Shown here piece after piece: positions 1-64,000 of a stretch of 64,000 nucleotides of DNA. The DNA comes from Phycisphaerales bacterium (GTDB lineage: Bacteria; Planctomycetota; Phycisphaerae; Phycisphaerales; UBA1924): positions 1 through 64,000 of the forward strand of contig JADYYE010000047.1 of assembly GCA_020853815.1 (NCBI GenBank), written 5' to 3'. Position 1 is the stretch's first letter. Each line of letters begins with the position of its first letter. The notes beneath the pieces were generated by a model, which did not search any database, was not told the DNA's origin, and saw nothing but the letters and a program-made list of their open reading frames with translations. The translations under genes were made by a program, and so were the position numbers.

Positions 1-15
1 AATCTGTCGTTCGAG

Positions 16-124
16 CACCGAGGTTGGCCCAAAGCGGCCAACCTACGGTGGCACGGCGCAGGGAGAGGTCGGGGCCACCCGCCGAGAGCACCGAGATCGC
101 CGCGGGGCTGCCGATCTCGGTGCT
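16..124. repeat. Two strong hairpins at the window edge
   Basis: Two inverted repeats lie in the 222 bases before the first gene. The first pairs 21-29 with 36-44 (AGGTTGGCC and GGCCAACCT around a 6-base loop), and CACCG/CGGTG extends it past a one-base bulge. The second pairs 87-99 with 112-124, a perfect 13-bp stem with a 12-base loop. Neither is followed by a T-run, so they look like palindromic repeats rather than terminators. An open frame across this stretch has no recognisable product and is not annotated. Confidence 0.5.
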
Positions 125-222
125 GATGGATGAGTCGTTTGCTCCGGACATGGCTCTCTTGGCGCTAGGTGCCTATGTGCCGCATCGCATGGGTGGGAAG
201 TCTGCAGCAAGCTGTGCGAGTG

Positions 223-522
223 CTACTCAAGAAGCTGCGCTTGGCTGCGTATCCACTCCCAGGCTTTGGGCGGCAATCGGCCCTGGCGGCTTGAAAGACG
301 TACTTCCATCACCAGGTGTGTTGCAGGTATCCCCGCGTCGCGGGCGCATTGAGTAAAATGCTGAGATAATTCGTTGGCATCAAGCGATGTAATAATAATA
401 TATGCCGATTTTATGTAGTGCCACCAATTATAAATTTCGTCATGGGTAATCAAGGCATTGTGTAGCTCTTTGTACGAGCCTTTCTGATGACGATCAAATG
501 TTATTATAAAGCAATAGCTCAC
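223..522 (-). CDS. Small SinR/Cas2-fold-like hypothetical protein
   Basis: The protein has 99 residues and starts at GTG, which overlaps the TGA of the upstream gene (GTGA junction); GGAGAA lies 7 bases before the start. The N-terminus (CFIITFDRHQKGSYKELHNAL, with a WWHYIKSAYII strand) resembles small proteins annotated as SinR family, which are thought to share a ferredoxin-like fold with Cas2. That likeness is from memory and weak. The gene is AT-rich compared with the rest of the window and is translationally coupled to a membrane protein, which suggests a transferred two-gene unit. No cas1 or CRISPR array is nearby, so a CRISPR role is not suggested. Function unknown. Confidence 0.6.
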   Translation of the reverse strand: MSYCFIITFDRHQKGSYKELHNALITHDEIYNWWHYIKSAYIIITSLDANELSQHFTQCARDAGIPATHLVMEVRLSSRQGRLPPKAWEWIRSQAQLLE

Positions 523-920
523 GGGTGCTTCTCCGATGGGTCGGATGGAAGCTGTGGGGCAGGTACTGATTCATCAATCAATATTCGATCCTCGTCGGCG
601 GCTGGTATTTGCTCCTCTTTGGATCCGAGCGGCTCTCGTTCTAATCGTCGCATATTCTCCAGATGCGTCTCAGAGCGGCAGAATTCTGGCTGCTGGAATG
701 CTTTAATGGTGTATATGACCAAAAACCATAGTACAACAATCACAAAAACGCACACGACAATCGTCGATAGATAACTCGTCGCGCCGGCGATTGAAAGAAC
801 AATTGCGACTCCAATAAGAACCAAAAATACAAAAAACAGAAGCGGATAAAAGCCGCTGGAGCGTTGCGTCTTTACCAGCCATTCCTGTGCTCCGCGTATC
901 CAGTCATATGCTGATGACAT
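519..920 (-). CDS. Two-helix membrane protein of unknown function
   Basis: This 133-residue protein has a perfect AAGGAGG ribosome site 4 bases before its ATG. Two hydrophobic segments (about residues 25-46 and 52-73) are separated by a very short turn, so both termini probably lie on the same side. The tail (about 75-133) is charged and rich in Glu, Asp and Pro. The gene overlaps the next small gene by a GTGA junction, so the two are expected to be made together. It begins 48 bases after the mutase stop on the same strand, but its base composition is clearly more AT-rich, pointing to separate origin. No family recognised. Confidence 0.7.
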   Translation of the reverse strand: MSSAYDWIRGAQEWLVKTQRSSGFYPLLFFVFLVLIGVAIVLSIAGATSYLSTIVVCVFVIVVLWFLVIYTIKAFQQPEFCRSETHLENMRRLEREPLGSKEEQIPAADEDRILIDESVPAPQLPSDPSEKHP

Positions 921-968
921 ACGCCTCCTTGCAATGGCTGGCTTGTTGCGCCGAGCGCGAGCAGTTGT

Positions 969-2948
969 TTACCACTCCGGCCCGCCGCCGTACCTGCCGT
1001 ACATGTCGGCCATGGCCTGGACCATCTCGCCGAGGGTGCAGTTGGCGAGGGCGCCGTCGATGAGGGCGGGCATGACGTTGGTGGGGTGGAGGCCGTTGCC
1101 GGTGCTGGGCGAACCAGACCCCGAGCTTGCGCGCGGGGCTCCCTTCAAGGCACCGATGGAAGTGCCCGCCTTGCCGACGCCGGGCAGGTCGTTGATGAGC
1201 GTGTAGGGCTTGCCGACGCACGCGAGGCGGATGTTCTCGAGGGCCTGCTCCACGTGCTTGGCGTTGCGCTTCGCCTTGAACTTCGTCAGGCGGTCGACCT
1301 GCTCGGTCTCGACGGAGTCCGGGATCACGAGGATGTCGATCGGGCGCTTCTCGTCCTTGTCGATGTACTGATTGAGGCCGACGATGATGCGGTCGCCGGC
1401 CTCGCACTCCTCGCTGAAGCGGTACGACGCCTCGGCGATCTGGCGCCGGAAGTAGCCCTTGTTGATGCCGGCGATCGCGGAGCGGCCGAAGGTCTTGCGG
1501 GGTGCGTAGGCGGCGTGAGATTCGAGAGAGAGTGACGGAGTGACAGAGTGACGGAGTGACGGAGTAGAAGACACAGAAGAAGAGGCGGATCCAGAGGAGG
1601 AGGGAGCGGGATGCCAGTCGGTGTATGTGCCAATCGAGTCGATCTCGTGGATGTAGTCGAGGGCGTCGGCCTCCATCTTGTCGGTGAGGGCCTCGACGAA
1701 CCAACTGCCGCCGAGCGGATCGGTGACGCGGGTGACGCCTGTCTCGTGGGCGAGGATTTGCTGCGTGCGGAGGGCGACGGTGACGGCCTGTTCGGTCGGC
1801 AGTCCAAGCGTCTCGTCCATCGAGTCGGTGTGGAGCGACTGGCACCCGCCGAGCACCGCGGCCATCGCCTGGTAGGCAACCCGCACGATGTTGTTGAGGG
1901 GCTGCTGCTCGGTGAGGGAGCATCCGGCGGTCTGCACGTGTGTCTTCATGTACCACGATCGCTCGGACTTCGCGCCGTAGCGGCTCTTCATCACCCGCGC
2001 CCAGATCCGCCGCGCCGCCCGCAGCTTGCACAGCTCCTCGAAGAACTCGTTGTGGGAGTTGAAGAAGAAGGAGAGGCGCGGCGCGAAGTCGTCGATGTCC
2101 AGCCCGCGCTCCATGCACGCCTCGACGTACTCCATGCCGTCGCGGAGCGTGAACGCCAGCTCCTGCGTCGCGGTGCTGCCGGCCTCGCGGATGTGGTAAC
2201 CGGAGATCGACACGCTGTTCCACTTGGGGACGTGGCGCGACTGGAACTCGATGGTGTCAACGACGAGCTTCACCGACGCCTCGGGCGGATAGATGAACTC
2301 GTTCTGCGAGTGGAACTCCTTGAGGATGTCGTTCTGCAGCGTGCCGCCCAGAGTCGACCACGAGATGCCGCGCTGCATGGCGTGGGCGAGGTACATCGCC
2401 CAGATGACCGCGGCCGGGCCGTTGATGGTCTGCGACACCGTGACCTCGCCGACGGGGATGTCGGCGTAGAGGCGGTGCATGTCCTCGATGGTGTCGATCG
2501 CGACGCCGCACTTGCCGACCTCGCCCACGCAGAGCGGGTCGTCGGAGTCACGCCCCATCAGCGTGGGCAGGTCGAACGCGGTGGAGAGGCCGGTGTTGGC
2601 GTTGGTGCCCTTGGCCTGCGAGAGGAGGTACTTGAAGCGCTTGTTGGTGTCGTCGGCGCTCCCGAAGCCCGCGAACTGGCGCATGGTCCAGAGGCGGGTG
2701 CGATACCCCTGCGGGAACAGGCCGCGGGCATAGGGGAACTGGCCGGGCTGCGCCTTCGTGCCCAGGTCGCGGTCGATGTGCATGAGGGATTCGGGCGGAC
2801 CGCCCGCGATGGTGTTTGGGCCATAGGAAGGATCGAGCACCAGGCCCGAGATGGTGACCGCGTTTGGGTCGACCGGCGCCTTGGCGGGCGGCTTGGACGC
2901 GGCGGGAATGGCGACGCCAGAAAGTCGATCGGGGGTCGAGGTGCTCAT
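969..2948 (-). CDS. Acyl-CoA mutase large subunit, isobutyryl-CoA mutase type
   Basis: This 659-residue protein is a coenzyme-B12-dependent acyl-CoA mutase catalytic subunit (TIM-barrel type). It lacks a C-terminal cobalamin domain, so it needs a separate small B12-binding subunit, which is not in this window. The two positions that set substrate in the family read Phe92 (QFAGF) and Gln215 (HSQNEFIYPP), where methylmalonyl-CoA mutases have Tyr and Arg. Phe/Gln is the isobutyryl-CoA mutase (IcmA) pattern, so a methylmalonyl-CoA substrate is unlikely. Residues about 444-487 form a low-complexity Ser/Pro/Thr insert encoded partly by an 8-bp tandem repeat. The ATG at 2948 fits the usual family N-terminus, and no strong ribosome site is visible. 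Confidence 0.88.
   Translation of the reverse strand: MSTSTPDRLSGVAIPAASKPPAKAPVDPNAVTISGLVLDPSYGPNTIAGGPPESLMHIDRDLGTKAQPGQFPYARGLFPQGYRTRLWTMRQFAGFGSADDTNKRFKYLLSQAKGTNANTGLSTAFDLPTLMGRDSDDPLCVGEVGKCGVAIDTIEDMHRLYADIPVGEVTVSQTINGPAAVIWAMYLAHAMQRGISWSTLGGTLQNDILKEFHSQNEFIYPPEASVKLVVDTIEFQSRHVPKWNSVSISGYHIREAGSTATQELAFTLRDGMEYVEACMERGLDIDDFAPRLSFFFNSHNEFFEELCKLRAARRIWARVMKSRYGAKSERSWYMKTHVQTAGCSLTEQQPLNNIVRVAYQAMAAVLGGCQSLHTDSMDETLGLPTEQAVTVALRTQQILAHETGVTRVTDPLGGSWFVEALTDKMEADALDYIHEIDSIGTYTDWHPAPSSSGSASSSVSSTPSLRHSVTPSLSLESHAAYAPRKTFGRSAIAGINKGYFRRQIAEASYRFSEECEAGDRIIVGLNQYIDKDEKRPIDILVIPDSVETEQVDRLTKFKAKRNAKHVEQALENIRLACVGKPYTLINDLPGVGKAGTSIGALKGAPRASSGSGSPSTGNGLHPTNVMPALIDGALANCTLGEMVQAMADMYGRYGGGPEW
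1530..1565. repeat. 8-bp tandem repeat inside the mutase gene
   Basis: Four and a half copies of GAGTGAC(G/A) lie in the mutase reading frame. On the coding strand they encode part of the insert, including SLRHSVTPSLSLESH. Three 8-bp units make 24 bp, so only multiples of three keep the frame. Similar 8-bp arrays occur between genes elsewhere in the window. Confidence 0.85.
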
Positions 2949-3182
2949 AAGGGCAATTCTATCTGTGCCGCCGTTGCGGCCCAAGCGCGGAGTGGCCGAA
3001 CCGTCCGATGCCGCTGAAATCGCGCCACCGGGTGGATTGAAAACAACCTTTACGTTTGCTTGTCCGAATAACCCGCGAGTGCGGTAAAGCCGGGGGGAAT
3101 CTCCACCGATCAAGCATCGACGACGGAGGGTCGGCCGCGGGGCCGTCCTGGACATCACCGCAGATTGGGTAAGGAGCACTTC

Positions 3183-6100
3183 ATGTTGATCCGCGCTCGT
3201 GGCTGTCGGCTTGCTTGTGTGGCGGGGTCGAGCCGCTCGTTTGATCTTCTCGAGCCTCGCACGCTGCTCAGCGGCGACTACCTCCGTTTCGACCTGGCCG
3301 CCCAGGCGGGCACAAACGCCGTCGTTGCCGCCGATTTCGATCGCAACGGCATCATGGACCTCGCCGCCGCCAACGCCGACGCGGGGAGTGTCTCGGTCAT
3401 CCTCAACCGCGAGGGCGCGTTCCAGGCCACCGACAACTACGCCACCGGCGGCACGCCCTACGAGCTCGGCATCTTCGACTTCAATCGCGACTCCTTCCCC
3501 GATCTCATCACCCTGGACCGACAGAACGCGAAGATCATCACGCTTCAGAACAACGGCGACGGCACCTTCGGCAGCGGCCCGGAGATCGATCTCCCCGAGG
3601 GCGCCCACGCCGCTCGCGTCGGTGATTTCAACCACGACGAGAGCATGGACATCGCGCTCCTCATGCCCGCTGAAAGCGCCGTCCGCATCTACCTCATCGG
3701 CGAGGGCGACGAGAACGGCCCGCCCACCCTCGGCGAGTACGCGTCGTACGCCGTGGGGAACGGCGCGTCTTTCCTCGAGATGGGCGACGTCAACTCCGAC
3801 GGCGTGCTCGACCTGGTCACCACCAATACCGACGACGACACCGTCACCGTGCTCACCGGCGTCGCGGGCACCCCGAGCAACAGCGACTGGCTCCACGACG
3901 TCTTCACGCGCCTCATCCATCGCGAGCCGAACACCGGCGAGCTCGACACATGGCTCTCCGACCTCGACTCCGGCGCGAAGGAGCGCATCGACATCGTGAG
4001 CGAGATCGCGGGGAGCGACGAGTTCCTGCGCATGGCGATGGACCGCGCGTATACGCGCCTCTTCGACCTCATGCCCGATCAGGCCGCCCGCGACGTGATG
4101 CAGGACACCTGGGAGTTCACCGGCGAGTGGAACGATTGGTTCGCCCACATGGCGACCAGCGACTGGTTTGTCGCTCAGAACGGCCACGGCAACGAGAACT
4201 GGTTCAACGCCGCGTTCCCGCGTCTGATCGGACGCCAGCCCAGCGTCGCCGAACGCGTGCAGTACATGTCGATGTTCGACGATCAAAGCACGCAGCTCAT
4301 CGACGTCTGCCGCGCCATCATGGACTCCGACGCGTATGTCGAGTCCTCGCTCCGGCGCGTCTATTTCGACATCCTGCGCCAGCAGCCCGACCAGGGCCAG
4401 TTCGATACCCTCGCGGCGATCTACGACGAGCAGGGCGAGGGTTCCGTCATCGCCCGCCTGCTCGGGTCCGACGACTTTTTCAACCAGTCTGCTTCCAGCG
4501 ATGGATCGTTCGCCGAGATGGGCGTGTACGACGTGGGCGACCAGCCCGGCTCCGTCCGCATCGACCGCGCGGGCGACGACCACAACATGGACCTGGTCGT
4601 CACCAACGCCGGCTCGGGCAACGTCACCATCCTCTCCGGGAACGACGCCCGCGATTCCTTCGCCACTTCCTTCACCATCGACGCCGGCAATCAGCCCTCG
4701 TCCAGCTTCGGCTTCTTCGAGCCCGGCAACGGCTACATCCTCGCCGTCGCCAACCGCGGCGACGACACCGTCTCGGCCTTCAAGATCAAGCTCGACGGCA
4801 CCGTCGTTCTCTTCGATGTCGTCAAGGTCGGCGACCAGCCCGCCTGGGTCATCCCCGGCTGGTTCGGCAAGGCCAACGGCATGGCGGTCGCCAACCAGGG
4901 CGACGGCACCGTGACCGTCATCCTCTTCGGCGAGGGCGGCGATCAGAACAACAACGACGGGAACAACGACGACATCGCCGTCCCCGGCGCGCCCGATCTG
5001 GCCGACCTCAGCGACACCGGCGACGACAACCAGGACAACATCACCCGCTACAACAACGCCGGACGCCCGCTCAAGTTCATCGTGGGAGACGTCCCGCAGG
5101 GCGCGTTTGTCAACGTCTTCGCCGACGGCATCTTCCTGGGCAACGCCCTCTCGCGCGACGACACCGGCTTCGTCGAGGTCTGGACCGACGGCTTCACCGT
5201 CCTCCGCGACGGCGAGCACGAGGTTCGCGCCTCGCTCACCATCAACGGGCGCGAGGGCGACAAGGGCGAGGCCCTCGTCATCACCGTGCGCACGCCCAAG
5301 GTCGAGGCCGACCAGTCCGGCTCGGGCAACGTCATCACGCGCGGCGACGACGGCGCGCCCATCGTCCGCCGCCGCGGCGACGACGGGCAGTACCAGGACT
5401 TCAACCTCCACGAACTCGCCGGCGGCCCGGACATCACCGGCGACGTCGTCACCATGGACGAACCCAAGAACGAGCAGTACTACGCCGCCGGCCAATCCGA
5501 CGACGGCGTCGTCCTCTATACCGAGGACGGCGACGGCGGCTGGCGCAACCGAAACCTCACCCAGGAAGTCCCCGGCGCCGAGCCCTTCGCCGGCGCCGAC
5601 ATGGACGTGTACACCACGCCCTGGGGCTTTGTAAACATCGTCGGCGTCAACGCCGAGGGCGAGCCCATCATGTATTGGCAGGACGGCCAGACCGACGATT
5701 CCGGCGACTACCGCTGGAACTGCACCAACATCGGCGAGACCGAACTCCAGGCCAACGACCAGCCCGTCCCCGACTGGACCAGCGACATCGAGAGCTATGT
5801 CACGCCGTGGGGCGGACTGAACGTCGCGGGCATCGACAGCAACGGGCACGTCTACGTCGTCTGGTGGTCGCCCGCGTCCAACGGCTGGATTTCCAGCGAC
5901 CTCACCAGCCTCACCGGCACCCTCGGCATGGTCGGCTCGCTCTCCACCTTCGTCACCGAGTGGGGCGGCATCACCATCACCGGCCTCGACGAGCAGGGGC
6001 ACATGATCGCGCTCTGGTGGTCGCCCGGAAACGAGTGGCAATACACCGACATGACCACCTACCTCGGCGCCGCCGACTTCGAGCAGGGCTCGCAGTTCTC

Positions 6101-6374
6101 CTTCGTCACCGACGACAGCAAGCTCATCATCACCGGCCTCTCCAAGGAAGGCACCGTGATGTTCTTCAAGTGGACCCTGGAATCCCAGACCTGGGAGTAC
6201 ACCAGCCTCGCGCTCCCCGACACAGAGACCAGCCCGATCGTGGGCGCCCTCTCGGGATATGAGGGCGACGACGGATCGCTCCACGTCGTCGCGTCCAATC
6301 TCGACGGCCAGACGCTCGACTGGTCCAACAACCCCAGCGTCGACAACGCATGGGCCTTCAGCAACCTCGGGTAA
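3183..6374 (+). CDS. LEPR-XLL secreted protein with FG-GAP and DUF4214 segments
   Basis: This 1063-residue protein begins at an ATG 6 bases after AAGGAG. Near the N-terminus it carries LEPRTLLSGD, the LEPR-XLL motif of large planctomycete surface or secreted proteins. Residues about 35-215 hold FG-GAP/VCBS-like repeats rich in Asp and Asn (DFDRNGIMDL, DFNRDSFPDL), as in calcium-binding beta-propellers. Two DUF4214-like segments follow (about 230-330 and 340-460; VFTRLIHREPNTGELDTWL, RVYFDILRQQPDQGQFDTL), then more propeller-like repeats. The C-terminal 350 residues repeat a pattern ending in WWSP or TPWG, possibly a second propeller. Probably exported and calcium-binding; no enzyme motif is seen. 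A strong terminator follows. Confidence 0.85.
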   Translation: MLIRARGCRLACVAGSSRSFDLLEPRTLLSGDYLRFDLAAQAGTNAVVAADFDRNGIMDLAAANADAGSVSVILNREGAFQATDNYATGGTPYELGIFDFNRDSFPDLITLDRQNAKIITLQNNGDGTFGSGPEIDLPEGAHAARVGDFNHDESMDIALLMPAESAVRIYLIGEGDENGPPTLGEYASYAVGNGASFLEMGDVNSDGVLDLVTTNTDDDTVTVLTGVAGTPSNSDWLHDVFTRLIHREPNTGELDTWLSDLDSGAKERIDIVSEIAGSDEFLRMAMDRAYTRLFDLMPDQAARDVMQDTWEFTGEWNDWFAHMATSDWFVAQNGHGNENWFNAAFPRLIGRQPSVAERVQYMSMFDDQSTQLIDVCRAIMDSDAYVESSLRRVYFDILRQQPDQGQFDTLAAIYDEQGEGSVIARLLGSDDFFNQSASSDGSFAEMGVYDVGDQPGSVRIDRAGDDHNMDLVVTNAGSGNVTILSGNDARDSFATSFTIDAGNQPSSSFGFFEPGNGYILAVANRGDDTVSAFKIKLDGTVVLFDVVKVGDQPAWVIPGWFGKANGMAVANQGDGTVTVILFGEGGDQNNNDGNNDDIAVPGAPDLADLSDTGDDNQDNITRYNNAGRPLKFIVGDVPQGAFVNVFADGIFLGNALSRDDTGFVEVWTDGFTVLRDGEHEVRASLTINGREGDKGEALVITVRTPKVEADQSGSGNVITRGDDGAPIVRRRGDDGQYQDFNLHELAGGPDITGDVVTMDEPKNEQYYAAGQSDDGVVLYTEDGDGGWRNRNLTQEVPGAEPFAGADMDVYTTPWGFVNIVGVNAEGEPIMYWQDGQTDDSGDYRWNCTNIGETELQANDQPVPDWTSDIESYVTPWGGLNVAGIDSNGHVYVVWWSPASNGWISSDLTSLTGTLGMVGSLSTFVTEWGGITITGLDEQGHMIALWWSPGNEWQYTDMTTYLGAADFEQGSQFSFVTDDSKLIITGLSKEGTVMFFKWTLESQTWEYTSLALPDTETSPIVGALSGYEGDDGSLHVVASNLDGQTLDWSNNPSVDNAWAFSNLG

Positions 6375-6399
6375 CGAATTGATCGCATTCGCACGACCC

Positions 6400-6434
6400 C
6401 GCGGGCTCGGTGATCGCACCGGGCCCGCGTTTTT
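6400..6434 (+). terminator. Rho-independent terminator after the LEPR-XLL gene
   Basis: A 13-bp stem (6400-6412 with 6417-6429, one G-T pair) with loop ATCG is followed by five Ts. It lies 25 bases after the stop codon. Confidence 0.9.
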
Positions 6435-6480
6435 CTTGGCCGAGACTCTCTCTTGGCCGAAACTCTCTTGGCCGAAACAA
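6434..6480 (+). repeat. Three direct copies of TCTTGGCCGARAC
   Basis: Three imperfect tandem copies of 17, 15 and 15 bases start in the terminator tail (6434, 6451, 6466). They lie between the terminator and the next gene. No function is evident. Confidence 0.7.
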
Positions 6481-6580
6481 GGGCGCACGTGTGACGCGGC
6501 GCCTCGACGGCATCGCTCCTGCCGCCCGCACCGATTGCCGGGTTCGGGCTTCATCGTTCCCCAGCTACCCTCATCCGCTC

Positions 6581-7825
6581 ATGAACGAGGCCTTGCCCAA
6601 CCCGCCCGCCCCCGTTCCGCTCGACCCCGAGTCCGTCGGATTCGTGCTCGAACTCGGCCGCGCCCTGCACATCTGCGGCACGCCCGCCCACCGCCTCGAA
6701 GAAGCCCTCATCCGCATCTCCGATCGCCTCAACCTCCCCAACGGCCAGTTCTTCTCCACGCCCACCTCCATCATTGCCTCCTTCGGACCCATCGGCGCGC
6801 AACAGACCGGCCTCCTCCGCGTCGAGCCCGGCGAGACCAACCTCGACAAGCTCGTCCGCGTCGATCGCGTTGCCGACGACGTCGCCTCGGGCGCGACCAG
6901 CGCGCACGACGGCCTGGCGCGCATCCGCGAAATCCTCGCCATCCCCGCGCGCTTCCCGTGGTGGATCCGCGCGGGCTCGTTCGGCGTTTCATCGAGCGTC
7001 GCGTGCCGGTTCTTCGGCGGCGGGTGGCGTGAGATCGTCGTCGCGGGCATTGTCGGCCTTGCCGCCGGCGCGCTCGCCATCACCACCTCGCGCCTGCCCA
7101 CCATGGCGCGCCTGAGCGAGTTCTTCGCCGGCCTCGCGGGCGGGTTTCTCGCCGCCGCACTCTCGCCCGCGATGCAGCCGTTCTCTCCCGTCCTCGCCAC
7201 GCTCGCGGGCCTCATCGTCTTCATGCCCGGCCTGACCATCACGCTCGCGATGACCGAACTCGCCACGCGCAACCTCGTCTCCGGCACCGCCCGCCTCATG
7301 GGCGCGCTCATGACGCTGGTCCTCGTGGGCATGGGCGTCGCCGTCGGGCGAGCGATCGCCGAACGCTTCGTCGGTGCGATCGGCGACCCCGATCCCTCTC
7401 CCCTCCCCGACTGGACCCAGCTCATCGCGCTGGTCATCGCGCCCGTCTCATACACCGTCCTCTTCAACTCTCGCTCCGCGCACTTCTTCACCGCACTTGT
7501 GGCGGTCTTCGTCGGCTTCTTCGGCGCTCGCGCGGGGGCGCATATCCTCGGCCCCGAACTCGGCGTCAGCGTCGGCGCGTTCATGGTCGGCCTGGCCGCG
7601 AACCTCTACGCACGCCTCCGCGCTCGCCCCGCGGCCCTCGTCGCCGTCCCCGGCATCATGGTCCTTGTCCCCGGCGGTCTGGGTTTCAAGAGCCTCGAAG
7701 CGCTCCTCGGCCGCGACGTCCTCTCCGGCGTCGAGATCGCCGTCAGCGTCGTCCTCATCGCCGCCTCGCTCGTCGGCGGACTGTTCCTCGCAAACGTCGC
7801 CGCACCGACCAAGAAGTCGGTCTAG
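6581..7825 (+). CDS. ThrE-family threonine/serine exporter
   Basis: This 414-residue membrane protein has the two-part structure of the ThrE family. A soluble N-terminal region of about 140 residues (LELGRALHICGTPAHRLEEAL; FFSTPTSIIASF) leads into about ten hydrophobic helices from residue about 140 to the end. It therefore combines the DUF1212 half and the ThrE_2-like half that some bacteria split into two genes. Family members export threonine and serine using the proton gradient. The ATG at 6581 matches the family N-terminus; the frame is open further upstream, but that part overlaps the preceding repeats. It appears to be a single-gene unit. The substrate is inferred from the family only. 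Confidence 0.85.
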   Translation: MNEALPNPPAPVPLDPESVGFVLELGRALHICGTPAHRLEEALIRISDRLNLPNGQFFSTPTSIIASFGPIGAQQTGLLRVEPGETNLDKLVRVDRVADDVASGATSAHDGLARIREILAIPARFPWWIRAGSFGVSSSVACRFFGGGWREIVVAGIVGLAAGALAITTSRLPTMARLSEFFAGLAGGFLAAALSPAMQPFSPVLATLAGLIVFMPGLTITLAMTELATRNLVSGTARLMGALMTLVLVGMGVAVGRAIAERFVGAIGDPDPSPLPDWTQLIALVIAPVSYTVLFNSRSAHFFTALVAVFVGFFGARAGAHILGPELGVSVGAFMVGLAANLYARLRARPAALVAVPGIMVLVPGGLGFKSLEALLGRDVLSGVEIAVSVVLIAASLVGGLFLANVAAPTKKSV

Positions 7826-7994
7826 CGAGGCAGCGAGGCAGGGAGGCAGGGGAAGACCAGAAGTGGTCAAGTGGTCAAGTGGTCAGGTGGCCAAGTGGCT
7901 GAGTGTGCTCTTCGGTAGCCCGATCGACAGGCAGGGCAACTTCGCGCGTGTCTTTCCCTGCTTCGCTGTCTCGCTGTTTCCCTGTCTCGCTCTC
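7825..7994. repeat. Cluster of degenerate 8-bp tandem repeats
   Basis: Three arrays lie in this intergenic stretch. GCGAGGCA occurs three times (7825-7848, starting on the last base of the stop codon). AAGTGGTC and variants occur five times (7861-7900). T(C/G)(G/C)CTGTC-like units occur five times (7955-7994). The first and third arrays are close to reverse complements of each other, so they could pair. No gene is seen here. Confidence 0.8.
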
Positions 7995-8011
7995 CGTTTC
8001 CTTTCAAACGA

Positions 8012-8058
8012 CAACCGCCTTCGCCCGCGGATGAAGAAATCGCGGGCAGAGGCGGTTG
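8012..8058 (-). terminator. Long hairpin after the macro-domain gene
   Basis: An 18-bp stem with two mismatches (8012-8029 with 8041-8058) lies 24 bases beyond the macro-domain stop on the minus strand. The following minus-strand sequence is only moderately T-rich (TCGTTTGAAAGG), so termination is likely but not certain. Confidence 0.55.
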
Positions 8059-8081
8059 CAGGAGGGTGCTCATCACCAGTG

Positions 8082-8609
8082 TCAGTGATGAGCGTTGAGG
8101 AGTGTCTCGTTTGCTGCCTGTCCCTTCTGGAAATTCGTGTACAGCCACACGGGCATCTCGATATTGCCCAGGTGCTTGTGGATGAGCGGCGCGACCTCGT
8201 CCCACTTCAGGCCGCCCACGCCCGTCGCGAGCTTGGGCAGCGCCACGCTCCCGGGCTTGTCGGCGTCGATCAGCGAGCGCAGCTTCTTGAGCGCGTGATT
8301 GACCGATTCGTGCGTCGCGCGCCCGGGGTGCTTGCCGTGGTCATACGCCGCCTCCTGCGTCAGGAGGCACGCGATCCGCACCGGCCCGCTGGGCCCCGAG
8401 CCCGACCACACCCACATGTCGCCCGACTTGGGGTGATGCGTCTGGCAATAGTGGCGGAAGTCCTTGTACATCGCGGGGAAACGCTCGCGGAGCTGCAGCG
8501 CGAGCCCCGCGTGGAAATCGTCGTTGGGCGCCACGCCGTGCGCGATGACCGCGGCCTTGCTCAGCAGGATGTCGCCGGTGACCTCGTGGATGTTGTGGGC
8601 GGGCTTCAC
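8082..8609 (-). CDS. Macro-domain protein
   Basis: This 175-residue protein is a single macro domain. VTGDILLSKAAVIAHGVAPN at the N-terminus matches the first ADP-ribose-binding strand and loop, and LPKLATGVGGLKWDEV matches the phosphate-binding loop near the end. Macro domains bind ADP-ribose or remove it from proteins, nucleic acids or O-acetyl-ADP-ribose. The arrangement resembles the TARG1-like branch, but the catalytic residue cannot be fixed by eye. I chose the GTG at 8609 because GGAGGT lies 6 bases upstream and a near-consensus promoter ends about 50 bases upstream. The in-frame region further upstream lies inside that promoter. No toxin partner gene adjoins it. Confidence 0.85.
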   Translation of the reverse strand: MKPAHNIHEVTGDILLSKAAVIAHGVAPNDDFHAGLALQLRERFPAMYKDFRHYCQTHHPKSGDMWVWSGSGPSGPVRIACLLTQEAAYDHGKHPGRATHESVNHALKKLRSLIDADKPGSVALPKLATGVGGLKWDEVAPLIHKHLGNIEMPVWLYTNFQKGQAANETLLNAHH

Positions 8610-8663
8610 GGGTAGACCTCCGTGGGCGGCGGGAAATCGTGGTGGAAACACACGCCGCAGCCC

Positions 8664-8692
8664 ACTATACGAATACAGGATCGGCAAGTCAA
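8664..8692 (-). promoter_or_regulatory. Near-consensus sigma-70 promoter for the macro-domain gene
   Basis: On the minus strand TTGACT (8692-8687) and TATAGT (8669-8664) are separated by exactly 17 bases, one mismatch each from consensus. The predicted start near 8657 gives a leader of about 48 bases. It is the closest match to a housekeeping promoter that I noticed in the window. Confidence 0.8.
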
Positions 8693-8741
8693 GTATTCAA
8701 GAGAAGGGAGAGTTGAGGGAATCGCGAAGATTGGGGTGGGG

Positions 8742-9266
8742 CTATTCGGGGGGCCGTCGCGTTGTCGTATTGGGTTCTTCGCCAAGGTAGCGTCGCTCGA
8801 TTACCCGGTTGCTTGGGATTGCGGCGCCCAGCTGATCGGCGCATTCAAGCCCACCGTCCGGCGTAATCGTGATTGAGTGAAGTGTGGACAGATAGGTCGT
8901 GCGTTCATCGTAGACAACGAACACATGTGGTGGCTGTAGTTCAACGCGGTACTCAACCCAATGACCATTGGAGATGTCAAGAGCATCCCAGTCAATCGGA
9001 ATGCGGGTCGTCGTGCTCGCATCCTCGGTGCTCCATGTTCCCCCGGGCAGAATCACTCCACGGTACCCCTCTACGCGGAAGATCTGGCCCCAGTTCTTGG
9101 TGCCCCAGTCGGGATGAATGACGACCCGAACAGGCTTGTCGATCTGATTGTGGACGACATACGGCCCGCCCGCAGGAGAAACTACGCACCCGCCAAGGCC
9201 GATTGCCAACGCCGCGGCCAGAACCGCCGCAAGCACACGACGAGTGATGCACGTCGTTATCGTCAT
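8742..9266 (-). CDS. Hypothetical lipoprotein
   Basis: This 174-residue protein has a lipoprotein signal: a charged start (TRR), a hydrophobic stretch, then the lipobox LGGC at about residues 24-27. Lipidation and export to the cell envelope are therefore expected. The mature part has no recognised domain; it contains aromatic and Val-rich strands (YVVHNQIDKPVRVVIHPDWG), typical of a small beta fold. AAGGAG lies just before the ATG. It ends 50 bases before the macro-domain promoter region and is on the same strand as the gene upstream of it, but the two have no obvious functional link. Confidence 0.75.
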   Translation of the reverse strand: MTITTCITRRVLAAVLAAALAIGLGGCVVSPAGGPYVVHNQIDKPVRVVIHPDWGTKNWGQIFRVEGYRGVILPGGTWSTEDASTTTRIPIDWDALDISNGHWVEYRVELQPPHVFVVYDERTTYLSTLHSITITPDGGLECADQLGAAIPSNRVIERRYLGEEPNTTTRRPPE

Positions 9267-9386
9267 CGCTCCTTCCGCGCCTCACCGATATCGACCCGCA
9301 CCAATTCGATCACCCGACCCGACGGCAACTCGATCCGCTGATCGCCGCCGACGGATTCTCTCCGTGCACGACGAACGGCGCACGAT

Positions 9387-10337
9387 CTACTTGCCTTGCT
9401 CTTTGAGGATCTCCGCCGCCGCCGAATCAAAGAACGCCACGCACTTCCGCACGTTCTCTTCCAGTTCCTTCCCCTCGGTGTTCTCGTACTCGACCAGCAC
9501 CACGCCCTTGAAGCCCTGGCGCACCAGCTCGCGCATCATCGCCTTGGCGTCGGCGTGCCCCGTGCCCCACGGGCGATCGAGGTACTCGCGCGGCTTGCCG
9601 GGCGTCGGCGCCACGTCCTTGAAGTGAAGCTCGATGATCCGCCCCTCCAGCTTCCTGAGCTGCTCCACCGCCGTCAGCCCCGAGCGCGGCCAGTGCCCCG
9701 TGTCGGCGCACGCCCCGATCAGCTTCGAACGCTTGCCCACGTGCTCCATCACGATCTCGGGGCTCCAGTACTTCGACGGCTTGGGATGGTTGTGAACCGC
9801 GAGGCGGATGTTATATTCAACCGCCAGCTTCTCCACCATGTCCCACGCCTCAAACTCCGGCTCGCACGAGATCGCGCTCATGCCCATCGCCTTGGCGAAG
9901 TCAAACTTCGCCCGTGCGTCGTCTTCCTTCGTGGAGAAGCCCACCACGCCGAAGCTGCCGGCGACAACCTTGCGATCCGCGAGCTTCTTCTTCAGCGCGT
10001 CCAGGTGCTCCTTGGCCATCCCCGGCCCGACCTTCACGTCCTGGTGCTCGGGCGAGAGCGCCTGCCCCGCGAAGAGCTCGACGTTCGTCAGCCCCATGTC
10101 CGCCGCGATGTCAATGGTCTCAAACGTGGTGCGATCGCGAAACGTCCACGCCTGCGTGCCCAAGGTCAGGCCCAGCGCGTCCGCGGCCTCAGAGTTGCGA
10201 GGCGAGGCCTTGACGCCGGGGGCCGCGGGAGCGGTGGGGGCGGCGGGCTGAGAGGTCGCGCTCAATCCCGCCAACGCGGCAACGCCGAAGGACAGGGCGG
10301 CGAACGAGACGGCGGTCATCAGAAACGTGCGATCCAT
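9387..10337 (-). CDS. Exported sugar-phosphate isomerase/epimerase-like protein
   Basis: This 316-residue protein has a signal peptide (TAVSFAALSFGVAALAGLSA) and then a xylose-isomerase-like TIM barrel. Visible elements are LGTQAWTFRD at the first strand, VELF, a Glu/His set (CEPEFEAWD, AVHNHPKP, ADTGHWPRSG, ELHFKDV) that would bind a divalent metal, and a final VEYENTEG. This subgroup is abundant in planctomycetes and is usually annotated as sugar phosphate isomerase/epimerase without a tested substrate. The ATG at 10337 has GGAGC 7 bases upstream and gives a normal signal peptide; a longer reading would add an atypical extension. No pathway neighbours identify the sugar. Confidence 0.82.
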   Translation of the reverse strand: MDRTFLMTAVSFAALSFGVAALAGLSATSQPAAPTAPAAPGVKASPRNSEAADALGLTLGTQAWTFRDRTTFETIDIAADMGLTNVELFAGQALSPEHQDVKVGPGMAKEHLDALKKKLADRKVVAGSFGVVGFSTKEDDARAKFDFAKAMGMSAISCEPEFEAWDMVEKLAVEYNIRLAVHNHPKPSKYWSPEIVMEHVGKRSKLIGACADTGHWPRSGLTAVEQLRKLEGRIIELHFKDVAPTPGKPREYLDRPWGTGHADAKAMMRELVRQGFKGVVLVEYENTEGKELEENVRKCVAFFDSAAAEILKEQGK

Positions 10338-10503
10338 CGGAAAGCTCCGGGAAGTGTGCGAGTGTCCGACCAGCATACCGCCGAGAGCGCGCACGCGAGG
10401 TCGAATGGCCCTTCTCAACGCGGGATCCCGCGCTTTTCTTCCCCGAAGAAGCACCAAACTCTCTGGATGCTCCGGGAAATCCCGAGAGCCGCGCGCACGA
10501 AAA

Positions 10504-11256
10504 TCAGCGTTCGGGCGGACACTGTCTCGTCCGCAGGTCGCACACGCCGAGCCACTCCCGCGTACGCCGTGCCGCGTCCGCGATCAGCGCGCGATACACG
10601 ACCATGCCGACCAGCATCAGCGCCACGCCTCCCGCCGTGTGATACCAGCGCAGCGCTTTGCTCGCATTGAACTTCTCCGCGGCATCGAACGCGACCACAT
10701 CCCACAGCGTGTGGATCGTCGCCGCGCCCAGCAACGCCAGCGCCGTGTACAGCACCGCACGCGGCGCGCCCGTCACGAGCAGCCCCACGCCGTAGCCCCC
10801 GATCCCGCCGAAAATCAGGTGCCCCGCCAGCCGCACGGGCTCCTGCGGCGGGAGATGGGTCGCGTGGTCAAGCCCGAGCACCCACACCGATTCCTCCAGC
10901 GCCGCCCCCAGCCCTGCGAACGAGCCATAGATCATGCCGTCGATCGGTTCATTGACGTGCCGCGCCGCCAGCCGCGCCAGCACCAGCACCACCAGCAGCT
11001 TGGCGATCTCCTCCGACAAACCCGCCAGCGACGCCAGCGAGATGTTGGGCATGATCCTGCCCTGCTCGGCGAAGTGGTTGATGGTCCACACCTGCAATCG
11101 CCCCGAGAGCCACATGAGGGCGGCGCCCATGGCCGTGGTCAGAACGATCATGCGCAGCGGCTCGCGGTGATACACGTCGTAGCGCCACGCCGCCGCGCCG
11201 ATCAGCACGCCGCAGACCGCGAGCGTGAGGTACAGGATGATCGTGGAGAGCAGCAC
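10504..11256 (-). CDS. PrsW-family intramembrane metalloprotease-like protein
   Basis: This 250-residue protein has about seven hydrophobic helices and the PrsW signature. Glu82-Glu83 lie in LSEEIAKLL, NEPIDGMIYG follows at about 102-111, a second acidic pair lies in ALEESVW, and His residues lie in GHLIFGG and TIHTLWD. PrsW cleaves anti-sigma factors within the membrane in Bacillus, and homologues elsewhere mostly have unknown targets. The C-terminal 40 residues are soluble and end in CPPER. It has the same orientation as the upstream-lying lipoprotein and isomerase genes but is 166 bases from the nearest, so a shared transcript is possible but not shown. Confidence 0.8.
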   Translation of the reverse strand: MLLSTIILYLTLAVCGVLIGAAAWRYDVYHREPLRMIVLTTAMGAALMWLSGRLQVWTINHFAEQGRIMPNISLASLAGLSEEIAKLLVVLVLARLAARHVNEPIDGMIYGSFAGLGAALEESVWVLGLDHATHLPPQEPVRLAGHLIFGGIGGYGVGLLVTGAPRAVLYTALALLGAATIHTLWDVVAFDAAEKFNASKALRWYHTAGGVALMLVGMVVYRALIADAARRTREWLGVCDLRTRQCPPER

Positions 11257-11459
11257 GGAGAGAGCGTATCAGAAGCCAAGGAGTTACGGGGTCACAGGCT
11301 CCGTGAGCCGTGGGCGGTGAGTCGTGGGAGAGGAGAGCGGGAGTGGGGAGACGGGAATGGGGAGTGGTGGGAAAGCAAGCAAGCGAGCGAACTCTGAGAC
11401 GATTACGGTAGAGTTCTTCCACTTCGCCACTTCGCTGCGTTGTCCGATACACTCGCCCC

Positions 11460-12242
11460 ATGCCGCAGACTCGCGAGCCGGTCGGAGTGATTGGATTCGG
11501 CCACTTCGGACGGGCGCTGGTCTCGCTCCTTGATTCCGCCGGCGTGGCGTATCGCGCCTTTGACCCGCAGGTGCTGCCCGGTCAGCTCCCCCACGCGGCC
11601 GGATCGCTCGATGAACTCATTCGCCAAGCGCGCACGATCGTCTGTTGCGTTCCGGTTCGCACGCTTGAGAGCGTGCTGCGGGCCGCCCGCCCGTTCCTTT
11701 CGCGCGAGCACCTCGTGCTCGACGTTGGGAGCGTCAAGTTTCTTCCGACGAAGCAATTGGCGCGAGAGCTTGGGCCCGATGTCGCGTGGTGCGCCACGCA
11801 CCCGCTCTTCGGCCCGGCGTCGCTTGCGCGGAACGAGCGCCCGCTTCGCGCCGTCGTCTGTCCCAACACCCAGCACCCCGCGGCCGCCGACGAGGCACGA
11901 GCGCTGTACGAGCGCATCGGCTGCCAGGTCATCGACCAATCGCCCGAGGAGCACGATCAACTGATGGCGATGACCCACGCGCTGGCGTTCTTTGTCGCCA
12001 AGGGCATGATCGGCGTCGGCGCGGGCGAAGACGCGGCCTTCGTTCCACCCTCCTTCCGCGCGATGAAGCAGACCGTCGATACGGTACGCGTCGACGCGGG
12101 CCACCTTTTCAGCGTCATCCAGAATGACAACCCATTCGCCGCCGAGGCTCGGCGCAAGCTGATCGACCAGCTCCAGGCCATCGACGCGGAACTCCGGGCG
12201 GCGAGCGACGGGAGGGCGGGCCTGGACCTCGAGATACACTGA
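11460..12242 (+). CDS. tyrA: Prephenate/arogenate dehydrogenase family protein
   Basis: This 260-residue protein starts with a Rossmann motif (GVIGFGHFGRALVSLL) for NAD(P), followed by DVGSVK and the TyrA substrate motif THPLFGP at about 117-123. The helical C-terminal half contains DQLMAMTHALAFFVAKG, as in TyrA dimerisation domains. The reaction would be oxidative decarboxylation of prephenate or arogenate in tyrosine synthesis; residues deciding between the two substrates or between NAD and NADP were not resolved. It stands alone rather than in an aromatic amino acid operon, and the next gene (envelope assembly) begins 46 bases later on the same strand. No regulatory ACT domain is present. 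Confidence 0.85.
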   Translation: MPQTREPVGVIGFGHFGRALVSLLDSAGVAYRAFDPQVLPGQLPHAAGSLDELIRQARTIVCCVPVRTLESVLRAARPFLSREHLVLDVGSVKFLPTKQLARELGPDVAWCATHPLFGPASLARNERPLRAVVCPNTQHPAAADEARALYERIGCQVIDQSPEEHDQLMAMTHALAFFVAKGMIGVGAGEDAAFVPPSFRAMKQTVDTVRVDAGHLFSVIQNDNPFAAEARRKLIDQLQAIDAELRAASDGRAGLDLEIH

Positions 12243-12288
12243 CACCGGGCCAGTTGTGAATCCGCCCGCGCCCCCGTAGCATCCGCAC

Positions 12289-15200
12289 ATGCGCAGCAAG
12301 CCTTGCGGTCATTCGGGCGTCGGTCGGCTGTTGGCTCGGGTCGGCCAAGGGCACGGGCTGCGGCGTGGGCTGGCCACCGGGCTGGTCGCGGCGGCGCTGC
12401 CCCTGGTGATCGCACCCGTGTTCAGCGCCTCCGCGGCGCCGTGGTTCGACGGCGCGAATCCTGAAACTCCCCGCCTCGATCAGCCCGCGAACCAGCCCGG
12501 CACCTATGACCTCATCACCGGTCGTGACTTCGCCGGCCTGAAGTGGCCCCTCAACCCCGCGGGCGGCCCGCTCAGTTTCGCCGCCCAGAAGGTCTGGGCC
12601 TGGACCGAAGAGCCCGACGCCGCGGGGAACGTCACGCAGCGCCTGCTCCTGGACGGCGAGGTCGAGGTTGACCTTGGCCTGTACCACTTTTCTGCCAAGC
12701 GCGCGGTCGTCTGGCTCTCGCCGCGTCCGGAGATCGGGCCCAATGCCTACCAGGTCTTCGCGCTCTTCGACCGCGCCGGTTCCGCCACCGATGACGCTGT
12801 CATCTCCTTCAACGCCGAGCGTTTGCCCGTGCGCGGCGTCATCAACGCCAGCGACCCGGTCCGCATCGTCCGCCCCGCCCTCTTCAAGAGCCAGCGTCCG
12901 AACGACCCACTGCTCATCGAGGGCGAGCGCACGCTCGCGGCAGCGTTGCGATCCATGGTCGCGCCGACGCCCGCGAACACGCCCGAGCTGCCGACGCGCC
13001 CCGGCGGCGTGGAGACGTTGCCCTTGGACGAGGGCGACCCCGACGCGCCCGGACGGAACCTCACCGCCGCGCCCACGCCCACCGACGCCGAACTCCGCGA
13101 CGCGCTCCGCAACCTCCCGCCCGCGACCGAGGTTCCCCAGCCGATCTTCGCCAAGAACGGCATCATCTCCGTTTCCTCCCGCGATGTCACGCTGGTTTCC
13201 GGCGCCGATCGCAACAGCGTCATCGTCTCGGGCGGCGTGGTGGTGCAGTACACCGACCTGGCCAAGGGTAACTCGCTGCAAATGACGGCGCAGCGCGCGG
13301 TGATCTTTCTCCCGCCGGGACCGCTCAAGAACCTCGGACGCCTCGATGCCTCCGAGGTGCTGGGCGTGTACCTCGAAGGCGACATGGTCGCGACCGACGG
13401 CAAGTACACGCTCCGCGCGCCCAAGGCTTATTACGACGTGCAGACCGGCAAGGCGGTCGTGATCGATTCGGTCTTCTGGACCTATGACCAGCAGCGCCGC
13501 CTGCCGCTCTACGTCCGCGCCGAGACGATCCGCCAGCAATCGCAGCAGGAGTTTGTGGCCGAGCACGCGACGCTGACCAACACGGCGTTCTTTGATCCGA
13601 TGTTCTCGATCGGTGCCAGTAACATTACGATCACCCAGCAGAAGCGCGCCGCGGGCGAGCCCGGACGCTCGACCCAGACGCTCGTCGACGCGCGGGACAT
13701 CACGCTCCGCGCCGGCCCGGTGCCGTTCTTCTACTTCCCCGTTTTCTCTGGCGACCCCGAGCAGATCCCGCTCCGCGACCTGCGCGTCGAGAATTCCTCC
13801 GGCTCGGGGAGCGCGATCAAGACCGTGTGGGATATCCCCGGCGTCCTTGGCGTCGACCGCCCCGAGGGATTCGGCGCCGAACTGCTCGCCGACATGTATT
13901 TCGAGCGTGGCCCGGCGATCGGCACGCAGCTCGAATGGAACGACCTCGATTCCACCGGCAGCCTCCTGGCCTACACCATCATCAAGGATGACGGAACCGA
14001 CGTGCTTAAGCCGGGCACCGAGGTCGAACGCGAGAGCGATACCCGCGGCATCGTTGCGGCCGACCACATCCAGAACCTCGACGAGTCCTGGAAGATCTAC
14101 TTCGAAGGCTCCTACATCTCCGACGAGTCCTTCGTCGATGCGTTCATGGAGTCCATGGGCGAGAATCGGCGCGAGTTCACCAACCGCGCCTACCTCCGCC
14201 GCGCCGAGGACAACTCCATCCTCGCCTTCGACGCCAAGGGCACGTTCAACGATTTCATCGCCAACGAGTACCTGCTCCAGTCGCAGGGCTACTCCGTCGA
14301 GAAGATGCCCGAGGGTTCCTACGTCCGTCTGGCCGACGACCTCGCGGGCGGGGCCGTCAGCTATTTCAGCGAGTATCGCGCCGGTCAGGTCGCCATGAAC
14401 TTCGACGATCCGCTCGCCAAGGACCGCGGCTTCAATACCAACTTCCTCGCGCAGCGCGCCTTCGGAATCAACGCCGATCAATCTATCTCCGAGCGGCTGC
14501 GCGCCGCCGGCCTTGAAGAGGGTTCCGTGACGCGCCTCGACACGCGCCACGAGTTCGTCGCTCCCCTGATGCTGGGTGATTGGAATCTCACGCCGAGCAT
14601 GGCCGGGCGCGCCACCCATTACGACGATTCCTTCGATCAATACTCGCCCGCCGACGACGACCACACCCGCCTGTGGGGCTCCGCCGGCGCACAGCTCTCG
14701 ACCACGCTCCAGCACGTCGACAACAGCGTTGACTCGCGCGCCCTGGACCTCCACCGCGTGCGCCACCTCGTCACACCCAGCCTGGGCTTCTGGGCCATCG
14801 GCACCAACGTCGACAACGTCGATCTCCCCGTCTACGACGACACCATCGAGGGCATCGCCGAAGGCTCCATCGCCACACTCGGCCTCGACCAGGTCTGGCA
14901 GACGCAGCGCGGCGGCCCGGCCCGCTGGCACTCCGTCGATGTCTTCAAGCTCCGCACCGACCTCACCATCACCTCCGACGACGCCAACATCGAATCCCCC
15001 ATCTCGCGCACCATCTTCTATCGCCCCGAACTCTCCAACGTCGGCGATTCCTTCACCGCCGAGGGCGAGTGGCTCGTCACCGACTCCTTCTCCCTGGTCG
15101 GCAGCGAGATCTACAGCCTCGATTACAACCAGCCCGCCCGCACCAGCGGCGGCTTCACCATCCAGCACTGGCCCGGCTTCGGCAGCTACATGGAATACCG

Positions 15201-15507
15201 CGGCGTCAACGCCCTCGATTCCAAGTTCCTCGACCTCGGCACGCAATATGAACTCACTTCTAAGTACGCCCTCGGCGCCGACGCGGTCCTCGACCTCACC
15301 AACGGCGGGCTCCAGACCATCTCCTTCGAGGTCCGCCGACGCTTCCCCTCCGCCGTCTTCGGCGTCGGCGTCTCCTTCAACGACACCACCGACGAAACCA
15401 GCTTCGGGTTCATCTTCCAGCCCGTGGGCGTCCGCGGCCCGGGCGCCCGCCTCTCCGGCCTCGGCGCTTCCGACCCCCGCGCCCGCACCAACCGAATGGG
15501 CGGGTGA
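12289..15507 (+). CDS. LptD-like outer-membrane LPS-assembly protein
   Basis: This 1072-residue protein has a signal peptide (about 25-50; LVAAALPLVIAPVFSASAA). A long N-terminal region follows with OstA/LptA-like strands: LLLDGEVEVDLGLYHFSAKRA, then NSVIVSGGVVVQYTDLAKGN and YLEGDMVATDGKYTLRAPKA. From about residue 560 to the end alternating strands form a predicted 20-plus-strand beta barrel. This is the layout of LptD, which inserts lipopolysaccharide into the outer leaflet. The family usually runs 750-900 residues, so this member is long because the OstA part is expanded. Planctomycete homologues are divergent, and the LptE partner and transport genes are not nearby. It shows that the organism has an outer membrane. 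Confidence 0.72.
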   Translation: MRSKPCGHSGVGRLLARVGQGHGLRRGLATGLVAAALPLVIAPVFSASAAPWFDGANPETPRLDQPANQPGTYDLITGRDFAGLKWPLNPAGGPLSFAAQKVWAWTEEPDAAGNVTQRLLLDGEVEVDLGLYHFSAKRAVVWLSPRPEIGPNAYQVFALFDRAGSATDDAVISFNAERLPVRGVINASDPVRIVRPALFKSQRPNDPLLIEGERTLAAALRSMVAPTPANTPELPTRPGGVETLPLDEGDPDAPGRNLTAAPTPTDAELRDALRNLPPATEVPQPIFAKNGIISVSSRDVTLVSGADRNSVIVSGGVVVQYTDLAKGNSLQMTAQRAVIFLPPGPLKNLGRLDASEVLGVYLEGDMVATDGKYTLRAPKAYYDVQTGKAVVIDSVFWTYDQQRRLPLYVRAETIRQQSQQEFVAEHATLTNTAFFDPMFSIGASNITITQQKRAAGEPGRSTQTLVDARDITLRAGPVPFFYFPVFSGDPEQIPLRDLRVENSSGSGSAIKTVWDIPGVLGVDRPEGFGAELLADMYFERGPAIGTQLEWNDLDSTGSLLAYTIIKDDGTDVLKPGTEVERESDTRGIVAADHIQNLDESWKIYFEGSYISDESFVDAFMESMGENRREFTNRAYLRRAEDNSILAFDAKGTFNDFIANEYLLQSQGYSVEKMPEGSYVRLADDLAGGAVSYFSEYRAGQVAMNFDDPLAKDRGFNTNFLAQRAFGINADQSISERLRAAGLEEGSVTRLDTRHEFVAPLMLGDWNLTPSMAGRATHYDDSFDQYSPADDDHTRLWGSAGAQLSTTLQHVDNSVDSRALDLHRVRHLVTPSLGFWAIGTNVDNVDLPVYDDTIEGIAEGSIATLGLDQVWQTQRGGPARWHSVDVFKLRTDLTITSDDANIESPISRTIFYRPELSNVGDSFTAEGEWLVTDSFSLVGSEIYSLDYNQPARTSGGFTIQHWPGFGSYMEYRGVNALDSKFLDLGTQYELTSKYALGADAVLDLTNGGLQTISFEVRRRFPSAVFGVGVSFNDTTDETSFGFIFQPVGVRGPGARLSGLGASDPRARTNRMGG

Positions 15508-15626
15508 GCGGCTACTGGGTGGCCCGGCGGCCCCCGCCGGTTTTTCTTCGCTTGCGATCCATGTGGAAGATCGCGATCAGTTCCGCCGTAGCGAAGTCAC
15601 GACGGCAGCGCGTACCCTTCTCTCAG

Positions 15627-16223
15627 ATGAACGTCGCAGCGACGAAAGAACAGTTCCTCAGAGACACCAGAGTCTTTGGTGTCAACGACGCGCCCGAGCG
15701 GGCGCTCCGCGAGAGTTTCAATGCTGCGGTGAGGACTCGAAAAGCGCCCGTCTATCGCGAGGATGCACCGCCTGCTGCCCGCGCCCGATTCGCCGACGAC
15801 TTCAAGGCGTGCGTACGACGCGAAGCCTACTCATTCCGCAACGTGGCGAGCGAATCACACCTCGTATCGGCGATCGAGAGATTGTCCTCGGCCTTGACCG
15901 AGAGACATCAAGGGATGCTGTTTGGCGAAAGGCTGCGAATCGGCATTACCCAGAAGGCTCTCAACCTCTACTTGAAGTTCATGTGGTGCCTCGATCCCGC
16001 GTGGCCAACACCAGTGCATTGCCCGCTCGATCGCATTGTGCTTGACAAGGCCCGTGTGACTGGCGTTTGGACCCAGCTCGATTGCATCGATACCTACCGA
16101 GATTGGATTGGCAAGGTCGCATCCTGCGCAAAGCAGTACGGCTTTGCGTCGATGGCCGAGTGGGAATTGAAGGCCTGGCAAGACCACAGGAACCAGAACA
16201 ACTCCGCTGAGCGAAGCTGCTGA
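15627..16223 (+). CDS. Hypothetical protein
   Basis: This 198-residue protein has no recognised domain. Its most distinctive part is GITQKALNLYLKFMWCL followed by HCPLDRIVL (about residues 105-145), a pattern I have seen in scattered uncharacterised bacterial proteins but cannot name. Upstream in-frame Met codons exist, but they overlap the end of the preceding gene, so I prefer the ATG at 15627. The coding bias is less GC-extreme than its neighbours, which hints at transfer. It converges with the PhoH gene, ending 9 bases from that stop. Cytoplasmic, since no signal or membrane segment is visible. Confidence 0.6.
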   Translation: MNVAATKEQFLRDTRVFGVNDAPERALRESFNAAVRTRKAPVYREDAPPAARARFADDFKACVRREAYSFRNVASESHLVSAIERLSSALTERHQGMLFGERLRIGITQKALNLYLKFMWCLDPAWPTPVHCPLDRIVLDKARVTGVWTQLDCIDTYRDWIGKVASCAKQYGFASMAEWELKAWQDHRNQNNSAERSC

Positions 16224-16232
16224 TCCTCGTGA

Positions 16233-17714
16233 CTACAACCTGCTCGCCGCCAGGCTCGCCAGTTCGCTCCGCTCGCTCTTGGCCAGCGTGATGTGACCGA
16301 ACAAGCGCACGCCCTTCATCTTCTCGGCCGTATACGACAGCCCGTTCGACGACTGGTCCAGGTACGGGTTGTCGATCTGCCCGATGTCGCCCGTCAGCAC
16401 CAGCTTCGTCCCCTCGCCCACGCGCGACACGATCGTCTTGATCTCGTGCGGCGTGAGGTTCTGCGCCTCGTCCACGATCATGAACTGGTGCGGGATCGAT
16501 CGACCGCGGATGTACGTCAAGGGCTCCAGCACCAGCTTGCCGTCCGCCACCAGCTTCTCCACCCGCTGCTCGGTCGTGTGGCTCTCCGGGCCCTGACCGC
16601 TGGCGCCCCGCGTGCTGAGCAGATACGTCAGGTTGTCGAAGATCGGCTGCATCCACGCGCCGAGCTTCTCGTCCTTGTCGCCCGGCAGGTACCCGATGTC
16701 GCGCCCCAGCGGCATGATCGGACGCGCGACCAGCAGCTTGTCGTACCGCTCCTCGCTGAACACCTTGGCCATCCCCGCCGCCAGCGCCAAGAGCGTCTTG
16801 CCCGTGCCCGCCGAGCCAAGCAGCGTCACCAGCTTCACGTCGTCATCCATCAGAAGATCGAGCGCCATCATCTGCTGCACGTTGCGGTGCATAATGCCGA
16901 ACACCGGCTTGCGCGGGCCCGTCACCGGGATCACGTGGTCCGTGTCCGCCAGCCGCCGCCCGATCCCCGTGTGGTTCTCGTCCTCGCGATCCTTCAGCAC
17001 CACGTACTGATTCGGCAGCAGCTCGCGCGGATATTCAACGCCCTCGGAGTCCTTGGCGACCAGGAACGGCGCCACCCGCTCCACCGGCACCAGTCGATCC
17101 TTGTAAAGATCGTCGATCAACTCGCCGTCGGTCGTGGCGGCCAGGTACCCCGTGTACAACCGCTCCGCGTCGACCTTCTGATTCTCGAAGTCCTCGGTCT
17201 TGATTCCCAGTGAATCAGATTTGATGCGTGCCGACAGATCCTTGGACACGAACACCGAGCGGATGCCCTGCTGATGCAGGTGCCACGCGACCGCGATGAT
17301 GCGATTGTCGGGCATGTCGAGCGCGATCGCGCCCGGGCGGTCGTACACCGTCACGTCGATGCGGATCGAGCCCGTCTGCCCGCCGGGGCCCAGGGCCGCG
17401 CCCGCGCCGACCCGCGGCGCCACTTCGCCCCAGTACACGCCGTGCGTCAGGCTCCCCACGTTCCGCAGGCGGTCCAAGTGCCGGATGCATTCGCGCGCGT
17501 TCCGCCCCAGGTCATCCTCCTTGCGCTTCATCTTGTCAAGCTCTTCGATGACCGCAAATGGAATGACGACGTGGTGCTCCTTGAACACGAAGAGCGCGTT
17601 GGGGTTGTGAAGCAGAATGTTCGTGTCCAGCACGAAGTGCTTCACGCTCGCGTCCGTCGCGGGATTCGCGGCGGTCGCCTGATTCTGGCCCGTTTGCTGG
17701 CGTGTCGTCGGCAT
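16233..17714 (-). CDS. PIN-PhoH fusion ATPase (YlaK type)
   Basis: This 493-residue protein joins a PIN nuclease domain (about 20-160) to a PhoH ATPase domain (about 260-480). The PIN part has VLDTNILLHNP, IEELDKMK and MPDNRIIAVA with the acidic metal-binding residues in place. The PhoH part has Walker A GSAGTGKT and Walker B FMIVDEAQN, then LTGDIGQIDNP. Such PhoH2-like fusions are RNA helicase/RNases in mycobacteria and occur widely as YlaK-type proteins. The ATG at 17714 has GGGAG 4 bases upstream and avoids a low-quality extension. It stands alone, convergent with an unknown gene. Confidence 0.88.
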   Translation of the reverse strand: MPTTRQQTGQNQATAANPATDASVKHFVLDTNILLHNPNALFVFKEHHVVIPFAVIEELDKMKRKEDDLGRNARECIRHLDRLRNVGSLTHGVYWGEVAPRVGAGAALGPGGQTGSIRIDVTVYDRPGAIALDMPDNRIIAVAWHLHQQGIRSVFVSKDLSARIKSDSLGIKTEDFENQKVDAERLYTGYLAATTDGELIDDLYKDRLVPVERVAPFLVAKDSEGVEYPRELLPNQYVVLKDREDENHTGIGRRLADTDHVIPVTGPRKPVFGIMHRNVQQMMALDLLMDDDVKLVTLLGSAGTGKTLLALAAGMAKVFSEERYDKLLVARPIMPLGRDIGYLPGDKDEKLGAWMQPIFDNLTYLLSTRGASGQGPESHTTEQRVEKLVADGKLVLEPLTYIRGRSIPHQFMIVDEAQNLTPHEIKTIVSRVGEGTKLVLTGDIGQIDNPYLDQSSNGLSYTAEKMKGVRLFGHITLAKSERSELASLAASRL

Positions 17715-17876
17715 CTCGCTCCCAGGGCACGGCCGGTCGCGCCGGCATCGCCCCACCCAAAGGCACCTCCCACCCGCCCAAGCATATCGAGTCGTCGAGC
17801 CCGAGGCGCGACCGCCCCCGGTGGCACCGCTCTTGGTGGCACCGCTCTCCAGAGCGGTGCGCTCCGAGCTTCACAC

Positions 17877-18392
17877 TCACTTCACAAACGCCGCCACCAC
17901 CAGCGTCACCGCCACCGCGCCCGCGATGCACGTCTTGATGATCGTCGCCGCCAGACGCCCCGCCGCCGCACCCGTGCCGACCTGCGCCGACTCGCGCCAC
18001 CCCTTCTTCGTCACGCCCCGCTCCGCGATCAGCGCGCCAACCCCCGCGCCGAGCACCGCGCCGCCAACTGTCCCGATCGGCGGAAAGAACGGCGTGCCCA
18101 CGATCGCGCCCACGATCGACCCGATCACCGCCGCCACCGCGCTCGGGCGGCTTCCGCCGAACTTCCTCGCGCCCGCCGCCGACGCGAAGAACTCCAGCGC
18201 CTCGCCGATCGCCGCCAGCACCACCATCGCCCCAATCGTCCACCACGAGATCAGCCCCGGCTGCCACACGTTGCAGCCCACCGCCACCGCGATGGTCAGC
18301 CACGCGCCCGGGAGCGTCAGCAGCGTGAGCCCCACGCCGATAACCCCGAGCAACAGCACAATGCACGCGGCCAGGATCTCCATCCAGGTCAT
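17877..18392 (-). CDS. DUF456 membrane protein
   Basis: This 171-residue protein is almost wholly hydrophobic, with about four helices and glycine-rich turns (GTPFFPPIGTVGGAVLGAGVGALIAE), the pattern of DUF456. The first helix begins right after MTWMEI. A conserved-looking loop, EALEFFASAAGARKFGGSRPSA, separates the second and third helices. Family function is unknown. It lies upstream of the PhoH gene on the same strand, separated by 162 bases, and could share its transcript. A 415-base region separates it from the divergent beta-helix gene. Confidence 0.8.
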   Translation of the reverse strand: MTWMEILAACIVLLLGVIGVGLTLLTLPGAWLTIAVAVGCNVWQPGLISWWTIGAMVVLAAIGEALEFFASAAGARKFGGSRPSAVAAVIGSIVGAIVGTPFFPPIGTVGGAVLGAGVGALIAERGVTKKGWRESAQVGTGAAAGRLAATIIKTCIAGAVAVTLVVAAFVK

Positions 18393-18807
18393 GAATCCCT
18401 TTCAATCCGCCCCCGTTGGGCCTCGCTCATTCTTCGGATTTCGCAAAGCGATCGTTCGAGGGTAGAACGCGAGACGAACACGATGCAAGGCGACCGCCAC
18501 CTACGAGTAATGTGCTTCAGGGGTTACCGGGGTTTCAGTCCGACGGCCTGCCCGCCAGCAAGCGACTCCCTGAAATGCGCCGCGAATAACCCGCTGTCCG
18601 AAGGGCTTTTGGTGGGGCGGATGGTCCGAGAGAATCCTCGCCCCAGGAAATCCCGCGGGACCACAGTAGATCGCCTTTGGATTGCGGACCAAAATGGGTA
18701 AACTAGGCCGCAGCCCGCGCTTCGAGGATTACGCCTCGCCCGCTGTCGCTGATGAATCTTCTCGGTCGGGAGACCCACACTCTCGCGGGTCGTCGGAAAG
18801 GGCATTC
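18393..18807. other. Divergent intergenic region, 415 bases
   Basis: No gene is supported here. On the plus strand TTGGAT (18677-18682) and TAAACT (18699-18704) are 16 bases apart and could form a weak promoter for the beta-helix gene, giving a leader of about 100 bases. Nothing comparable was found for the DUF456 gene. Confidence 0.35.
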
Positions 18808-19941
18808 ATGGCCACGAACAAGCAAACCCTCGCCCGCGTCGCCCTCGCGCTCCTCGCCGTCGGCGGTGTGATCTCCACCCTCGTCTGGGCCGGTCCCCTC
18901 GATCCGCCCGCCGGCGCGGTCTCATCAACCTACAAGACCCTCACCGAGGTCGAGCCCCGCCTCGCCATCAGCTCCACCAACACCCCCGGCGATGCCGACA
19001 GCCTCTACAAGATCACCCAGCCCGGCTCCTACTACCTCACCGGAAACGTCTCCGGCGTGGTGGGCAAGCACGGCGTCGAGATCGCCGCGTCCGGCGTCAC
19101 GCTCGACCTCAACGGCTTTGACCTGCAGGGCGTCGCCGGTTCCCTGGATGGGGTGAGCACGACCGTGGGCAGCCTTGCGAACATCGCGGTCGTCAACGGC
19201 TCGGTCCGCAACTGGGGCGACGAAGGCGTCGACTTGGGGTCCAATACCGCGCTCAACATCCGCGTGACCGACGTGCTCGCCAGCGGCAACACCGGTCATG
19301 GCATCGCCACCGGTTTCGACGGCACGGTCTCGAACTGCTCCGCCTATGGCAACACCGGTTACGGCATCGTCATGGGCGTAAACTGCTCCGTGTCGAACTG
19401 CTCCGCCTATGGCAACAACGGTTACGGCATCGTCACGGGCGCAAACTGCTCCGTGTCGAACTGCACGGCATCCTACAACGGCGTCGACGGCATCAACACC
19501 GGCAACAGCTGCACGGTCTCGAACTGCTCGGCGTACAGCAACGCCGGCGACGGCATCAACGTCGTCAGCGGATGCACGGTCGAGGGGTGCTCGGCCCGAC
19601 ACAACACCTTGGACGGCATCCAGTGCACGTTGGGGTGCGTCGTCCGCGGCAACACCTGCACGAGCAACGGCAGCGACGGCGACGGCGCGGGCATCCACGC
19701 TACCGCCAGCGACAACCGCATCGAGGGGAACAACTGCACCGGCGCCGACCGCGGCATCGACGTCGACGGCGCCGGCAACATCATCATCAAGAACACCTGC
19801 TCCGGCAACACCACCAACTGGGATGTCGTCGCCGGAAACACCATCCTCGTGGTCCAGGGCTCCTCCGCAGGCGCCGTCCTGGGTAACACCGGCGGCACCG
19901 CCCCCGGTTCCACCGATCCCAACGCCAACTTCACCTATTGA
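18808..19941 (+). CDS. Secreted parallel beta-helix repeat protein
   Basis: This 377-residue protein has a signal peptide (VALALLAVGGVISTLVWA, probable cleavage before GPLDPP). It then carries a right-handed parallel beta helix. The core is a run of five or six coils with a 21-residue period, each starting VSNC and containing a GYGIV or DGIN turn (about residues 170-290), with a conserved Cys stack. GSYYLTGNVSG and IAASGVTLDLNGFDL before it are typical of NosD/pectate-lyase-like folds. No catalytic triad is evident, so a structural or binding role is as likely as an enzyme. The DNA of the coils is itself a 63-bp repeat. A partial copy of the 5' end follows downstream. Confidence 0.82.
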   Translation: MATNKQTLARVALALLAVGGVISTLVWAGPLDPPAGAVSSTYKTLTEVEPRLAISSTNTPGDADSLYKITQPGSYYLTGNVSGVVGKHGVEIAASGVTLDLNGFDLQGVAGSLDGVSTTVGSLANIAVVNGSVRNWGDEGVDLGSNTALNIRVTDVLASGNTGHGIATGFDGTVSNCSAYGNTGYGIVMGVNCSVSNCSAYGNNGYGIVTGANCSVSNCTASYNGVDGINTGNSCTVSNCSAYSNAGDGINVVSGCTVEGCSARHNTLDGIQCTLGCVVRGNTCTSNGSDGDGAGIHATASDNRIEGNNCTGADRGIDVDGAGNIIIKNTCSGNTTNWDVVAGNTILVVQGSSAGAVLGNTGGTAPGSTDPNANFTY

Positions 19942-20022
19942 TCGCGACCAAATCGCACCACTCGGGCGCACGTCGCTGCCGTCACTTCGATTCACACTCA
20001 CCAATTCTCGAGAGATACATCA

Positions 20023-20148
20023 ATGACCACCACCGACCAAACCTTGCCCGTTTCGGCCTCGCGCTCCTTGCCGTCGGCGGCGTGATCTCCACGCTCGTTT
20101 GGGCCGGCCCGCTCGATCCCCCGAGCGGCGCGGCCTCCTCGAGCTGGT
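20023..20148 (+). pseudogene. Frameshifted 5' remnant of the beta-helix gene
   Basis: From the ATG at 20023 the DNA matches the start of the gene at 18808 (signal peptide LALLAVGGVISTLVWAGPLDPP) but one base is missing near 20042, so the ATG frame stops at a TGA about 20 codons in. The likeness ends near 20148, just before the stop of the convergent kinase gene. It is best read as a decayed, truncated duplicate. The remaining coils are absent. Confidence 0.8.
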
Positions 20149-20161
20149 CGCTGAAATCTTC

Positions 20162-22666
20162 TCACTCTTCAAGACCCAGGGCTTTCGACGCCGCGCCCAG
20201 TCGCGCGTCGGACGGGGCGGCGATCAGCGTGAGCGAGACATCCGCGAGCGAGCGCGGTGCTTCGGCGGCGTCGGGGTCGCTCTTGGCGATCCACACGACG
20301 ATGTCCGTCTCGCGCGCGCCGCCCAGCCAGCCCTGGAGCTTGGCGTGGACCTCTTCGATCGGCGCGCCCAGCGAGCCGGCGGCGGCCAGGGCGCGGGCGG
20401 TCAGGTCGAGCTGGGCCGAGAGCTCCTCGGGCGTTGCGCTGTTGCCGGGATAATCGCCCTGCACGTCCAGCCCGATCGCGCCCAGGCGAGCGGTGATCGA
20501 CGTGATCGAGTCGGCGAACTCCTTGGAGAGCGGCTTGTTCAGATTGACGATGACGAGTGCGCGGCCCGAGACCCTCCGATCGGGCGCGATCGGCGCGATC
20601 GGCGGGACGGGCGTCGTCGCGCCGATCTCGAACACCCGCGAACCATCGGCGCCGGCCTCGATCGCCATGGCGGGCTGCTCGCCCGCGGTGACGATCATGG
20701 GGACGATGCGCACGCCGTCGTATGAGATGGTGGGCTCGGGGATGGTTGCGAGGGTGGCGGACTCCGTGCGCGCTTCGCGGAGAACCAGCGTGAACAAGCC
20801 GCCGCACACGCCCAGGAACGCAAGGGTGGCGACGATCACGCCGGCGTTGGGCTTGTTGGAGTAGTCGCCCTTCTCGCGCCGGCGGCGCGAGACGCGTGCC
20901 TGGGCGGCGTCGCGCCGCGCCTGCACGCGGGCCCGCGCGCTCTTGAGCTGCTCATCGGCGCTGCGCGACACCCGCGCCGGGCGCGCGTCGCGCCGTGCCG
21001 CCGGCGTCGCCATGCCTCCCACGTACGGCGCGGCGGCGTTGCGGAATATGCTGCCGACTTCTCGTACGGCCTGGTCGACCTCGCGCACCGCGTCGTTGAT
21101 CTCCTGCTGCATCGTCGGCGGCACGCGCCCGCCGGGCGAAGCCTGGGCGGCGTGCGGCCCCTCGCCAACGACCGCGTCGGTCTCGTAGCGACCGCTCCAC
21201 CAATTCACGATCTTGAACTTGGGCTTGGCCGCCGCAGCACCGGCGACGCCAACAGATGCGCCCACACCCGGTGCCACGCCCGCGCCGGGGATCGGCGGCG
21301 GCACCGGCGACGCCGCCCGCGCAAACGCCACCTGCGCCGCGTCGGGCGCGGGGGATTCGATCTCCTCGAGTCCGGCGCGCATGCTGGGCAGGTCGATCGG
21401 GCGCACCGCGAAGGGATCGGCGGCCCGCCGTATCACATCAACGTCCGCGAGCATCTCGGCGGCCGAGCGGTAGCGCTTGTCATAGTCGGTCATGGCGCGA
21501 CGGACGATCCAACGCAGCGCCTCCGGGCATCGACGCGAGATCTGCGACAGCACGCCGTGCGCGGGGAAGGAGTTTTCAATGATCGAGTACAGAACCGCGC
21601 CGGCGGCGAAGATGTCGAAGCGCGTGCCGTCCACCTCGTGAACGCGCACCCCCTTCAGCGCCAGCCGAACCAGCTCGGGATCGCGGAAGTACTCGGTGCC
21701 GTGGGTCGTGAGCGTCATGGCGGAGGCCAGCGGCGTGACCAGCCCAAAGTCGACGAGGTGGGCGCGCACGCCGTCGACGATGATGTTGTCGGGCTTGACG
21801 TCCTTGTGCCACAGCCCGCCCTTGTGATAGGTGTCGAGCGTGCGGAGCAGGTCGCTGGTGTAGCCCAGCGCCGCTCGGAGCGCCGAGGTGTCCAGGCCGT
21901 GCGAATCGCCCGAGGCGGCGTGCATCTGCGTCGTGAGCGCGGCCAGCGACTGGCCCGGCACGTACTCCATCACATAGAAGAAGCGGTCCTTGGTCAGCTC
22001 ATGGTCGAGCACGAGCGCGAGGCGCTTGGCGGCCTCGAGCGATTGGCTCTCGCGGATGATCTGCGGGAGCGACGAGCCGTCGCGGAGGCTGAAGGACTTG
22101 ATGACGACCTGGCGGACGTCGGGGCGCCCGGCGCGAGCGAAGACCGCCTGCTTGATGGCGTCGGGCTCCGCGATGTACAGCTTCCCGCCCGAGCCGCCCG
22201 AGGCCAGCGAGCCCACGATCTTGTAGCCGTCGAACTGACCCGTTCGCTTGCTCGGCAGGTCGGCGGTGGGGGCATAGGCGACGACCTGCGGCAAGCGCTT
22301 CTCGATGCCCTCGGTGATCGCGCCCAGGCCCAGGAAGCGGAAGGGATGGCCGATCGCGACGCGGTAGAGGCAGAGGAAGGCGTTGCGGACCTCGCCGCCG
22401 ATGGCCTTGCCGTAGTGGGCCGAGGCCGACCAGCGGCCAACCAGCACGTTGAGGATGGTGAGGGGGACCAGGACGATGCTGGTGACGACGGCGCCGACGA
22501 AGCGGAGGGCGTCATAGACCATGCCGCTGACGAAGCGCCAGAGGTGCTTGAAGAGGAAGGCGAGGCCCTTCATGGCGGGGACGAAGAGATAGATGATGAG
22601 GAAGACGCCGAGCGGGATGGCGACGACCACGCCGAGAATGATGAGGAGAACTGGGCTGATCGCCAT
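20162..22666 (-). CDS. Membrane-bound serine/threonine protein kinase
   Basis: This 834-residue protein starts with two hydrophobic segments (about 5-30 and 55-80), then a kinase domain at about 150-430. The catalytic loop reads HKDVKPDN (HxD present) and the metal motif VDFGLV. The glycine loop is degenerate (SLASGGSGGKLYIAE), and VVIKSF supplies the lysine. A long Ala/Pro/Arg-rich linker leads to a third membrane helix near 620 and an unrecognised C-terminal domain. It starts 17 bases after the upstream sigma factor gene stop, with GAAAGGA 8 bases before its ATG, so the two form an operon. Sigma factor plus kinase pairs are common in planctomycetes and suggest signal control of transcription. 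Confidence 0.87.
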   Translation of the reverse strand: MAISPVLLIILGVVVAIPLGVFLIIYLFVPAMKGLAFLFKHLWRFVSGMVYDALRFVGAVVTSIVLVPLTILNVLVGRWSASAHYGKAIGGEVRNAFLCLYRVAIGHPFRFLGLGAITEGIEKRLPQVVAYAPTADLPSKRTGQFDGYKIVGSLASGGSGGKLYIAEPDAIKQAVFARAGRPDVRQVVIKSFSLRDGSSLPQIIRESQSLEAAKRLALVLDHELTKDRFFYVMEYVPGQSLAALTTQMHAASGDSHGLDTSALRAALGYTSDLLRTLDTYHKGGLWHKDVKPDNIIVDGVRAHLVDFGLVTPLASAMTLTTHGTEYFRDPELVRLALKGVRVHEVDGTRFDIFAAGAVLYSIIENSFPAHGVLSQISRRCPEALRWIVRRAMTDYDKRYRSAAEMLADVDVIRRAADPFAVRPIDLPSMRAGLEEIESPAPDAAQVAFARAASPVPPPIPGAGVAPGVGASVGVAGAAAAKPKFKIVNWWSGRYETDAVVGEGPHAAQASPGGRVPPTMQQEINDAVREVDQAVREVGSIFRNAAAPYVGGMATPAARRDARPARVSRSADEQLKSARARVQARRDAAQARVSRRRREKGDYSNKPNAGVIVATLAFLGVCGGLFTLVLREARTESATLATIPEPTISYDGVRIVPMIVTAGEQPAMAIEAGADGSRVFEIGATTPVPPIAPIAPDRRVSGRALVIVNLNKPLSKEFADSITSITARLGAIGLDVQGDYPGNSATPEELSAQLDLTARALAAAGSLGAPIEEVHAKLQGWLGGARETDIVVWIAKSDPDAAEAPRSLADVSLTLIAAPSDARLGAASKALGLEE

Positions 22667-22683
22667 GGCGCGTTCCTTTCGGA

Positions 22684-23451
22684 CTATCGGTCGAGGCGTG
22701 TGGCCTGGTCGAGGCGGCGCAGCTCCATCTGCTGGTGGTAGATCTCGGCGATCGCCTCGTCGAAGAGCGCTTCATCCGCCCCGACGGGTGCGTCTTTGGG
22801 TTTGAGGACCAGTCCGTTTCGCGCCGCCTCGGCCCGTTCCTCTTCTGTAAAGGAGTACGTGGTGATGACCTCCGCGAGGCGGTCGCGGAGCTTGTCGCGA
22901 ACCTTCGCGAGGCGTCGTGAGACCGTGGGCTCGCTGGTTCCCAGGGCGGCGGCGACCTCCTTGCCGGGCGTGCCGTCGAGCACGCGCATGCGATAGATGG
23001 AAAAGTCCATGAAATCGCACTCCTTTTCCACCATGCGGATGGCGGCCTCGACCTTGGCGCGGAAGACCGCGGCCTCGTACGCGTCGTCGACGCCGGTGCC
23101 CGCGCTGGCGGCCATCCAAGACTCGTCGAGCTCGGCGGGGCGCTTGGTCCCGCCGCGTTTCTGGGCGTTGCGCCGGTCCATCTCGTCGCCGAGCACGTGC
23201 TTGGCGATCGCCAGGAGCCAGGTGGAGAAGCGGGCGCCGCGCGCCGGGTCGTAACGGTCGATCGACTCCGAGAGCGCGGTCATCGTTTCCTGGGAGAGGT
23301 CGCGCACGGTCTCGCTGCCGATCCGCCCCCGTCCCCATTTGGCGAGCTGCGCGCGCACCACCGGACCAAAGGTCTCCCACAGCTCGAACCACGCGGTTTC
23401 GTCCCGGCGTTTGAGCTTGGCGATGAAGTTCGTTGTCAGTGACGTCAGCAT
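22684..23451 (-). CDS. ECF-like sigma-70 family RNA polymerase sigma factor
   Basis: This 255-residue protein has sigma region 2 at about 40-115 (DLSQETMTALSESIDRYDPARGARFSTWLLAIAK) and a region-4 helix-turn-helix at about 165-200 (GKEVAAALGTSEPTVSRRLAKVRDKL). Both are needed for promoter recognition, so it should be active. A C-terminal extension of about 50 residues after region 4 is unusual and may bind a regulator. It is the first gene of a two-gene operon with the downstream kinase. No anti-sigma factor gene is visible, so the kinase may fill that role. It is divergent from the coiled-coil protein gene across 259 bases. Confidence 0.85.
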   Translation of the reverse strand: MLTSLTTNFIAKLKRRDETAWFELWETFGPVVRAQLAKWGRGRIGSETVRDLSQETMTALSESIDRYDPARGARFSTWLLAIAKHVLGDEMDRRNAQKRGGTKRPAELDESWMAASAGTGVDDAYEAAVFRAKVEAAIRMVEKECDFMDFSIYRMRVLDGTPGKEVAAALGTSEPTVSRRLAKVRDKLRDRLAEVITTYSFTEEERAEAARNGLVLKPKDAPVGADEALFDEAIAEIYHQQMELRRLDQATRLDR

Positions 23452-23710
23452 GCGCGCGTGACCCTCGGGAGTGATACCAGCGAAGGCTCGCTCGTTGTTC
23501 GGGAGACGAGCGTCCGTGTTTCAATTGTTTGCGCGTCGGCACGAACAATCCCAGAACATCGCGGATTTTGTGCGGAAGTGAAATCGGCCGCGTCCACTTC
23601 CGACCAATGGGGTCGGATACGCCAAGCCGGGCGGGTCGCTCCGGGCCGCGGATCGGTGGATGTCGCGGGGACCCTGGATCGAGCGTCGGGCGTTGTATGG
23701 AGACGCGATC

Positions 23711-24664
23711 ATGTGCATGGGCAAGAGCATCGTTCGGTACGGGGTGATCACGGCGTTGGCGGGAGGGGCCGCGGTGCTGATCGCGGGCCCGGATCGCGTG
23801 GGTGCGATCCTGCACCAGACGCGTGAGAAGATCAACACGACGATTGACGCGAACATCAAGGACCCGGTGGCGCTCCGGTCGCAGCTGCGTTCGCTGGAGA
23901 AGGAGTATCCGGAGCGGATCGGCGAGGTTCGCGGCGATCTGGCCGAGCTGCGCGAGCAGAAGTCGCAACTGGAGCGTGATCTTGAGGTGAGCCGGCGCGT
24001 GGTGGCCCTCGCCGACGCCGACCTGTCGCAGATCCAGCCCCTGCTCGCCAAGGCCGAAGCGCACGCGACGCAGGTGATCGGCGTGTCGACCAACCCGACG
24101 GTCCCGGTGGTTCGCGTGGTCTTCGGCCACGAGTCGCTCAGCATGGACGAGGCCTACGCCAAGGCCCAGCGCATGCAGCAGGTCCGCGGCGCCTACGCCT
24201 CGCGGGCCGGCGACATCGAGCGCGACCTGGGCTACATCGGCCAGCAGGAAGGACGCCTGGGCGAGCTGCTCACGCAGCTCGAAACCGAGCACGCCAGCTT
24301 CCAGACGCAGATCTGGGACCTGGACCGCCAGATCGATGCGATCGGCCGCAACGAGCGGCTCATCGAGGTCATGAAGGACCGCGAGGAGACGATCGAGCAG
24401 CACAGCCGCTACCGCGCCGCCAGCCTGGAGCAGCTCCAGTCGCGCTTCGCGGAGATCAGGACCAAGCAGGAGGCGACGCTGCAGATGCTGTCGCGGGCGC
24501 GGACGGGCGTGAACTATGAGGACCGCGCCAAGATCGAGATCGACGCCAAGGGCGTGACCGCCAAGCCGCAGACGTTCGAGCTGCGTCCGGCCCAGCCCCA
24601 GGTGATCGAGATCCGCCCCGACTCGCCCGAGGCGAGCGCGCCGACCACGCCCCGCGTGGACTAA
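23711..24664 (+). CDS. Membrane-anchored coiled-coil protein
   Basis: This 317-residue protein has one N-terminal hydrophobic segment (about 9-26; GVITALAGGAAVLIAGP) and then long heptad-rich helices at about 50-110 and 150-270 (QLRSLEKEYPERIGEV; QEGRLGELLTQLETEH), predicted as coiled coils. The tail is Pro-rich. No enzyme motif is present. GGAGA 7 bases before the ATG at 23711 supports that start. It could be an envelope spacer or scaffold; it lies upstream of mreBCD, but a strong terminator separates them, so co-transcription is unlikely. Confidence 0.75.
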   Translation: MCMGKSIVRYGVITALAGGAAVLIAGPDRVGAILHQTREKINTTIDANIKDPVALRSQLRSLEKEYPERIGEVRGDLAELREQKSQLERDLEVSRRVVALADADLSQIQPLLAKAEAHATQVIGVSTNPTVPVVRVVFGHESLSMDEAYAKAQRMQQVRGAYASRAGDIERDLGYIGQQEGRLGELLTQLETEHASFQTQIWDLDRQIDAIGRNERLIEVMKDREETIEQHSRYRAASLEQLQSRFAEIRTKQEATLQMLSRARTGVNYEDRAKIEIDAKGVTAKPQTFELRPAQPQVIEIRPDSPEASAPTTPRVD

Positions 24665-24691
24665 GCGACGCCGGAACACAGAGGAACCTCA

Positions 24692-24725
24692 CCGGACCCC
24701 CGGATCGCCGGGGGTCCGGCGTTTT
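24692..24725 (+). terminator. Rho-independent terminator before mreB
   Basis: A perfect 11-bp stem (24692-24702 with 24709-24719) with loop GATCGC is followed by CGTTTTT. It ends the coiled-coil gene transcript 27 bases after its stop. Confidence 0.92.
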
Positions 24726-24891
24726 TGGGGAGGGAGTCGCGGGGTCGAGCGTCGGATTGGGGCCGGGGCGACCGGGGCTTTCATGGCGGGAACGCTCCGG
24801 GGGCGATATTGTGTGGCGCTCGCGTATGGCCGCGCGGGCGGTGGGCCGGTCCGAACGGCAGCTCCCGGCCGAGCAAGGAGTCGTGACGCCC

Positions 24892-25941
24892 GTGCTACTG
24901 GATCGTCTCGTTGGGCTCTTCAGCGTGGACATGGGGATCGACCTGGGCACGTGCAACACGCTCGTGTCGGTCCGCGGGCAGGGGATCGTTCTCAACGAAC
25001 CCAGCGTGGTGGCGGTGCGCAAGGGCACGAACCAGGTCCTGAAGAACGGCGAGGCGGTGGGCTGGGTCGCCAAGGAAATGCTGGGCAAGACGCCGGGATC
25101 GATCACCGCCGTGCGTCCGCTGAAGGACGGCGTGATCTCCGACTTCGAGATCACCGAGGCGATGCTGAGCTATTTCATCCGCAAGGTGAACGGGCGGAGC
25201 AAGATCTTCGGGCCGCGCGTGGTGATCTCGATCCCCTCGGGCATCACGGCGGTCGAAAAACGCGCGGTGTTCGATTCCGCCGAGCGTGCCGGGGCGCGCC
25301 GGACCTACCTGGTCGAGGAGCCGGTGGCGGCGGCGATCGGCGCGGGCCTTCCCTTCGCGGAGGCGACGGCGTCGATGATCGTCGACATCGGCGGCGGGAC
25401 GACCGAGGTGGCGATCATGTCGCTGGCCGACATCGCCGTGTGCGAGAGCGTGCGCGTCGCCGGCGACGACATGGACGAAGCGATCATGAACCACATGAAG
25501 CGCACGTACAACATGATGATCGGCGAGCAGACGGCCGAGCGGATCAAGATCGAGATCGGGTCGGCGGCGCCCATGGAGAAGGAACTCTCGATGGAGGTGC
25601 GCGGGCGCGACATGATCAGCGGGCTCCCGCGGAAGGCGCCGATCACGAGCGAAGAGATCCGCGAGGCCCTGCAGGAGCCGGTGACCGCGATCATCGAGGC
25701 GGTGACGCGGACGCTGGAGCGCGCCGAGCCCGAACTGGCGGCGGACCTGGTCGAGAACGGCATCGTGATGGCCGGCGGCGGCTCGCTCCTGCGTGGACTG
25801 CCGAACGTGGTGCAGAAGGCGACCGGTCTGCCGACCAAGCTCGCGGATGATCCCCTGACGTGCGTGGCGCGCGGCACGTGCATCTATCTCGAGCACATCG
25901 AGGAGTGGAAGGACACGCTCGAGAACGATCTGGAGGTCTGA
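24892..25941 (+). CDS. mreB: Rod shape-determining protein MreB
   Basis: This 349-residue actin-like ATPase starts LLDRLVGLFSVDMGIDLGTCNTL, the usual MreB N-terminus with phosphate loop 1. IVDIGGGTTEVAIMSL is phosphate loop 2, and MAGGGSLLRGLPNV is the adenosine motif near the end. It polymerises under the membrane and guides cell-wall synthesis. I chose GTG 24892 because it gives the standard start and length; a GTG three codons earlier is also possible, and AAGGAG lies 2 and 11 bases before the two. It heads mreBCD, which shows that the organism keeps the elongation machinery. Confidence 0.95.
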   Translation: MLLDRLVGLFSVDMGIDLGTCNTLVSVRGQGIVLNEPSVVAVRKGTNQVLKNGEAVGWVAKEMLGKTPGSITAVRPLKDGVISDFEITEAMLSYFIRKVNGRSKIFGPRVVISIPSGITAVEKRAVFDSAERAGARRTYLVEEPVAAAIGAGLPFAEATASMIVDIGGGTTEVAIMSLADIAVCESVRVAGDDMDEAIMNHMKRTYNMMIGEQTAERIKIEIGSAAPMEKELSMEVRGRDMISGLPRKAPITSEEIREALQEPVTAIIEAVTRTLERAEPELAADLVENGIVMAGGGSLLRGLPNVVQKATGLPTKLADDPLTCVARGTCIYLEHIEEWKDTLENDLEV

Positions 25942-25981
25942 CCGCCCGGTCGCTTTGCGCGACAGAGGGCACAGGAAACCG

Positions 25982-26887
25982 ATGGCCCGCCCGCAGTCCC
26001 ATGATTCCGGCGCCGGACGGACGCTCGCGCTGGTCGTGTGCGTGATGTTGGTCCTTGCGCTGGTGCCCGCGCGGTACTCGGGCTGGGTGCGCTGGATCGG
26101 CGGGCTGTTCGAGACGGTGCTGACCCCCATCTCGCATCCACTGTCGGGCGTGTCGCGCTGGCTTTCCAGTTCCGGCGGGCCGGGCACCGCGCCCGAGGTG
26201 CAGAGGCAACTGACGGAGGAGCGCGATCGGTTCCAGACGCTGTTCCTCCAGCAGCGCGACGAGAACACGCGCCTGCGTGACCTGATCACCGAGCTGCAGC
26301 GAGGCATGAAGCTGAACCCCGACCTGCCGGTGACGCAATTGGCCGCGCCCGTGGTTGGAGTTTCGAGCGACCTGGCGAGCGCGGTGATGCGCGTTCGCGC
26401 GGGGTCGTCGGAGGGCGTGGACAAGAACGCGGTGGTAGCGGCCGCGGGATTGCAGCTGCTCGGCAAGGTGATCGAGGTCTCGAATCGCCAGTGCGTGGTG
26501 CAGCCGATCACGTCGAAGGCGGCGGGGGGATTGATCGGCGTGGTGATGTTCGACGACGAGCATCCGGGCGCGCTCTGCCGCCTGAGCCCGACGGGCGATG
26601 GCTCGCTGAAGGGCGACGTGGGCGAGTCGGCGGACAAGAAGCCCGGCTGGGAGCAATCGGTGAAGATCGGCGCGACGGTGCGTCTGAGCGACACGGAGCG
26701 CTGGCCCAAGAACGCGCAGTACCTGGTGGTGGGGACGATCGAGCGGGTCGAGCCGAACCTGGCGATGCCGCTGCGCACGAACATCGTGGTGCGGCCGTCG
26801 CTCCGGCTGGAGCGTGTGAGCGAGGTGATTCTGCGGCTGTCGCGTGAGGCGGCGATCGAGGACGCCAAGTCCGGGGGGCGCCCATGA
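25982..26887 (+). CDS. mreC: Rod shape-determining protein MreC
   Basis: This 301-residue protein has one N-terminal membrane helix (about 12-32), a coiled coil (about 75-115; QLTEERDRFQTLFLQQRDENTRLRDL split around 75-100) and then the MreC beta-barrel domains, with GVSSDLASAVMRVRAGSSEGV and VGTIERVEPNLAMPL as family-like strands. It sits in the periplasm and links MreB with the wall synthases. It begins 40 bases after mreB with AGGAAA before the ATG, and its last four bases overlap mreD. Sequence divergence from the proteobacterial form is notable, so the assignment leans on position as well as architecture. Confidence 0.87.
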   Translation: MARPQSHDSGAGRTLALVVCVMLVLALVPARYSGWVRWIGGLFETVLTPISHPLSGVSRWLSSSGGPGTAPEVQRQLTEERDRFQTLFLQQRDENTRLRDLITELQRGMKLNPDLPVTQLAAPVVGVSSDLASAVMRVRAGSSEGVDKNAVVAAAGLQLLGKVIEVSNRQCVVQPITSKAAGGLIGVVMFDDEHPGALCRLSPTGDGSLKGDVGESADKKPGWEQSVKIGATVRLSDTERWPKNAQYLVVGTIERVEPNLAMPLRTNIVVRPSLRLERVSEVILRLSREAAIEDAKSGGRP

Positions 26888-27447
26888 ACTGGCTGCTTTT
26901 CATGCTGGTTTCGTGGGTGCTGTTCGGCCTGGAGCTCGGGCTGCGCGATGCGCTCAAGATCGGGCCGACGGGGATCGCGCCGAGCTTTGTGATGCCGCTG
27001 GCGGTGCTGGTGGCGGCGTCGGCGCCGCGGGCGCAGGCGTGGTGGGCGTGCCTGACGCTCGGGCTCATCACCGACCTCTTGAACGTGGTGGAGTTGAAGG
27101 ACCAGGGCGAGGCGGTGGGCGTGATCGGGCCTTATGCGCTGGGGTACCTGCTCGGCGGGCACTTCGTGATGACGCTCCGCGGCATGATCTTCCGGCGAAA
27201 CCCGTTCGCGATCGCTTTCCTGACGCTGCTGGCATCGGTGGTGTGCCAGAGCGTGGTGGTGGCGGCGTACACGCTGCGCGGGTTCTATGACCCGATCGTG
27301 TGGGACGCGACGGGGCAACTGATGCAGCGGATGGGCTCGGCGCTCTACACGGGCGGCGGGGCGATCATCCTGTCGCTCGCGCTCCTGCCTCTGTCGAGCA
27401 TGCTGGGGCTGACGGCGGGCGCGCCGCGAAGATTCGTGGCACGATAG
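26884..27447 (+). CDS. mreD: Rod shape-determining protein MreD-like
   Basis: This 187-residue protein overlaps the mreC stop by ATGA. It has about five hydrophobic helices covering nearly its whole length. Family features are few: LGLITDLLNV after the third helix resembles the MreD DxL motif, and the gene order fixes the call. It is expected in the inner membrane with MreC. It ends the operon; beyond its stop lie short tandem repeats and no clear terminator. Confidence 0.8.
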   Translation: MNWLLFMLVSWVLFGLELGLRDALKIGPTGIAPSFVMPLAVLVAASAPRAQAWWACLTLGLITDLLNVVELKDQGEAVGVIGPYALGYLLGGHFVMTLRGMIFRRNPFAIAFLTLLASVVCQSVVVAAYTLRGFYDPIVWDATGQLMQRMGSALYTGGGAIILSLALLPLSSMLGLTAGAPRRFVAR

Positions 27448-27452
27448 ATGAA

Positions 27453-27532
27453 GAAGTCACGAAGTCACGGAGTCACGGAGAGAATCCGTGTGAGTCGTGA
27501 GTCGTGAGTCGTGAGTCGTGAGTCGTGAGTCG
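27453..27532. repeat. Octamer then heptamer (TGAGTCG)6 tandem arrays
   Basis: Three and a half units of an 8-bp repeat (GAAGTCAC, GAAGTCAC, GGAGTCAC, GGAG) at 27453-27480 precede six perfect copies of TGAGTCG at 27491-27532. The heptamer is the reverse complement of the array at 39975-40037. Confidence 0.95.
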
Positions 27533-27563
27533 TAAGGCGGAACGAGCTACTCATTCGCAGCCT

Positions 27564-27640
27564 CCCGAATCCCGAATCCCGAATCCCGAATCCCGATGCC
27601 CGATGCCTGATGCCTGATGCCTGATGCCTGATGCCTGATG
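27564..27640. repeat. Eleven-unit heptamer array with stepwise drift
   Basis: Eleven 7-bp units run in order: four CCCGAAT, two CCCGATG, five CCTGATG. Each change appears once and is then kept, as expected from successive unit duplication. The array ends 35 bases before the nucleoside transporter ATG, inside its probable leader. Confidence 0.95.
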
Positions 27641-27675
27641 CCTTCTTCACCCACCGCATCTGATACGCTCACCGA

Positions 27676-28929
27676 ATGGACCGATACTCCGGCCTGCTCG
27701 GCATCGCGACCTTCGTGCTCATCGGCGTGGCGCTCTCCAGCGATCGCCGACGAATCCGCTGGCGCCTGGTAATTTCCGGGCTGCTGTTGCAGTTCGCGAT
27801 CGCCGCGGCGTGCCTCGGCGACTTCCTCCCCGGCGGCGGGCTGGTCGGCGTGATCGACGCGATCGCTCGCGGCTTCACGCGCGTCATCTCCTTCGCCGAC
27901 GCCGGCACGGAGTTCATCTTCGGCAAGCTGGGCGACGCGGGCGGCTCGTGGGGATTCATCTTCGCGGTCAAGGTCATGCCCGTCATCATCTTCTTCGCCG
28001 CGCTGATGAGCGTGCTCTATCACCTGCGCGTGATGCAGGTGGTCGTCGCGGGTGTCGCGTGGGTGCTCCGCCGTGCCCTTGGCGTCACCGGCGCGGAGGC
28101 GATCAGCGCCGCCGCCAACATCTTCGTGGGCCAGACCGAAGCGCCGCTCATGGTCCGCCCATACATCGCCGGCATGACGAAATCACAGCTCATGGCGATC
28201 ATGACCGGCGGGTTTGCGACGATCGCCGGGAGCGTGATGGCGGCGTACGTGGGCCTTCTCGGCGGCGAGACCGACGAGGGACGCGTCCTCTTCGCCAAGC
28301 ACCTCCTCACGGCGAGCGTCATGTCGGCGCCGGCGGGGCTGGTGATGGCCAAGCTGATGTTCCCCGAGAGCGAAACGCCCCGCGATGAATCGCTGGGATC
28401 GTTGCTCAAGGCCGAGCGGACCAGCGCGAACGTGATCGACGCGGCGGTGGTCGGTGCGGGGGACGGATTGAAGCTGGCGCTGAACGTGGCGGCGATGCTG
28501 GTGGCGTTCGTGGCGTTGATCGCGCTGATCGACTGGCCCCTGCGGCAGATCGGCGACGGGTGGAGCCTCTCGCGCGCGCTGGGCGTGGTGTTCCGACCGG
28601 CGGCGTGGCTGATGGGCGTGCCCTGGGAAGAGAGCGGGAAGTTCGGCTCGCTCCTTGGCACGCAGGTGATCGCGACCGAGTTCAAAGCGTACCTGGACCT
28701 TTCGAAGCACATCGCGGACGGCACGATGAGCGGCCGCGCGTGCCAGATCGGGACGTACGCGCTCTGCGGCTTTGCAAACATCCCGTCGATCGGGATTCAG
28801 ATCGGCGGGCTTTCGGCGATGGCGCCGGAGCGCCGCCAGGACCTGGTGAGGCTGGCGCCGCGTGCGATGTTGGCGGGCGCGCTGGCGTGCTGGATGACGG
28901 GGTCGATCGCGGGCGTGTTCATCGGCTGA
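27676..28929 (+). CDS. NupC-type concentrative nucleoside transporter
   Basis: This 417-residue membrane protein matches the CNT family: ANIFVGQTEAPLMVRPY at about 153-169 is the nucleoside-binding signature with the Gln-Thr-Glu motif, and TYALCGFANIPSIGIQIGG near 365 is the second, with Asn and Ser. About eight to ten helices surround re-entrant loops. It would import nucleosides with H+ or Na+. The start lies just after two heptamer arrays. It stands alone between mreD and a convergent kinase, so no salvage operon is visible. Confidence 0.92.
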   Translation: MDRYSGLLGIATFVLIGVALSSDRRRIRWRLVISGLLLQFAIAAACLGDFLPGGGLVGVIDAIARGFTRVISFADAGTEFIFGKLGDAGGSWGFIFAVKVMPVIIFFAALMSVLYHLRVMQVVVAGVAWVLRRALGVTGAEAISAAANIFVGQTEAPLMVRPYIAGMTKSQLMAIMTGGFATIAGSVMAAYVGLLGGETDEGRVLFAKHLLTASVMSAPAGLVMAKLMFPESETPRDESLGSLLKAERTSANVIDAAVVGAGDGLKLALNVAAMLVAFVALIALIDWPLRQIGDGWSLSRALGVVFRPAAWLMGVPWEESGKFGSLLGTQVIATEFKAYLDLSKHIADGTMSGRACQIGTYALCGFANIPSIGIQIGGLSAMAPERRQDLVRLAPRAMLAGALACWMTGSIAGVFIG

Positions 28930-28940
28930 GCGCGCGGGCG

Positions 28941-31607
28941 TCAGCGCACGATCGTGGGCTTGCCGAGCGTCGCCGAGAGCGCGGCGCCGATCGTCGCCAG
29001 CGCCATGAACCCGGCGGGAAGCCACGCCAGCGAGCCGATCGGCCCGGTGAAATCAAAGCCAACCATGAAGGCGTTGGCGACGCCCGCGGCGGTGAAGGCC
29101 GCGATGCACGCCACCAGGCCGATCGGCAGCATGAACCACGCCATCGTCACGATGAGCGCCAGTTCGATCAGCGAATCGAGTGTGCGGCTCTGGAATGACT
29201 CGAACGAGAGAAGGGCGCCGACGCAGGCCAGGGCGACAAACGCGAGCCAGCGCCGGCGCGTGGCCATGAGCGCGACCGAAACGATGAGGAGCGCGCCGTT
29301 GCTTCGCATGACGGCGTAGATGATGTTCCCCAGCACGCGCGAGACGCCGGCGCCGGGGCCGTCGATGAGCGCGCGCGTGCCGCCCACCGCGAAGAGCGCC
29401 GGCGGCTCGGCGCTGGAGAGACGAGCGCCCCACATCGCCGCGGCGGTCAGCGCCGCGAGCGTCGTGCCCACGCCCAGCCCGATTAGCACATGGCGCCCCA
29501 CCAAGGGGTCGGTGAACCCGCCCCGGAGCAGGCGCGTCCACGACACCAGCGAACCCGGGAACACGCGCCGCGCCGCCGGCTCGAACGCGATGTAATAAAG
29601 CCACAGCGACATCCCCGCCCACAGCGCCGTCGAGAGCAGCTCGCCGTTGAAGAAGATCGCCGAGGCGTCGGGCGCGGCGTCGGCGCGGACCACCACCATC
29701 ACGCCCGCCAGGAGCAGCATCCCGATCGCGGCCCGCATCGCACCCCGCCGATCGGCGCGCCCGGCCCGGAGGTTCAGGATCGCAAACACGATGCACGTCA
29801 CGCTGAAGACCAGGATGCCGCCCAGCGCGCCGAGCGAAAAGATCGACGAGGCGGGCGCGCCCTTGGGAAGTTCCGCGCTCGGCGCGGGCTCCCACGCGTA
29901 CTCCGCCGTGAAATACGCGAGCTTGGAATCGACGCTCCCGATATGCACCAGCACCGGCTCGCCGGGAAACTCGGCCAGCGTGCCGCGGAATGCCGCCAGA
30001 TGATCGACGCTGATGGGTGGGCGACGCGTGGGGGCGACGCTCTCGAAGCGTGAAGGATCGAGCTCGGCCAGGGCGAACGCGGCGCCGGGATCGACCGGGC
30101 GTGGCGCCGTCCCTCCGGGAGCGCGCCCGCGCGGCGGCACGGCGATCAACCGCTCCAACCGCCCGCGCGTGTCGGTTCGGATGTACACCTCGCCGAGGCG
30201 CGACGGGAATGGATCGATCTCGAAGACGCGGTGTTCGCCGTCGGCGGGTTCGAGCGCGCCGGGCGACGCACGCAGCCAGAACCAGAACGGGCCGGGGCGC
30301 CGGTCAACGGCGCGCGCGCCGTCAGTGGAGACCGGGCGGCGGAGGAACGCGTCGCGCGGCTCGAAGCGCCGCACGACGTAGGGAAGCGATTGGTCGTGGC
30401 CGAGCGCGCGAATCGTCTCCAAAGCCCGATCGGCCAGGACATCCAGCGACTTTTCCGGGCGCGCGTGGGCCAGCAGGGAGCGGCTCGACGAAAAAAAGAT
30501 CGCCGCCACCGACATGACGAGGACGACCGCCGCGACCAGCCACGCTTTGGCGTGCGGCCAGCGATCGCTGGAGCCCGAGGCGGCGACGAGTTCGGGTGAT
30601 GGCGTCTCGCCCGCGGCCAGCGCTGCCGCCAATGGATCGCCCCCCGGCAACGCCGCGGCGATCGCGAGCGCCGAGCCCGGGCGCTGGTTCGGGTCGTGCT
30701 CAAGACAGTGGAGGATCACGCGCTCCACGGCGGGATCAAGATCGCGGACGAGCGAACTTGGGTCCGCGGGGCGCGTCTGCGACTGGTGCAGGCGCGAGAG
30801 TTCGTCGATGGAGGCGGCGTGGATCGCGGGCCTGCCGGTGAAAAGCTCGTACAGGACCAGGCCGAGAGAGTAGAGATCGCTGCGGCGCGTCACCTCGCGC
30901 CCTTCGAGCTGTTCCGGGGCCATGTACGCGGGCGTGCCGGCGCGGATGGAGGCGGCGTCGGTGAAGTCCTGCAGCAGGCCGGCGACGCCGAAGTCGGTGA
31001 GGCGGACGTTGCCGCGCCCGTCGAGCATGACGTTGGCGGGCTTGAGATCGCGATGGATCACGCCCTGCTCGTGGGCGGCGGCGAGCGCGAAGCAGAGCTG
31101 TCGCGCGATCTGGACCGATTTTTCGTGGGAAGGACGCCCGAGGCGGCGGAGCACGGAGGCGAGGTCCTCGCCGTCGATGTACTCCATGCAGAGGAAGGTC
31201 ACCGGCGAGCCATCGGGCCCGGCGGCCTGCGCGATGTCAAAGACGCGGCAGACGTTGGGGTGCGAGACCTGGCGCGTGAGGCGGACCTCGGAGCGGAGAC
31301 GATCGAGTCGGACCGGGTCAGCGGCGTAGTGCGCCGGGAGAAGCTTGATCGCGACGGAGGTGCTGAGCTGGAGGTCGTCGGCGCGCCAGACCTCGCCCAT
31401 GCCGCCCGCGCCCAGGCGATTCACGATGCGATATCGCTCGGCGATCAGCACGCCCGGCGCGAGAGAAGGTTGCCCAGGCGACGCGCCGGGCGACACGATG
31501 GTCGCGGCCCGGGCGATGGATGCGTGCGCGTGCGAGGGCTTCGAGCCGCCGGCGCCGGGCGTTGTCAGTGTTGGATCATCGCCGGGTTGGCTCGGGCGCT
31601 CGGGCAC
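28941..31607 (-). CDS. Serine/threonine protein kinase with C-terminal membrane domain
   Basis: This 888-residue protein has a Pknb-like kinase domain at about 60-330. RLGAGGMGEVWRA is the glycine loop, VAIKLL holds the lysine, and HRDLKPANVML, DFGVA and GTPAYMAPEQL are the catalytic, metal and activation motifs, all intact. A membrane helix at about 405-425 separates it from a periplasmic region, and the last 280 residues hold about seven further helices, so the output side includes a large polytopic domain of unknown role. I chose GTG 31607; no better ATG exists in frame near the domain. It converges with the transporter, ending 12 bases away. Confidence 0.88.
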   Translation of the reverse strand: MPERPSQPGDDPTLTTPGAGGSKPSHAHASIARAATIVSPGASPGQPSLAPGVLIAERYRIVNRLGAGGMGEVWRADDLQLSTSVAIKLLPAHYAADPVRLDRLRSEVRLTRQVSHPNVCRVFDIAQAAGPDGSPVTFLCMEYIDGEDLASVLRRLGRPSHEKSVQIARQLCFALAAAHEQGVIHRDLKPANVMLDGRGNVRLTDFGVAGLLQDFTDAASIRAGTPAYMAPEQLEGREVTRRSDLYSLGLVLYELFTGRPAIHAASIDELSRLHQSQTRPADPSSLVRDLDPAVERVILHCLEHDPNQRPGSALAIAAALPGGDPLAAALAAGETPSPELVAASGSSDRWPHAKAWLVAAVVLVMSVAAIFFSSSRSLLAHARPEKSLDVLADRALETIRALGHDQSLPYVVRRFEPRDAFLRRPVSTDGARAVDRRPGPFWFWLRASPGALEPADGEHRVFEIDPFPSRLGEVYIRTDTRGRLERLIAVPPRGRAPGGTAPRPVDPGAAFALAELDPSRFESVAPTRRPPISVDHLAAFRGTLAEFPGEPVLVHIGSVDSKLAYFTAEYAWEPAPSAELPKGAPASSIFSLGALGGILVFSVTCIVFAILNLRAGRADRRGAMRAAIGMLLLAGVMVVVRADAAPDASAIFFNGELLSTALWAGMSLWLYYIAFEPAARRVFPGSLVSWTRLLRGGFTDPLVGRHVLIGLGVGTTLAALTAAAMWGARLSSAEPPALFAVGGTRALIDGPGAGVSRVLGNIIYAVMRSNGALLIVSVALMATRRRWLAFVALACVGALLSFESFQSRTLDSLIELALIVTMAWFMLPIGLVACIAAFTAAGVANAFMVGFDFTGPIGSLAWLPAGFMALATIGAALSATLGKPTIVR

Positions 31608-31636
31608 GCGCGGAGCATAACACAGGCGGAACGAGA

Positions 31637-31672
31637 ATGGCCCGCGTCGTCGGGTCGGACGGCACGGGCCAT
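31637..31672 (-). terminator. Hairpin terminator after the first sorted secreted protein
   Basis: A 15-bp stem with one wobble and one mismatch (31637-31651 with 31658-31672) is followed on the minus strand by TCTCGTT. A near-identical hairpin follows the paralogue at 32657. Confidence 0.7.
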
Positions 31673-31752
31673 GAGAGAGAGAATGAGGAGAGATTGCTGC
31701 TGTGTGGTTGGACTCCTTGAACAGGCGAAAGTTTCCGGGATCGTGGTGAAGA

Positions 31753-32409
31753 TCAGCGTTTGCGGCGGAGGGCGGCCAGACCGCCGAGCAGGGCGAGGGA
31801 GGCGGCGCCGGGGGCGGGGACGATGTCGAACTCCATGCGGTCGAAGCGGACGTCGAAGTCGGGACCGAAGTAGGTGACGGACTGGGCGACGCCGGAGAAC
31901 GGGATGGTGGCGAGCTTCCAGGTGTTGAAGGTGCCGTTGGGATCGCCGCCGTTGGTCTGGGCGTTGGGGTTGATGGTGAGCGAGCCGAGGTTGAGGCCCG
32001 TGCCGCTGGGGCCGGACCAGACATCGATCTGGCAGGACTGCTTGGCGGAGTAGAAGGAGGACCACTGGCCGTTGAATCCGGCGGGGACGTTGATGATGCC
32101 GAAGGCGACGCCGGTGATGTTGGCGAAGTACATGGAGCCCATGCCGTCGGGTTCCCATGCGGTGTCGCCCCAGAAGCCGACGTTGGAGGTGATATCGGAG
32201 TCGTTTCCGGCGAAGAAGCCCGGGTCGAAGAAGACGCCGGAGTTGTTGATGGCGCTGCCCATGGAGCCGGTGCCGCCGGCGTAGGCGTTGAGGATCAGCT
32301 CGGTGTCCTGGAAGCCTTCGAAGGAGAAGGTGGTGGCGGCGCGTGCAGCCGAAGGAAGGACGGATGCGGCGAGGGCGGCGGCGAGAACGAGCGAAGCGGT
32401 GCGGTGCAT
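31753..32409 (-). CDS. Secreted protein with PEP-CTERM-like sorting tail (copy 1)
   Basis: This 218-residue protein has a signal peptide (ending SAARA, residues 1-24), a beta-rich domain (FSFEGFQDTELILNAYAGG; GNDSDITSNVGFWGDTAWEP) and a C-terminal tail VPAPGAASLALLGG...RRKR: a Pro-containing motif, a short hydrophobic helix and a basic end. This is the layout of PEP-CTERM sorting signals, with PAP for PEP. An exosortase would cleave and attach such proteins, but none is in the window. AGGAG 8 bases before the ATG supports the start. The paralogue at 32833 is about 60% identical by eye, with the same leader and terminator. Confidence 0.82.
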   Translation of the reverse strand: MHRTASLVLAAALAASVLPSAARAATTFSFEGFQDTELILNAYAGGTGSMGSAINNSGVFFDPGFFAGNDSDITSNVGFWGDTAWEPDGMGSMYFANITGVAFGIINVPAGFNGQWSSFYSAKQSCQIDVWSGPSGTGLNLGSLTINPNAQTNGGDPNGTFNTWKLATIPFSGVAQSVTYFGPDFDVRFDRMEFDIVPAPGAASLALLGGLAALRRKR

Positions 32410-32450
32410 GACTGGAACTCCTGGTGGGAACGGGTGTTTCGTGTTTGCGT

Positions 32451-32466
32451 GCCGCAGTGTTGCGGC
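32451..32466 (-). promoter_or_regulatory. Conserved leader hairpin of copy 1
   Basis: GCCGCA-GTGT-TGCGGC forms a 6-bp hairpin 42-57 bases upstream of the ATG. It is followed on the plus strand by GGGAAAGCGACA, and the same arrangement occurs before copy 2. It could be a leader RNA structure or an operator; it may also simply reflect the duplication. Confidence 0.45.
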
Positions 32467-32513
32467 AGTGGGAAAGCGACATGCGTGAGAGAGAATCACG
32501 GAGAGAATGAAAG

Positions 32514-32545
32514 GAAGTGGCGAAGTGGCGAAGTGGCGAAGTGGA
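32514..32545. repeat. 8-bp tandem array (GAAGTGGC)4
   Basis: Three perfect copies of GAAGTGGC and a fourth ending in A lie between the two paralogues. The unit resembles the AAGTGGTC array at 7861. Confidence 0.9.
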
Positions 32546-32656
32546 AGGCCCCTACCCCATTGGTCACAACCCTCGTTCCGTTGCATTCTCACCACTCCCA
32601 ACTCCCCACTCCCGTTCTTGGCTCCCGCGACTCAAGATCCACGGCTTGAAACAAGA

Positions 32657-32691
32657 ATGGCCCGCGTCGTCGGTTGGACGGCACGGGCCAT
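32657..32691 (-). terminator. Hairpin terminator after the second sorted secreted protein
   Basis: A 15-bp stem with one wobble and one mismatch (32657-32671 with 32677-32691) is followed on the minus strand by TCTTGTTT. It is almost the same sequence as the hairpin at 31637. Confidence 0.75.
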
Positions 32692-32832
32692 GAGAGATTC
32701 AGAGAGAAGAGAGACTGCGGCGTGTGGTTCGGTGGGATTCTCCTGCTTGAGGTGAGAGACCTTGGCGGGTGTGGTGGAGAGTTCGCTGAGCGTGTGGTGC
32801 GATTGGCGTGTGGTGGGCCGAGGTGTGGTGAG

Positions 32833-33462
32833 TTATCGTTTGCGGCGGAGGGCAGCCAGACCGCCGAGCAGGGCGATGGAGGCGGCGCCGGGCGCGGGGA
32901 CCTTGCCGAAATCCATGTGGTCGAAGCGAACGTCGAAAGACGGGCCGTTGTAGGTGACGGACATGGCGGTGCCGGAGAAGGGGATGGTGGCGACCTTCCA
33001 GGTGTTGAAGGTGCCGTTGGGATCACCGCCATTGATCTGGGCGTTGGGGTTGATGACGGTCCAGCCGAGGAGCGAGCCGGTGCCGCCCGGTCCGCTCCAG
33101 ACATCGATGCGGCACTGGGCTTTGGCGGCGTAGGAGGTTGACCACTGGCCGGTGAAGCCGGCGGGGACATCGATGACGCCCCAGTTGGCGGGCGAGAGGA
33201 CGTACATGGTGCCCATGCCGTCGGGCTCGTAGGCGGTGTCGCCCCAGTAGCCGACGTTGGCGGTGATGTCGGAGTCGTTTCCGACCTGGAAATCAGGGCT
33301 GAACATGACGCCTGAGTTGCTGATAGCGCTGCCCATGGAGCCGGTGGCGCCGTTGTAGGCCTGCAGGATCATCTCGGTGTCCTGGAAGCCTTCGAAGGAG
33401 ATGGTGGCTGCGTTGGTGGAGGCGGCGGCGAGGCAGAGAGCGAGGGCGGTGTGACGGTGCAT
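32833..33462 (-). CDS. Secreted protein with PEP-CTERM-like sorting tail (copy 2)
   Basis: This 209-residue paralogue of the neighbouring gene has a shorter signal peptide (ALALCLAAASTNA) and the same domain order: ISFEGFQDTEMILQAYNG, GNDSDITANVGYWGDTAYEP, then a VPAPGAASIALLGG...RRKR tail. AGGAG lies 8 bases before the ATG. The domain is a jelly-roll-like beta fold of unknown function. Two linked copies with separate terminators suggest recent duplication with independent expression. Cell-surface or released location is inferred from the tail. Confidence 0.82.
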   Translation of the reverse strand: MHRHTALALCLAAASTNAATISFEGFQDTEMILQAYNGATGSMGSAISNSGVMFSPDFQVGNDSDITANVGYWGDTAYEPDGMGTMYVLSPANWGVIDVPAGFTGQWSTSYAAKAQCRIDVWSGPGGTGSLLGWTVINPNAQINGGDPNGTFNTWKVATIPFSGTAMSVTYNGPSFDVRFDHMDFGKVPAPGAASIALLGGLAALRRKR

Positions 33463-33496
33463 GACGTGAACTCCTGTGTCGTTGCGTATGGCTTGT

Positions 33497-33512
33497 GCCG
33501 CGGTATTGCGGC
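33497..33512 (-). promoter_or_regulatory. Conserved leader hairpin of copy 2
   Basis: GCCGC-GGTATT-GCGGC lies 35-50 bases upstream of the ATG, followed on the plus strand by GGGGAAAGCGACA. The stem is kept while the loop differs from copy 1, which mildly favours a structured role. Confidence 0.45.
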
Positions 33513-33664
33513 GAGGGGAAAGCGACACGCGCGGGCGGGAGTCACGGGGAGAACACGAAAAGTGTTGGGTGAGCGGGGGGGACGGGGGACGCGGAACTGG
33601 CACCCGCCCGCGAGGGCGTGGGTGAATTGGCCCGAGAGGGCGTATGGCCGTCCGGGCGTTGCTG

Positions 33665-34330
33665 TTATTTGTCCGACTTGTCGCGGGCGTCGACCTGGGC
33701 GCGGACGCGCATGCGTTCGCGTTCGATGACGGGCTTCCAGCCGGAGTCGTTCTCGAGCATGACGGCGCGGTCGAGGGCGTCGAGAATGGTGTGGTCGGCG
33801 CGCCCCAGCTTGCGGGTCTGGAGCGACATGCCGCGGAGGGAGGGGAGCCAGTTGGGGTCGCGTTCGAGGGACATCATGTAATATTTGAGGGAGTCCTCGG
33901 CGTGGGAGCGCTCGCCGTAGAGGAGGCCGAGGTTTTCGTAGGGTCGGGGGTCGGCGGGCAGGCGATCGGCGGCCTGCTTGAAGGCTTCGGCGGCTTCGAG
34001 GGCCTTGCCCTGCTTCATGAAGACGAGGCCGAGGTTGTTCCAGCCGGCGCCGGCGGAGGGTTCGAGCCGGAGGGCCTCGACGTAGAGGTCCTGGGCCTCG
34101 GTGAGCTTGTTTGCGTTCTGGGCCTTCTGGGCCTCGGCGAGGAGGCGCATGGCCTCGGCGCGACGGGCGGAGGCGTCGTCCGGCGCGGGCGGCGTGGCGT
34201 GGCCGGCGCAGGCGACGAGTGAGGCGGAGGCGAGGAAGCAGGCCGCGAGCGTGGAGATCGCGACGGCGCGGCGGAAGGGGGAGCGCCGGGACAACGGGCG
34301 GACGATCACGGCGCGGGAGCGCTCCGTCAT
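33665..34330 (-). CDS. TPR lipoprotein at the end of the type II secretion operon
   Basis: This 221-residue protein starts with an ATGA overlap of the preceding gene. A signal peptide ends in a lipobox (LVAC, about residues 36-39), then about three tetratricopeptide repeats follow (AQDLYVEALRLEPSAGAGWNNLGLVF; SLKYYMMSLERDPNWLPSL). TPR lipoproteins such as PilF/PilW assist assembly of secretin rings at the outer membrane. The position as last gene of a pseudopilus operon and the overlap make a pilotin-like role attractive, but that is inference. No catalytic motif is present. Confidence 0.8.
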   Translation of the reverse strand: MTERSRAVIVRPLSRRSPFRRAVAISTLAACFLASASLVACAGHATPPAPDDASARRAEAMRLLAEAQKAQNANKLTEAQDLYVEALRLEPSAGAGWNNLGLVFMKQGKALEAAEAFKQAADRLPADPRPYENLGLLYGERSHAEDSLKYYMMSLERDPNWLPSLRGMSLQTRKLGRADHTILDALDRAVMLENDSGWKPVIERERMRVRAQVDARDKSDK

Positions 34331-34923
34331 GGATTGACCCTTTCCCAACGCGAGAACTGCACGGAGCTGAGGTTCCATTGGTCTTGTTCGATCCTGAGCG
34401 TGAGGGCGTGGAGATCGAGGCCCGGGATTTCCTCGAGCGAGAGGTCGATCCAGCGGAGCAGGGCCGCGAGGTCCGGGTCTTTGACGTTGGTGAAGGACGT
34501 GATGACGCGCTTGGTGGGCTGGCCGGCGCGGGGTGTGTCGCGGGTGGTGGGGACGCCGGGGGAATTGACGAGGCCGGCCTGGCTGGCCTGGGCCTGGATT
34601 CGGCTGCCCAGGGTGGTGATGGAGTCGCCGGCCTTGGGGCCCTGGTCGCCTGAGGCGCGGGCGGCGACTTCGCGCCAGCGCGTACCGAGCTCGATGAAGC
34701 GTTGGCGCTGATCGGCGGCGTTGCCGAGCTGCGTTTTCGCGGCGTTGAGGCGTCCCCAGGCCAGGAGCAGCGCGCCGGCGGCGACGATCAGGAGGACGCA
34801 GGCGAGTGCGACGAGGTGGATGGGCCGGTTGGCGCGTTCGGTGCGCGCGGCGCGGGCGGCCATGATGGCGCGACGCTCGTCGGCGCTGAGTTCGCTCTGG
34901 TTCAGGGCGGCGGCGTTGGTCAC
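34327..34923 (-). CDS. GspM-like type II secretion protein
   Basis: This 198-residue protein has a single membrane helix at about 38-58 and a periplasmic part of about 130 residues (DPDLAALLRWIDLSLEEIPGL; ALTLRIEQDQWNLSSVQF) with the ferredoxin-like pattern of GspM/PilO. It starts at GTG, overlapping the TGA of the upstream gene, with GGAGGG 8 bases before. GspM pairs with GspL in the inner-membrane platform. Sequence likeness is low, so the call depends on topology, size and order within the operon. Confidence 0.7.
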   Translation of the reverse strand: MTNAAALNQSELSADERRAIMAARAARTERANRPIHLVALACVLLIVAAGALLLAWGRLNAAKTQLGNAADQRQRFIELGTRWREVAARASGDQGPKAGDSITTLGSRIQAQASQAGLVNSPGVPTTRDTPRAGQPTKRVITSFTNVKDPDLAALLRWIDLSLEEIPGLDLHALTLRIEQDQWNLSSVQFSRWERVNP

Positions 34924-36566
34924 GAGGTCTTCCCTCCAGTGGAGGGCTTGGCGGGGACGGCCCACTTGGCGGTGAACTCGCAGCGCACGCGAGAGGACGG
35001 CGAGGGAGTCGTGGGCGTGGGCGTTCCTCGATTCACGGGCGCGCTGATCTCTTCACGGAACTGGCGCGTCCAGGCGCCCAGGGCCGAGCCGCCCACGCGC
35101 GAGAGGGCGTCGTAGAGCTCTTCGGCGCGTGCGAGGTCGGCGACGATGACGACGACCTTGGCGCCGGTGACGGGGGTCATCGAGACTTCGGTGAGTTCGA
35201 CGTCTTCGATGCCGACGACGAGGCTGATGGTTTCGAGCTCCTCGCGGACGGGCATGGTGGCCTCGGCGGCCTCCGGGGGCGCGAGTTCCTTTTCGCGTTT
35301 GGCGATCTCGGCGTGGAGATAGTCGAGTTCGAGGCCGGGGACGGGCGCGGTGGGGAGCTTGAGCGTGGCGAGTTCATCGCGCCAGGACTTGTCGAGGGCG
35401 GTGGCCTGGCCGGTGAGGAGGGAGGCGTGCTGTCCGACGCGGTATGCGGCCACGCCAAGTGCGGCGGCGAGCGCGGCGACGGCGCCGGCGGCCCAGAAGT
35501 AGAGGCGGCGATGGTGGCGGCCGGGGCGTGCGGAGAGAGAGGGCAGGCCGCCCGTGCCGCGGGTGGCGATGGACTCGGTGGGGTCGTGCCCGGCTTCGCG
35601 GGCGTGGTCGATGGCGGCGGCGCAACGCGAGAGGGTGGCGCCGATGGGATCGGGATCGACCGCGAGGTCGACGGCGGCGCCGGGCCAGGCGCGGCCGATG
35701 GCGGCGCCGAAAGAGGCGGAGGTGTCGCCTTCGGGGTCGGGTTCTGGGATGACGACGATGACGCGCGAGGGGCTGAGGCCGAGCTGGGCGGCCCAGGCGA
35801 GCCAGTCGGCGGCGAGGCGCGAGGCGTCGCTCTCATGGAGCTTGGGGGCGTTGGCGTTTCCGGCGGCGACGCGGGACGAGCCGCCCGCGAGCAACTCTCC
35901 GTGGCGCGACCAGACCCAGTGGAGGCGGGGCGCGGCGGCGGGCTCGATGAGCACGATGCCGGTGGTGATGGTGGCGCTGGAATCCGAGGGGGAGGTTCCG
36001 GCGGCGGGGTCCCAGGCGCGGGCCATGGCGTGCCAGAGCGAGCAGGCGGCGCCGACGCCCAGGCCGCGGGCGTCGAGCGCGTCGACGAGGAGTCGGCCCG
36101 CGATGTCGGAGCCTGCGAGGACGCCCATGCGACGCCGGAGGGCGGCGGTCGGCTGAGATTTTTTCGCTGTGCGGGGGCTTGGGGTGTCGGGGGCGAGGGG
36201 TTGAAGAGCCGACTCCATGGGGTTGGAGGCGTAGACGGAGAGGACGCCGGCGGCGCCATCGGCGCCTTGGAGGGCGGAGCCGGCCAGGGCCATGGCACGG
36301 ACGACGGAGGGATCGGCGCTGGGCGTGTTGACCCAGGCGCAGGTGAGTCCCTCGGTGTCGAGGCAGAGGAGATCGAGGGCGCGATCTTTGGGAGAGTCTT
36401 TCGGGAGGTGCTCGCCGAGCCAGAGGGCGGCGGCGGACATGTCGAGCTGGTCCGAGCCGGTGGCGGGGAGCTCGAAGAGTTCGTCGGAGCGCTGACCGAC
36501 GAGGCGCACTTGGCGCGTGACAATGCCGCGTTCGGCCCGTTGAAGATACGCGACGCGCGAGCTCAC
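34920..36566 (-). CDS. GspL-like type II secretion protein
   Basis: This 548-residue protein has a cytoplasmic actin-like region (about 1-345), one membrane helix near 380-400 (YFWAAGAVAALAAALGVAAY) and a periplasmic coiled-coil plus ferredoxin-like end, the GspL/PilM-PilN layout in one chain. It uses GTG overlapping the upstream TGA and overlaps the GspM-like gene in the same way. It would bind the secretion ATPase GspE, which is not in this window. The length exceeds the usual 400 residues, mostly in the cytoplasmic half. Confidence 0.7.
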   Translation of the reverse strand: MSSRVAYLQRAERGIVTRQVRLVGQRSDELFELPATGSDQLDMSAAALWLGEHLPKDSPKDRALDLLCLDTEGLTCAWVNTPSADPSVVRAMALAGSALQGADGAAGVLSVYASNPMESALQPLAPDTPSPRTAKKSQPTAALRRRMGVLAGSDIAGRLLVDALDARGLGVGAACSLWHAMARAWDPAAGTSPSDSSATITTGIVLIEPAAAPRLHWVWSRHGELLAGGSSRVAAGNANAPKLHESDASRLAADWLAWAAQLGLSPSRVIVVIPEPDPEGDTSASFGAAIGRAWPGAAVDLAVDPDPIGATLSRCAAAIDHAREAGHDPTESIATRGTGGLPSLSARPGRHHRRLYFWAAGAVAALAAALGVAAYRVGQHASLLTGQATALDKSWRDELATLKLPTAPVPGLELDYLHAEIAKREKELAPPEAAEATMPVREELETISLVVGIEDVELTEVSMTPVTGAKVVVIVADLARAEELYDALSRVGGSALGAWTRQFREEISAPVNRGTPTPTTPSPSSRVRCEFTAKWAVPAKPSTGGKTS

Positions 36567-37261
36567 GGGTTTCGGCCTCCGGCCTTGGTGCGATCGCGGA
36601 GGGCTTTCATGCGGGCCTCGGCTTCCATGCGGCGGCGCTGCATGTCTTCGTTGCCTCCGGCTTCGGCGGCGTCGTCGGGAGAGGGCGGGACGGCGGGAGC
36701 GGCGGCGGCGTCGGTGATGGTGGTGACGGCGGAGGCGGTGCGGGCGGATTTTTCGACGCGGCGCTCGCCCTGGGCGTCGCGGATGACAACGCCCTCGGCG
36801 TCGATGGTGACGACTTCGAGCGTTCCGCCGTCGACCATCGCGATGGACTTGCCCTCGGCGATCATGCGTTGCTTTTCGCCGACGCGGAGGAGGGCGATCT
36901 TCCGCGTGGGTTCGAGGACGGCGCCGAGGTATTTGATTTCGGTGTTGTTCGGTTGGTTGGGGTTGGGGACTTCGGTGGGCTCGGGTTGGGGCGCGGCGGG
37001 CTTGGGCTTGTTGGAGACCAGGGCAAGCCGGGCCGCGGCGGCGTTCATGTCGTGGGAGGGCGTGGGCTTTCCGGCCTGTGGGTCGGCGGGCGGCTTGATG
37101 TCGGGCCATTGGATCGGCCCGGGGGATGCGGGGGCGTCGCCCAAGCCGGGCAGGCGAAAAACGAGGGCGGCGAGTGCCAGGAGGGCGGCGGCGATCGCGG
37201 CGAACTGCGCGATTCGCCTGGCGTGGCTCGCTTCTCTCTGGGTCAGGCTCCGCCCGCTCAT
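36563..37261 (-). CDS. GspC/PilP-like type II secretion protein
   Basis: This 232-residue protein has a membrane helix at about 20-40 and, at about 105-175, a small beta domain (EIKYLGAVLEPTRKIALLRVG; GGTLEVVTIDAEGVVIRDAQ) like the homology region of GspC or PilP, which contacts the secretin. The linker is Pro-rich, and the C-terminal 50 residues are charged and helical. AAGGAG lies 5 bases before the ATG at 37261. It overlaps the GspL-like gene. Whether GspC or PilP is the better name cannot be settled by eye. Confidence 0.68.
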   Translation of the reverse strand: MSGRSLTQREASHARRIAQFAAIAAALLALAALVFRLPGLGDAPASPGPIQWPDIKPPADPQAGKPTPSHDMNAAAARLALVSNKPKPAAPQPEPTEVPNPNQPNNTEIKYLGAVLEPTRKIALLRVGEKQRMIAEGKSIAMVDGGTLEVVTIDAEGVVIRDAQGERRVEKSARTASAVTTITDAAAAPAVPPSPDDAAEAGGNEDMQRRRMEAEARMKALRDRTKAGGRNP

Positions 37262-37338
37262 GGTCACTCCTTGACGTGCCGCGATTCTGGTGAATCGATG
37301 CGGCGTCGGGCGATGGTTCGCCCGTTATTGCCATCAGT

Positions 37339-38136
37339 CTATCGAACTTCGAGCTTTGTCCACGCGAGGATGGAGGTTCGGCGGGCGCCGGCGTCGCCCT
37401 GGCCGCGCTGGACCATGTTTCCGATGACGGCGTAACCGCCGTAGCGGGCGACGGCACGTCCGTCGGGGGTGCGGGCTTCGAGGATGGCGCGGAAGAAGGT
37501 GGGATCGACGGCGACCATACGTGTGATGGCGTCGCGTTCGTTGTTTTCCAGGCCGATGCCGTTCAGGGCCTCGCTGAGGTCTTCGGGCGCGATGGAGGTT
37601 CGCCCGCGCAGCTCGATGAGGGCGGCGGCGAGATCGGACTGTTTTTCGGGCGAGACGTTGGCGTTGACTATGGCGGCGATGACCTCGGGGGGAGCGCTGC
37701 CGAGGCTGACTTCGATGGGACCGAGCTTGCGGGTGAGAGATGGAAGTCGTGGGCCGGCGGTGGCGGCGAGTTCGTCGAAGGCGCGGCGCGGCGCGGGGAC
37801 GCCGGCGGCGGCGAGGGTGGCGCGATCGGCGTTCATGGTGCCCTGGGCGTCGAAGAGTCGGAGGGAGATGACCGTGCCGTCGGCGAGGGTGACGTCGAGG
37901 GCCTTGCCGGATTCATCGAGGAGTTCGCGGACGGGCCTGTTGCCGCGGGTGCGGAGCCAGTAGTCGATGATCTCCTTGGCCCCGCGTCCGAAATGGTGCT
38001 CGCGGTATTCGTCGGCCTGGCGCTTGACGGAGAGGGCCTGGGCGCTCTGGCGGTCGAGGAGTACGCCGATCATGACGCCGGCGATGGCGGTGAGCATGAC
38101 GACCATGGGGAGTGCGAAGGCCTTGGAGGGCTTCAT
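37339..38136 (-). CDS. GspK-like minor pseudopilin
   Basis: This 265-residue protein has an N-terminal hydrophobic helix after a short basic leader (KPSKAFALPMVVMLTAIAGVMIGVL), then a globular domain with tandem helix-hairpin motifs (NANVSPEKQSDLAAALIELRG; APEDLSEALNGIGL) typical of GspK. GspK caps the pseudopilus tip. It overlaps the upstream GspJ-like gene by four bases. A 77-base gap separates it from the GspC-like gene. A classical prepilin Gly at the cleavage site is not obvious. Confidence 0.75.
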   Translation of the reverse strand: MKPSKAFALPMVVMLTAIAGVMIGVLLDRQSAQALSVKRQADEYREHHFGRGAKEIIDYWLRTRGNRPVRELLDESGKALDVTLADGTVISLRLFDAQGTMNADRATLAAAGVPAPRRAFDELAATAGPRLPSLTRKLGPIEVSLGSAPPEVIAAIVNANVSPEKQSDLAAALIELRGRTSIAPEDLSEALNGIGLENNERDAITRMVAVDPTFFRAILEARTPDGRAVARYGGYAVIGNMVQRGQGDAGARRTSILAWTKLEVR

Positions 38137-39212
38137 TGGTTGCCCCCCGTGCCCGGCGTTGCGGGGGTTTTCGGCGGCTTGGGCTTGGGGCCGCCGGTGC
38201 TGAAGGGGGAGCCGCCGCCGGCGTTGGCGGGCTGATTGGGGGCGTTGGGTTGGTTGGAGTCGGCGTTGTCGGCTTCGGTGTTTTCTTCATCCGCGCCGTT
38301 GGCGCCGCGGGCCTCGCTCCCGTTATTCCAATCGACCTCGAACATCCACTTGCGCCAGAGTCCTTCGACGGTCTCGATCTCGATCTGGATGTAGCCGGGC
38401 AAGTCGCGTTCCCAGGTGGCGGCCAGTTCGTCCTTCATCTGTGAATCGTCGAACATCTGGACGTGGAAATAAACGAGGCGGTCCATGAGTTCGACGGGGG
38501 GCGGCGGGGGAGCGCCGACCGGCGTGCCGTCGTCGCCGAGAGAGGGCAGAGGTCGCCACCAGAGGGAGTAGGTCTGGGGTCGGTCGGGCGAGCGATCGCC
38601 GGGGACGGTGGGGTCAAGAGTTGGGCGGAGTTCAAGGACGGCGCGGAAAGCCTGGGAGACGCCAGCGCGGGACTGAGAGAGCTTGGACATGGCTCCCGAG
38701 TCGGAGTCGTTGTCGGCGAACATGCTGTCTTCGCTCTCGCGGAGCTTGGCATAGGCGAGGTCGTCGGCTTTGGAGCGGACGGGGATGGGCGAGCGGGAGA
38801 CAACGAGCTCGACGCGCTGGGCGAGGCCGGCGCCCGGGCCGCCTTGGCCTGTGTCGCGCCGGCGGAGGAGCACGCCCGAGAGCTGGGGATCGCGCGAGAG
38901 GATGAGGCGGGGGGGCGGCGGCGGGGCGGCGGGGACGGACGCGGCGTTCGGATCGCCTTCGGTGTTTCGGCTATCGCGCGCGAGGCGCGTCGACATAAGG
39001 AGATTGGAGAATGCGCGGCTCAGCACCTTATGGAGCCGTTCCGACTCGGTCACGCGCTCGAACTTCGCTCCGGCGAGGCGGTCGCTGCGCTGCAGGGTCA
39101 TGAGCACGCCCAGCGCGCCGATGAGGACGAGCGAGCCGATCGACGAGGCGAGGATGACCTCCAGGAGCGTGAAGGCGCGGGCGTGGGTGGGCGGGTGATG
39201 GCGGGGGTTCAC
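38133..39212 (-). CDS. GspJ-like minor pseudopilin
   Basis: This 359-residue protein has a prepilin leader ending RAFTLLEVILASSIGSLVLIG; Ala replaces the usual Gly before the Phe, with Glu at position +5. The rest is beta-rich with a Pro-rich, low-complexity tail (about 310-359). The order GspI-like, GspJ-like, GspK-like supports the name. It is long for GspJ (usually about 200 residues) because of internal and C-terminal extensions. Four-base overlaps link it to both neighbours. Confidence 0.75.
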   Translation of the reverse strand: MNPRHHPPTHARAFTLLEVILASSIGSLVLIGALGVLMTLQRSDRLAGAKFERVTESERLHKVLSRAFSNLLMSTRLARDSRNTEGDPNAASVPAAPPPPPRLILSRDPQLSGVLLRRRDTGQGGPGAGLAQRVELVVSRSPIPVRSKADDLAYAKLRESEDSMFADNDSDSGAMSKLSQSRAGVSQAFRAVLELRPTLDPTVPGDRSPDRPQTYSLWWRPLPSLGDDGTPVGAPPPPPVELMDRLVYFHVQMFDDSQMKDELAATWERDLPGYIQIEIETVEGLWRKWMFEVDWNNGSEARGANGADEENTEADNADSNQPNAPNQPANAGGGSPFSTGGPKPKPPKTPATPGTGGNQ

Positions 39213-39868
39213 GAGCCACCTCCGGGCGTGCGGAAGGTGGGCCTGGAACCGGCCGGCTTGGGAGCGGTCCTCGGAGTGGCGCGGTTGGGATTGGCGGGCT
39301 GGGCGGGTGTGGAGGGACGGGGGCCGGCGGGTGAGGAGCCCCCGCCTCCGGTCATGTCATCGAAGAGGCGTCGGCGTCCGGCGTCGCTGTTGATCAGTCG
39401 ATCGAACGCGTCGGGATTGCGATAGGCCATGGGGTACATGATGCGGGTGAGGGCGGCCTTGGGCATGGGCGAATCGGGCTCGAAGGCCTGTGAGCCGCCC
39501 GATTCCTCGCCCAGCCAGACGCGCACCGAGACCTGCTTCACGCGATCGAGCATGGAGCGGCGGGTGTCCGCGGCCTCCCTGGTTGCATCACCGGTGGTGG
39601 TGACGGTGACGGGGTCGATGGTGAGCGCCCAACGGAAGCGATCCTTGCCGTATTCGAGCGGGAGTGTTGAGTCGGGGAGCTGCTCGGGGTCGTCGAGGTA
39701 TTGGAGGATGATGCGATTGGCGAGTTCGTAGGCGGCCAGGGTGCGTTGTTCGTGGTGCTGGCGTCCGAGGACGAAAGAGAGCGCACCGAAGACGGCGGCG
39801 GCGACGAGGGCGAGGAGCGCCGAGGCGAAGAGGGTCTCAAGGAATGTCAGGCCGCGGCGGGAGGGCAT
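39209..39868 (-). CDS. GspI-like minor pseudopilin
   Basis: This 219-residue protein has a type IV prepilin leader (SRRGLTFLETLFASALLALVAAAVF) with Gly before the Leu-Thr-Phe-Leu-Glu core, as PilD substrates have. The globular part is short, and the last 50 residues are Pro/Ala/Arg-rich. The ATG at 39868 gives a normal six-residue leader; the frame is open further upstream. It overlaps the GspJ-like gene and lies 173 bases after gspG, across a heptamer repeat array. Confidence 0.72.
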   Translation of the reverse strand: MPSRRGLTFLETLFASALLALVAAAVFGALSFVLGRQHHEQRTLAAYELANRIILQYLDDPEQLPDSTLPLEYGKDRFRWALTIDPVTVTTTGDATREAADTRRSMLDRVKQVSVRVWLGEESGGSQAFEPDSPMPKAALTRIMYPMAYRNPDAFDRLINSDAGRRRLFDDMTGGGGSSPAGPRPSTPAQPANPNRATPRTAPKPAGSRPTFRTPGGGS

Positions 39869-39974
39869 GGGGAGGGCTCGGGGACGGGGCAATAGGGAAT
39901 GGGGAAAGAGATGGAGAGCAAATGGCAAACTTCACGAGCTGACGTGGGATCAGAGTTTGATGGATACTTCCAAC

Positions 39975-40037
39975 CGACTCACGACTCACGACTCACGACT
40001 CACGACTCACGACTCACGACTCACGACTCACGACTCA
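39975..40037. repeat. Nine perfect copies of CGACTCA
   Basis: A 63-bp heptamer array ends 4 bases beyond the gspG stop codon, between gspG and the GspI-like gene. Its unit is the reverse complement of TGAGTCG at 27491. All nine units are identical, which suggests recent expansion. Confidence 0.97.
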
Positions 40038-40041
40038 CGAC

Positions 40042-40458
40042 CTACTGCGGCTGCTTGTTCATGGTGAAGTAGTCGATGTCGTCGGGGGTGCCGGGCTGTT
40101 TGTCGGGGCCGGGGGAGCGCAGGGTGAAGTCCTGGCCGTTGAGCCCTTGGGGGGAGTAGATGAGATCGGAGCCCCAGCCGTCCTTGGCGGGCTTGGCGGA
40201 GTCGAGGATTTTGGCGGCGTAGAGGGAAGCGATGGCGGGGGGGTAGGCGCTGTTGTCGAGGTGGTAGGTCTTGAGGGCGTTGGAGACGATGTCGAGGGTG
40301 GCCATAGTGGCCTTGGCTTTGGCTTTTTCGCCGCCGGCGGTCACGCTGTAGGCGACGATGCCCGAGAGCACCGCGATGATCGCGACGACGAGCATGAGTT
40401 CGAGGAGCGAGAACGCGCGGGCGTGGATTCGATTCTTCTTCACGGCAGGCATCTCCAT
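40042..40458 (-). CDS. gspG: Major pseudopilin GspG
   Basis: This 138-residue protein has a prepilin leader (RAFSLLELMLVVAIIAVL, Glu at +5) and the GspG domain: ATLDIVSNALKTYHLDNSAYPP, then AKDGWGSDLIY and a C-terminal loop with PGPDKQPGTPDDID that matches the calcium-binding site of GspG. Ala replaces Gly before the cleaved Phe, as in the GspJ-like protein. GspG forms the body of the pseudopilus. It lies 24 bases after gspF on the same strand. Confidence 0.92.
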   Translation of the reverse strand: MEMPAVKKNRIHARAFSLLELMLVVAIIAVLSGIVAYSVTAGGEKAKAKATMATLDIVSNALKTYHLDNSAYPPAIASLYAAKILDSAKPAKDGWGSDLIYSPQGLNGQDFTLRSPGPDKQPGTPDDIDYFTMNKQPQ

Positions 40459-40482
40459 TCGGGCTCTTTCCCGTCAGGCTTC

Positions 40483-41748
40483 TTATTGAACATTTCCCGC
40501 CATTTTGATCAGCGGGGTCATGATCGAGAGCACCAGCGTCCCGACCATCAGGAACATCATCACGATCAGCGCGGGCTCCAGCGCCGCCATCAGGCGTGTT
40601 GAGCGCCGCTCAAGGTCCGCCGTCGCGTCGTCCGCGAGGGTGTCGAAGGCCTCCTGCAGATCACCCGCGCGTTCCGCGGCGATGAGCAGGCGGCGCGTCG
40701 TGAGCGGGAGCGCCTCGACCTCCTGGATCAGCGAGCGCAGCACGCCGCCCTCGACGAGGCGGGTGCGGAGGCGGGTAAGTTGCTTCACGAGCACCGGATC
40801 GCTCACCGCGCCCGTCGCGGTCGCGAGCGAATCCGCCAGTGTGACGCCCGAGCGGCTCATCGCGGCCATCACGGTGAAGAAGCGTGCCGACTCCTGGGCC
40901 TCGAGCACCGGACGGACAAACGGCAGGCGGCGCGAGAGCGAGACGATGGCGGCGACGATCAGCGATCGCGCGACGACGGCGGTGGTGATGAGGAGGCCGA
41001 ACGCCGCGAGCACCCAGGCCCACTGATCGCGCATGAAGGTGCCGGCAGTGATGAGGAGCTGGGTGAAGGCGGGGATTTCGCCGCCGGCGTTGGCGATGGC
41101 GCTGCCGATCTTGGGGACGACGAACATGAGAAGGAAGGTGGTGACGATGACGCTGATCGAGAGCACGATCGCGGGGTAGATGATGAGCGTGATTGCCTTG
41201 CCCGCGATGGCGAGCTGGCGGCGCGTGGTCGTCATCAGCTGGCGGGCGGCGCCCGCCAGATCGCCCGATCGCTCCGAGGCGCGGTACACCGCGACCGTAA
41301 TCGGGTCGAAGACCTCGACGGTCTGGGCGGCGTCGGCAAAGCCCGAGCCCGCGGCGACGAGTTCGCGCATCCGCTCGATCCGTGGGCGAACGCTCGGCGC
41401 GACCGCGGAGGCGGTGACTTCGAGCGCTTCGACCAGGGGCACGCCGCGAGAGAGGAGCTGGGCGAGTTGGAGGTGTACCTCGGCCTGATTCTTCAGCCCG
41501 ACCTTGGACGAGCTAGATCCCGCCAGGCCCACGGGAACTGTCCACACGCGGGTGGGGACCATCTGCTCGCGCCGGAGTTGTTCGGCCAGGTGGCGCTGGT
41601 CGCGGGCCTGACGGACCCCGATCTTCCGTCCGCCGGAGAAGGTGGTGGCGAGAAAGAGGTGGGTGGCGGGTGTCGACGGGGAGCCGGCGCGCCCCGGCGG
41701 AGCCGCGGACTGTGGGGACCGGGATTGGAAAACCCCATCGAAGGCCAT
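40483..41748 (-). CDS. gspF: Type II secretion inner-membrane protein GspF
   Basis: This 421-residue protein has two copies of the GspF domain, about 80-210 and 290-415 (LAQLLSRGVPLVEALEVTAS; MAAMSRSGVTLADSLATATG), with three membrane helices (about 185-210, 235-260, 390-415). It is the polytopic platform protein that couples the ATPase to the pseudopilus. It is the first gene of the nine-gene run. The N-terminal 75 residues are low-complexity and poorly conserved. ATG 41748 is preferred over a TTG two codons earlier. Confidence 0.9.
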   Translation of the reverse strand: MAFDGVFQSRSPQSAAPPGRAGSPSTPATHLFLATTFSGGRKIGVRQARDQRHLAEQLRREQMVPTRVWTVPVGLAGSSSSKVGLKNQAEVHLQLAQLLSRGVPLVEALEVTASAVAPSVRPRIERMRELVAAGSGFADAAQTVEVFDPITVAVYRASERSGDLAGAARQLMTTTRRQLAIAGKAITLIIYPAIVLSISVIVTTFLLMFVVPKIGSAIANAGGEIPAFTQLLITAGTFMRDQWAWVLAAFGLLITTAVVARSLIVAAIVSLSRRLPFVRPVLEAQESARFFTVMAAMSRSGVTLADSLATATGAVSDPVLVKQLTRLRTRLVEGGVLRSLIQEVEALPLTTRRLLIAAERAGDLQEAFDTLADDATADLERRSTRLMAALEPALIVMMFLMVGTLVLSIMTPLIKMAGNVQ

Positions 41749-41839
41749 ATGCAAGAGGATACCTCATGGCGAGGGCGGCGGTTCAACGGAATGGGGGGTG
41801 GGGGCGCCAAGTTGCGCGGGAGTGACGTGGCGGGCGGAC

Positions 41840-41878
41840 CAAATGGCTCAATCGCAAATGGCCAAATGGCCAAATTGA
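41840..41878. repeat. 8-bp tandem array (CAAATGGC)
   Basis: Units of CAAATGGC at 41840, 41855 and 41863, a degenerate unit at 41871 and a 7-base interruption lie upstream of both gspF and the dehydrogenase gene. The rest of the 269-base gap shows no gene. Confidence 0.8.
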
Positions 41879-42017
41879 AGGGCGGGAAGGGAGGGGCTAG
41901 ATGGGCCGGCTGCCCCGGTTTGGGGACGTTGGATTTGATTGACCTTCGGGGTGGGGGGGGACACCATTGAAGAGGCCCTGGTCGGGAGTTTGTGCCGGGG
42001 CCAGAAAGGTGAGAACT

Positions 42018-43133
42018 ATGTCAACGGTTACGCGCGGAGCCCCGAAAACGGCCCCGGTATCGGTTGAACTTCCTACCGGAAAGCGGGGCACCATGAGAGC
42101 GTTGTTCAAGCATCACGCGGGCACGGAACTCAAGTTTGACGCCGCCCGGCCCAAGCCGGTGTGCGGGGCGCGCGACGTGCTCATCCGCGTGTCGAAGGTC
42201 GGTATTTGCGGCACGGATCGGCACATCTGGGAGTGGGATACTTGGGCCGCTGGGCGGATCCCGGTCGGCATTGTCACCGGCCACGAATTCGTGGGCGTGA
42301 TCGAGGAAGTGGGCTCGGCCGTCACCAAGTACAAGCCGGGCCTGCGCGTCAGCGCCGAAGGGCACACGACGGCGTGGCTGGACTACAACGCGCGGACGGG
42401 CAACGCGCACATCGCGGCCGACACCCGGATCATCGGCGTCGATCGCGACGGCTGCTTTGCGGACTATGTCTGCGTGCCGGAGGAGAACGTCTGGCCGGTG
42501 CATCCGAACATCCCGGACAAGGTGGCGGCGGTGCTCGACCCGCTCGGCAACGCGGTTCACACCGTGATGGCGGCGGGGGTTTCGGCCAAGACCGTGCTGA
42601 TCACGGGCGTGGGGATCATCGGGCTGATGGCGGTGACCGTGGCCAAGGCCGCGGGGGCCAGCCGGATTTTCTGCACGGACATCGATCCTCGCCGCCTGGC
42701 TCTGGCCAAGAAGCTCGGCGCGGTCGAGGTCTTCGACGCGCGCCAGGGCGATGGTTGGGTGGGCGAGGTCCGCAAGGCCTGCCGCGGCGATGGCCCGGAC
42801 GTGCTGCTGGAGATGTCGGGGGCGGCGTCGAGCTTTGACCTTGGTTTCCGCGCGCTCCGCAACGGCGGGACGGCGGCCCTGCTCGGCATCCCCAGCAAGC
42901 CGCTGGTCTTCGACTGGAACCAGCACGTCGTCTTCAAGGGCGCGACCGTCCTTGGCATCAACGGGCGCAAGATGTTCGAGACCTGGTACCAGATGGAGTC
43001 GCTCCTGCTTTCGGGGCGCCTGGAGCTGGACGACATCATCACCCACGAGATGCCCATCGAGAACTTCAAGAAGGCGTTCGAGACCATGATCTGCGGCGAT
43101 GGGATCAAGGTCGTGATGAGCGTGAACGGCTGA
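42018..43133 (+). CDS. tdh: L-threonine 3-dehydrogenase-like zinc enzyme
   Basis: This 371-residue protein aligns by eye along the full length of E. coli Tdh, which oxidises threonine to 2-amino-3-ketobutyrate with NAD. Catalytic zinc ligands are present: Cys64 (GICGTD), His89-Glu90 (TGHEF). The Rossmann motif GVGIIGLMA and GREMFETW-like GRKMFETWYQM are also kept. The structural zinc site is gone: the 15-residue segment holding four Cys in E. coli reads AWLDYNARTGNAHIA (119-133) at equal length. AAAGGTGAG lies before the ATG at 42018; an internal ATG 75 bases later gives the classical length. No kbl gene adjoins it, so the substrate is uncertain. Confidence 0.83.
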   Translation: MSTVTRGAPKTAPVSVELPTGKRGTMRALFKHHAGTELKFDAARPKPVCGARDVLIRVSKVGICGTDRHIWEWDTWAAGRIPVGIVTGHEFVGVIEEVGSAVTKYKPGLRVSAEGHTTAWLDYNARTGNAHIAADTRIIGVDRDGCFADYVCVPEENVWPVHPNIPDKVAAVLDPLGNAVHTVMAAGVSAKTVLITGVGIIGLMAVTVAKAAGASRIFCTDIDPRRLALAKKLGAVEVFDARQGDGWVGEVRKACRGDGPDVLLEMSGAASSFDLGFRALRNGGTAALLGIPSKPLVFDWNQHVVFKGATVLGINGRKMFETWYQMESLLLSGRLELDDIITHEMPIENFKKAFETMICGDGIKVVMSVNG

Positions 43134-43173
43134 CGCGGGGACGGCGGAAACGCCGCTGGTGCGAAGTCCGATC

Positions 43174-43216
43174 CAGGCCGGGATTTGCCGAAGGGCGAAT
43201 TCCGGCCTGTTTTGTT
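43174..43216 (+). terminator. Rho-independent terminator after the dehydrogenase
   Basis: A 16-bp stem with two mismatches (43174-43189 with 43194-43209) and loop GAAG is followed by TTTTGTT. Confidence 0.88.
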
Positions 43217-43241
43217 GGGAGGATTGGTCGCTCTCAATTCG

Positions 43242-43307
43242 TGTCAATTTTTCATTGTTTGACAGTGCAGTCAAAGACGGATACTCTCAATATCCGAAAA
43301 ATTGACA
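43242..43307 (+). promoter_or_regulatory. Fic promoter flanked by a perfect 12-bp inverted repeat
   Basis: TGTCAATTTTTC (43242-43253) and its exact reverse complement (43296-43307) flank a promoter: TTGACA (43259-43264), 17 bases, then TACTCT (43282-43287). Further TTGACA-like half-sites lie at 43259 and 43312. This arrangement suits a repressor that binds both arms. The region is much more AT-rich than its surroundings. Confidence 0.7.
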
Positions 43308-43316
43308 GGATTTGAC

Positions 43317-44663
43317 ATGCACACCGAACGACCACCAACGCTCAAGGAACTGTTCGACAACGCGACGATGGACGCCATCACTCGCGTTCGAGCGTTGCAG
43401 GATCGAGTGGCAGACTTGCAGGCCGAGTATCGGCCATGGCACAAGGTCAAGTACATCGCCAGCGAACGCGGGATTGATCCGAAGGATGCGTGGTTTGCGG
43501 TCAAGCTCAGGCGTCCTTGGACAGAACTTCCCTTCCGTCAGACCGGTGGAAACCCGTTTCATTGGTGCGGTGGCAATCACCTGATCGAGCCGCTTCATCG
43601 CATTGATATCGCGGTGGGCGGAGGAGGAGCATCATCGTTGCACGCACCGGATGGGGTTCTGGCCAGCCCAGAGCACCGGGCGAGGCTGCAGATTCGCACC
43701 ATGATGGACGAGGCGGCCGAGTCCTCGATCATTGAAGGAGCTGCGACAACGCGCAAGGCAGCGGTTGAAATGTTGCGGTCACAGCGGCCACCGCGATCGA
43801 CCGGCGAGCGGATGGTGGTAAACAACTATCTGGGCATGCAGTTCATAAAGAGAAAACTCCGTGAAGACCTGACACCGGAGCTACTGCTGGAACTCCAGGG
43901 GATATTGACGGAGGGAACGCTGAAGGATGCGGGCGAATCGCGCCGCTGGCGTCGCCCGGATGAAAACGTGAATGTCGTCGATGTTCGCACCGAGGATGTC
44001 ATCCACACGCCGCCTCATGCGGACGAAATTCCCGAAAGAGTTCGGATGCTCTGCGGCTTTGCAAATCAGCGGCACGAGGGCTCCAATTTCATCCACCCCA
44101 TCGTGAAGGCAAGCATCCTGCATTTCATGATGGGCTATGACCACCCGTTCGTCGATGGAAACGGCCGGACGGCCCGAGCAGTGTTTTACTGGGCGGCGAT
44201 TCGTGCGGGATACTGGCCGTTCGAGTTCATGCCGATTTCCGAACGGATAAGGGCCGGTGCTTCACGCTATCCACAGGCGTATCTGGATTCGGAGCTTGAC
44301 GAAGGCGATCTCACCTATTTCATCGTGTACAAGCTCGATATCATCGAACAGTCACTGGACCTGTTTGCGCGACGGCTCCGCCGCGAGGAAGAGAAGATCC
44401 GGCAGGCCGACCTACTCATCAAGGTCTCCAAGAAGCTCAACCTGAGACAGCGGCTGCTGCTTCAGCACGCGCTCCGACGACCATCGACCCGCTATACGCG
44501 ACTGAGCCACAAGACCTCCAACGGGATCTCACTCAATACGGCGGCGACCGATCTTGAAGGACTTGTGCGTCTGCGGCTCATGGCAAAGATCTCGGACGGA
44601 AATGAACTCGTCTATGTACCGTCGCCAAATCTCCGGGCACGTCTGGCGAAGCACGGCTTGTGA
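43317..44663 (+). CDS. Fic-domain protein (probable AMP transferase)
   Basis: This 448-residue protein has the Fic motif HPFVDGNGRTAR (His276) that transfers AMP or another group to a target protein. SSIIEG at 136-141 fits the inhibitory helix motif (S/T)xxxE(G/N), N-terminal to the Fic core, so it would be a self-inhibited class II enzyme. An N-terminal Fic-N-like region precedes it, and the C-terminal 110 residues form a winged-helix-like domain (RPSTRYTRLSHKTSNGISLNTAATDLEGLVRL) that could bind DNA. AGGA 6 bases upstream supports ATG 43317. No antitoxin gene adjoins it. Lower GC and its own operator suggest transfer. Confidence 0.88.
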   Translation: MHTERPPTLKELFDNATMDAITRVRALQDRVADLQAEYRPWHKVKYIASERGIDPKDAWFAVKLRRPWTELPFRQTGGNPFHWCGGNHLIEPLHRIDIAVGGGGASSLHAPDGVLASPEHRARLQIRTMMDEAAESSIIEGAATTRKAAVEMLRSQRPPRSTGERMVVNNYLGMQFIKRKLREDLTPELLLELQGILTEGTLKDAGESRRWRRPDENVNVVDVRTEDVIHTPPHADEIPERVRMLCGFANQRHEGSNFIHPIVKASILHFMMGYDHPFVDGNGRTARAVFYWAAIRAGYWPFEFMPISERIRAGASRYPQAYLDSELDEGDLTYFIVYKLDIIEQSLDLFARRLRREEEKIRQADLLIKVSKKLNLRQRLLLQHALRRPSTRYTRLSHKTSNGISLNTAATDLEGLVRLRLMAKISDGNELVYVPSPNLRARLAKHGL

Positions 44664-44687
44664 TTCACTCCGGCACTACCCTCCCCC

Positions 44688-45878
44688 ATGCTCCGCATCG
44701 CCGTGCGAATGCTCCTGGGCGACCCCACCAAGTGGATGGGCGTGGTCTTCGGCGTGCTCGTCTGCACGTTCCTCATCACGCACATGCTCAGCATGTTCCA
44801 CGGCATGATGGAGCGCAGCTACGCCCTCGTCACCGACATCCCGCAGGCCGACGTCTGGGTCATGGACGCCGCGGTGCAGTACGCCGACGAACCGATCGCG
44901 ATGCCGGAGACGGCCTTGGATCGCGTCCGCGGGATCGGGGGCGTCGCCTGGGCCGTCCCCCTGCACACCGCGACGCTGCGGGCGCGCCTGTCGAGCGGCG
45001 CGTTTCAGCCCGTGCTGCTCATCGGCGTGGACGACGCGACGTTGCTGGGCGCGCCGGAGCACATCATCAACAATTCGCCGTGGATCCTGCGCCAGAACGA
45101 GAAGGCGATCGTGGACCACACCAGCGCCGGCACGCTCCTGCGCATGCCGATCTCGCCGCGCGAGGATCTGCCGGGATTCCAGGAACTGGACCTCTCGGGG
45201 CCGACCAGGCCGCTCCGCGTGGGCGACGAGCTGCAGATCAACGACCATCGCGTGGTGGTGGGTGCGTTCGCCGACCTGGGCACGAGATTCCTGTCCAAGC
45301 CGATCGTGTACACGACGTATTCGCGCGCGGTGGCGATCCATCCCAAGGAACGGAACCTGCTGTCGTTCGTGCTCGTGAAGGCCGCGGACGGAGAGGACGC
45401 GGCGGGCCTGGCGCGCCGCATTACGTTGCTGACCGGCCTGCGGGCGCGGACGGCGCGGGAGTTCTGCGACGACACGTACTGGTACTACGTCGAGACGACC
45501 GGCGTGGTGAAGCGGATCGCGATGATCGTGGGGATCGGGGTGGTGACGGGCGTGGCGGTGAGCGCGCTGCTGTTGTATTTGTTCACCAACGAGAACCTGC
45601 GCTACTACGCCGTGCTCAAGGCGCTGGGCGCGTCGAACTGGCTGGTGTTGCTGATGGTTTCGACGCAGGCGGCGTTGGCGGGCTCGACGGGGTATGGGCT
45701 GGGGATCGGGCTTTCCAGCGCGATCGGCACCTTTGCCAAGTCGGACGCCATGCCGTATCGCCTCATGGCGTCGACGATGGTGTTTGCGGCGTGCGCGGTG
45801 CTGCTGGTGGGCGTGGTGTCGGCGACGCTGAGCGCGCGGAAGGTGGTGAGGCTGGAACCGGCGATGGTGTTCAAGTAG
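44688..45878 (+). CDS. FtsX/MacB-type ABC transporter permease
   Basis: This 396-residue protein has one N-terminal helix (about 15-38), a large periplasmic domain (about 40-260; VRGIGGVAWAVPLHTATLRAR) and three C-terminal helices (about 265-290, 310-335, 360-385) with LKALGASNWLVLLM, the FtsX-family signature. MacB/DevC-like permeases work with an ATPase and often an HlyD-like adaptor; neither is adjacent here. The start lies 24 bases after the Fic stop. Substrate unknown; export of a lipid-linked or peptide compound is only a family-level guess. Confidence 0.85.
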   Translation: MLRIAVRMLLGDPTKWMGVVFGVLVCTFLITHMLSMFHGMMERSYALVTDIPQADVWVMDAAVQYADEPIAMPETALDRVRGIGGVAWAVPLHTATLRARLSSGAFQPVLLIGVDDATLLGAPEHIINNSPWILRQNEKAIVDHTSAGTLLRMPISPREDLPGFQELDLSGPTRPLRVGDELQINDHRVVVGAFADLGTRFLSKPIVYTTYSRAVAIHPKERNLLSFVLVKAADGEDAAGLARRITLLTGLRARTAREFCDDTYWYYVETTGVVKRIAMIVGIGVVTGVAVSALLLYLFTNENLRYYAVLKALGASNWLVLLMVSTQAALAGSTGYGLGIGLSSAIGTFAKSDAMPYRLMASTMVFAACAVLLVGVVSATLSARKVVRLEPAMVFK

Positions 45879-46149
45879 GGAATCGCCACCGACGCCGATG
45901 AGAAGACGCGAATTCCGCCGCCGGCGATTCGGGCTCGTCCGAGCCCCACGGTTTCGCCGTTTCGCCCGTGATCGTCGTTCGTGACGTGCCGCCGAGACCG
46001 CGGGCGGCTGTTTGCGCGGCCTCGCGCGCGTTCCGGGCTGGCGCGGAGGGAAAGAAGCGAGCCAAAGACGGGCGGCTCGCGACGCCGTCGGATGGAGAAC
46101 GGCCTTGCGACGCCAGGGCGCGCGGGAGGACGAGGCGGGTAGACACGGG

Positions 46150-47253
46150 TCAATGGTCGCTGGACGTCGTGTCGTGGTTGACGCGAGCGTCCCACCAGGT
46201 GGCGTTGTCGCGGCCGACGCGGCGCGGGCCTTCGACGGGGCGCTCCTCGTGGCACTTGGTGCAGTCGGCGAGCATGAGTTCGTTGCCGCCGCGGTGGCAA
46301 TCGAGGCAGTTGAAGTAGGCGTGGTCGCCTTCGAGCGCGACGCCGGTGCGGGCGTGGTCAAAGCCCAGATCGCCCCAGCGTTTGGCGTGGCACGGGAGGC
46401 AGGCGCCGGTGACGGGGGTGGTGGGATATTCGTTGGGCTTGTGGCAGTCGTTGCAGGCGAGGGCGGCGTGGGCGGGTCGGAGCCACCAGCCGGTGCGCTG
46501 GGCGTGGTCAAAGGCCGGGCGTTCGCGGAGATCGTGGCAGGTGACGCAGCGGTCCTGGGCGTGGCAGTTGTAGCAGCTCTGCTGGCGGTTCACGAGGGGT
46601 CGCTCGGAGACGCCGCCGTGGCACTGGCTGCAGGAGTTGCCGGCGTGGCACTCGACGCACTTGATGCCGAAGCGTTCGGTGTGGTCCTTGTGGTGGAAGG
46701 TGACGGTGGGGATTCCCTTGTGGGCGGTGGTGTAGACGTAGGCGGCGTGCGCCTCGGCGCGGGGCTGGAGGTTGCCGCGGAGGCGGTCGGAGAGGGCGGG
46801 ATTGGCGCGGAAGGTGCCGGAAACGGTGTGGCAGAAGCCGCAGGCGTTTTCGTGGGTCCAGTCGCGGTGGCAGTCGAGGCACTGGCGGTGGTAGGCGCCG
46901 CGCAGGCCCAGCTTGCCGTCGGTGGTGGCGTTTCCGGTGGGCTCGTGGCACTCGCGGCAGGGACGGACGTCGGGCTTGTCGGCGGACTTGGCGTCTTCGG
47001 GAAGCTCGTGGTGGCAGTTGCGGCATTCGCCTTGTATGCCGGACATCTCGACATGGACGCGGTGGTCAAAGCGGACGGAGCCATAGCAGCCCGGGACCTG
47101 ATCGAGCATCACGACGTCGGGGATCTTCTCGACCCTGTCGAGGTTGATCGCGGTGGACGTGTGGGGCTGGGTCTGGGGCTGGGTCTGGGGCTGGGTCTGG
47201 GCGTGGGTTTGGCCGACGAGAAGCAGGACGAGGGTTGCGAGGGCGGCGTTCAT
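46150..47253 (-). CDS. Twelve-haem c-type cytochrome
   Basis: This 367-residue protein has a signal peptide (residues 1-19) and twelve CXXCH motifs: CRNCH, CRECH, CLDCH, CGFCH, CVECH, CSQCH, CYNCH, CVTCH, CNDCH, CLPCH, CLDCH and CTKCH. Several His residues between them could be distal ligands. It is therefore a periplasmic dodecahaem electron carrier. A Gln/Thr/Pro repeat (about 20-33) follows the signal. GGAG 6 bases before the ATG supports the start. It is the last gene of an operon with an NrfD-like and an Fe-S subunit, as in NrfBCD or Geobacter Cbc4 (CbcSTU), but with more haems than NrfB (five). No terminal reductase is encoded nearby. Confidence 0.93.
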   Translation of the reverse strand: MNAALATLVLLLVGQTHAQTQPQTQPQTQPHTSTAINLDRVEKIPDVVMLDQVPGCYGSVRFDHRVHVEMSGIQGECRNCHHELPEDAKSADKPDVRPCRECHEPTGNATTDGKLGLRGAYHRQCLDCHRDWTHENACGFCHTVSGTFRANPALSDRLRGNLQPRAEAHAAYVYTTAHKGIPTVTFHHKDHTERFGIKCVECHAGNSCSQCHGGVSERPLVNRQQSCYNCHAQDRCVTCHDLRERPAFDHAQRTGWWLRPAHAALACNDCHKPNEYPTTPVTGACLPCHAKRWGDLGFDHARTGVALEGDHAYFNCLDCHRGGNELMLADCTKCHEERPVEGPRRVGRDNATWWDARVNHDTTSSDH

Positions 47254-47256
47254 GGT

Positions 47257-48633
47257 TCACTCCTTGACGCCGGCGAGCGCGGGGGTCTCGGCGGCGGGGA
47301 CGGTGGGAGTGATGGGACGAGCGATGGTCTGGGGCGGCATGTCCGCGAGCACGGTCAGGTGAACGTCGTCGTGCGCGCGGGGCGCGTGATGCGCGTGATC
47401 GTCATGGAGCTGCTCGATGACCGGCAGGTTGAGGGCGATGGCGCGGTAGATCATGACGGTGAGGGCGATGGCGCCGAGGGTGACGGCGATCTCGCTGACG
47501 GAGGGGCGGTAGATCGCGCCCCGCTCGAGCGGGGAGTAGGCGAAGAGGAAGACGTTGAGGCGGTTGAAGGCAACGCCGAGCACGACCAGGGCGGCGCCGA
47601 GGAATTGCCAACGGGTCTGGGCACGCAGGCGGCGATTGCTGAAGATGAGGATGGGAACGACCACGCCGAAGAGGACTTCGATCGTGAGCATCTGGGTGTA
47701 GTAGTCGCCGACGAGGAGTCGCGGGAGCTGGCCGCGGAGCGCGAGGTCCGCGATCTTCACCGCGAGGTAGAGGGCGAGCGTGAAGGGGATGAAGCGACCG
47801 AGTTCGGCGAGGAGGTCGCGCTCGCCGGGGAGGCCGAAGGAGCGGTGGGCGATGATGGACTCGAAGATGACCATGGGGTAACCGACAGCGAAGGCGGAAA
47901 GGAGGAAGAGGAGCGGGAGGGCGGGGGTGTGCCAGAGGGCGTCGAGCTTGCCGTAGGTGATGACCATCAGCGTGCCGAGGGAGGACTGGTGCATGCAGGA
48001 GAGCATGATGCCGAGCATGATGAAGATGGTCATAAAGCGACCGAGGGACTTGTCGGCGAATCGGAGGGCGCGATCGACGGGCTGGTTGAGGGCGGCGAGG
48101 CGGCCGGGGAGATGAACGCGGCCGATGAAGCGCTCGCAGGCGACGGGGAGGAACTCGATGTAGAGAACGGAGAGGTAGCACATGACACAGATGGCGACCT
48201 CGAAGAGGACGGAGTTGGGCTGCCAGAAGGGGGGGAGCATGACGTGCCACATGGCCCAGAAGCGTCCGAGGTCGGTGGCGACGCCCAGCGCGACGAAGGT
48301 GTAGCCGAGCATGGCGGTGAGGAGGGCGGGGCGGACGAGCGGGTGGTAGCGCTCGCGGTGGAGGATGTGGGCGAGGAAGGCGGTGGTGAATCCGCCCGCG
48401 GCGAGGGCGACGCCGGTGGCGACGTCGATGCCGATCCAGATGCCCCAGGGGTAGGCGTTGGAGAGGTTGGTGGCGGCACCCAGGCCGAAGAGCATGCGGA
48501 AGAGCCACGCGGCCGCGCCGATCGCGGCGATCGCGGTGACGACCAGCATCCCGGGCGTGAAGTAGCGGCGGCGGGAGTCGGGCGCGGCGAGGGTGGGATG
48601 GTGGAGGATGGGGATGGAGATGGAGGCGCTCAC
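47257..48633 (-). CDS. NrfD/HybB-family quinone-interacting membrane subunit
   Basis: This 458-residue protein has about ten membrane helices and the NrfD-family pattern: WGIWIGIDVATGVALAAGG at about 64-82 and MLSCMHQSSLGTLM near 210, both seen in HybB-like members. These subunits bind menaquinone and pass electrons to or from the Fe-S partner. The soluble tail (about 410-458) is His- and Pro-rich. Its first codons overlap the Fe-S gene by ATGA, and it ends 3 bases before the cytochrome start codon, so all three are made together. Confidence 0.92.
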   Translation of the reverse strand: MSASISIPILHHPTLAAPDSRRRYFTPGMLVVTAIAAIGAAAWLFRMLFGLGAATNLSNAYPWGIWIGIDVATGVALAAGGFTTAFLAHILHRERYHPLVRPALLTAMLGYTFVALGVATDLGRFWAMWHVMLPPFWQPNSVLFEVAICVMCYLSVLYIEFLPVACERFIGRVHLPGRLAALNQPVDRALRFADKSLGRFMTIFIMLGIMLSCMHQSSLGTLMVITYGKLDALWHTPALPLLFLLSAFAVGYPMVIFESIIAHRSFGLPGERDLLAELGRFIPFTLALYLAVKIADLALRGQLPRLLVGDYYTQMLTIEVLFGVVVPILIFSNRRLRAQTRWQFLGAALVVLGVAFNRLNVFLFAYSPLERGAIYRPSVSEIAVTLGAIALTVMIYRAIALNLPVIEQLHDDHAHHAPRAHDDVHLTVLADMPPQTIARPITPTVPAAETPALAGVKE

Positions 48634-49601
48634 GCGTGACCTCCCTTGCGGGTGAGGAAGTGGAGTGTGGTGAGGATGGCGGCGATGGCGAGCGGTCCGG
48701 CGGCGCCCTTGAAGATGGCGTGCTGGATGCGCTCGGTGCGTTCGGCGGGGCTCTTGTCGGGGAGCTTGGGCAGGCCGAGGTCGACGAGCTGCTCGAAGGG
48801 GCGCGCGGAGAGGTAGAGCCAGGAGGTTCCGCCGCCTTCGGTCTCGCCGTAGACGCGATCGACGTAGCGATCGGGGTGGGCGGCGATGCGTTCATGGGCG
48901 ATGCGGAGGAGGTCTTCGCGCCGGCCGTATTGGAGCGCTTCGACGGGGCAGATCTCGACGCAGGCGGGGAGTTTTCCCTCGCGGGTGCGGTGGAGGCACA
49001 GCTCGCACTTGCGGACGCGCGGGGTGAAGCGGCGATCGTACTCGTAGGTAAGGCGTTCGAAGGGGCAGGCGATCATGCAGTAGCGGCAGCCGATGCACTT
49101 GGAGGCGTCGTAGGTGACGGGGCCTTCGGGGCTCTTTTCCATCGCGCCAACGAGGCAGGCGGAGACGCACGGCGGGTATTCGCAGTGCATGCACTGAACC
49201 TTGGCGAAAATCGGCGGGTCCGCGGGGCTCGGGTCCGCCAGGGGGTTCCGCGTCGCGTTGACGACGCAGAACTGGTCGGTGCGCGGGCGGCGAAGAGTCG
49301 CGAACACGGACTGGTCGTCGCACTCTTCGAGCTTGCCGTGCGGGTTGTTGTTGGCGTCGTTGCACGCCCACTCGCAGCGCCGGCAGCCGACGCAGCGGGA
49401 GAGGTCAACCAGCACCCCCATGCGCCCCTCGCTCAGTTTGGCGGCGCCGTCCGCGCCGCTGCTCGCGAGGGCTTTACCTCCGACCGTCAGCGCCGTGAGC
49501 GCGGCGCCAACTCTGAGAAATCCGCGGCGGCTCGTGTCGGTCGGGGCCTGAACGCTGCTTCCGCTCTTCGGGGTGATTTGACTGGAAGTGCGAGCGTTCA
49601 T
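48630..49601 (-). CDS. Tat-exported 4x[4Fe-4S] ferredoxin-like subunit (HybA/NrfC type)
   Basis: This 323-residue protein has a twin-arginine signal (SRRGFLRVGAALTALTVGG). Four Cys groups can bind 4Fe-4S clusters: CVGCRRCEWAC, CMHCEYPPCVSAC, CIGCRYCMIACP and a split CELC...CVEICP. A C-terminal hydrophobic segment (GPLAIAAILTTLHFL) would anchor it, as in HybA. It would relay electrons between the NrfD-like subunit and the multihaem cytochrome on the outside of the inner membrane. GGAGG 6 bases upstream supports ATG 49601. It is second in the operon. Confidence 0.93.
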   Translation of the reverse strand: MNARTSSQITPKSGSSVQAPTDTSRRGFLRVGAALTALTVGGKALASSGADGAAKLSEGRMGVLVDLSRCVGCRRCEWACNDANNNPHGKLEECDDQSVFATLRRPRTDQFCVVNATRNPLADPSPADPPIFAKVQCMHCEYPPCVSACLVGAMEKSPEGPVTYDASKCIGCRYCMIACPFERLTYEYDRRFTPRVRKCELCLHRTREGKLPACVEICPVEALQYGRREDLLRIAHERIAAHPDRYVDRVYGETEGGGTSWLYLSARPFEQLVDLGLPKLPDKSPAERTERIQHAIFKGAAGPLAIAAILTTLHFLTRKGGHA

Positions 49602-49651
49602 CGGAGTCCTCCCGAGCGATTGACCAAGCCGCCGAGGCGAAGAACGCGCGT

Positions 49652-50050
49652 CTAGCGGGTGTGAAGGACATGGCCACTGGCGGCGAAGACGCGCCACAGG
49701 CCGATCAGGAAGAGCGCCACGCCGGCGACGATGAGGAGCGCGGCGACGGTGCCCTGCATGACGAAGAGGACGACCGCCAGGAGCGGGAGGCTGACGATCA
49801 TCGCGACGCCGAGGGCCAGTTCGCGGATCGCGTGGCGCCAGCGTGGGCTGAGGGTTGGCTCGATCATGTGCCACGCGGCGATGGTGACGGCGACGGCGAC
49901 GCAGACGGCGAAGGCGGCGATGAGCGTGCCGCGCATCAGCACGGCGGCGATTCCGAGCACGGGCATGCAGACGACGAGCGCGAGTCCGAGGGCGGTGGGA
50001 GCGACGTACTCGCGGAGCAGCTTGTGCTGGGTGGTTCCGAGGTGTGCCAT
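49652..50050 (-). CDS. Small four-helix membrane protein of the redox operon
   Basis: This 132-residue protein has four hydrophobic helices (about 15-38, 41-62, 78-98, 101-122). No family is recognised and no haem-binding motif is present, although a few His residues occur (for example AAWHMIEP). It is the first gene behind the sigma-54 promoter and lies 50 bases before the Fe-S subunit, so it probably belongs to the same complex or its assembly. GGAG 6 bases before the ATG supports the start; longer readings would run into the promoter. Confidence 0.75.
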   Translation of the reverse strand: MAHLGTTQHKLLREYVAPTALGLALVVCMPVLGIAAVLMRGTLIAAFAVCVAVAVTIAAWHMIEPTLSPRWRHAIRELALGVAMIVSLPLLAVVLFVMQGTVAALLIVAGVALFLIGLWRVFAASGHVLHTR

Positions 50051-50093
50051 GGGAGGCTCCTCTGTGAAAGACTGGTGAGTGCTGGGAGTCGAT

Positions 50094-50108
50094 GCAATCG
50101 CGGGGCCA
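50094..50108 (-). promoter_or_regulatory. Sigma-54 (-24/-12) promoter of the redox operon
   Basis: On the minus strand TGGCCCCGCGATTGC has GG and GC exactly 10 bases apart and matches the TGGCAC-N5-TTGC consensus closely, with A after the final GC. The predicted start is near 50082, giving a leader of 32 bases to the first ATG. The divergent regulator is of the sigma-54 activator class. Confidence 0.8.
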
Positions 50109-50179
50109 AATCGGAATGGCCCGCGGGGAGTGGGGAACGCGGGTATGCGCGTTCGACGATGGGGTGGTGTTGTTGAAAT

Positions 50180-50196
50180 CCGCAACGCGGTTGCGG
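50180..50196. promoter_or_regulatory. Palindromic activator-site candidate
   Basis: CCGCAAC-GCG-GTTGCGG is a perfect inverted repeat with 7-bp arms, centred about 106 bp upstream of the predicted sigma-54 start. This is a usual distance for an NtrC-type enhancer site. A second inverted repeat, GTGTTT-GTGATG-AAACAC, lies at 50369-50386, nearer the kinase gene. Apart from these and the promoter, the 411-base gap (50051-50461) shows no gene. Confidence 0.6.
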
Positions 50197-50461
50197 AATT
50201 CAGCGCTGAGGACCACGGCCGCGGCGACTGGTGGCTGCGAGCGACGACGGCTCGATGGCAGGAACCGATTGCGGGGTGGATCGCGATCGCGTGCCGCGCG
50301 TCGGAGGAGCACGTGGCCGCGCTTTCAGCAAGGGGTTTGCACGAACGGAGACCTTGCGGGCGCGCGAGGTGTTTGTGATGAAACACTCAACAGCTTGGGT
50401 AGACGGCGGATCGGTCGGGGTCGAATAATACGGACATTCGAGTCCTCATGGCTGGTGCGCG

Positions 50462-52171
50462 ATGTTTACCAAGCCCGGACTGCTTGCCCGTTCGCTGGAG
50501 TTGCGGCTGCTGGTGCCGCTGGCGATCACGATCGCGGTGGCGTTGGCGCTGCACGCGGCGATCGGGTATTGGGGGGTGCGCGAGGAACTCCGGCGCTTCA
50601 TCAGGGCGGACCTGGCGCGTTCGACCTCGCTGATCCGCAGCGCGACGCACGACGGGATGCTCCTGAACCGGCTGGATGAAGTTCAATCGCGGATCGAGAC
50701 CCTGGGCTCGTCGGAGGGATTCACGGCGATCCGCGTGTACGCCAAGGACGGGCGGATCGCGCTGACCGCCGACACGGGCGAACGCGGGCGGGTGGTGCCG
50801 ATCACGAGCCATGAGTGCGTGGTGTGCCACGTCAACGGCGAGCGTGCGGGCCCGAAGGTGCTCCGCAACGCCGACATGCCGGTGCTGGGGGACGGGCACG
50901 AGGGACAGCGTTCGTTGAGCGTGATCATGAACGAGCGCGGCTGTTCGTCGCTGGAGTGTCACCCGCCGCCGGCGCACCGACCGGTGCTGGGGGTGCTGGA
51001 CGTGCAGATGACGATGGCGCCGTTCGACGAGGCGATCAGCCGGGCGCGTCAGCAGCTGGGGACGACGACGATCCTGCTCATCATGACGGCGGGGTTGATC
51101 GTCGCGCTCTTCATCCGTCGGCTGATCCACGAGCCGGTGGAGCGGCTGCACGAGGGGACGCGGCGGATCGCGGGCGGAGACCTTCACACGCGGATCGAAG
51201 TGACGGGGCATCACGACCTGGCGCAGCTGGCGGGCGCGTTCAACGGGATGATCAACGACCTTCGCGGGGCGCGTGAGGAACTGGCCGAGTGGTCGCGGAC
51301 GCTGGAGCGGCGCGTCGAGGAGAAGACACGCGAGCTCCGCGAGGCCCAGAAGCGCATGACGCAGGTGGAGACGATGGCGTCGCTGGGCAAGCTTTCGGCG
51401 ACGGTGGCGCACGAGCTGAACAACCCTCTCAGCGGGATCTTGGCGTATGCGCGCCTGTCGCGCCGCGAGCTGGGCGAGCTGGCGATCGAGCCGGGGAGCG
51501 TGGCGCCGATCGACGGCTACCTGGCCCTGATCGACCGTGAATCGGTGCGCTGCGGCGAGATCGTGAAGAACCTGCTGGTTTTCGCGCGCGGGCAGAGCGT
51601 GCGCACGACGATGGCGAGCATCAACGAGATCGTGGAGAACAGCCTGATGCTGGTGCGGCATCACCTGGAGATGCACCGGGTTCGCCTGGAGGCGACGCTG
51701 CTTTCGGGCGATCCGACGATCGTCGCCGAGCGGGGGCGGGTCCAGCAGGCGGTGCTGGCGCTCCTGATGAACGCGATCGAGGCGATGCACGGGCTGAAGG
51801 ATCGCGAGGCGGTGCTGCGTGTTCGGGTGGAGGGCGATGACGAGCGCGTGGTGCTGAGCATCGAGGACACGGGGGTCGGCATCGAGCCCGAGCTTGTGCC
51901 GCACATCTTCGAGCCGTTCGTCACGACCAAGGGCGAGACGAGCGGGGTTGGGCTTGGGCTGGCGGTGGTGTACGGCGTGGTGCACGGGCATGGCGGGGAG
52001 ATCACGGTGCGATCGACACCGGGGGTGGGCACGGCGTTCACGCTGTGGCTGCCGCGCCGGCGCGGTGAGGCGTCGATCGAACTGGCGGCGGGCGAGGGAG
52101 TTGTTTCCGGCGCTCGACCTCAGGCTGTCGCGGCGGGTACGGGTGGATCCTGTGAGAGGGGTGGCGCATGA
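50462..52171 (+). CDS. Sensor histidine kinase with haem-c motifs in the sensor domain
   Basis: This 569-residue protein has membrane helices at about 15-35 and 201-219 enclosing a periplasmic domain. That domain carries CVVCH (119-123), a c-type haem motif, and CSSLECH (161-167), a CX4CH variant. A HAMP linker, a coiled coil and the kinase core follow: phospho-acceptor His317 in VAHELNNPLSG, then NAIEAM, EDTGVGIEPE and GVGLGLAVV for ATP. It probably senses redox state or a haem ligand (oxygen, NO and similar) in the periplasm. The stop overlaps the regulator start (ATGA). It is divergent from the multihaem operon that it likely controls. Confidence 0.9.
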   Translation: MFTKPGLLARSLELRLLVPLAITIAVALALHAAIGYWGVREELRRFIRADLARSTSLIRSATHDGMLLNRLDEVQSRIETLGSSEGFTAIRVYAKDGRIALTADTGERGRVVPITSHECVVCHVNGERAGPKVLRNADMPVLGDGHEGQRSLSVIMNERGCSSLECHPPPAHRPVLGVLDVQMTMAPFDEAISRARQQLGTTTILLIMTAGLIVALFIRRLIHEPVERLHEGTRRIAGGDLHTRIEVTGHHDLAQLAGAFNGMINDLRGAREELAEWSRTLERRVEEKTRELREAQKRMTQVETMASLGKLSATVAHELNNPLSGILAYARLSRRELGELAIEPGSVAPIDGYLALIDRESVRCGEIVKNLLVFARGQSVRTTMASINEIVENSLMLVRHHLEMHRVRLEATLLSGDPTIVAERGRVQQAVLALLMNAIEAMHGLKDREAVLRVRVEGDDERVVLSIEDTGVGIEPELVPHIFEPFVTTKGETSGVGLGLAVVYGVVHGHGGEITVRSTPGVGTAFTLWLPRRRGEASIELAAGEGVVSGARPQAVAAGTGGSCERGGA

Positions 52172-53562
52172 AGCCCGAGCGTCCGGCGATTTTGGTGGTG
52201 GACGACGAGTTCAGCGTGCGTGATTCGCTGAGCCGATGGCTGGGGAAGGACGGATTTGAGGCCGTGCCCGCGGCGAGCGCGGAGGCGGCGCTCGGGCTGG
52301 CGGGGCATCGCGGGTTCGACGCGGCGGTGGTCGATGTGCGCATGCCGGGGATGGACGGCCTGGAGCTTCAGGCGGCGCTGCACGCGATCGACCCGGCGAT
52401 GGAGGTGGTGGTGATCACCGCGTTCGGCTCGGTGGAGACGGCGGTGCGGGCGCTGAAGGACGGCGCGTTCGACTACCTCACCAAGCCGATCGATCCCGCG
52501 GAGCTGAGCCACCTCTTGAAGCGCGCGGTCGAGAAGCGGCGCATGGCCAGCGAGAATCAGAACCTCAAGCGCCTGATCGACGAGATGGTGTCGGTCGACA
52601 CGATCGTGGGCGAGAGCGACGCGATCCGGGGCGTCATCGAGCTGATCGGGCGAGTGGCGCCGACCGACGCGACGGTGCTCATCACGGGCGAGAGCGGCAC
52701 GGGCAAGGAGCTCATCGCCCGCGCCATCCACGCCAACAGCCCGCGGCGCTACGCGCCCATGATCCCGGTCAACTGCGGCGCGATCGCCGAATCGCTGCTG
52801 GAGAGCGAGCTCTTCGGGCACGAGAAGGGCGCGTTCACCAACGCGACGCAGCGCCGGCGCGGCAAGATCGAAATGGCCGACGGCGGGACGCTTTTCCTCG
52901 ACGAGATCGGCTCGATCCCGGAGCGGATGCAGGTCGAGTTGCTGCGGGTGCTGGAGGACAAGAGCTTCACGCGCGTGGGCGGGCAGGACCAGGTCCGCGT
53001 GGATTTTCGAGTGATCGGCGCGACGAACGAGTCGCTGGAGGCCGCGGTGCGGGCGGGGAAGTTCCGCCAGGACCTGTTCTATCGGATCAACGTGTTCACG
53101 ATCGAGGCGCCGCCGCTGCGCCGGCGGGCAGACGACATCCCGCTCTTGGCGCGTCACTTCGTGGAGCGATTCGCACGGCAGATGGACCGCAAGATCACGG
53201 GGATCAGCCCCGAGGCGATGCGTCGCCTGGAGGAGCACGACTGGCCCGGCAACGTGCGCGAGCTGTGCAACGCGATCGAACGGGCGATGGTGGTCGGTCG
53301 GCCGCCCGAGATCAGGCCCGAGGACCTGCCGCTCACGGCGCCCCGTGCGGCGGTGGTGATGCCAGCGTGCGACGACTCGCTCGAAGAAATCGAGCGGCGC
53401 CACATCCAGGGCGTGCTGGAGCGCACGGGATGGAACATCGCTCGGGCGGCCCACATCCTGCGGATCGATCGCGTGACGGTGTACAACAAAATCCGCAAGT
53501 TCGGGCTCGGCCGCGACGGCGCGGCCAAACAGCCCGCCGGCGAGGGCGCGTCGGCGAGATAG
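52168..53562 (+). CDS. NtrC-family sigma-54-dependent response regulator
   Basis: This 464-residue protein has a receiver domain (Asp56 in VVDVRMPG), an AAA+ domain with Walker A GESGTGKE (174-181) and GGTLFLDEIGS, and a Fis-type helix-turn-helix at the C-terminus (NIARAAHILRIDRVTVYNKIRKFG). The loop that contacts sigma-54 reads GAFTNA (221-226) in place of GAFTGA; the fifth residue is the only change. It overlaps the sensor kinase gene, so they are a cognate pair. A sigma-54 promoter and a palindrome lie before the divergent redox operon, the likely target. Confidence 0.93.
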   Translation: MKPERPAILVVDDEFSVRDSLSRWLGKDGFEAVPAASAEAALGLAGHRGFDAAVVDVRMPGMDGLELQAALHAIDPAMEVVVITAFGSVETAVRALKDGAFDYLTKPIDPAELSHLLKRAVEKRRMASENQNLKRLIDEMVSVDTIVGESDAIRGVIELIGRVAPTDATVLITGESGTGKELIARAIHANSPRRYAPMIPVNCGAIAESLLESELFGHEKGAFTNATQRRRGKIEMADGGTLFLDEIGSIPERMQVELLRVLEDKSFTRVGGQDQVRVDFRVIGATNESLEAAVRAGKFRQDLFYRINVFTIEAPPLRRRADDIPLLARHFVERFARQMDRKITGISPEAMRRLEEHDWPGNVRELCNAIERAMVVGRPPEIRPEDLPLTAPRAAVVMPACDDSLEEIERRHIQGVLERTGWNIARAAHILRIDRVTVYNKIRKFGLGRDGAAKQPAGEGASAR

Positions 53563-53658
53563 GAGCGGAGTCGTCCGTGGCGTTCCGAGGAGTTCAACGG
53601 GTCATCGCGACACGCTGCTTCCGCGGAAGCTGGCGATCGCCCTAAGACACGTGGCACG

Positions 53659-54939
53659 CTATTTCAAGGAAAAGTGCCTCAGGCCCGCGAGCTTGGTCAT
53701 CAGCTCGCCGCGGAAATCCGGGTGCGAGATGCTGATGAGTGCCTCGCCGCGCTGGCGAAGCGAGAGCCCCCACAGGTTTACGGCGCCGTATTCGGTGACG
53801 ATCCAGTGAACGTGCCCACGGGTCGTGACGACGCCCGCGCCGGGGAGCAATTCGGGCGTGATGCGAGAGAGCTTGCCGCCAGAAGCGGTGGAGGGGATGG
53901 CGATGATCGCCTTGCCTCCGGGGCTGAGGGCGGCGCCGCGGATGAAGTCCATCTGCCCGCCGATGCCGGAGTAGATGCGGTGCCCGATCGAATCCGCGCA
54001 CACCTGCCCGGTGAGATCGATCTGAAGCGCGGAGTTGATCGCGACCACCTTGGGGTTGCGCCGGATGATCGCGGTGTCGTTGGTGCGATCGCACCCGTGG
54101 AACTCGACGATGCAATTGTCGTCGACGAAGTCATACAGGCGACGCGAGCCCGAGCAGAACGACGTGACGATCCGCCCCGGGTGCACTTCCTTGTGCCGGT
54201 TGGTGATGACGCCCGCCTCAACCAGGTCGATCAGTCGATCGGAGAACATCTCGGTGTGAACGCCCAGGTCGTGCTTGTTTCCGAGACTGGAGAGCACGGC
54301 GTCGGGGATCGCGCCGATGCCCATCTGGAGCGTGCTCCCGTCCTCGATCAGATCGGCGACGATGCGCCCGATGCGCGCCTCGACCTCGGTCGGATCGCCC
54401 GGCGGGTGATCGGGCAGCTCGCGGCTGGAGCGGAAGGCGCAGGCGACGCGGGAAAGCGGGACGGCCGTGTTCCCGTGCGTGCGCGGGAACCGATCGTTGA
54501 TCTCGGCGATCACGATGGGCGCGGTGTCGACGGCGGCACGGGCCGCGTCGATCGACGTGCCCAGCGTGCACGACCCGTGCTTGTCGGGCGGCGAGAGCTG
54601 CACGAGCGCGGCGTCGATGCGGATGCGCCCGGAGGTGATGACGTCGGGAATGTCCGACAGGAACACCGGGATGAAGTCGGCGCGTCCGTCCTGGATCGCT
54701 TCGCGTGCGTCGGGCCCGGTGAAGAATGAGTACGACGTGATCCGCCCCGCGACCTCGCGTGCGAGGAACGCGGCCGAGCCCTCGGTGTGCAGGTGAAAGA
54801 CGCGGACGTCGCGCAGGTCGGCGCGGGCGGCAAGCGCGCTCAGGAGCGGCGCGGGCGTTGCGGCGCTCCCGTGAACGAAGATGTTCATCCCGCTGCGGAT
54901 GAAGGAGACGGCCTCTTCGGCGTTTCGGACGATGTTCAT
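53659..54939 (-). CDS. Acetyl-CoA hydrolase/4-hydroxybutyrate CoA-transferase family protein
   Basis: This 426-residue CoA-transferase has LGVHTEMFSD with the catalytic Glu, and YSGIGGQMDFIRGA, the CoA-binding motif of the family. GGAGG lies 6 bases before ATG 54939; the ATG two codons earlier abuts the ribosome site and is less likely. It would move CoA between acids such as acetate, propionate, succinate or butyrate. It is divergent from the methylmalonyl-CoA mutase operon across 172 bases, which suggests a role in activating propionate or releasing succinate, though the acid cannot be named from the sequence. Confidence 0.87.
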   Translation of the reverse strand: MNIVRNAEEAVSFIRSGMNIFVHGSAATPAPLLSALAARADLRDVRVFHLHTEGSAAFLAREVAGRITSYSFFTGPDAREAIQDGRADFIPVFLSDIPDVITSGRIRIDAALVQLSPPDKHGSCTLGTSIDAARAAVDTAPIVIAEINDRFPRTHGNTAVPLSRVACAFRSSRELPDHPPGDPTEVEARIGRIVADLIEDGSTLQMGIGAIPDAVLSSLGNKHDLGVHTEMFSDRLIDLVEAGVITNRHKEVHPGRIVTSFCSGSRRLYDFVDDNCIVEFHGCDRTNDTAIIRRNPKVVAINSALQIDLTGQVCADSIGHRIYSGIGGQMDFIRGAALSPGGKAIIAIPSTASGGKLSRITPELLPGAGVVTTRGHVHWIVTEYGAVNLWGLSLRQRGEALISISHPDFRGELMTKLAGLRHFSLK

Positions 54940-55111
54940 GTGCATCCTCCGGGCAAATGAGTTTTTGATCAGTCTAGCGCTCGACATGGAAGAATCCGCG
55001 CGCGACACGAAAGACTGTTCGATATCGGCGGACTATGCTGAAATGAGCGCGACGGAACTCCGCCGGGGCGCGATCTTCCGAGCCGTGCCGGCCGCGCCCG
55101 CGAGGTGCACG

Positions 55112-57250
55112 ATGCTCCCCCGTACCTTCGACATCTGCGAATCGTTCCCGAACGTGGACGAAGCCCAATGGCGCGCCCTGGTCGAGCAGGACCTGAACGG
55201 TGCGCCCTTTGAACGCAAGCTCGTCACCCACACCTATGAAGGGCTTTACGTACAGCCGCTTTACACCGCGAGCGATTGGCGCCGCGCGGGCGACCCGTCG
55301 GGCTTCAGCGGACTATCACCCTTCACGCGCGGCTCGCTCCCGCTCGATCATCAACTCCGCGGCTGGGACATCCGCCAGCAGCAAGACCACGCCGACCCGC
55401 GAGTGCTGAACGCGTCCATTCTCGAAGACCTCGCGGGAGGTGTCACCTCGATTCTCATTCGCTACGACGCCGCGGGACGGGCCGGGCTCGATCCCGATGA
55501 CCCGGGCGCACGCGAACTCGCGGGCGTCGACGGCGCGATGATCGCGAGCGCGGACGATCTTTCCGCGGCGCTCCGTGGCGTGGAGCTCGGCATGATCTCC
55601 GTCGCGCTCGAAGCCGGCGCCGCCTTCATTCCCGCGGCGGCGCAGCTCAGCGCCGTGTGGGAGTCGGAGACGACCGAGCCCGCAAAGTGCCGCGGCGCAT
55701 TCAACGCCGATCCGCTCGGCGTGCTGGCGCGCGAGGGGCACCTGCCCTGGCCGATCGCGGAGGGGCTCGCGCGAGCCGCGGACCTGGCGGCGTGGACCTC
55801 CGCGCGCTTCTCGAATGTCACGGCGATCCGCGTGGGCACCGCTCCGTATCACCACGCCGGCGCGACCGCGACCCAGGACCTGGCATTCTCGATGGCGACG
55901 GCGCTGGAGTATCTGCGCGCGATGACGCGCGCGGGGCTGAGCGTCGACCAGGCGGCGGCACAGCTGCTCTTCAGCTACGCGGTCGGGACGCACCAGTTCC
56001 TGGCGATCGCCAAGCTCCGCGCGGCGCGACGCCTGTGGGGGCGCGTCGCGCAGGCGTGCGGCGTCGGGCTCGAAGGTCAGCGGATCAAGATGCACGTTCG
56101 ACCCAGCAAACGCGTGCTGACGGCCCGCGATCCTTGGGTCAACATCCTGCGCAACAGCGTGTGCGTGTTCGCCGCCGCATTGGGTGGCGCCGACGCGATC
56201 GGGTCCGAACCCTTCGACGCCGCGATGGTCGCGCGCAGCCCCGAGCGGCGCAGCGGCACGCTGGCCCGCCGCATCGCGCGCAACACGCACCTGATCCTGC
56301 AGGAAGAGTGCCACCTGCACCGGGTCGTCGACGCGCCGGGAGGGAGCTGGTACCTCGAGCGATTGACAGACGAAATCTGCGAGCGTGCGTGGGTGATCCT
56401 GCAGGCGATCGAGTCGCGCGGCGGGATGGCCCGGAGTCTCGAGGACGGCTGGGTCGCGCAGCAGATCGACACCGCCGCCCAGCCGCGTTGGCGCGATATC
56501 GCGACGCGAAAGGAGGCCCTGCTCGGCGTGAGCGAGTTCCCGAGCGTCGGCGAGCAGCGCCCCGAGCCATGCACCGTGAATCTCGAATCGCTCAGGCGTG
56601 AAGCCCGCGAGCGTGCGGCACGCCGGCGCGCCAAGCCGCTCCAGACATCGAGCGCCGGTGCGGTGTCGCCGGCGCGCGCCGACGCCATGAGCCAGCAGGC
56701 GTTCAATCTCGCCGCGCAGGGCGCGACGATCGGCGCGATCACCGCGATCCTGGGCAACGGCGGGCCGCCCGCGAGCATCCACGCGCTCGCGCCCCATCCC
56801 TTCTCCGAAACGTTCGAGCATCTTCGCGATGCGGCGGACGAATACGTCGCGGCGTGCGGGCGTCGCCCGCGCGTAGCGATCGTCAGCATCGGCTCACCCG
56901 CCGACCATCTGGCCCGCACCAACTACGCCAAAGGCTTCTTCGAGGCGGGCGGCTTTGAAGCGCACGCCGTGTCTGGAAACGCGGACCTGGCGCGGAGCGC
57001 GTCGGAGTTCGCCCATTCCGACGCGAGCATCGCGGTGATCTGTTCGAGCGACTCGCTCTACGCGACCATCGTCGCGACGCTGGCGCCGCTGCTCCACGCC
57101 GCGGGCGCGCGCACCGTGATCCTCGCGGGCAACCCCGGATCGAGCGAGCCCGCCTATCGCGAAGCGGGCGTGGACCGTTTCATTTACATGCGCTGCGATG
57201 TCGTCAAGACGCTGTCCGAACTCCTCGTGCAGGAAGGAGTGTCGCTGTGA
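55112..57250 (+). CDS. mutA: Methylmalonyl-CoA mutase small subunit
   Basis: This 712-residue protein has the mutase barrel fold ([46 protein letters not shown]) and a C-terminal B12-like domain whose loop reads SPADHLAR rather than DxHxxG, so it does not bind cobalamin in the usual way. This marks the non-catalytic small subunit of the heterodimer. The ATG at 55112 has GAGGT 6 bases upstream and gives the typical start [20 protein letters not shown]; earlier in-frame Met codons would add unusual sequence. The stop overlaps the large-subunit GTG. Confidence 0.88.
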
Positions 57251-59475
57251 ACGCCGCTCAACCAGGCGCGATCATCCCGAACTTCGCTGATATCCCCTTA
57301 CACGCGCCGGGCGCACCCGTCGACGAGCGGACCTGGACCGACGCGGTGCGTCGGGCGACGGGTCGCACGCCGGAGCAACTCTCGTGGCGCACGCCCGAGG
57401 GGCTCGTGATCAAGCCCGAGTATCACGCGAGCGACCTCGACGCGGTGCGTCATCTTGCGACCATGCCCGGGCTTCCGCCGTTCGCTCGCGGGCCGTACGC
57501 GACGATGTATGTTCTGAAGCCTTGGACCGTGCGCCAATACGCCGGCTTCAGCACCGCGGAGGCGAGCAACGCGTTCTATCGCGCCAACCTGGCAGCGGGC
57601 CAGAAGGGTCTTTCGGTCGCGTTCGACCTCGCGACGCACCGTGGCTATGACAGCGACCATCCGCGGGCCGCGGGCGATGTTGGAATGGCAGGGGTCGCGA
57701 TCGATTCTGTGCTCGATATGGAGCGATTGTTCGAGGGCATCCCGCTCGGACAGATCAGCGTGTCGATGACGATGAACGGCGCGGTGCTCCCCGTGCTCGC
57801 GATGTACATCGTTGCGGCGGAGCGCCAGGGCGTGAAGCCCGGGCAGCTGTCGGGCACGATCCAGAACGACATCCTCAAGGAGTTCATGGTCCGCAACACA
57901 TACATCTATCCTCCCGCGCCGAGCATGAAGATCATCGGCGACGTGTTCGCGTTCTGCGCCGCGAAGATGCCGAAGTTCAACAGCATCTCGATCAGCGGCT
58001 ACCACATGCAGGAGGCGGGCGCCACGGCGGACATCGAGCTGGCGTACACGCTCGCCGACGGGCTTGAATACGTGCGCACCGGCGTGGCACGCGGCCTGGA
58101 TGTCGACGACTTCGCGCCGCGTCTCAGCTTCTTCTGGGCGATCGGCGAGCACTTCTTCATGGAGATCGCCAAGCTTCGGGCGGCACGCCTGCTCTGGGCG
58201 CGCCTCATGAAAACGTTCAACCCCAAGAACCCGCGCAGCCTCTCCCTCCGCACGCACAGCCAGACCAGCGGCTGGAGCCTGACCGCCCAGGACGTGTACA
58301 ACAACGTGGTGCGCACCTGCGTCGAGGCGATGGCCGCCACGCAGGGGCACACGCAGAGCCTCCACACCAACGCGCTCGACGAGGCGCTGGCGCTGCCCAC
58401 GGACTTCTCCGCGCGCATCGCGCGAAATACCCAGCTGTTCCTGCAGATGGAGACCGATACATGCCGCGTCATCGACCCTTGGGGCGGCTCGTATTACGTC
58501 GAGCGCCTCACGCACGACCTGGCCTGCCGCGCGTGGGCCCACATCATTGAGATCGAGGACCTGGGCGGCATGGCCAAGGCGATCGAGGCCGGCATCCCCA
58601 AGCTCCGAATCGAAGAGGCCGCGGCCGCCACGCAGGCCCGCATCGATTCCGGCTCGCAGACGGTCGTCGGGGTGAACCGATTCAAGCCGCAGCGCGATGA
58701 AGCGATCGACGTGCTGAAAATCGACAACACCGCCGTCCGCGAGGCGCAGGTCGCACGTCTGCAAGACCTGAAGAGCAAGCGCGATGCGTCCGTCGTGAGC
58801 CGGGCGCTCGACACGCTGACCAACGCGGCCAAGAGCGGCCAGGGGAACTTGCTCGAACTCGCGGTCGACGCCGCACGCGCGATGGCGACCGTCGGCGAAA
58901 TCTCGCTCGCGCTCGAAATGGTCTTCGGGCGACACGAGGCCGTCGTACGCTCGATGCAGGGTGTTTACATGAAAGAGTCCGCTGAAAAGGGAACGATCGA
59001 AAGCATCCGCGCCCGCGTCGCGTCGTTCGAGAAACGCGAGGGACGCCGGCCGCGAATCCTCGTCGCCAAGATGGGGCAGGACGGGCACGACCGCGGACAA
59101 AAAGTCGTCGCGTCCGCCTACGCTGACATGGGCTTCGATGTCGACATCGGCCCGTTGTTCCAGACGCCCGAAGAGGTCGCAAGACAGGCGATCGAAAACG
59201 ACGTCCACGTCGTCGGTGTGTCGTCGCTCGCCGCCGGGCACCTGACGCTCGTGCCCGCGTTGCGCGCGGCGCTCGATCAGGGCGGGCGCGCCGACATCCT
59301 CATCGTCGTCGGCGGCGTCATTCCCCCGCAGGACTACGACGCGCTCTACGCCGCCGGCGTCTCCGCGATCTTCGGCCCCGGCACCGTCATCAGCTCGGCG
59401 GCGGCGCGCGTGCTGGATGAACTCGAGCGAACCGAGCAACCCAAGGCGCGTACGCATTCCGCGGAGGGGCGATGA
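57247..59475 (+). CDS. mutB: Methylmalonyl-CoA mutase large subunit
   Basis: This 742-residue enzyme converts methylmalonyl-CoA to succinyl-CoA. Tyr98 (RQYAGFST) and Arg216 ([10 protein letters not shown]) are the residues that bind the methylmalonyl carboxylate, in contrast to the mutase at 969. The C-terminal cobalamin domain has GQDGHDRG with the cobalt ligand His614, then SSLAAGH and GGVIPPQD. It starts with GTG overlapping the small-subunit stop and overlaps the GTPase gene by ATGA, so the three are translated as a unit. Confidence 0.95.
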
Positions 59476-60593
59476 GCAACCCCGCTCCCCGCGAGGGCGA
59501 GGCCCCGCGCTTCGGCGTGTCGGTCGCCAGAGCGGGCCAGGGCGCCAGCGCGTCGGCATCCGCACGCCCCGCGCGCCAGGAACTGAGCGTCGATGACTTC
59601 GCCCGCGGCGTGCTCGCGGCGGATCGGTCCGTGCTCGGGCGCGCGATCTCGCTCGTCGAGTCCACCAAGCCCTCGGACGAGGCCGTCGCCCAGGAGGTGC
59701 TCACGCGACTGCTTCCCGGCACGGGACGCGCGATGCGCATCGGCGTCACGGGCATGCCCGGGGCGGGAAAGTCAACGTTCATCGAGAAACTCGGCTCGAT
59801 GCTCACCGAGCGCGGTCATCGCGTCGCGGTACTGGCGATCGATCCCTCCAGCCGCGTGTCGGGCGGCTCGATCCTGGGCGATCGCACGCGGATGGGCAGG
59901 CTGTCGAGCGATCCGCGTGCGTTTATCCGTCCCTCCCCCAGCGGCGGCACGCTCGGCGGCATCGCGCGCAAGACACGCGAGGCGATGTTTGTGTGCGAGG
60001 CCGCGGGGTTCGATATCGTGCTGATCGAAACCGTGGGCGTGGGGCAGAGCGAGACCGCGATCGCGGACATGAGCGACGTCGTCGTGGCGCTGGCGATCCC
60101 GGGCGCTGGCGATGAACTGCAGGGAATCAAGCGCGGGTTGCTCGAGCTGGTCGACCTCATCGTGGTGAACAAGGCCGAGGGCGAGAATGCCGCGAAAGCG
60201 CGAACGGCGGCGGCGGAATACGCGGCGGCCGCCCGCGTCATGCGAGGCGATGACGCGCACTCCGCGGTCTCCGTGCTGACGTGCAGCGCCCTGACGGGCG
60301 ACGGCGTGTGGCGCGTCTTTGAGGACGTGCAGTCGCGATTCGAACGACTTCGAGCATCGGGCGCGATCGAGGCGCGCCGACGCGCCCAGGATCGTCATTG
60401 GCTCCGCGCTCTCCTGCACGAGCGGCTGGATCGCCTGCTGCTCGACCTCCCCGGCGCCAGGGCCGCCATGACCCAGGCCGAGGGCGATGTGATCGAGGGG
60501 CGAACGCCGCCCGTGCTCGCGGTCGAGCGAGTGATCACGGCGCTGCGCGAGGAGCTGCGTGCCGCGCCGCAAACCCATATTGACGGACACTGA
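59472..60593 (+). CDS. meaB: MeaB/ArgK-type GTPase, mutase chaperone
   Basis: This 373-residue G3E-family GTPase has Walker [10 protein letters not shown], the switch motif [14 protein letters not shown], and NKAEGEN as the guanine-specificity motif. MeaB protects methylmalonyl-CoA mutase and gates adenosylcobalamin loading. The N-terminal 60 residues are low-complexity and probably extended. ATGA overlap with the mutase gene makes the partnership clear. A 224-base gap follows with no gene and no strong terminator. Confidence 0.93.
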
Positions 60594-60817
60594 ACACGGG
60601 CTCTCCGCACGCCGTCCGAATGAAATGCGAAGCGGATCGTCGTGGGCGACGAATCGTTGAAAACCACTACAAACAACGACGAGTTCAGGGATTCTGCGGA
60701 GCGGTGGCCTATCATGCGATCGGCCACGGAGTTGGCGATTCGGTTTCGAATTCTCTGCTCCGCCAAAGCACTCGCACGGAATGCGAACGGTCGGCCGCCT
60801 GACTTGGGAGATCTTCC

Positions 60818-61258
60818 ATGATCCAGGCCCAAGGCGTCAATCACATCGGGATCGCCGTCCGGTCGCTGGACGCGCAGCGGGATTTCTATGAGCGGGTCCT
60901 CGGCGCTCGGTTCGAGGGCGTGCAGACGGTTCCCGATCAGAAGGTTCGCGTCGCGTTCTACGCACTCGGCCCGATCGAATGCCCCGTCCGCCTCGAACTC
61001 CTCGAACCCACCAGCCCCGATTCAACCATCGCTCAGTTCATCGAGAAGCGTGGCGAGGGTCTGCACCACGTCGCCTACACCGTTGGTGATCTTGCCGTCC
61101 GGCTGGAGGCACTCAAGGCTGGCAACATCCGTCTCATCGACGAACGCCCGCGCGCCGGGGCCCACGATTCGTCGATCGCGTTCCTTCACCCCAAGGCTTC
61201 CATGGGCGTGCTGACCGAACTCTGCCAGCCCGCCGTAGTGCATTCCCGCGAGCCTTGA
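60818..61258 (+). CDS. mce: Methylmalonyl-CoA epimerase
   Basis: This 146-residue protein has the glyoxalase/VOC fold and the metal ligands of the epimerase: His in VNHIGIAV, His in LHHVAYTV and Glu in LTELCQP near the end. It interconverts the (2S) and (2R) forms of methylmalonyl-CoA, joining propionyl-CoA carboxylase to the mutase. It lies between both in the gene order, 76 bases before the carboxyltransferase gene. Length is typical. Confidence 0.92.
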   Translation: MIQAQGVNHIGIAVRSLDAQRDFYERVLGARFEGVQTVPDQKVRVAFYALGPIECPVRLELLEPTSPDSTIAQFIEKRGEGLHHVAYTVGDLAVRLEALKAGNIRLIDERPRAGAHDSSIAFLHPKASMGVLTELCQPAVVHSREP

Positions 61259-61334
61259 CCAGACCACGGTCAAAGCCCCGCGCTCCGCACCGAGCTCAAT
61301 CACTCTCCGCGTTCTTCGTGAGAAAGGGTCATTC

Positions 61335-62948
61335 GTGAGCAACGCCACCACGCCGAACACTCCCTCCGCCGCGCCCGTTATGCCCCCCAAGGCTCCGACC
61401 CCCATCTCGATGGCCGAGCGTCTCGCCGAACTCAAGAAGCGCCGCGACGTGCTGATGCTGGGCGGCGGCGCCGACCGCATCGCCAAGCACCACGCCGCCG
61501 GAAACCTCACCGCGCGCGAGCGCATCGACGCCCTGCTCGACAACGCCTCGTTCCACGAACGCGACGGCTTCGCAAAGCACCGCTGCACCACCTTCGGCAT
61601 GGACGGCAAGGACTTCCCCGCCGACGGCGTGGTCACCGGCTCGGGCACCATCGACAAGCGCCTCGTCCACCTGGCCAGCCAGGACTTCACCGTCGGCGGC
61701 GGCGCGCTGGGCGAGGTTCACGGCGACAAGATCGTCGAGATGATGAAGATGAGCCAGAAGACCGGCACCCCCTTCATCTTCATCAACGACTCGGGCGGCG
61801 CCCGCATCCAGGAGGGCATCGATTCCCTCGGCGCCTACGGCCGCGTCTTCTATCACAACACGCTTCTCTCCGGCCTCGTGCCCCAGATATCGCTGATCTG
61901 CGGCCCGTGCGCGGGCGGCGCCGCCTACAGCCCCGCGCTCACCGACTTCGTCATCCAGACGCGCCGGGCTCAGATGTTCATCACCGGCCCGCAGGTCATC
62001 AAGCAGGTCACCCGTGAAAACGTCAGCGCCGAAGAGCTCGGCGGCGCCGAGGCCCACATGCACTACTCCGGCAACATCCACTTCATCGCCGAGGACGACA
62101 AGCACGCCGCGGCCCTCTGCCGTCGACTGCTCTCGTTCCTCCCGTCGAACAACATGGAGGACCCGCCGCGTCTGGCTTTCCCGGGCGACATCGGCACGGA
62201 CGACTCGATCGGCGAGATCCTCCCCGCGGATCCCCGCCGAACCTACGATGTCCACAACGTCATCCAGCGCTTGGTGGACAACGACGATTTCCTCGAGGTC
62301 CAGGCCGGCTTCGCCGGGAGCATGGTGATCGGCTTCGGACGGATCGCCGGGCGCAGCGTCGGCATCGTCGCCAACAATCCGGGCGTCAAGGCCGGCTCGC
62401 TCGACATCGACTCCAGCGACAAGGCCTCGCGCTTCATCCGCTTCTGCAACGCCTTCAACATCCCGATCCTCACGCTCGTCGACACCCCCGGCTATTTCCC
62501 CGGCGTGCAGCAGGAATACGGCGGAATCATCCGCCACGGCGCCAAGCTCCTCTTCAGCTACTCCGCCGCCACCGTGCCCAAGATCACCATCATCCTCCGC
62601 AAGGCCTTCGGCGGCGCCTACGTCGCGATGGCCAGCAAAGACCTCGGCACCGACGCGGTCGCCGCCTGGCCGACCGCCGAGATCGCCGTCATGGGCGCCG
62701 AGGCGGCGGTCGAGGTCATCTTCAAGCGTGAGCTCGCCGAGGCCAAGGACCGCGCCGCCAAGCGCGCCGAACTCACCGACCTGTACCGCAGCACCTTCTC
62801 CAATCCCTTCGTCGCCGCGGGGCGCCGCATGGTCGACGACATCATCGCCCCAGGCGAGACCAAGAAGTACATCGCTCGCGCGCTCGACGAACTCCAGACC
62901 AAACGAGAACTCCGCCCCGAAAAGAAGCACGGCCTGATCCCGCTGTAG
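61335..62948 (+). CDS. pccB: Propionyl-CoA carboxylase beta (carboxyltransferase) subunit
   Basis: This 537-residue protein has both crotonase-fold halves of acyl-CoA carboxyltransferases. INDSGGARIQEGIDSL with CGPCAGGAAYSPALTDF forms one oxyanion hole, and VDTPGYFPGVQQEYGGIIRHGAKL the other. KAFGGAYVAMASKDLGTD follows. It transfers carboxylate from biotin to propionyl-CoA; family relatives also act in methylmalonyl-CoA decarboxylases. GTG start at 61335 with an AAAGGG stretch upstream. Position between epimerase and biotinyl protein supports the propionyl role. Confidence 0.92.
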   Translation: MSNATTPNTPSAAPVMPPKAPTPISMAERLAELKKRRDVLMLGGGADRIAKHHAAGNLTARERIDALLDNASFHERDGFAKHRCTTFGMDGKDFPADGVVTGSGTIDKRLVHLASQDFTVGGGALGEVHGDKIVEMMKMSQKTGTPFIFINDSGGARIQEGIDSLGAYGRVFYHNTLLSGLVPQISLICGPCAGGAAYSPALTDFVIQTRRAQMFITGPQVIKQVTRENVSAEELGGAEAHMHYSGNIHFIAEDDKHAAALCRRLLSFLPSNNMEDPPRLAFPGDIGTDDSIGEILPADPRRTYDVHNVIQRLVDNDDFLEVQAGFAGSMVIGFGRIAGRSVGIVANNPGVKAGSLDIDSSDKASRFIRFCNAFNIPILTLVDTPGYFPGVQQEYGGIIRHGAKLLFSYSAATVPKITIILRKAFGGAYVAMASKDLGTDAVAAWPTAEIAVMGAEAAVEVIFKRELAEAKDRAAKRAELTDLYRSTFSNPFVAAGRRMVDDIIAPGETKKYIARALDELQTKRELRPEKKHGLIPL

Positions 62949-63010
62949 CCGACCCACACACCCGCGCATCCGCGCCCGCGATCTCCATTCACCCCCTCCT
63001 CCGCACAGCC

Positions 63011-63244
63011 ATGCCAACCACCCACGCACCACCACGACACTCCATCCCGCCGCACCACCTCAAAGCGATCCAGGCGGTCGTCACGCTGGTCGCCGGCCCG
63101 CGCGCCACCATCACCCACGTCCGCCCGCTCAGCCAGCCGGTCCACACGTCGAAGCTCTCGCCGTGGCAGCAGTCGGCTCGCCGGGCTTCGATGGAGTATC
63201 ACGATCCACGCCCGGCCAGGCGCGGCTGGCGCGCGGGCCCGTGA
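63011..63244 (+). CDS. Small OadG/MmdD-like carboxylase accessory protein
   Basis: This 77-residue protein sits between the carboxyltransferase and biotinyl-protein genes, 62 bases after the first. KAIQAVVTLVAGPRATITHVRPL resembles the helix and strand of the soluble end of OadG-type gamma/delta subunits, and SPWQQSARRASMEYH resembles their conserved Trp...Arg...Met...His ending. No membrane helix is present, unlike classic OadG. The likeness is weak and from memory, so the position carries much of the call. It may help assembly of the carboxylase. Confidence 0.5.
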   Translation: MPTTHAPPRHSIPPHHLKAIQAVVTLVAGPRATITHVRPLSQPVHTSKLSPWQQSARRASMEYHDPRPARRGWRAGP

Positions 63245-63326
63245 ACCCGAACGAGAAGCCGATCACCTCAACGATCGCCATCACGCCCGCAGTCCCGCAC
63301 ACCAAGCTCGCACGCGAGAGAACGAC

Positions 63327-63863
63327 ATGAAGCTTCACGTCACCATCGAGAGCCAGACCTACGAAGTCGAAGTCGACGTGGTTGATCCCAACGCGTCTCT
63401 CGCCTCGGCCGACCTTCGCGTGCAGAGCGCCCCCGTCGTCGCGCCGCCCAAAGCGCCCGCCGGACGCATGATCATGCCCGGGATGAACGGCAATGGAAAT
63501 GGCTCCAAGCCCGCGCCCCATGTGCAGCCCACGCTCGTCACGACCGAGGCCGCGCCCGTGCTCGTCGGCCCGCCCGAGCCGCCGTTGCCGCCCAAGCCCG
63601 CGTGGCACGGTCTTGGTGTCGGCGCGCCGGGCGAAGTCTGCAGCCCGATCCCCGGCATCATTACCAACGTGAACGTCAAGGTGGGCGACGCTGTCAAAGC
63701 CTACGACCCCATCGTCGTGATCGAGATCGCCCGCAAGTACGTGAGCGATGATCGCCCGATGACCGGCACGGTGCGAGCGCTCGTCGGCGGCACCGTGAAA
63801 GACCTGCTCGTGCAGAAGGGCGATGCCGTCGAAGCCGGACGCGTGCTCGCCCGCATCGCCTGA
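63327..63863 (+). CDS. Biotinyl/lipoyl-domain carrier protein without AMKM
   Basis: This 178-residue protein has an N-terminal part of about 40 residues, a Pro-rich linker and a C-terminal biotinyl-type domain (GEVCSPIPGIITNVNVKVGDAVKAYDPIVVIE; TVKDLLVQKGDAVEAGRVLARI). Where carriers have EAMKM with the biotinylated Lys, this one reads EIARKYVSDDRP: the two Met flanks are absent and four residues are added. The other two reading frames give no AMKM, so a simple frameshift is not the cause. Lys in ARKY may be an altered site, or the domain is not biotinylated. By position it is the carboxylase carrier. Confidence 0.8.
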   Translation: MKLHVTIESQTYEVEVDVVDPNASLASADLRVQSAPVVAPPKAPAGRMIMPGMNGNGNGSKPAPHVQPTLVTTEAAPVLVGPPEPPLPPKPAWHGLGVGAPGEVCSPIPGIITNVNVKVGDAVKAYDPIVVIEIARKYVSDDRPMTGTVRALVGGTVKDLLVQKGDAVEAGRVLARIA

Positions 63864-63881
63864 TCGCGTGGGCCACCCGGA

Positions 63882-64000
63882 TCACCCGCCGATCGCCGAC
63901 ATCGTTCGCTCGGGCTGCGCGAAGCGCGGCGTCGCGATGCCGTGCCCTTCCTGCTTCGTCCACGTCGCGTCGATCAGAAACTCCGCGATCGCGTCGTCGC
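63882..64000 (-). CDS. C-terminal end of an unknown protein (partial)
   Basis: On the minus strand a frame enters from beyond the window and stops at a TGA at 63882, 18 bases from the convergent carrier gene stop. The visible 39 residues include DDAIAEFLIDATWTKQEG and end RFAQPERTMSAIGG. No family can be recognised from this part. Confidence 0.6.
   Translation of the reverse strand, partial: DDAIAEFLIDATWTKQEGHGIATPRFAQPERTMSAIGG

What the first reader, a model, noticed from the sequence alone, without database searches (positions are those of the whole stretch)
27491..40037. The same perfect heptamer array at two loci in opposite orientation
(TGAGTCG)6 at 27491-27532 and (CGACTCA)9 at 39975-40037 are reverse complements, 12 kb apart, both directly after genes. 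All units are identical. Cyanobacteria carry short tandemly repeated heptamers with no known function; a comparable class in planctomycetes would be of interest.
Basis: seen in the sequence. Interest (0 to 1): 0.6.

Follow-up and report, generated by a model that had tools for sequence, protein, structure and literature searches.

The report
Outward-pointing short repeats at gene ends
This planctomycete genome carries an estimated few hundred short tandem repeats of 7 or 8 letters placed right beside gene ends and mostly pointing away from the gene; they belong to a known but unexplained class of bacterial repeats, and here they follow the class's placement rule without the G-runs once used to explain it.

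Summary
In detail: two perfect TGAGTCG arrays, 6.3 and 9.6 copies. Their 'opposite orientation' is one rule: each has TGAGTCG on the sense strand, downstream of its gene's stop codon. They are not alone. The genome (Phycisphaerales draft, 4.5 Mb) has TGAGTCG arrays at 7 or more loci. A 515-kb sample holds 20 perfect period-7 and 26 perfect period-8 arrays, all outside called genes, with no comparable excess at other periods. Arrays track gene ends (convergent > tandem > divergent gaps), and the purine-rich strand points away from the nearest gene border in 67 of 86 cases (40 of 43 within 50 nt of a stop). Congeners keep, resize, lose or replace arrays at the same site, so they are real and mutable. 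An octamer-linker-heptamer cassette has been copied to about ten loci. The same placement is published for G-rich heptamers of Xanthomonas and Nostoc (Rehm 2015); most units here have no G-tract and half are octamers, so G-quadruplexes cannot be the general reason. Best reading: slippage-driven gene-end simple repeats, partly spread by copying, their direction filtered by gene-border constraints; a positive function is unproven. New variant of a known kind.

The parts
27455..27480 (+). octamer array AGTCACGG/GAAGTCAC, about 3 copies, between the MreD-position stop codon and the heptamer array
27472..27500 (+). octamer-linker-heptamer junction GTCACGGAGAGAATCCGTGTGAGTCGTGA, one copy of a cassette recurring in all four genomes of the genus
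27490..27533 (+). perfect (TGAGTCG)6.3 array, sense to the upstream gene
27563..27596 (+). perfect heptamer array (AATCCCG)4.9, absent from the orthologous gap of G003
27602..27643 (+). perfect heptamer array (GATGCCT)6, 32 nt upstream of the nucleoside transporter start; G003 has a single unit here
26884..27447 (+). 187-aa ORF in the MreD position after MreB and MreC (no Pfam match of its own)
27676..28929 (+). Na+-dependent nucleoside transporter (PF07662, PF07670, PF01773)
39975..40041 (-). perfect (TGAGTCG)9.6 array, abutting the stop codon of the T2SS protein G pseudopilin, sense to it
40042..40458 (-). T2SS protein G-like pseudopilin (PF08334, PF07963)
32514..32544 (+). perfect octamer array (GAAGTGGC)3.9
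7824..7885 (+). octamer arrays AGCGAGGC (overlapping a stop codon) and AAGTGGTC, sense after a gene end
41855..41875 (+). short octamer array CAAATGGC, replaced by a heptamer array CCCATTG in congener G001
1546..1565 (+). short octamer array GAGTGACG, 10 nt after a stop codon, sense

Best explanation
The two arrays belong to a genome-wide set of gene-end simple sequence repeats with 7- or 8-nt units. (1) Shown: they sit in gene-end gaps, the purine-rich strand points outward from the gene border, and unit number and unit word change at the same site between species. (2) Shown: a short cassette (octamer, linker AGAGAATAC.., TGAGTCG heptamer) has been copied to about ten loci in this genome. (3) Inferred: copy number changes by slipped-strand mispairing during replication; loops of 7-8 nt are too long for mismatch repair (established knowledge), which fits the absence of comparable 1-6 nt arrays. 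(4) Inferred: arrays survive only where they do no harm. Coding DNA and promoter regions are avoided, and near a start codon the purine-rich, Shine-Dalgarno-like strand is kept antisense. After a stop codon the purine-rich strand lies on the mRNA tail; no specific molecular task for this tail is shown.
For: Period spectrum 7 and 8 only, all 46 perfect arrays outside called genes. Density 1.33/kb in convergent, 0.66 in tandem and 0.21 in divergent gaps (densities computed from its counts). Outward orientation 67/86 (p=1.9e-7), 40/43 within 50 nt of a stop, 52/65 after thinning to one per block. Purine gradient of 0.60 to 0.44 across array-bearing convergent gaps, none in gaps without arrays. 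At orthologous sites arrays are kept but resized, expanded from what is a single unit in G003, lost or replaced by other words. Recurrent linker. Outward strand pairs better with the anti-Shine-Dalgarno sequence, -2.1 versus about 0 kcal/mol. Heptamers are the commonest long simple repeats in many genomes and polymerase slippage was proposed for them (Mrazek 2007, as cited in PMC4679880).
Against: Slippage alone does not explain why the same word occurs at many unlinked loci. The constraint argument explains the orientation near starts better than the stronger orientation near stops, where no harm of the reverse orientation is evident. Genes come from a home-made caller on 0.5-0.8 Mb of draft sequence. 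No population data on copy-number change within a species.
Confidence: 0.55

Rival explanations
1. The arrays are functional gene insulators. Any transcript entering a gene from outside, in either direction, runs through a C-rich, G-poor, weakly structured repeat that Rho could use as a loading site, so inbound transcription is stopped at the border.
For: Purine-outward means pyrimidine-rich RNA for inbound transcripts from both sides. The genome encodes a protein with a Rho_N domain in a 690-aa frame. Array-bearing convergent gaps lack the excess hairpin complementarity seen in gaps without arrays, so arrays and hairpins may be alternatives.
Against: Calothrix, with the same word and placement, belongs to a phylum reported to lack Rho (PMC13289151). 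Some words have as many G as C on the inbound strand (GAAGTCAC, GGCATCA). Congeners lose arrays at orthologous gaps.
Confidence: 0.15
2. The unit of spread is a mobile REP-like hairpin cassette, moved as single-stranded DNA by a Y1 (RAYT-type) transposase and fixed downstream of genes; slippage then expands its two arms into the octamer and heptamer arrays.
For: Cassette copied to about ten loci with imperfect dyad TCACG..CGTGA. Three full-length Y1_Tnp genes in the genome. REP-type elements lie 3' of genes.
Against: The Y1_Tnp loci examined carry other palindromes or other octamer arrays, and none carries this cassette. Pairing beyond the 5-bp core is mixed. Most arrays are not in the cassette. 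Arrays are no more complementary across the gap than re-paired controls.
Confidence: 0.1
3. The arrays act as G-quadruplex-forming regulators, as proposed for GGGAATC and GGGGAYT repeats of Xanthomonas and Nostoc.
For: Same placement rule (PMC4692102). A few words here have G-tracts (CCCCATT, AATGGGC).
Against: TGAGTCG has no G-tract. 70 of the 86 arrays scored lack GGG/CCC and follow the orientation rule at least as well (56/70).
Confidence: 0.04
4. The repeats give stop codons in all three frames just after a gene, as a backstop against readthrough; 7 and 8 are not multiples of 3, so TGA appears in every frame.
For: True for TGAGTCG on the sense strand. In other phyla the first TGA of an array often is the gene's stop codon.
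Against: Of 61 stop-proximal arrays, 17 have all-frame stops on the sense strand and 18 on the antisense strand. GAAGTCAC, the commonest octamer, has none in sense. The overlap with stop codons is partly trivial, because any frame reading into TGAGTCG ends there.
Confidence: 0.04
5. Assembly or binning artefact.
For: Contigs end inside arrays (G000 C6 and C318, G003 C38 and C155).
Against: Arrays at the same sites in independent MAGs of four species and in a near-complete Calothrix genome and isolate genomes. The arrays in the window are shorter than a read.
Confidence: 0.01

Closest known systems
G-rich heptamer repeats GGGAATC of Xanthomonas and GGGGA(C/T)T of Nostoc PCC 7120 (Rehm et al. 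2015, PMC4692102)
   Same: Period 7, hundreds of loci, intergenic, under-represented between divergent genes, within 50 bp of the stop on the coding strand or within 50 bp upstream of the start on the non-coding strand, facing inverted pairs in Xanthomonas, unit number varying between close relatives.
   Different: Here most words have no G-tract, octamers are as common as heptamers, one genome uses many words, and words are replaced at the same site between congeners.
STRR heptamers of heterocystous cyanobacteria (Calothrix, Nostoc)
   Same: Short identical heptamers, intergenic, several words per genome. Calothrix NIES-4105 carries TGAGTCG itself as an outward inverted pair between convergent genes (L309).
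   Different: Different dominant words (GCTGAGT); period 8 rare in the Calothrix sample.
TAACTGA direct repeats of marine Beggiatoaceae (MacGregor 2015, PMC4679880)
   Same: Heptamer direct repeats, intergenic, scattered occurrence across phyla.
   Different: One word, two to six copies, mostly just upstream of start codons in forward orientation rather than after stops.
Long simple sequence repeats of 5-11 nt (Mrazek 2007, as cited in PMC4679880 and PMC4692102); 6-8 nt repeats of Burkholderia mallei/pseudomallei and (GATAGRA)n of Chloroflexus (PMC6749651)
   Same: Heptamer predominance and slippage as the proposed source.
   Different: I saw no gene-border orientation rule reported in the passages read.

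Membership tests
Bacterial heptamer/octamer LSSR (STRR-like) | head-to-tail identical units of 5-11 nt longer than chance | tested here: met
   46 perfect runs at period 7/8 in 515 kb, none in simulation
Bacterial heptamer/octamer LSSR (STRR-like) | dispersed at many intergenic loci of the genome | tested here: met
   7 TGAGTCG loci; all 46 perfect arrays outside called genes
Bacterial heptamer/octamer LSSR (STRR-like) | unit number varies between close relatives | tested here: met
   9.6, at least 12, 2.4 and about 6 units at the pseudopilin 3' end in four congeners
Rehm-type gene-border heptamers | coding strand near stops, non-coding strand near starts, scarce between divergent genes | tested here: met
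   40/43 within 50 nt of stops; 18/25 near starts (p=0.04); divergent 0.21/kb versus convergent 1.33/kb
Rehm-type gene-border heptamers | G-tracts able to form quadruplexes | tested here: not met
   TGAGTCG has none; 70 of 86 arrays lack GGG/CCC. Filed as a relative in placement, not as a member of the quadruplex class
REP/RAYT elements | palindrome flanking a cognate Y1 transposase gene | tested here: not met
   cassette not found beside the Y1_Tnp genes
Phase-variation (contingency) repeats | unit number alters promoter spacing or reading frame of a surface gene | tested here: inconclusive
   arrays lie mainly after stops; one lies 32 nt upstream of a nucleoside transporter start; no expression data

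The most novel reading that the evidence does not exclude
One general, unrecognised process writes 7-8 nt purine-outward repeats at gene borders in many bacterial phyla, independent of the word. Examples would be transcription-linked expansion of the untranslated mRNA tail region, or healing of breaks by outward 3'-end extension with the polarity of a telomere repeat; G-quadruplexes and STRR would be special cases. Stop-side support outside the genus: 42/52 for TGAGTCG and 45/57 for other words, with crude ORFs.
Probability: 0.12. Interest if true: 0.75.

Novelty: new variant of a known kind. Interest (0 to 1): 0.42.

Why it matters
Heptamer arrays have been noted in cyanobacteria since about 1990 without a function. 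A quadruplex role was inferred in Xanthomonas and Nostoc from G-tracts plus placement. This genus shows the same placement with words that cannot form quadruplexes and with octamers, so the placement rule needs another cause. It also offers four related genomes in which arrays are kept, resized and swapped at the same site, which makes the origin of such repeats testable.

Tried and rejected
Long hairpins between the two ends of a gap: array-bearing halves are no more complementary than re-paired ones. All-frame stop function: 17 sense versus 18 antisense. Y1 transposase as carrier: cassette not beside the Y1_Tnp genes. TGAGTCG as a specially favoured word: the scan found it in many phyla, but in 294 planctomycete genomes TGAGTCG and the reversed word are similarly rare (4 and 3 genomes), and the 109:7 excess over TGAGTCA may reflect the near-palindromy of TGAGTCA (my inference). 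Spread by viruses: 3 viral contigs, against 6 and 9 for two control words of equal composition. Covariation of the cassette hairpin beyond its TCACG/CGTGA core: mixed, and the core was fixed by my search pattern. Degenerate 7/8 periodicity beyond the perfect arrays: gone after masking.

Full report
Observation. The window holds (TGAGTCG)6.3 at 27490-27533 on + and (TGAGTCG)9.6 on - at 39975-40041, all units identical. The first lies in the gap between the ORF in the MreD position and a Na+-dependent nucleoside transporter, together with an octamer array and two further heptamer arrays. The second abuts the stop codon of a T2SS protein G-like pseudopilin. Each array carries TGAGTCG on the sense strand of the gene it follows, so 'opposite orientation' only means that the two genes lie on opposite strands.

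Genome-wide. The window is part of a 4.52-Mb, 329-contig draft. TGAGTCG arrays of three or more copies occur at seven loci, and further junctions of shorter arrays at others. In 515 kb that I could read, perfect arrays number 20 at period 7 and 26 at period 8, all outside called genes. The only other periods with counts worth the name are multiples of 3, mostly inside genes, and multiples of 7 or 8; a simulated sequence twice as long had none at 7 or 8. By extrapolation the genome holds about 400 (inference). Arrays cover about 3.4 kb of 80 kb of called intergenic DNA, and no weaker 7/8 periodicity remains once perfect arrays are masked. Words fall into a small vocabulary: TGAGTCG, GATGCCT/GGCATCG, AATCCCG, CCCCATT, and the octamers GAAGTCAC, GGAGTCAC, GAAGTGGC, GCGAGACA, GAAGAGAC.

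Placement. In 785 kb of the genus, using a simple coding-model gene caller, 91 of 97 arrays lie outside genes: 37 in 27.8 kb of convergent gaps, 42 in 63.9 kb of tandem gaps and 7 in 33.1 kb of divergent gaps. Density thus follows the number of gene ends. The purine-rich strand points away from the nearest gene border in 67 of 86 cases: 49/61 at stops, 18/25 at starts, 40/43 within 50 nt of a stop, 33/42 for heptamers, 34/44 for octamers, and 56/70 for units without a GGG or CCC tract; 52/65 after thinning. Array-bearing gaps therefore run from purine-rich to pyrimidine-rich whatever the gene directions, and gaps without arrays do not.

History. G000 and three congeners were compared at orthologous sites. 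After the pseudopilin, all four species have the TGAGTCG array, with 9.6, at least 12 (contig end), 2.4 and about 6 partly degenerate units. After the MreD-position gene, G003 keeps TGAGTCG but has only one GATGCCT unit where G000 has several; G002 has no perfect array; G001 has GAAGAGAC, AATGGGC and TGTCCGCT arrays instead. At the C258 GGCATCA site G002 has no array. So arrays persist, expand, vanish and are swapped in place. A cassette GAAGTCACGAAG-AGAATAC..-CGTGAGTCG recurs at about ten loci of G000 and in all congeners; a shared non-repeated linker cannot arise by local slippage, so some copying between loci took place. One Y1_Tnp locus carries an octamer array of another word and others carry different palindromes, but none carries this cassette.

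Spread among bacteria. The word TGAGTCG is in all four genomes of the genus and in none of 57 others of the family and order, and in 4 of 294 planctomycete genomes, own included. One scan of 85,000 species genomes, cut at 119 loci, found it in Bacteroidota, Chloroflexota, several proteobacterial lineages, Calothrix, Acidobacteriota, Cloacimonadota, Treponema, Actinomycetota, Omnitrophota, Gemmatimonadota, Nitrospira, Fibrobacter and others, often at many loci of a genome. In those loci arrays outside crude ORFs point outward at stops in 42/52 (TGAGTCG) and 45/57 (other words); counting only stops that precede the array by 1-60 nt, 13/19 and 19/21; the start rule did not hold for other words (7/23). 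Part of the TGAGTCG figure is trivial because the word holds TGA in every frame. In Calothrix two TGAGTCG arrays face each other between convergent genes, each in sense to its own gene. Independent rise in many lineages is the simplest reading (inference).

Known work. Rehm et al. 2015 (PMC4692102) reported GGGAATC and GGGGA(C/T)T heptamers in Xanthomonas and Nostoc with the same placement and scarcity between divergent genes, and suggested quadruplexes. MacGregor 2015 (PMC4679880) described TAACTGA repeats before start codons. Mrazek 2007, as cited there, found heptamers the commonest long simple repeats in most genomes and proposed polymerase slippage. The arrays here are a further set of this kind. 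What is added: the placement rule holds for words without G-tracts and for octamers, one genome uses many words, and words are replaced at fixed sites. I found no report for planctomycetes in the library searched; the library is open-access only.

Mechanism. Copy number by slippage is supported by the resizing and by expansion of what is a single unit in a congener. Copying between loci is supported by the cassette. Position is explained by tolerance: coding and promoter DNA are avoided. Orientation near starts can be explained by keeping the Shine-Dalgarno-like strand off the mRNA. Orientation after stops is the strongest fact and the least explained. A Rho-type insulator reading fits both borders and the genome has a Rho_N protein, but Calothrix shows the same pattern in a phylum reported to lack Rho. 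I put 55% on slippage plus constraint, 15% on an insulator/terminator role, 10% on a mobile cassette as the main source.

Limits. Draft genomes; 0.5 of 4.5 Mb read for the own-genome census; gene borders from an unvalidated caller; several arrays per gap are not independent (thinned test given); contig ends inside arrays make counts lower bounds.

Noticed in passing
G000 C83:9446 and C130:14214 (L026, L027); related sequence in G002 C4 (L115): A REP-like palindromic element containing CAGCCCGAAGGGCTGG lies just downstream of TGAGTCG arrays at two G000 loci, with a related sequence at a G002 locus; not present in the window.
   Followed up: partly
L295-L297 (G000 C7, C161, C154): Three full-length Y1_Tnp (RAYT-like) transposase genes; the neighbourhoods of two show GAAGG-type palindromes unlike the heptamer cassette.
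   Followed up: partly
convergent gaps without arrays, G000-G003: The two halves of such gaps are more complementary than re-paired halves (-65.0 versus -61.2 kcal/mol, sd 0.95), suggesting hairpin terminators or REPs; array-bearing gaps lack this.
   Followed up: no
window 19322-19595: About four copies of a 63-bp in-frame repeat with a conserved coding pattern, probably a repeat protein.
   Followed up: no
window 47162-47212: 12-mer repeat TGGGGCTGGGTC inside a gene called on the minus strand (46150-47253).
   Followed up: no
L309 11776-11814 and 12166-12190 (Calothrix sp. NIES-4105): Two TGAGTCG arrays facing each other between convergent genes, the same layout as in the planctomycete.
   Followed up: yes
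G012, G021, G035 (same family, other genera): These genomes carry arrays of the reversed word GCTGAGT, which is also the dominant heptamer of the Calothrix genome.
   Followed up: partly
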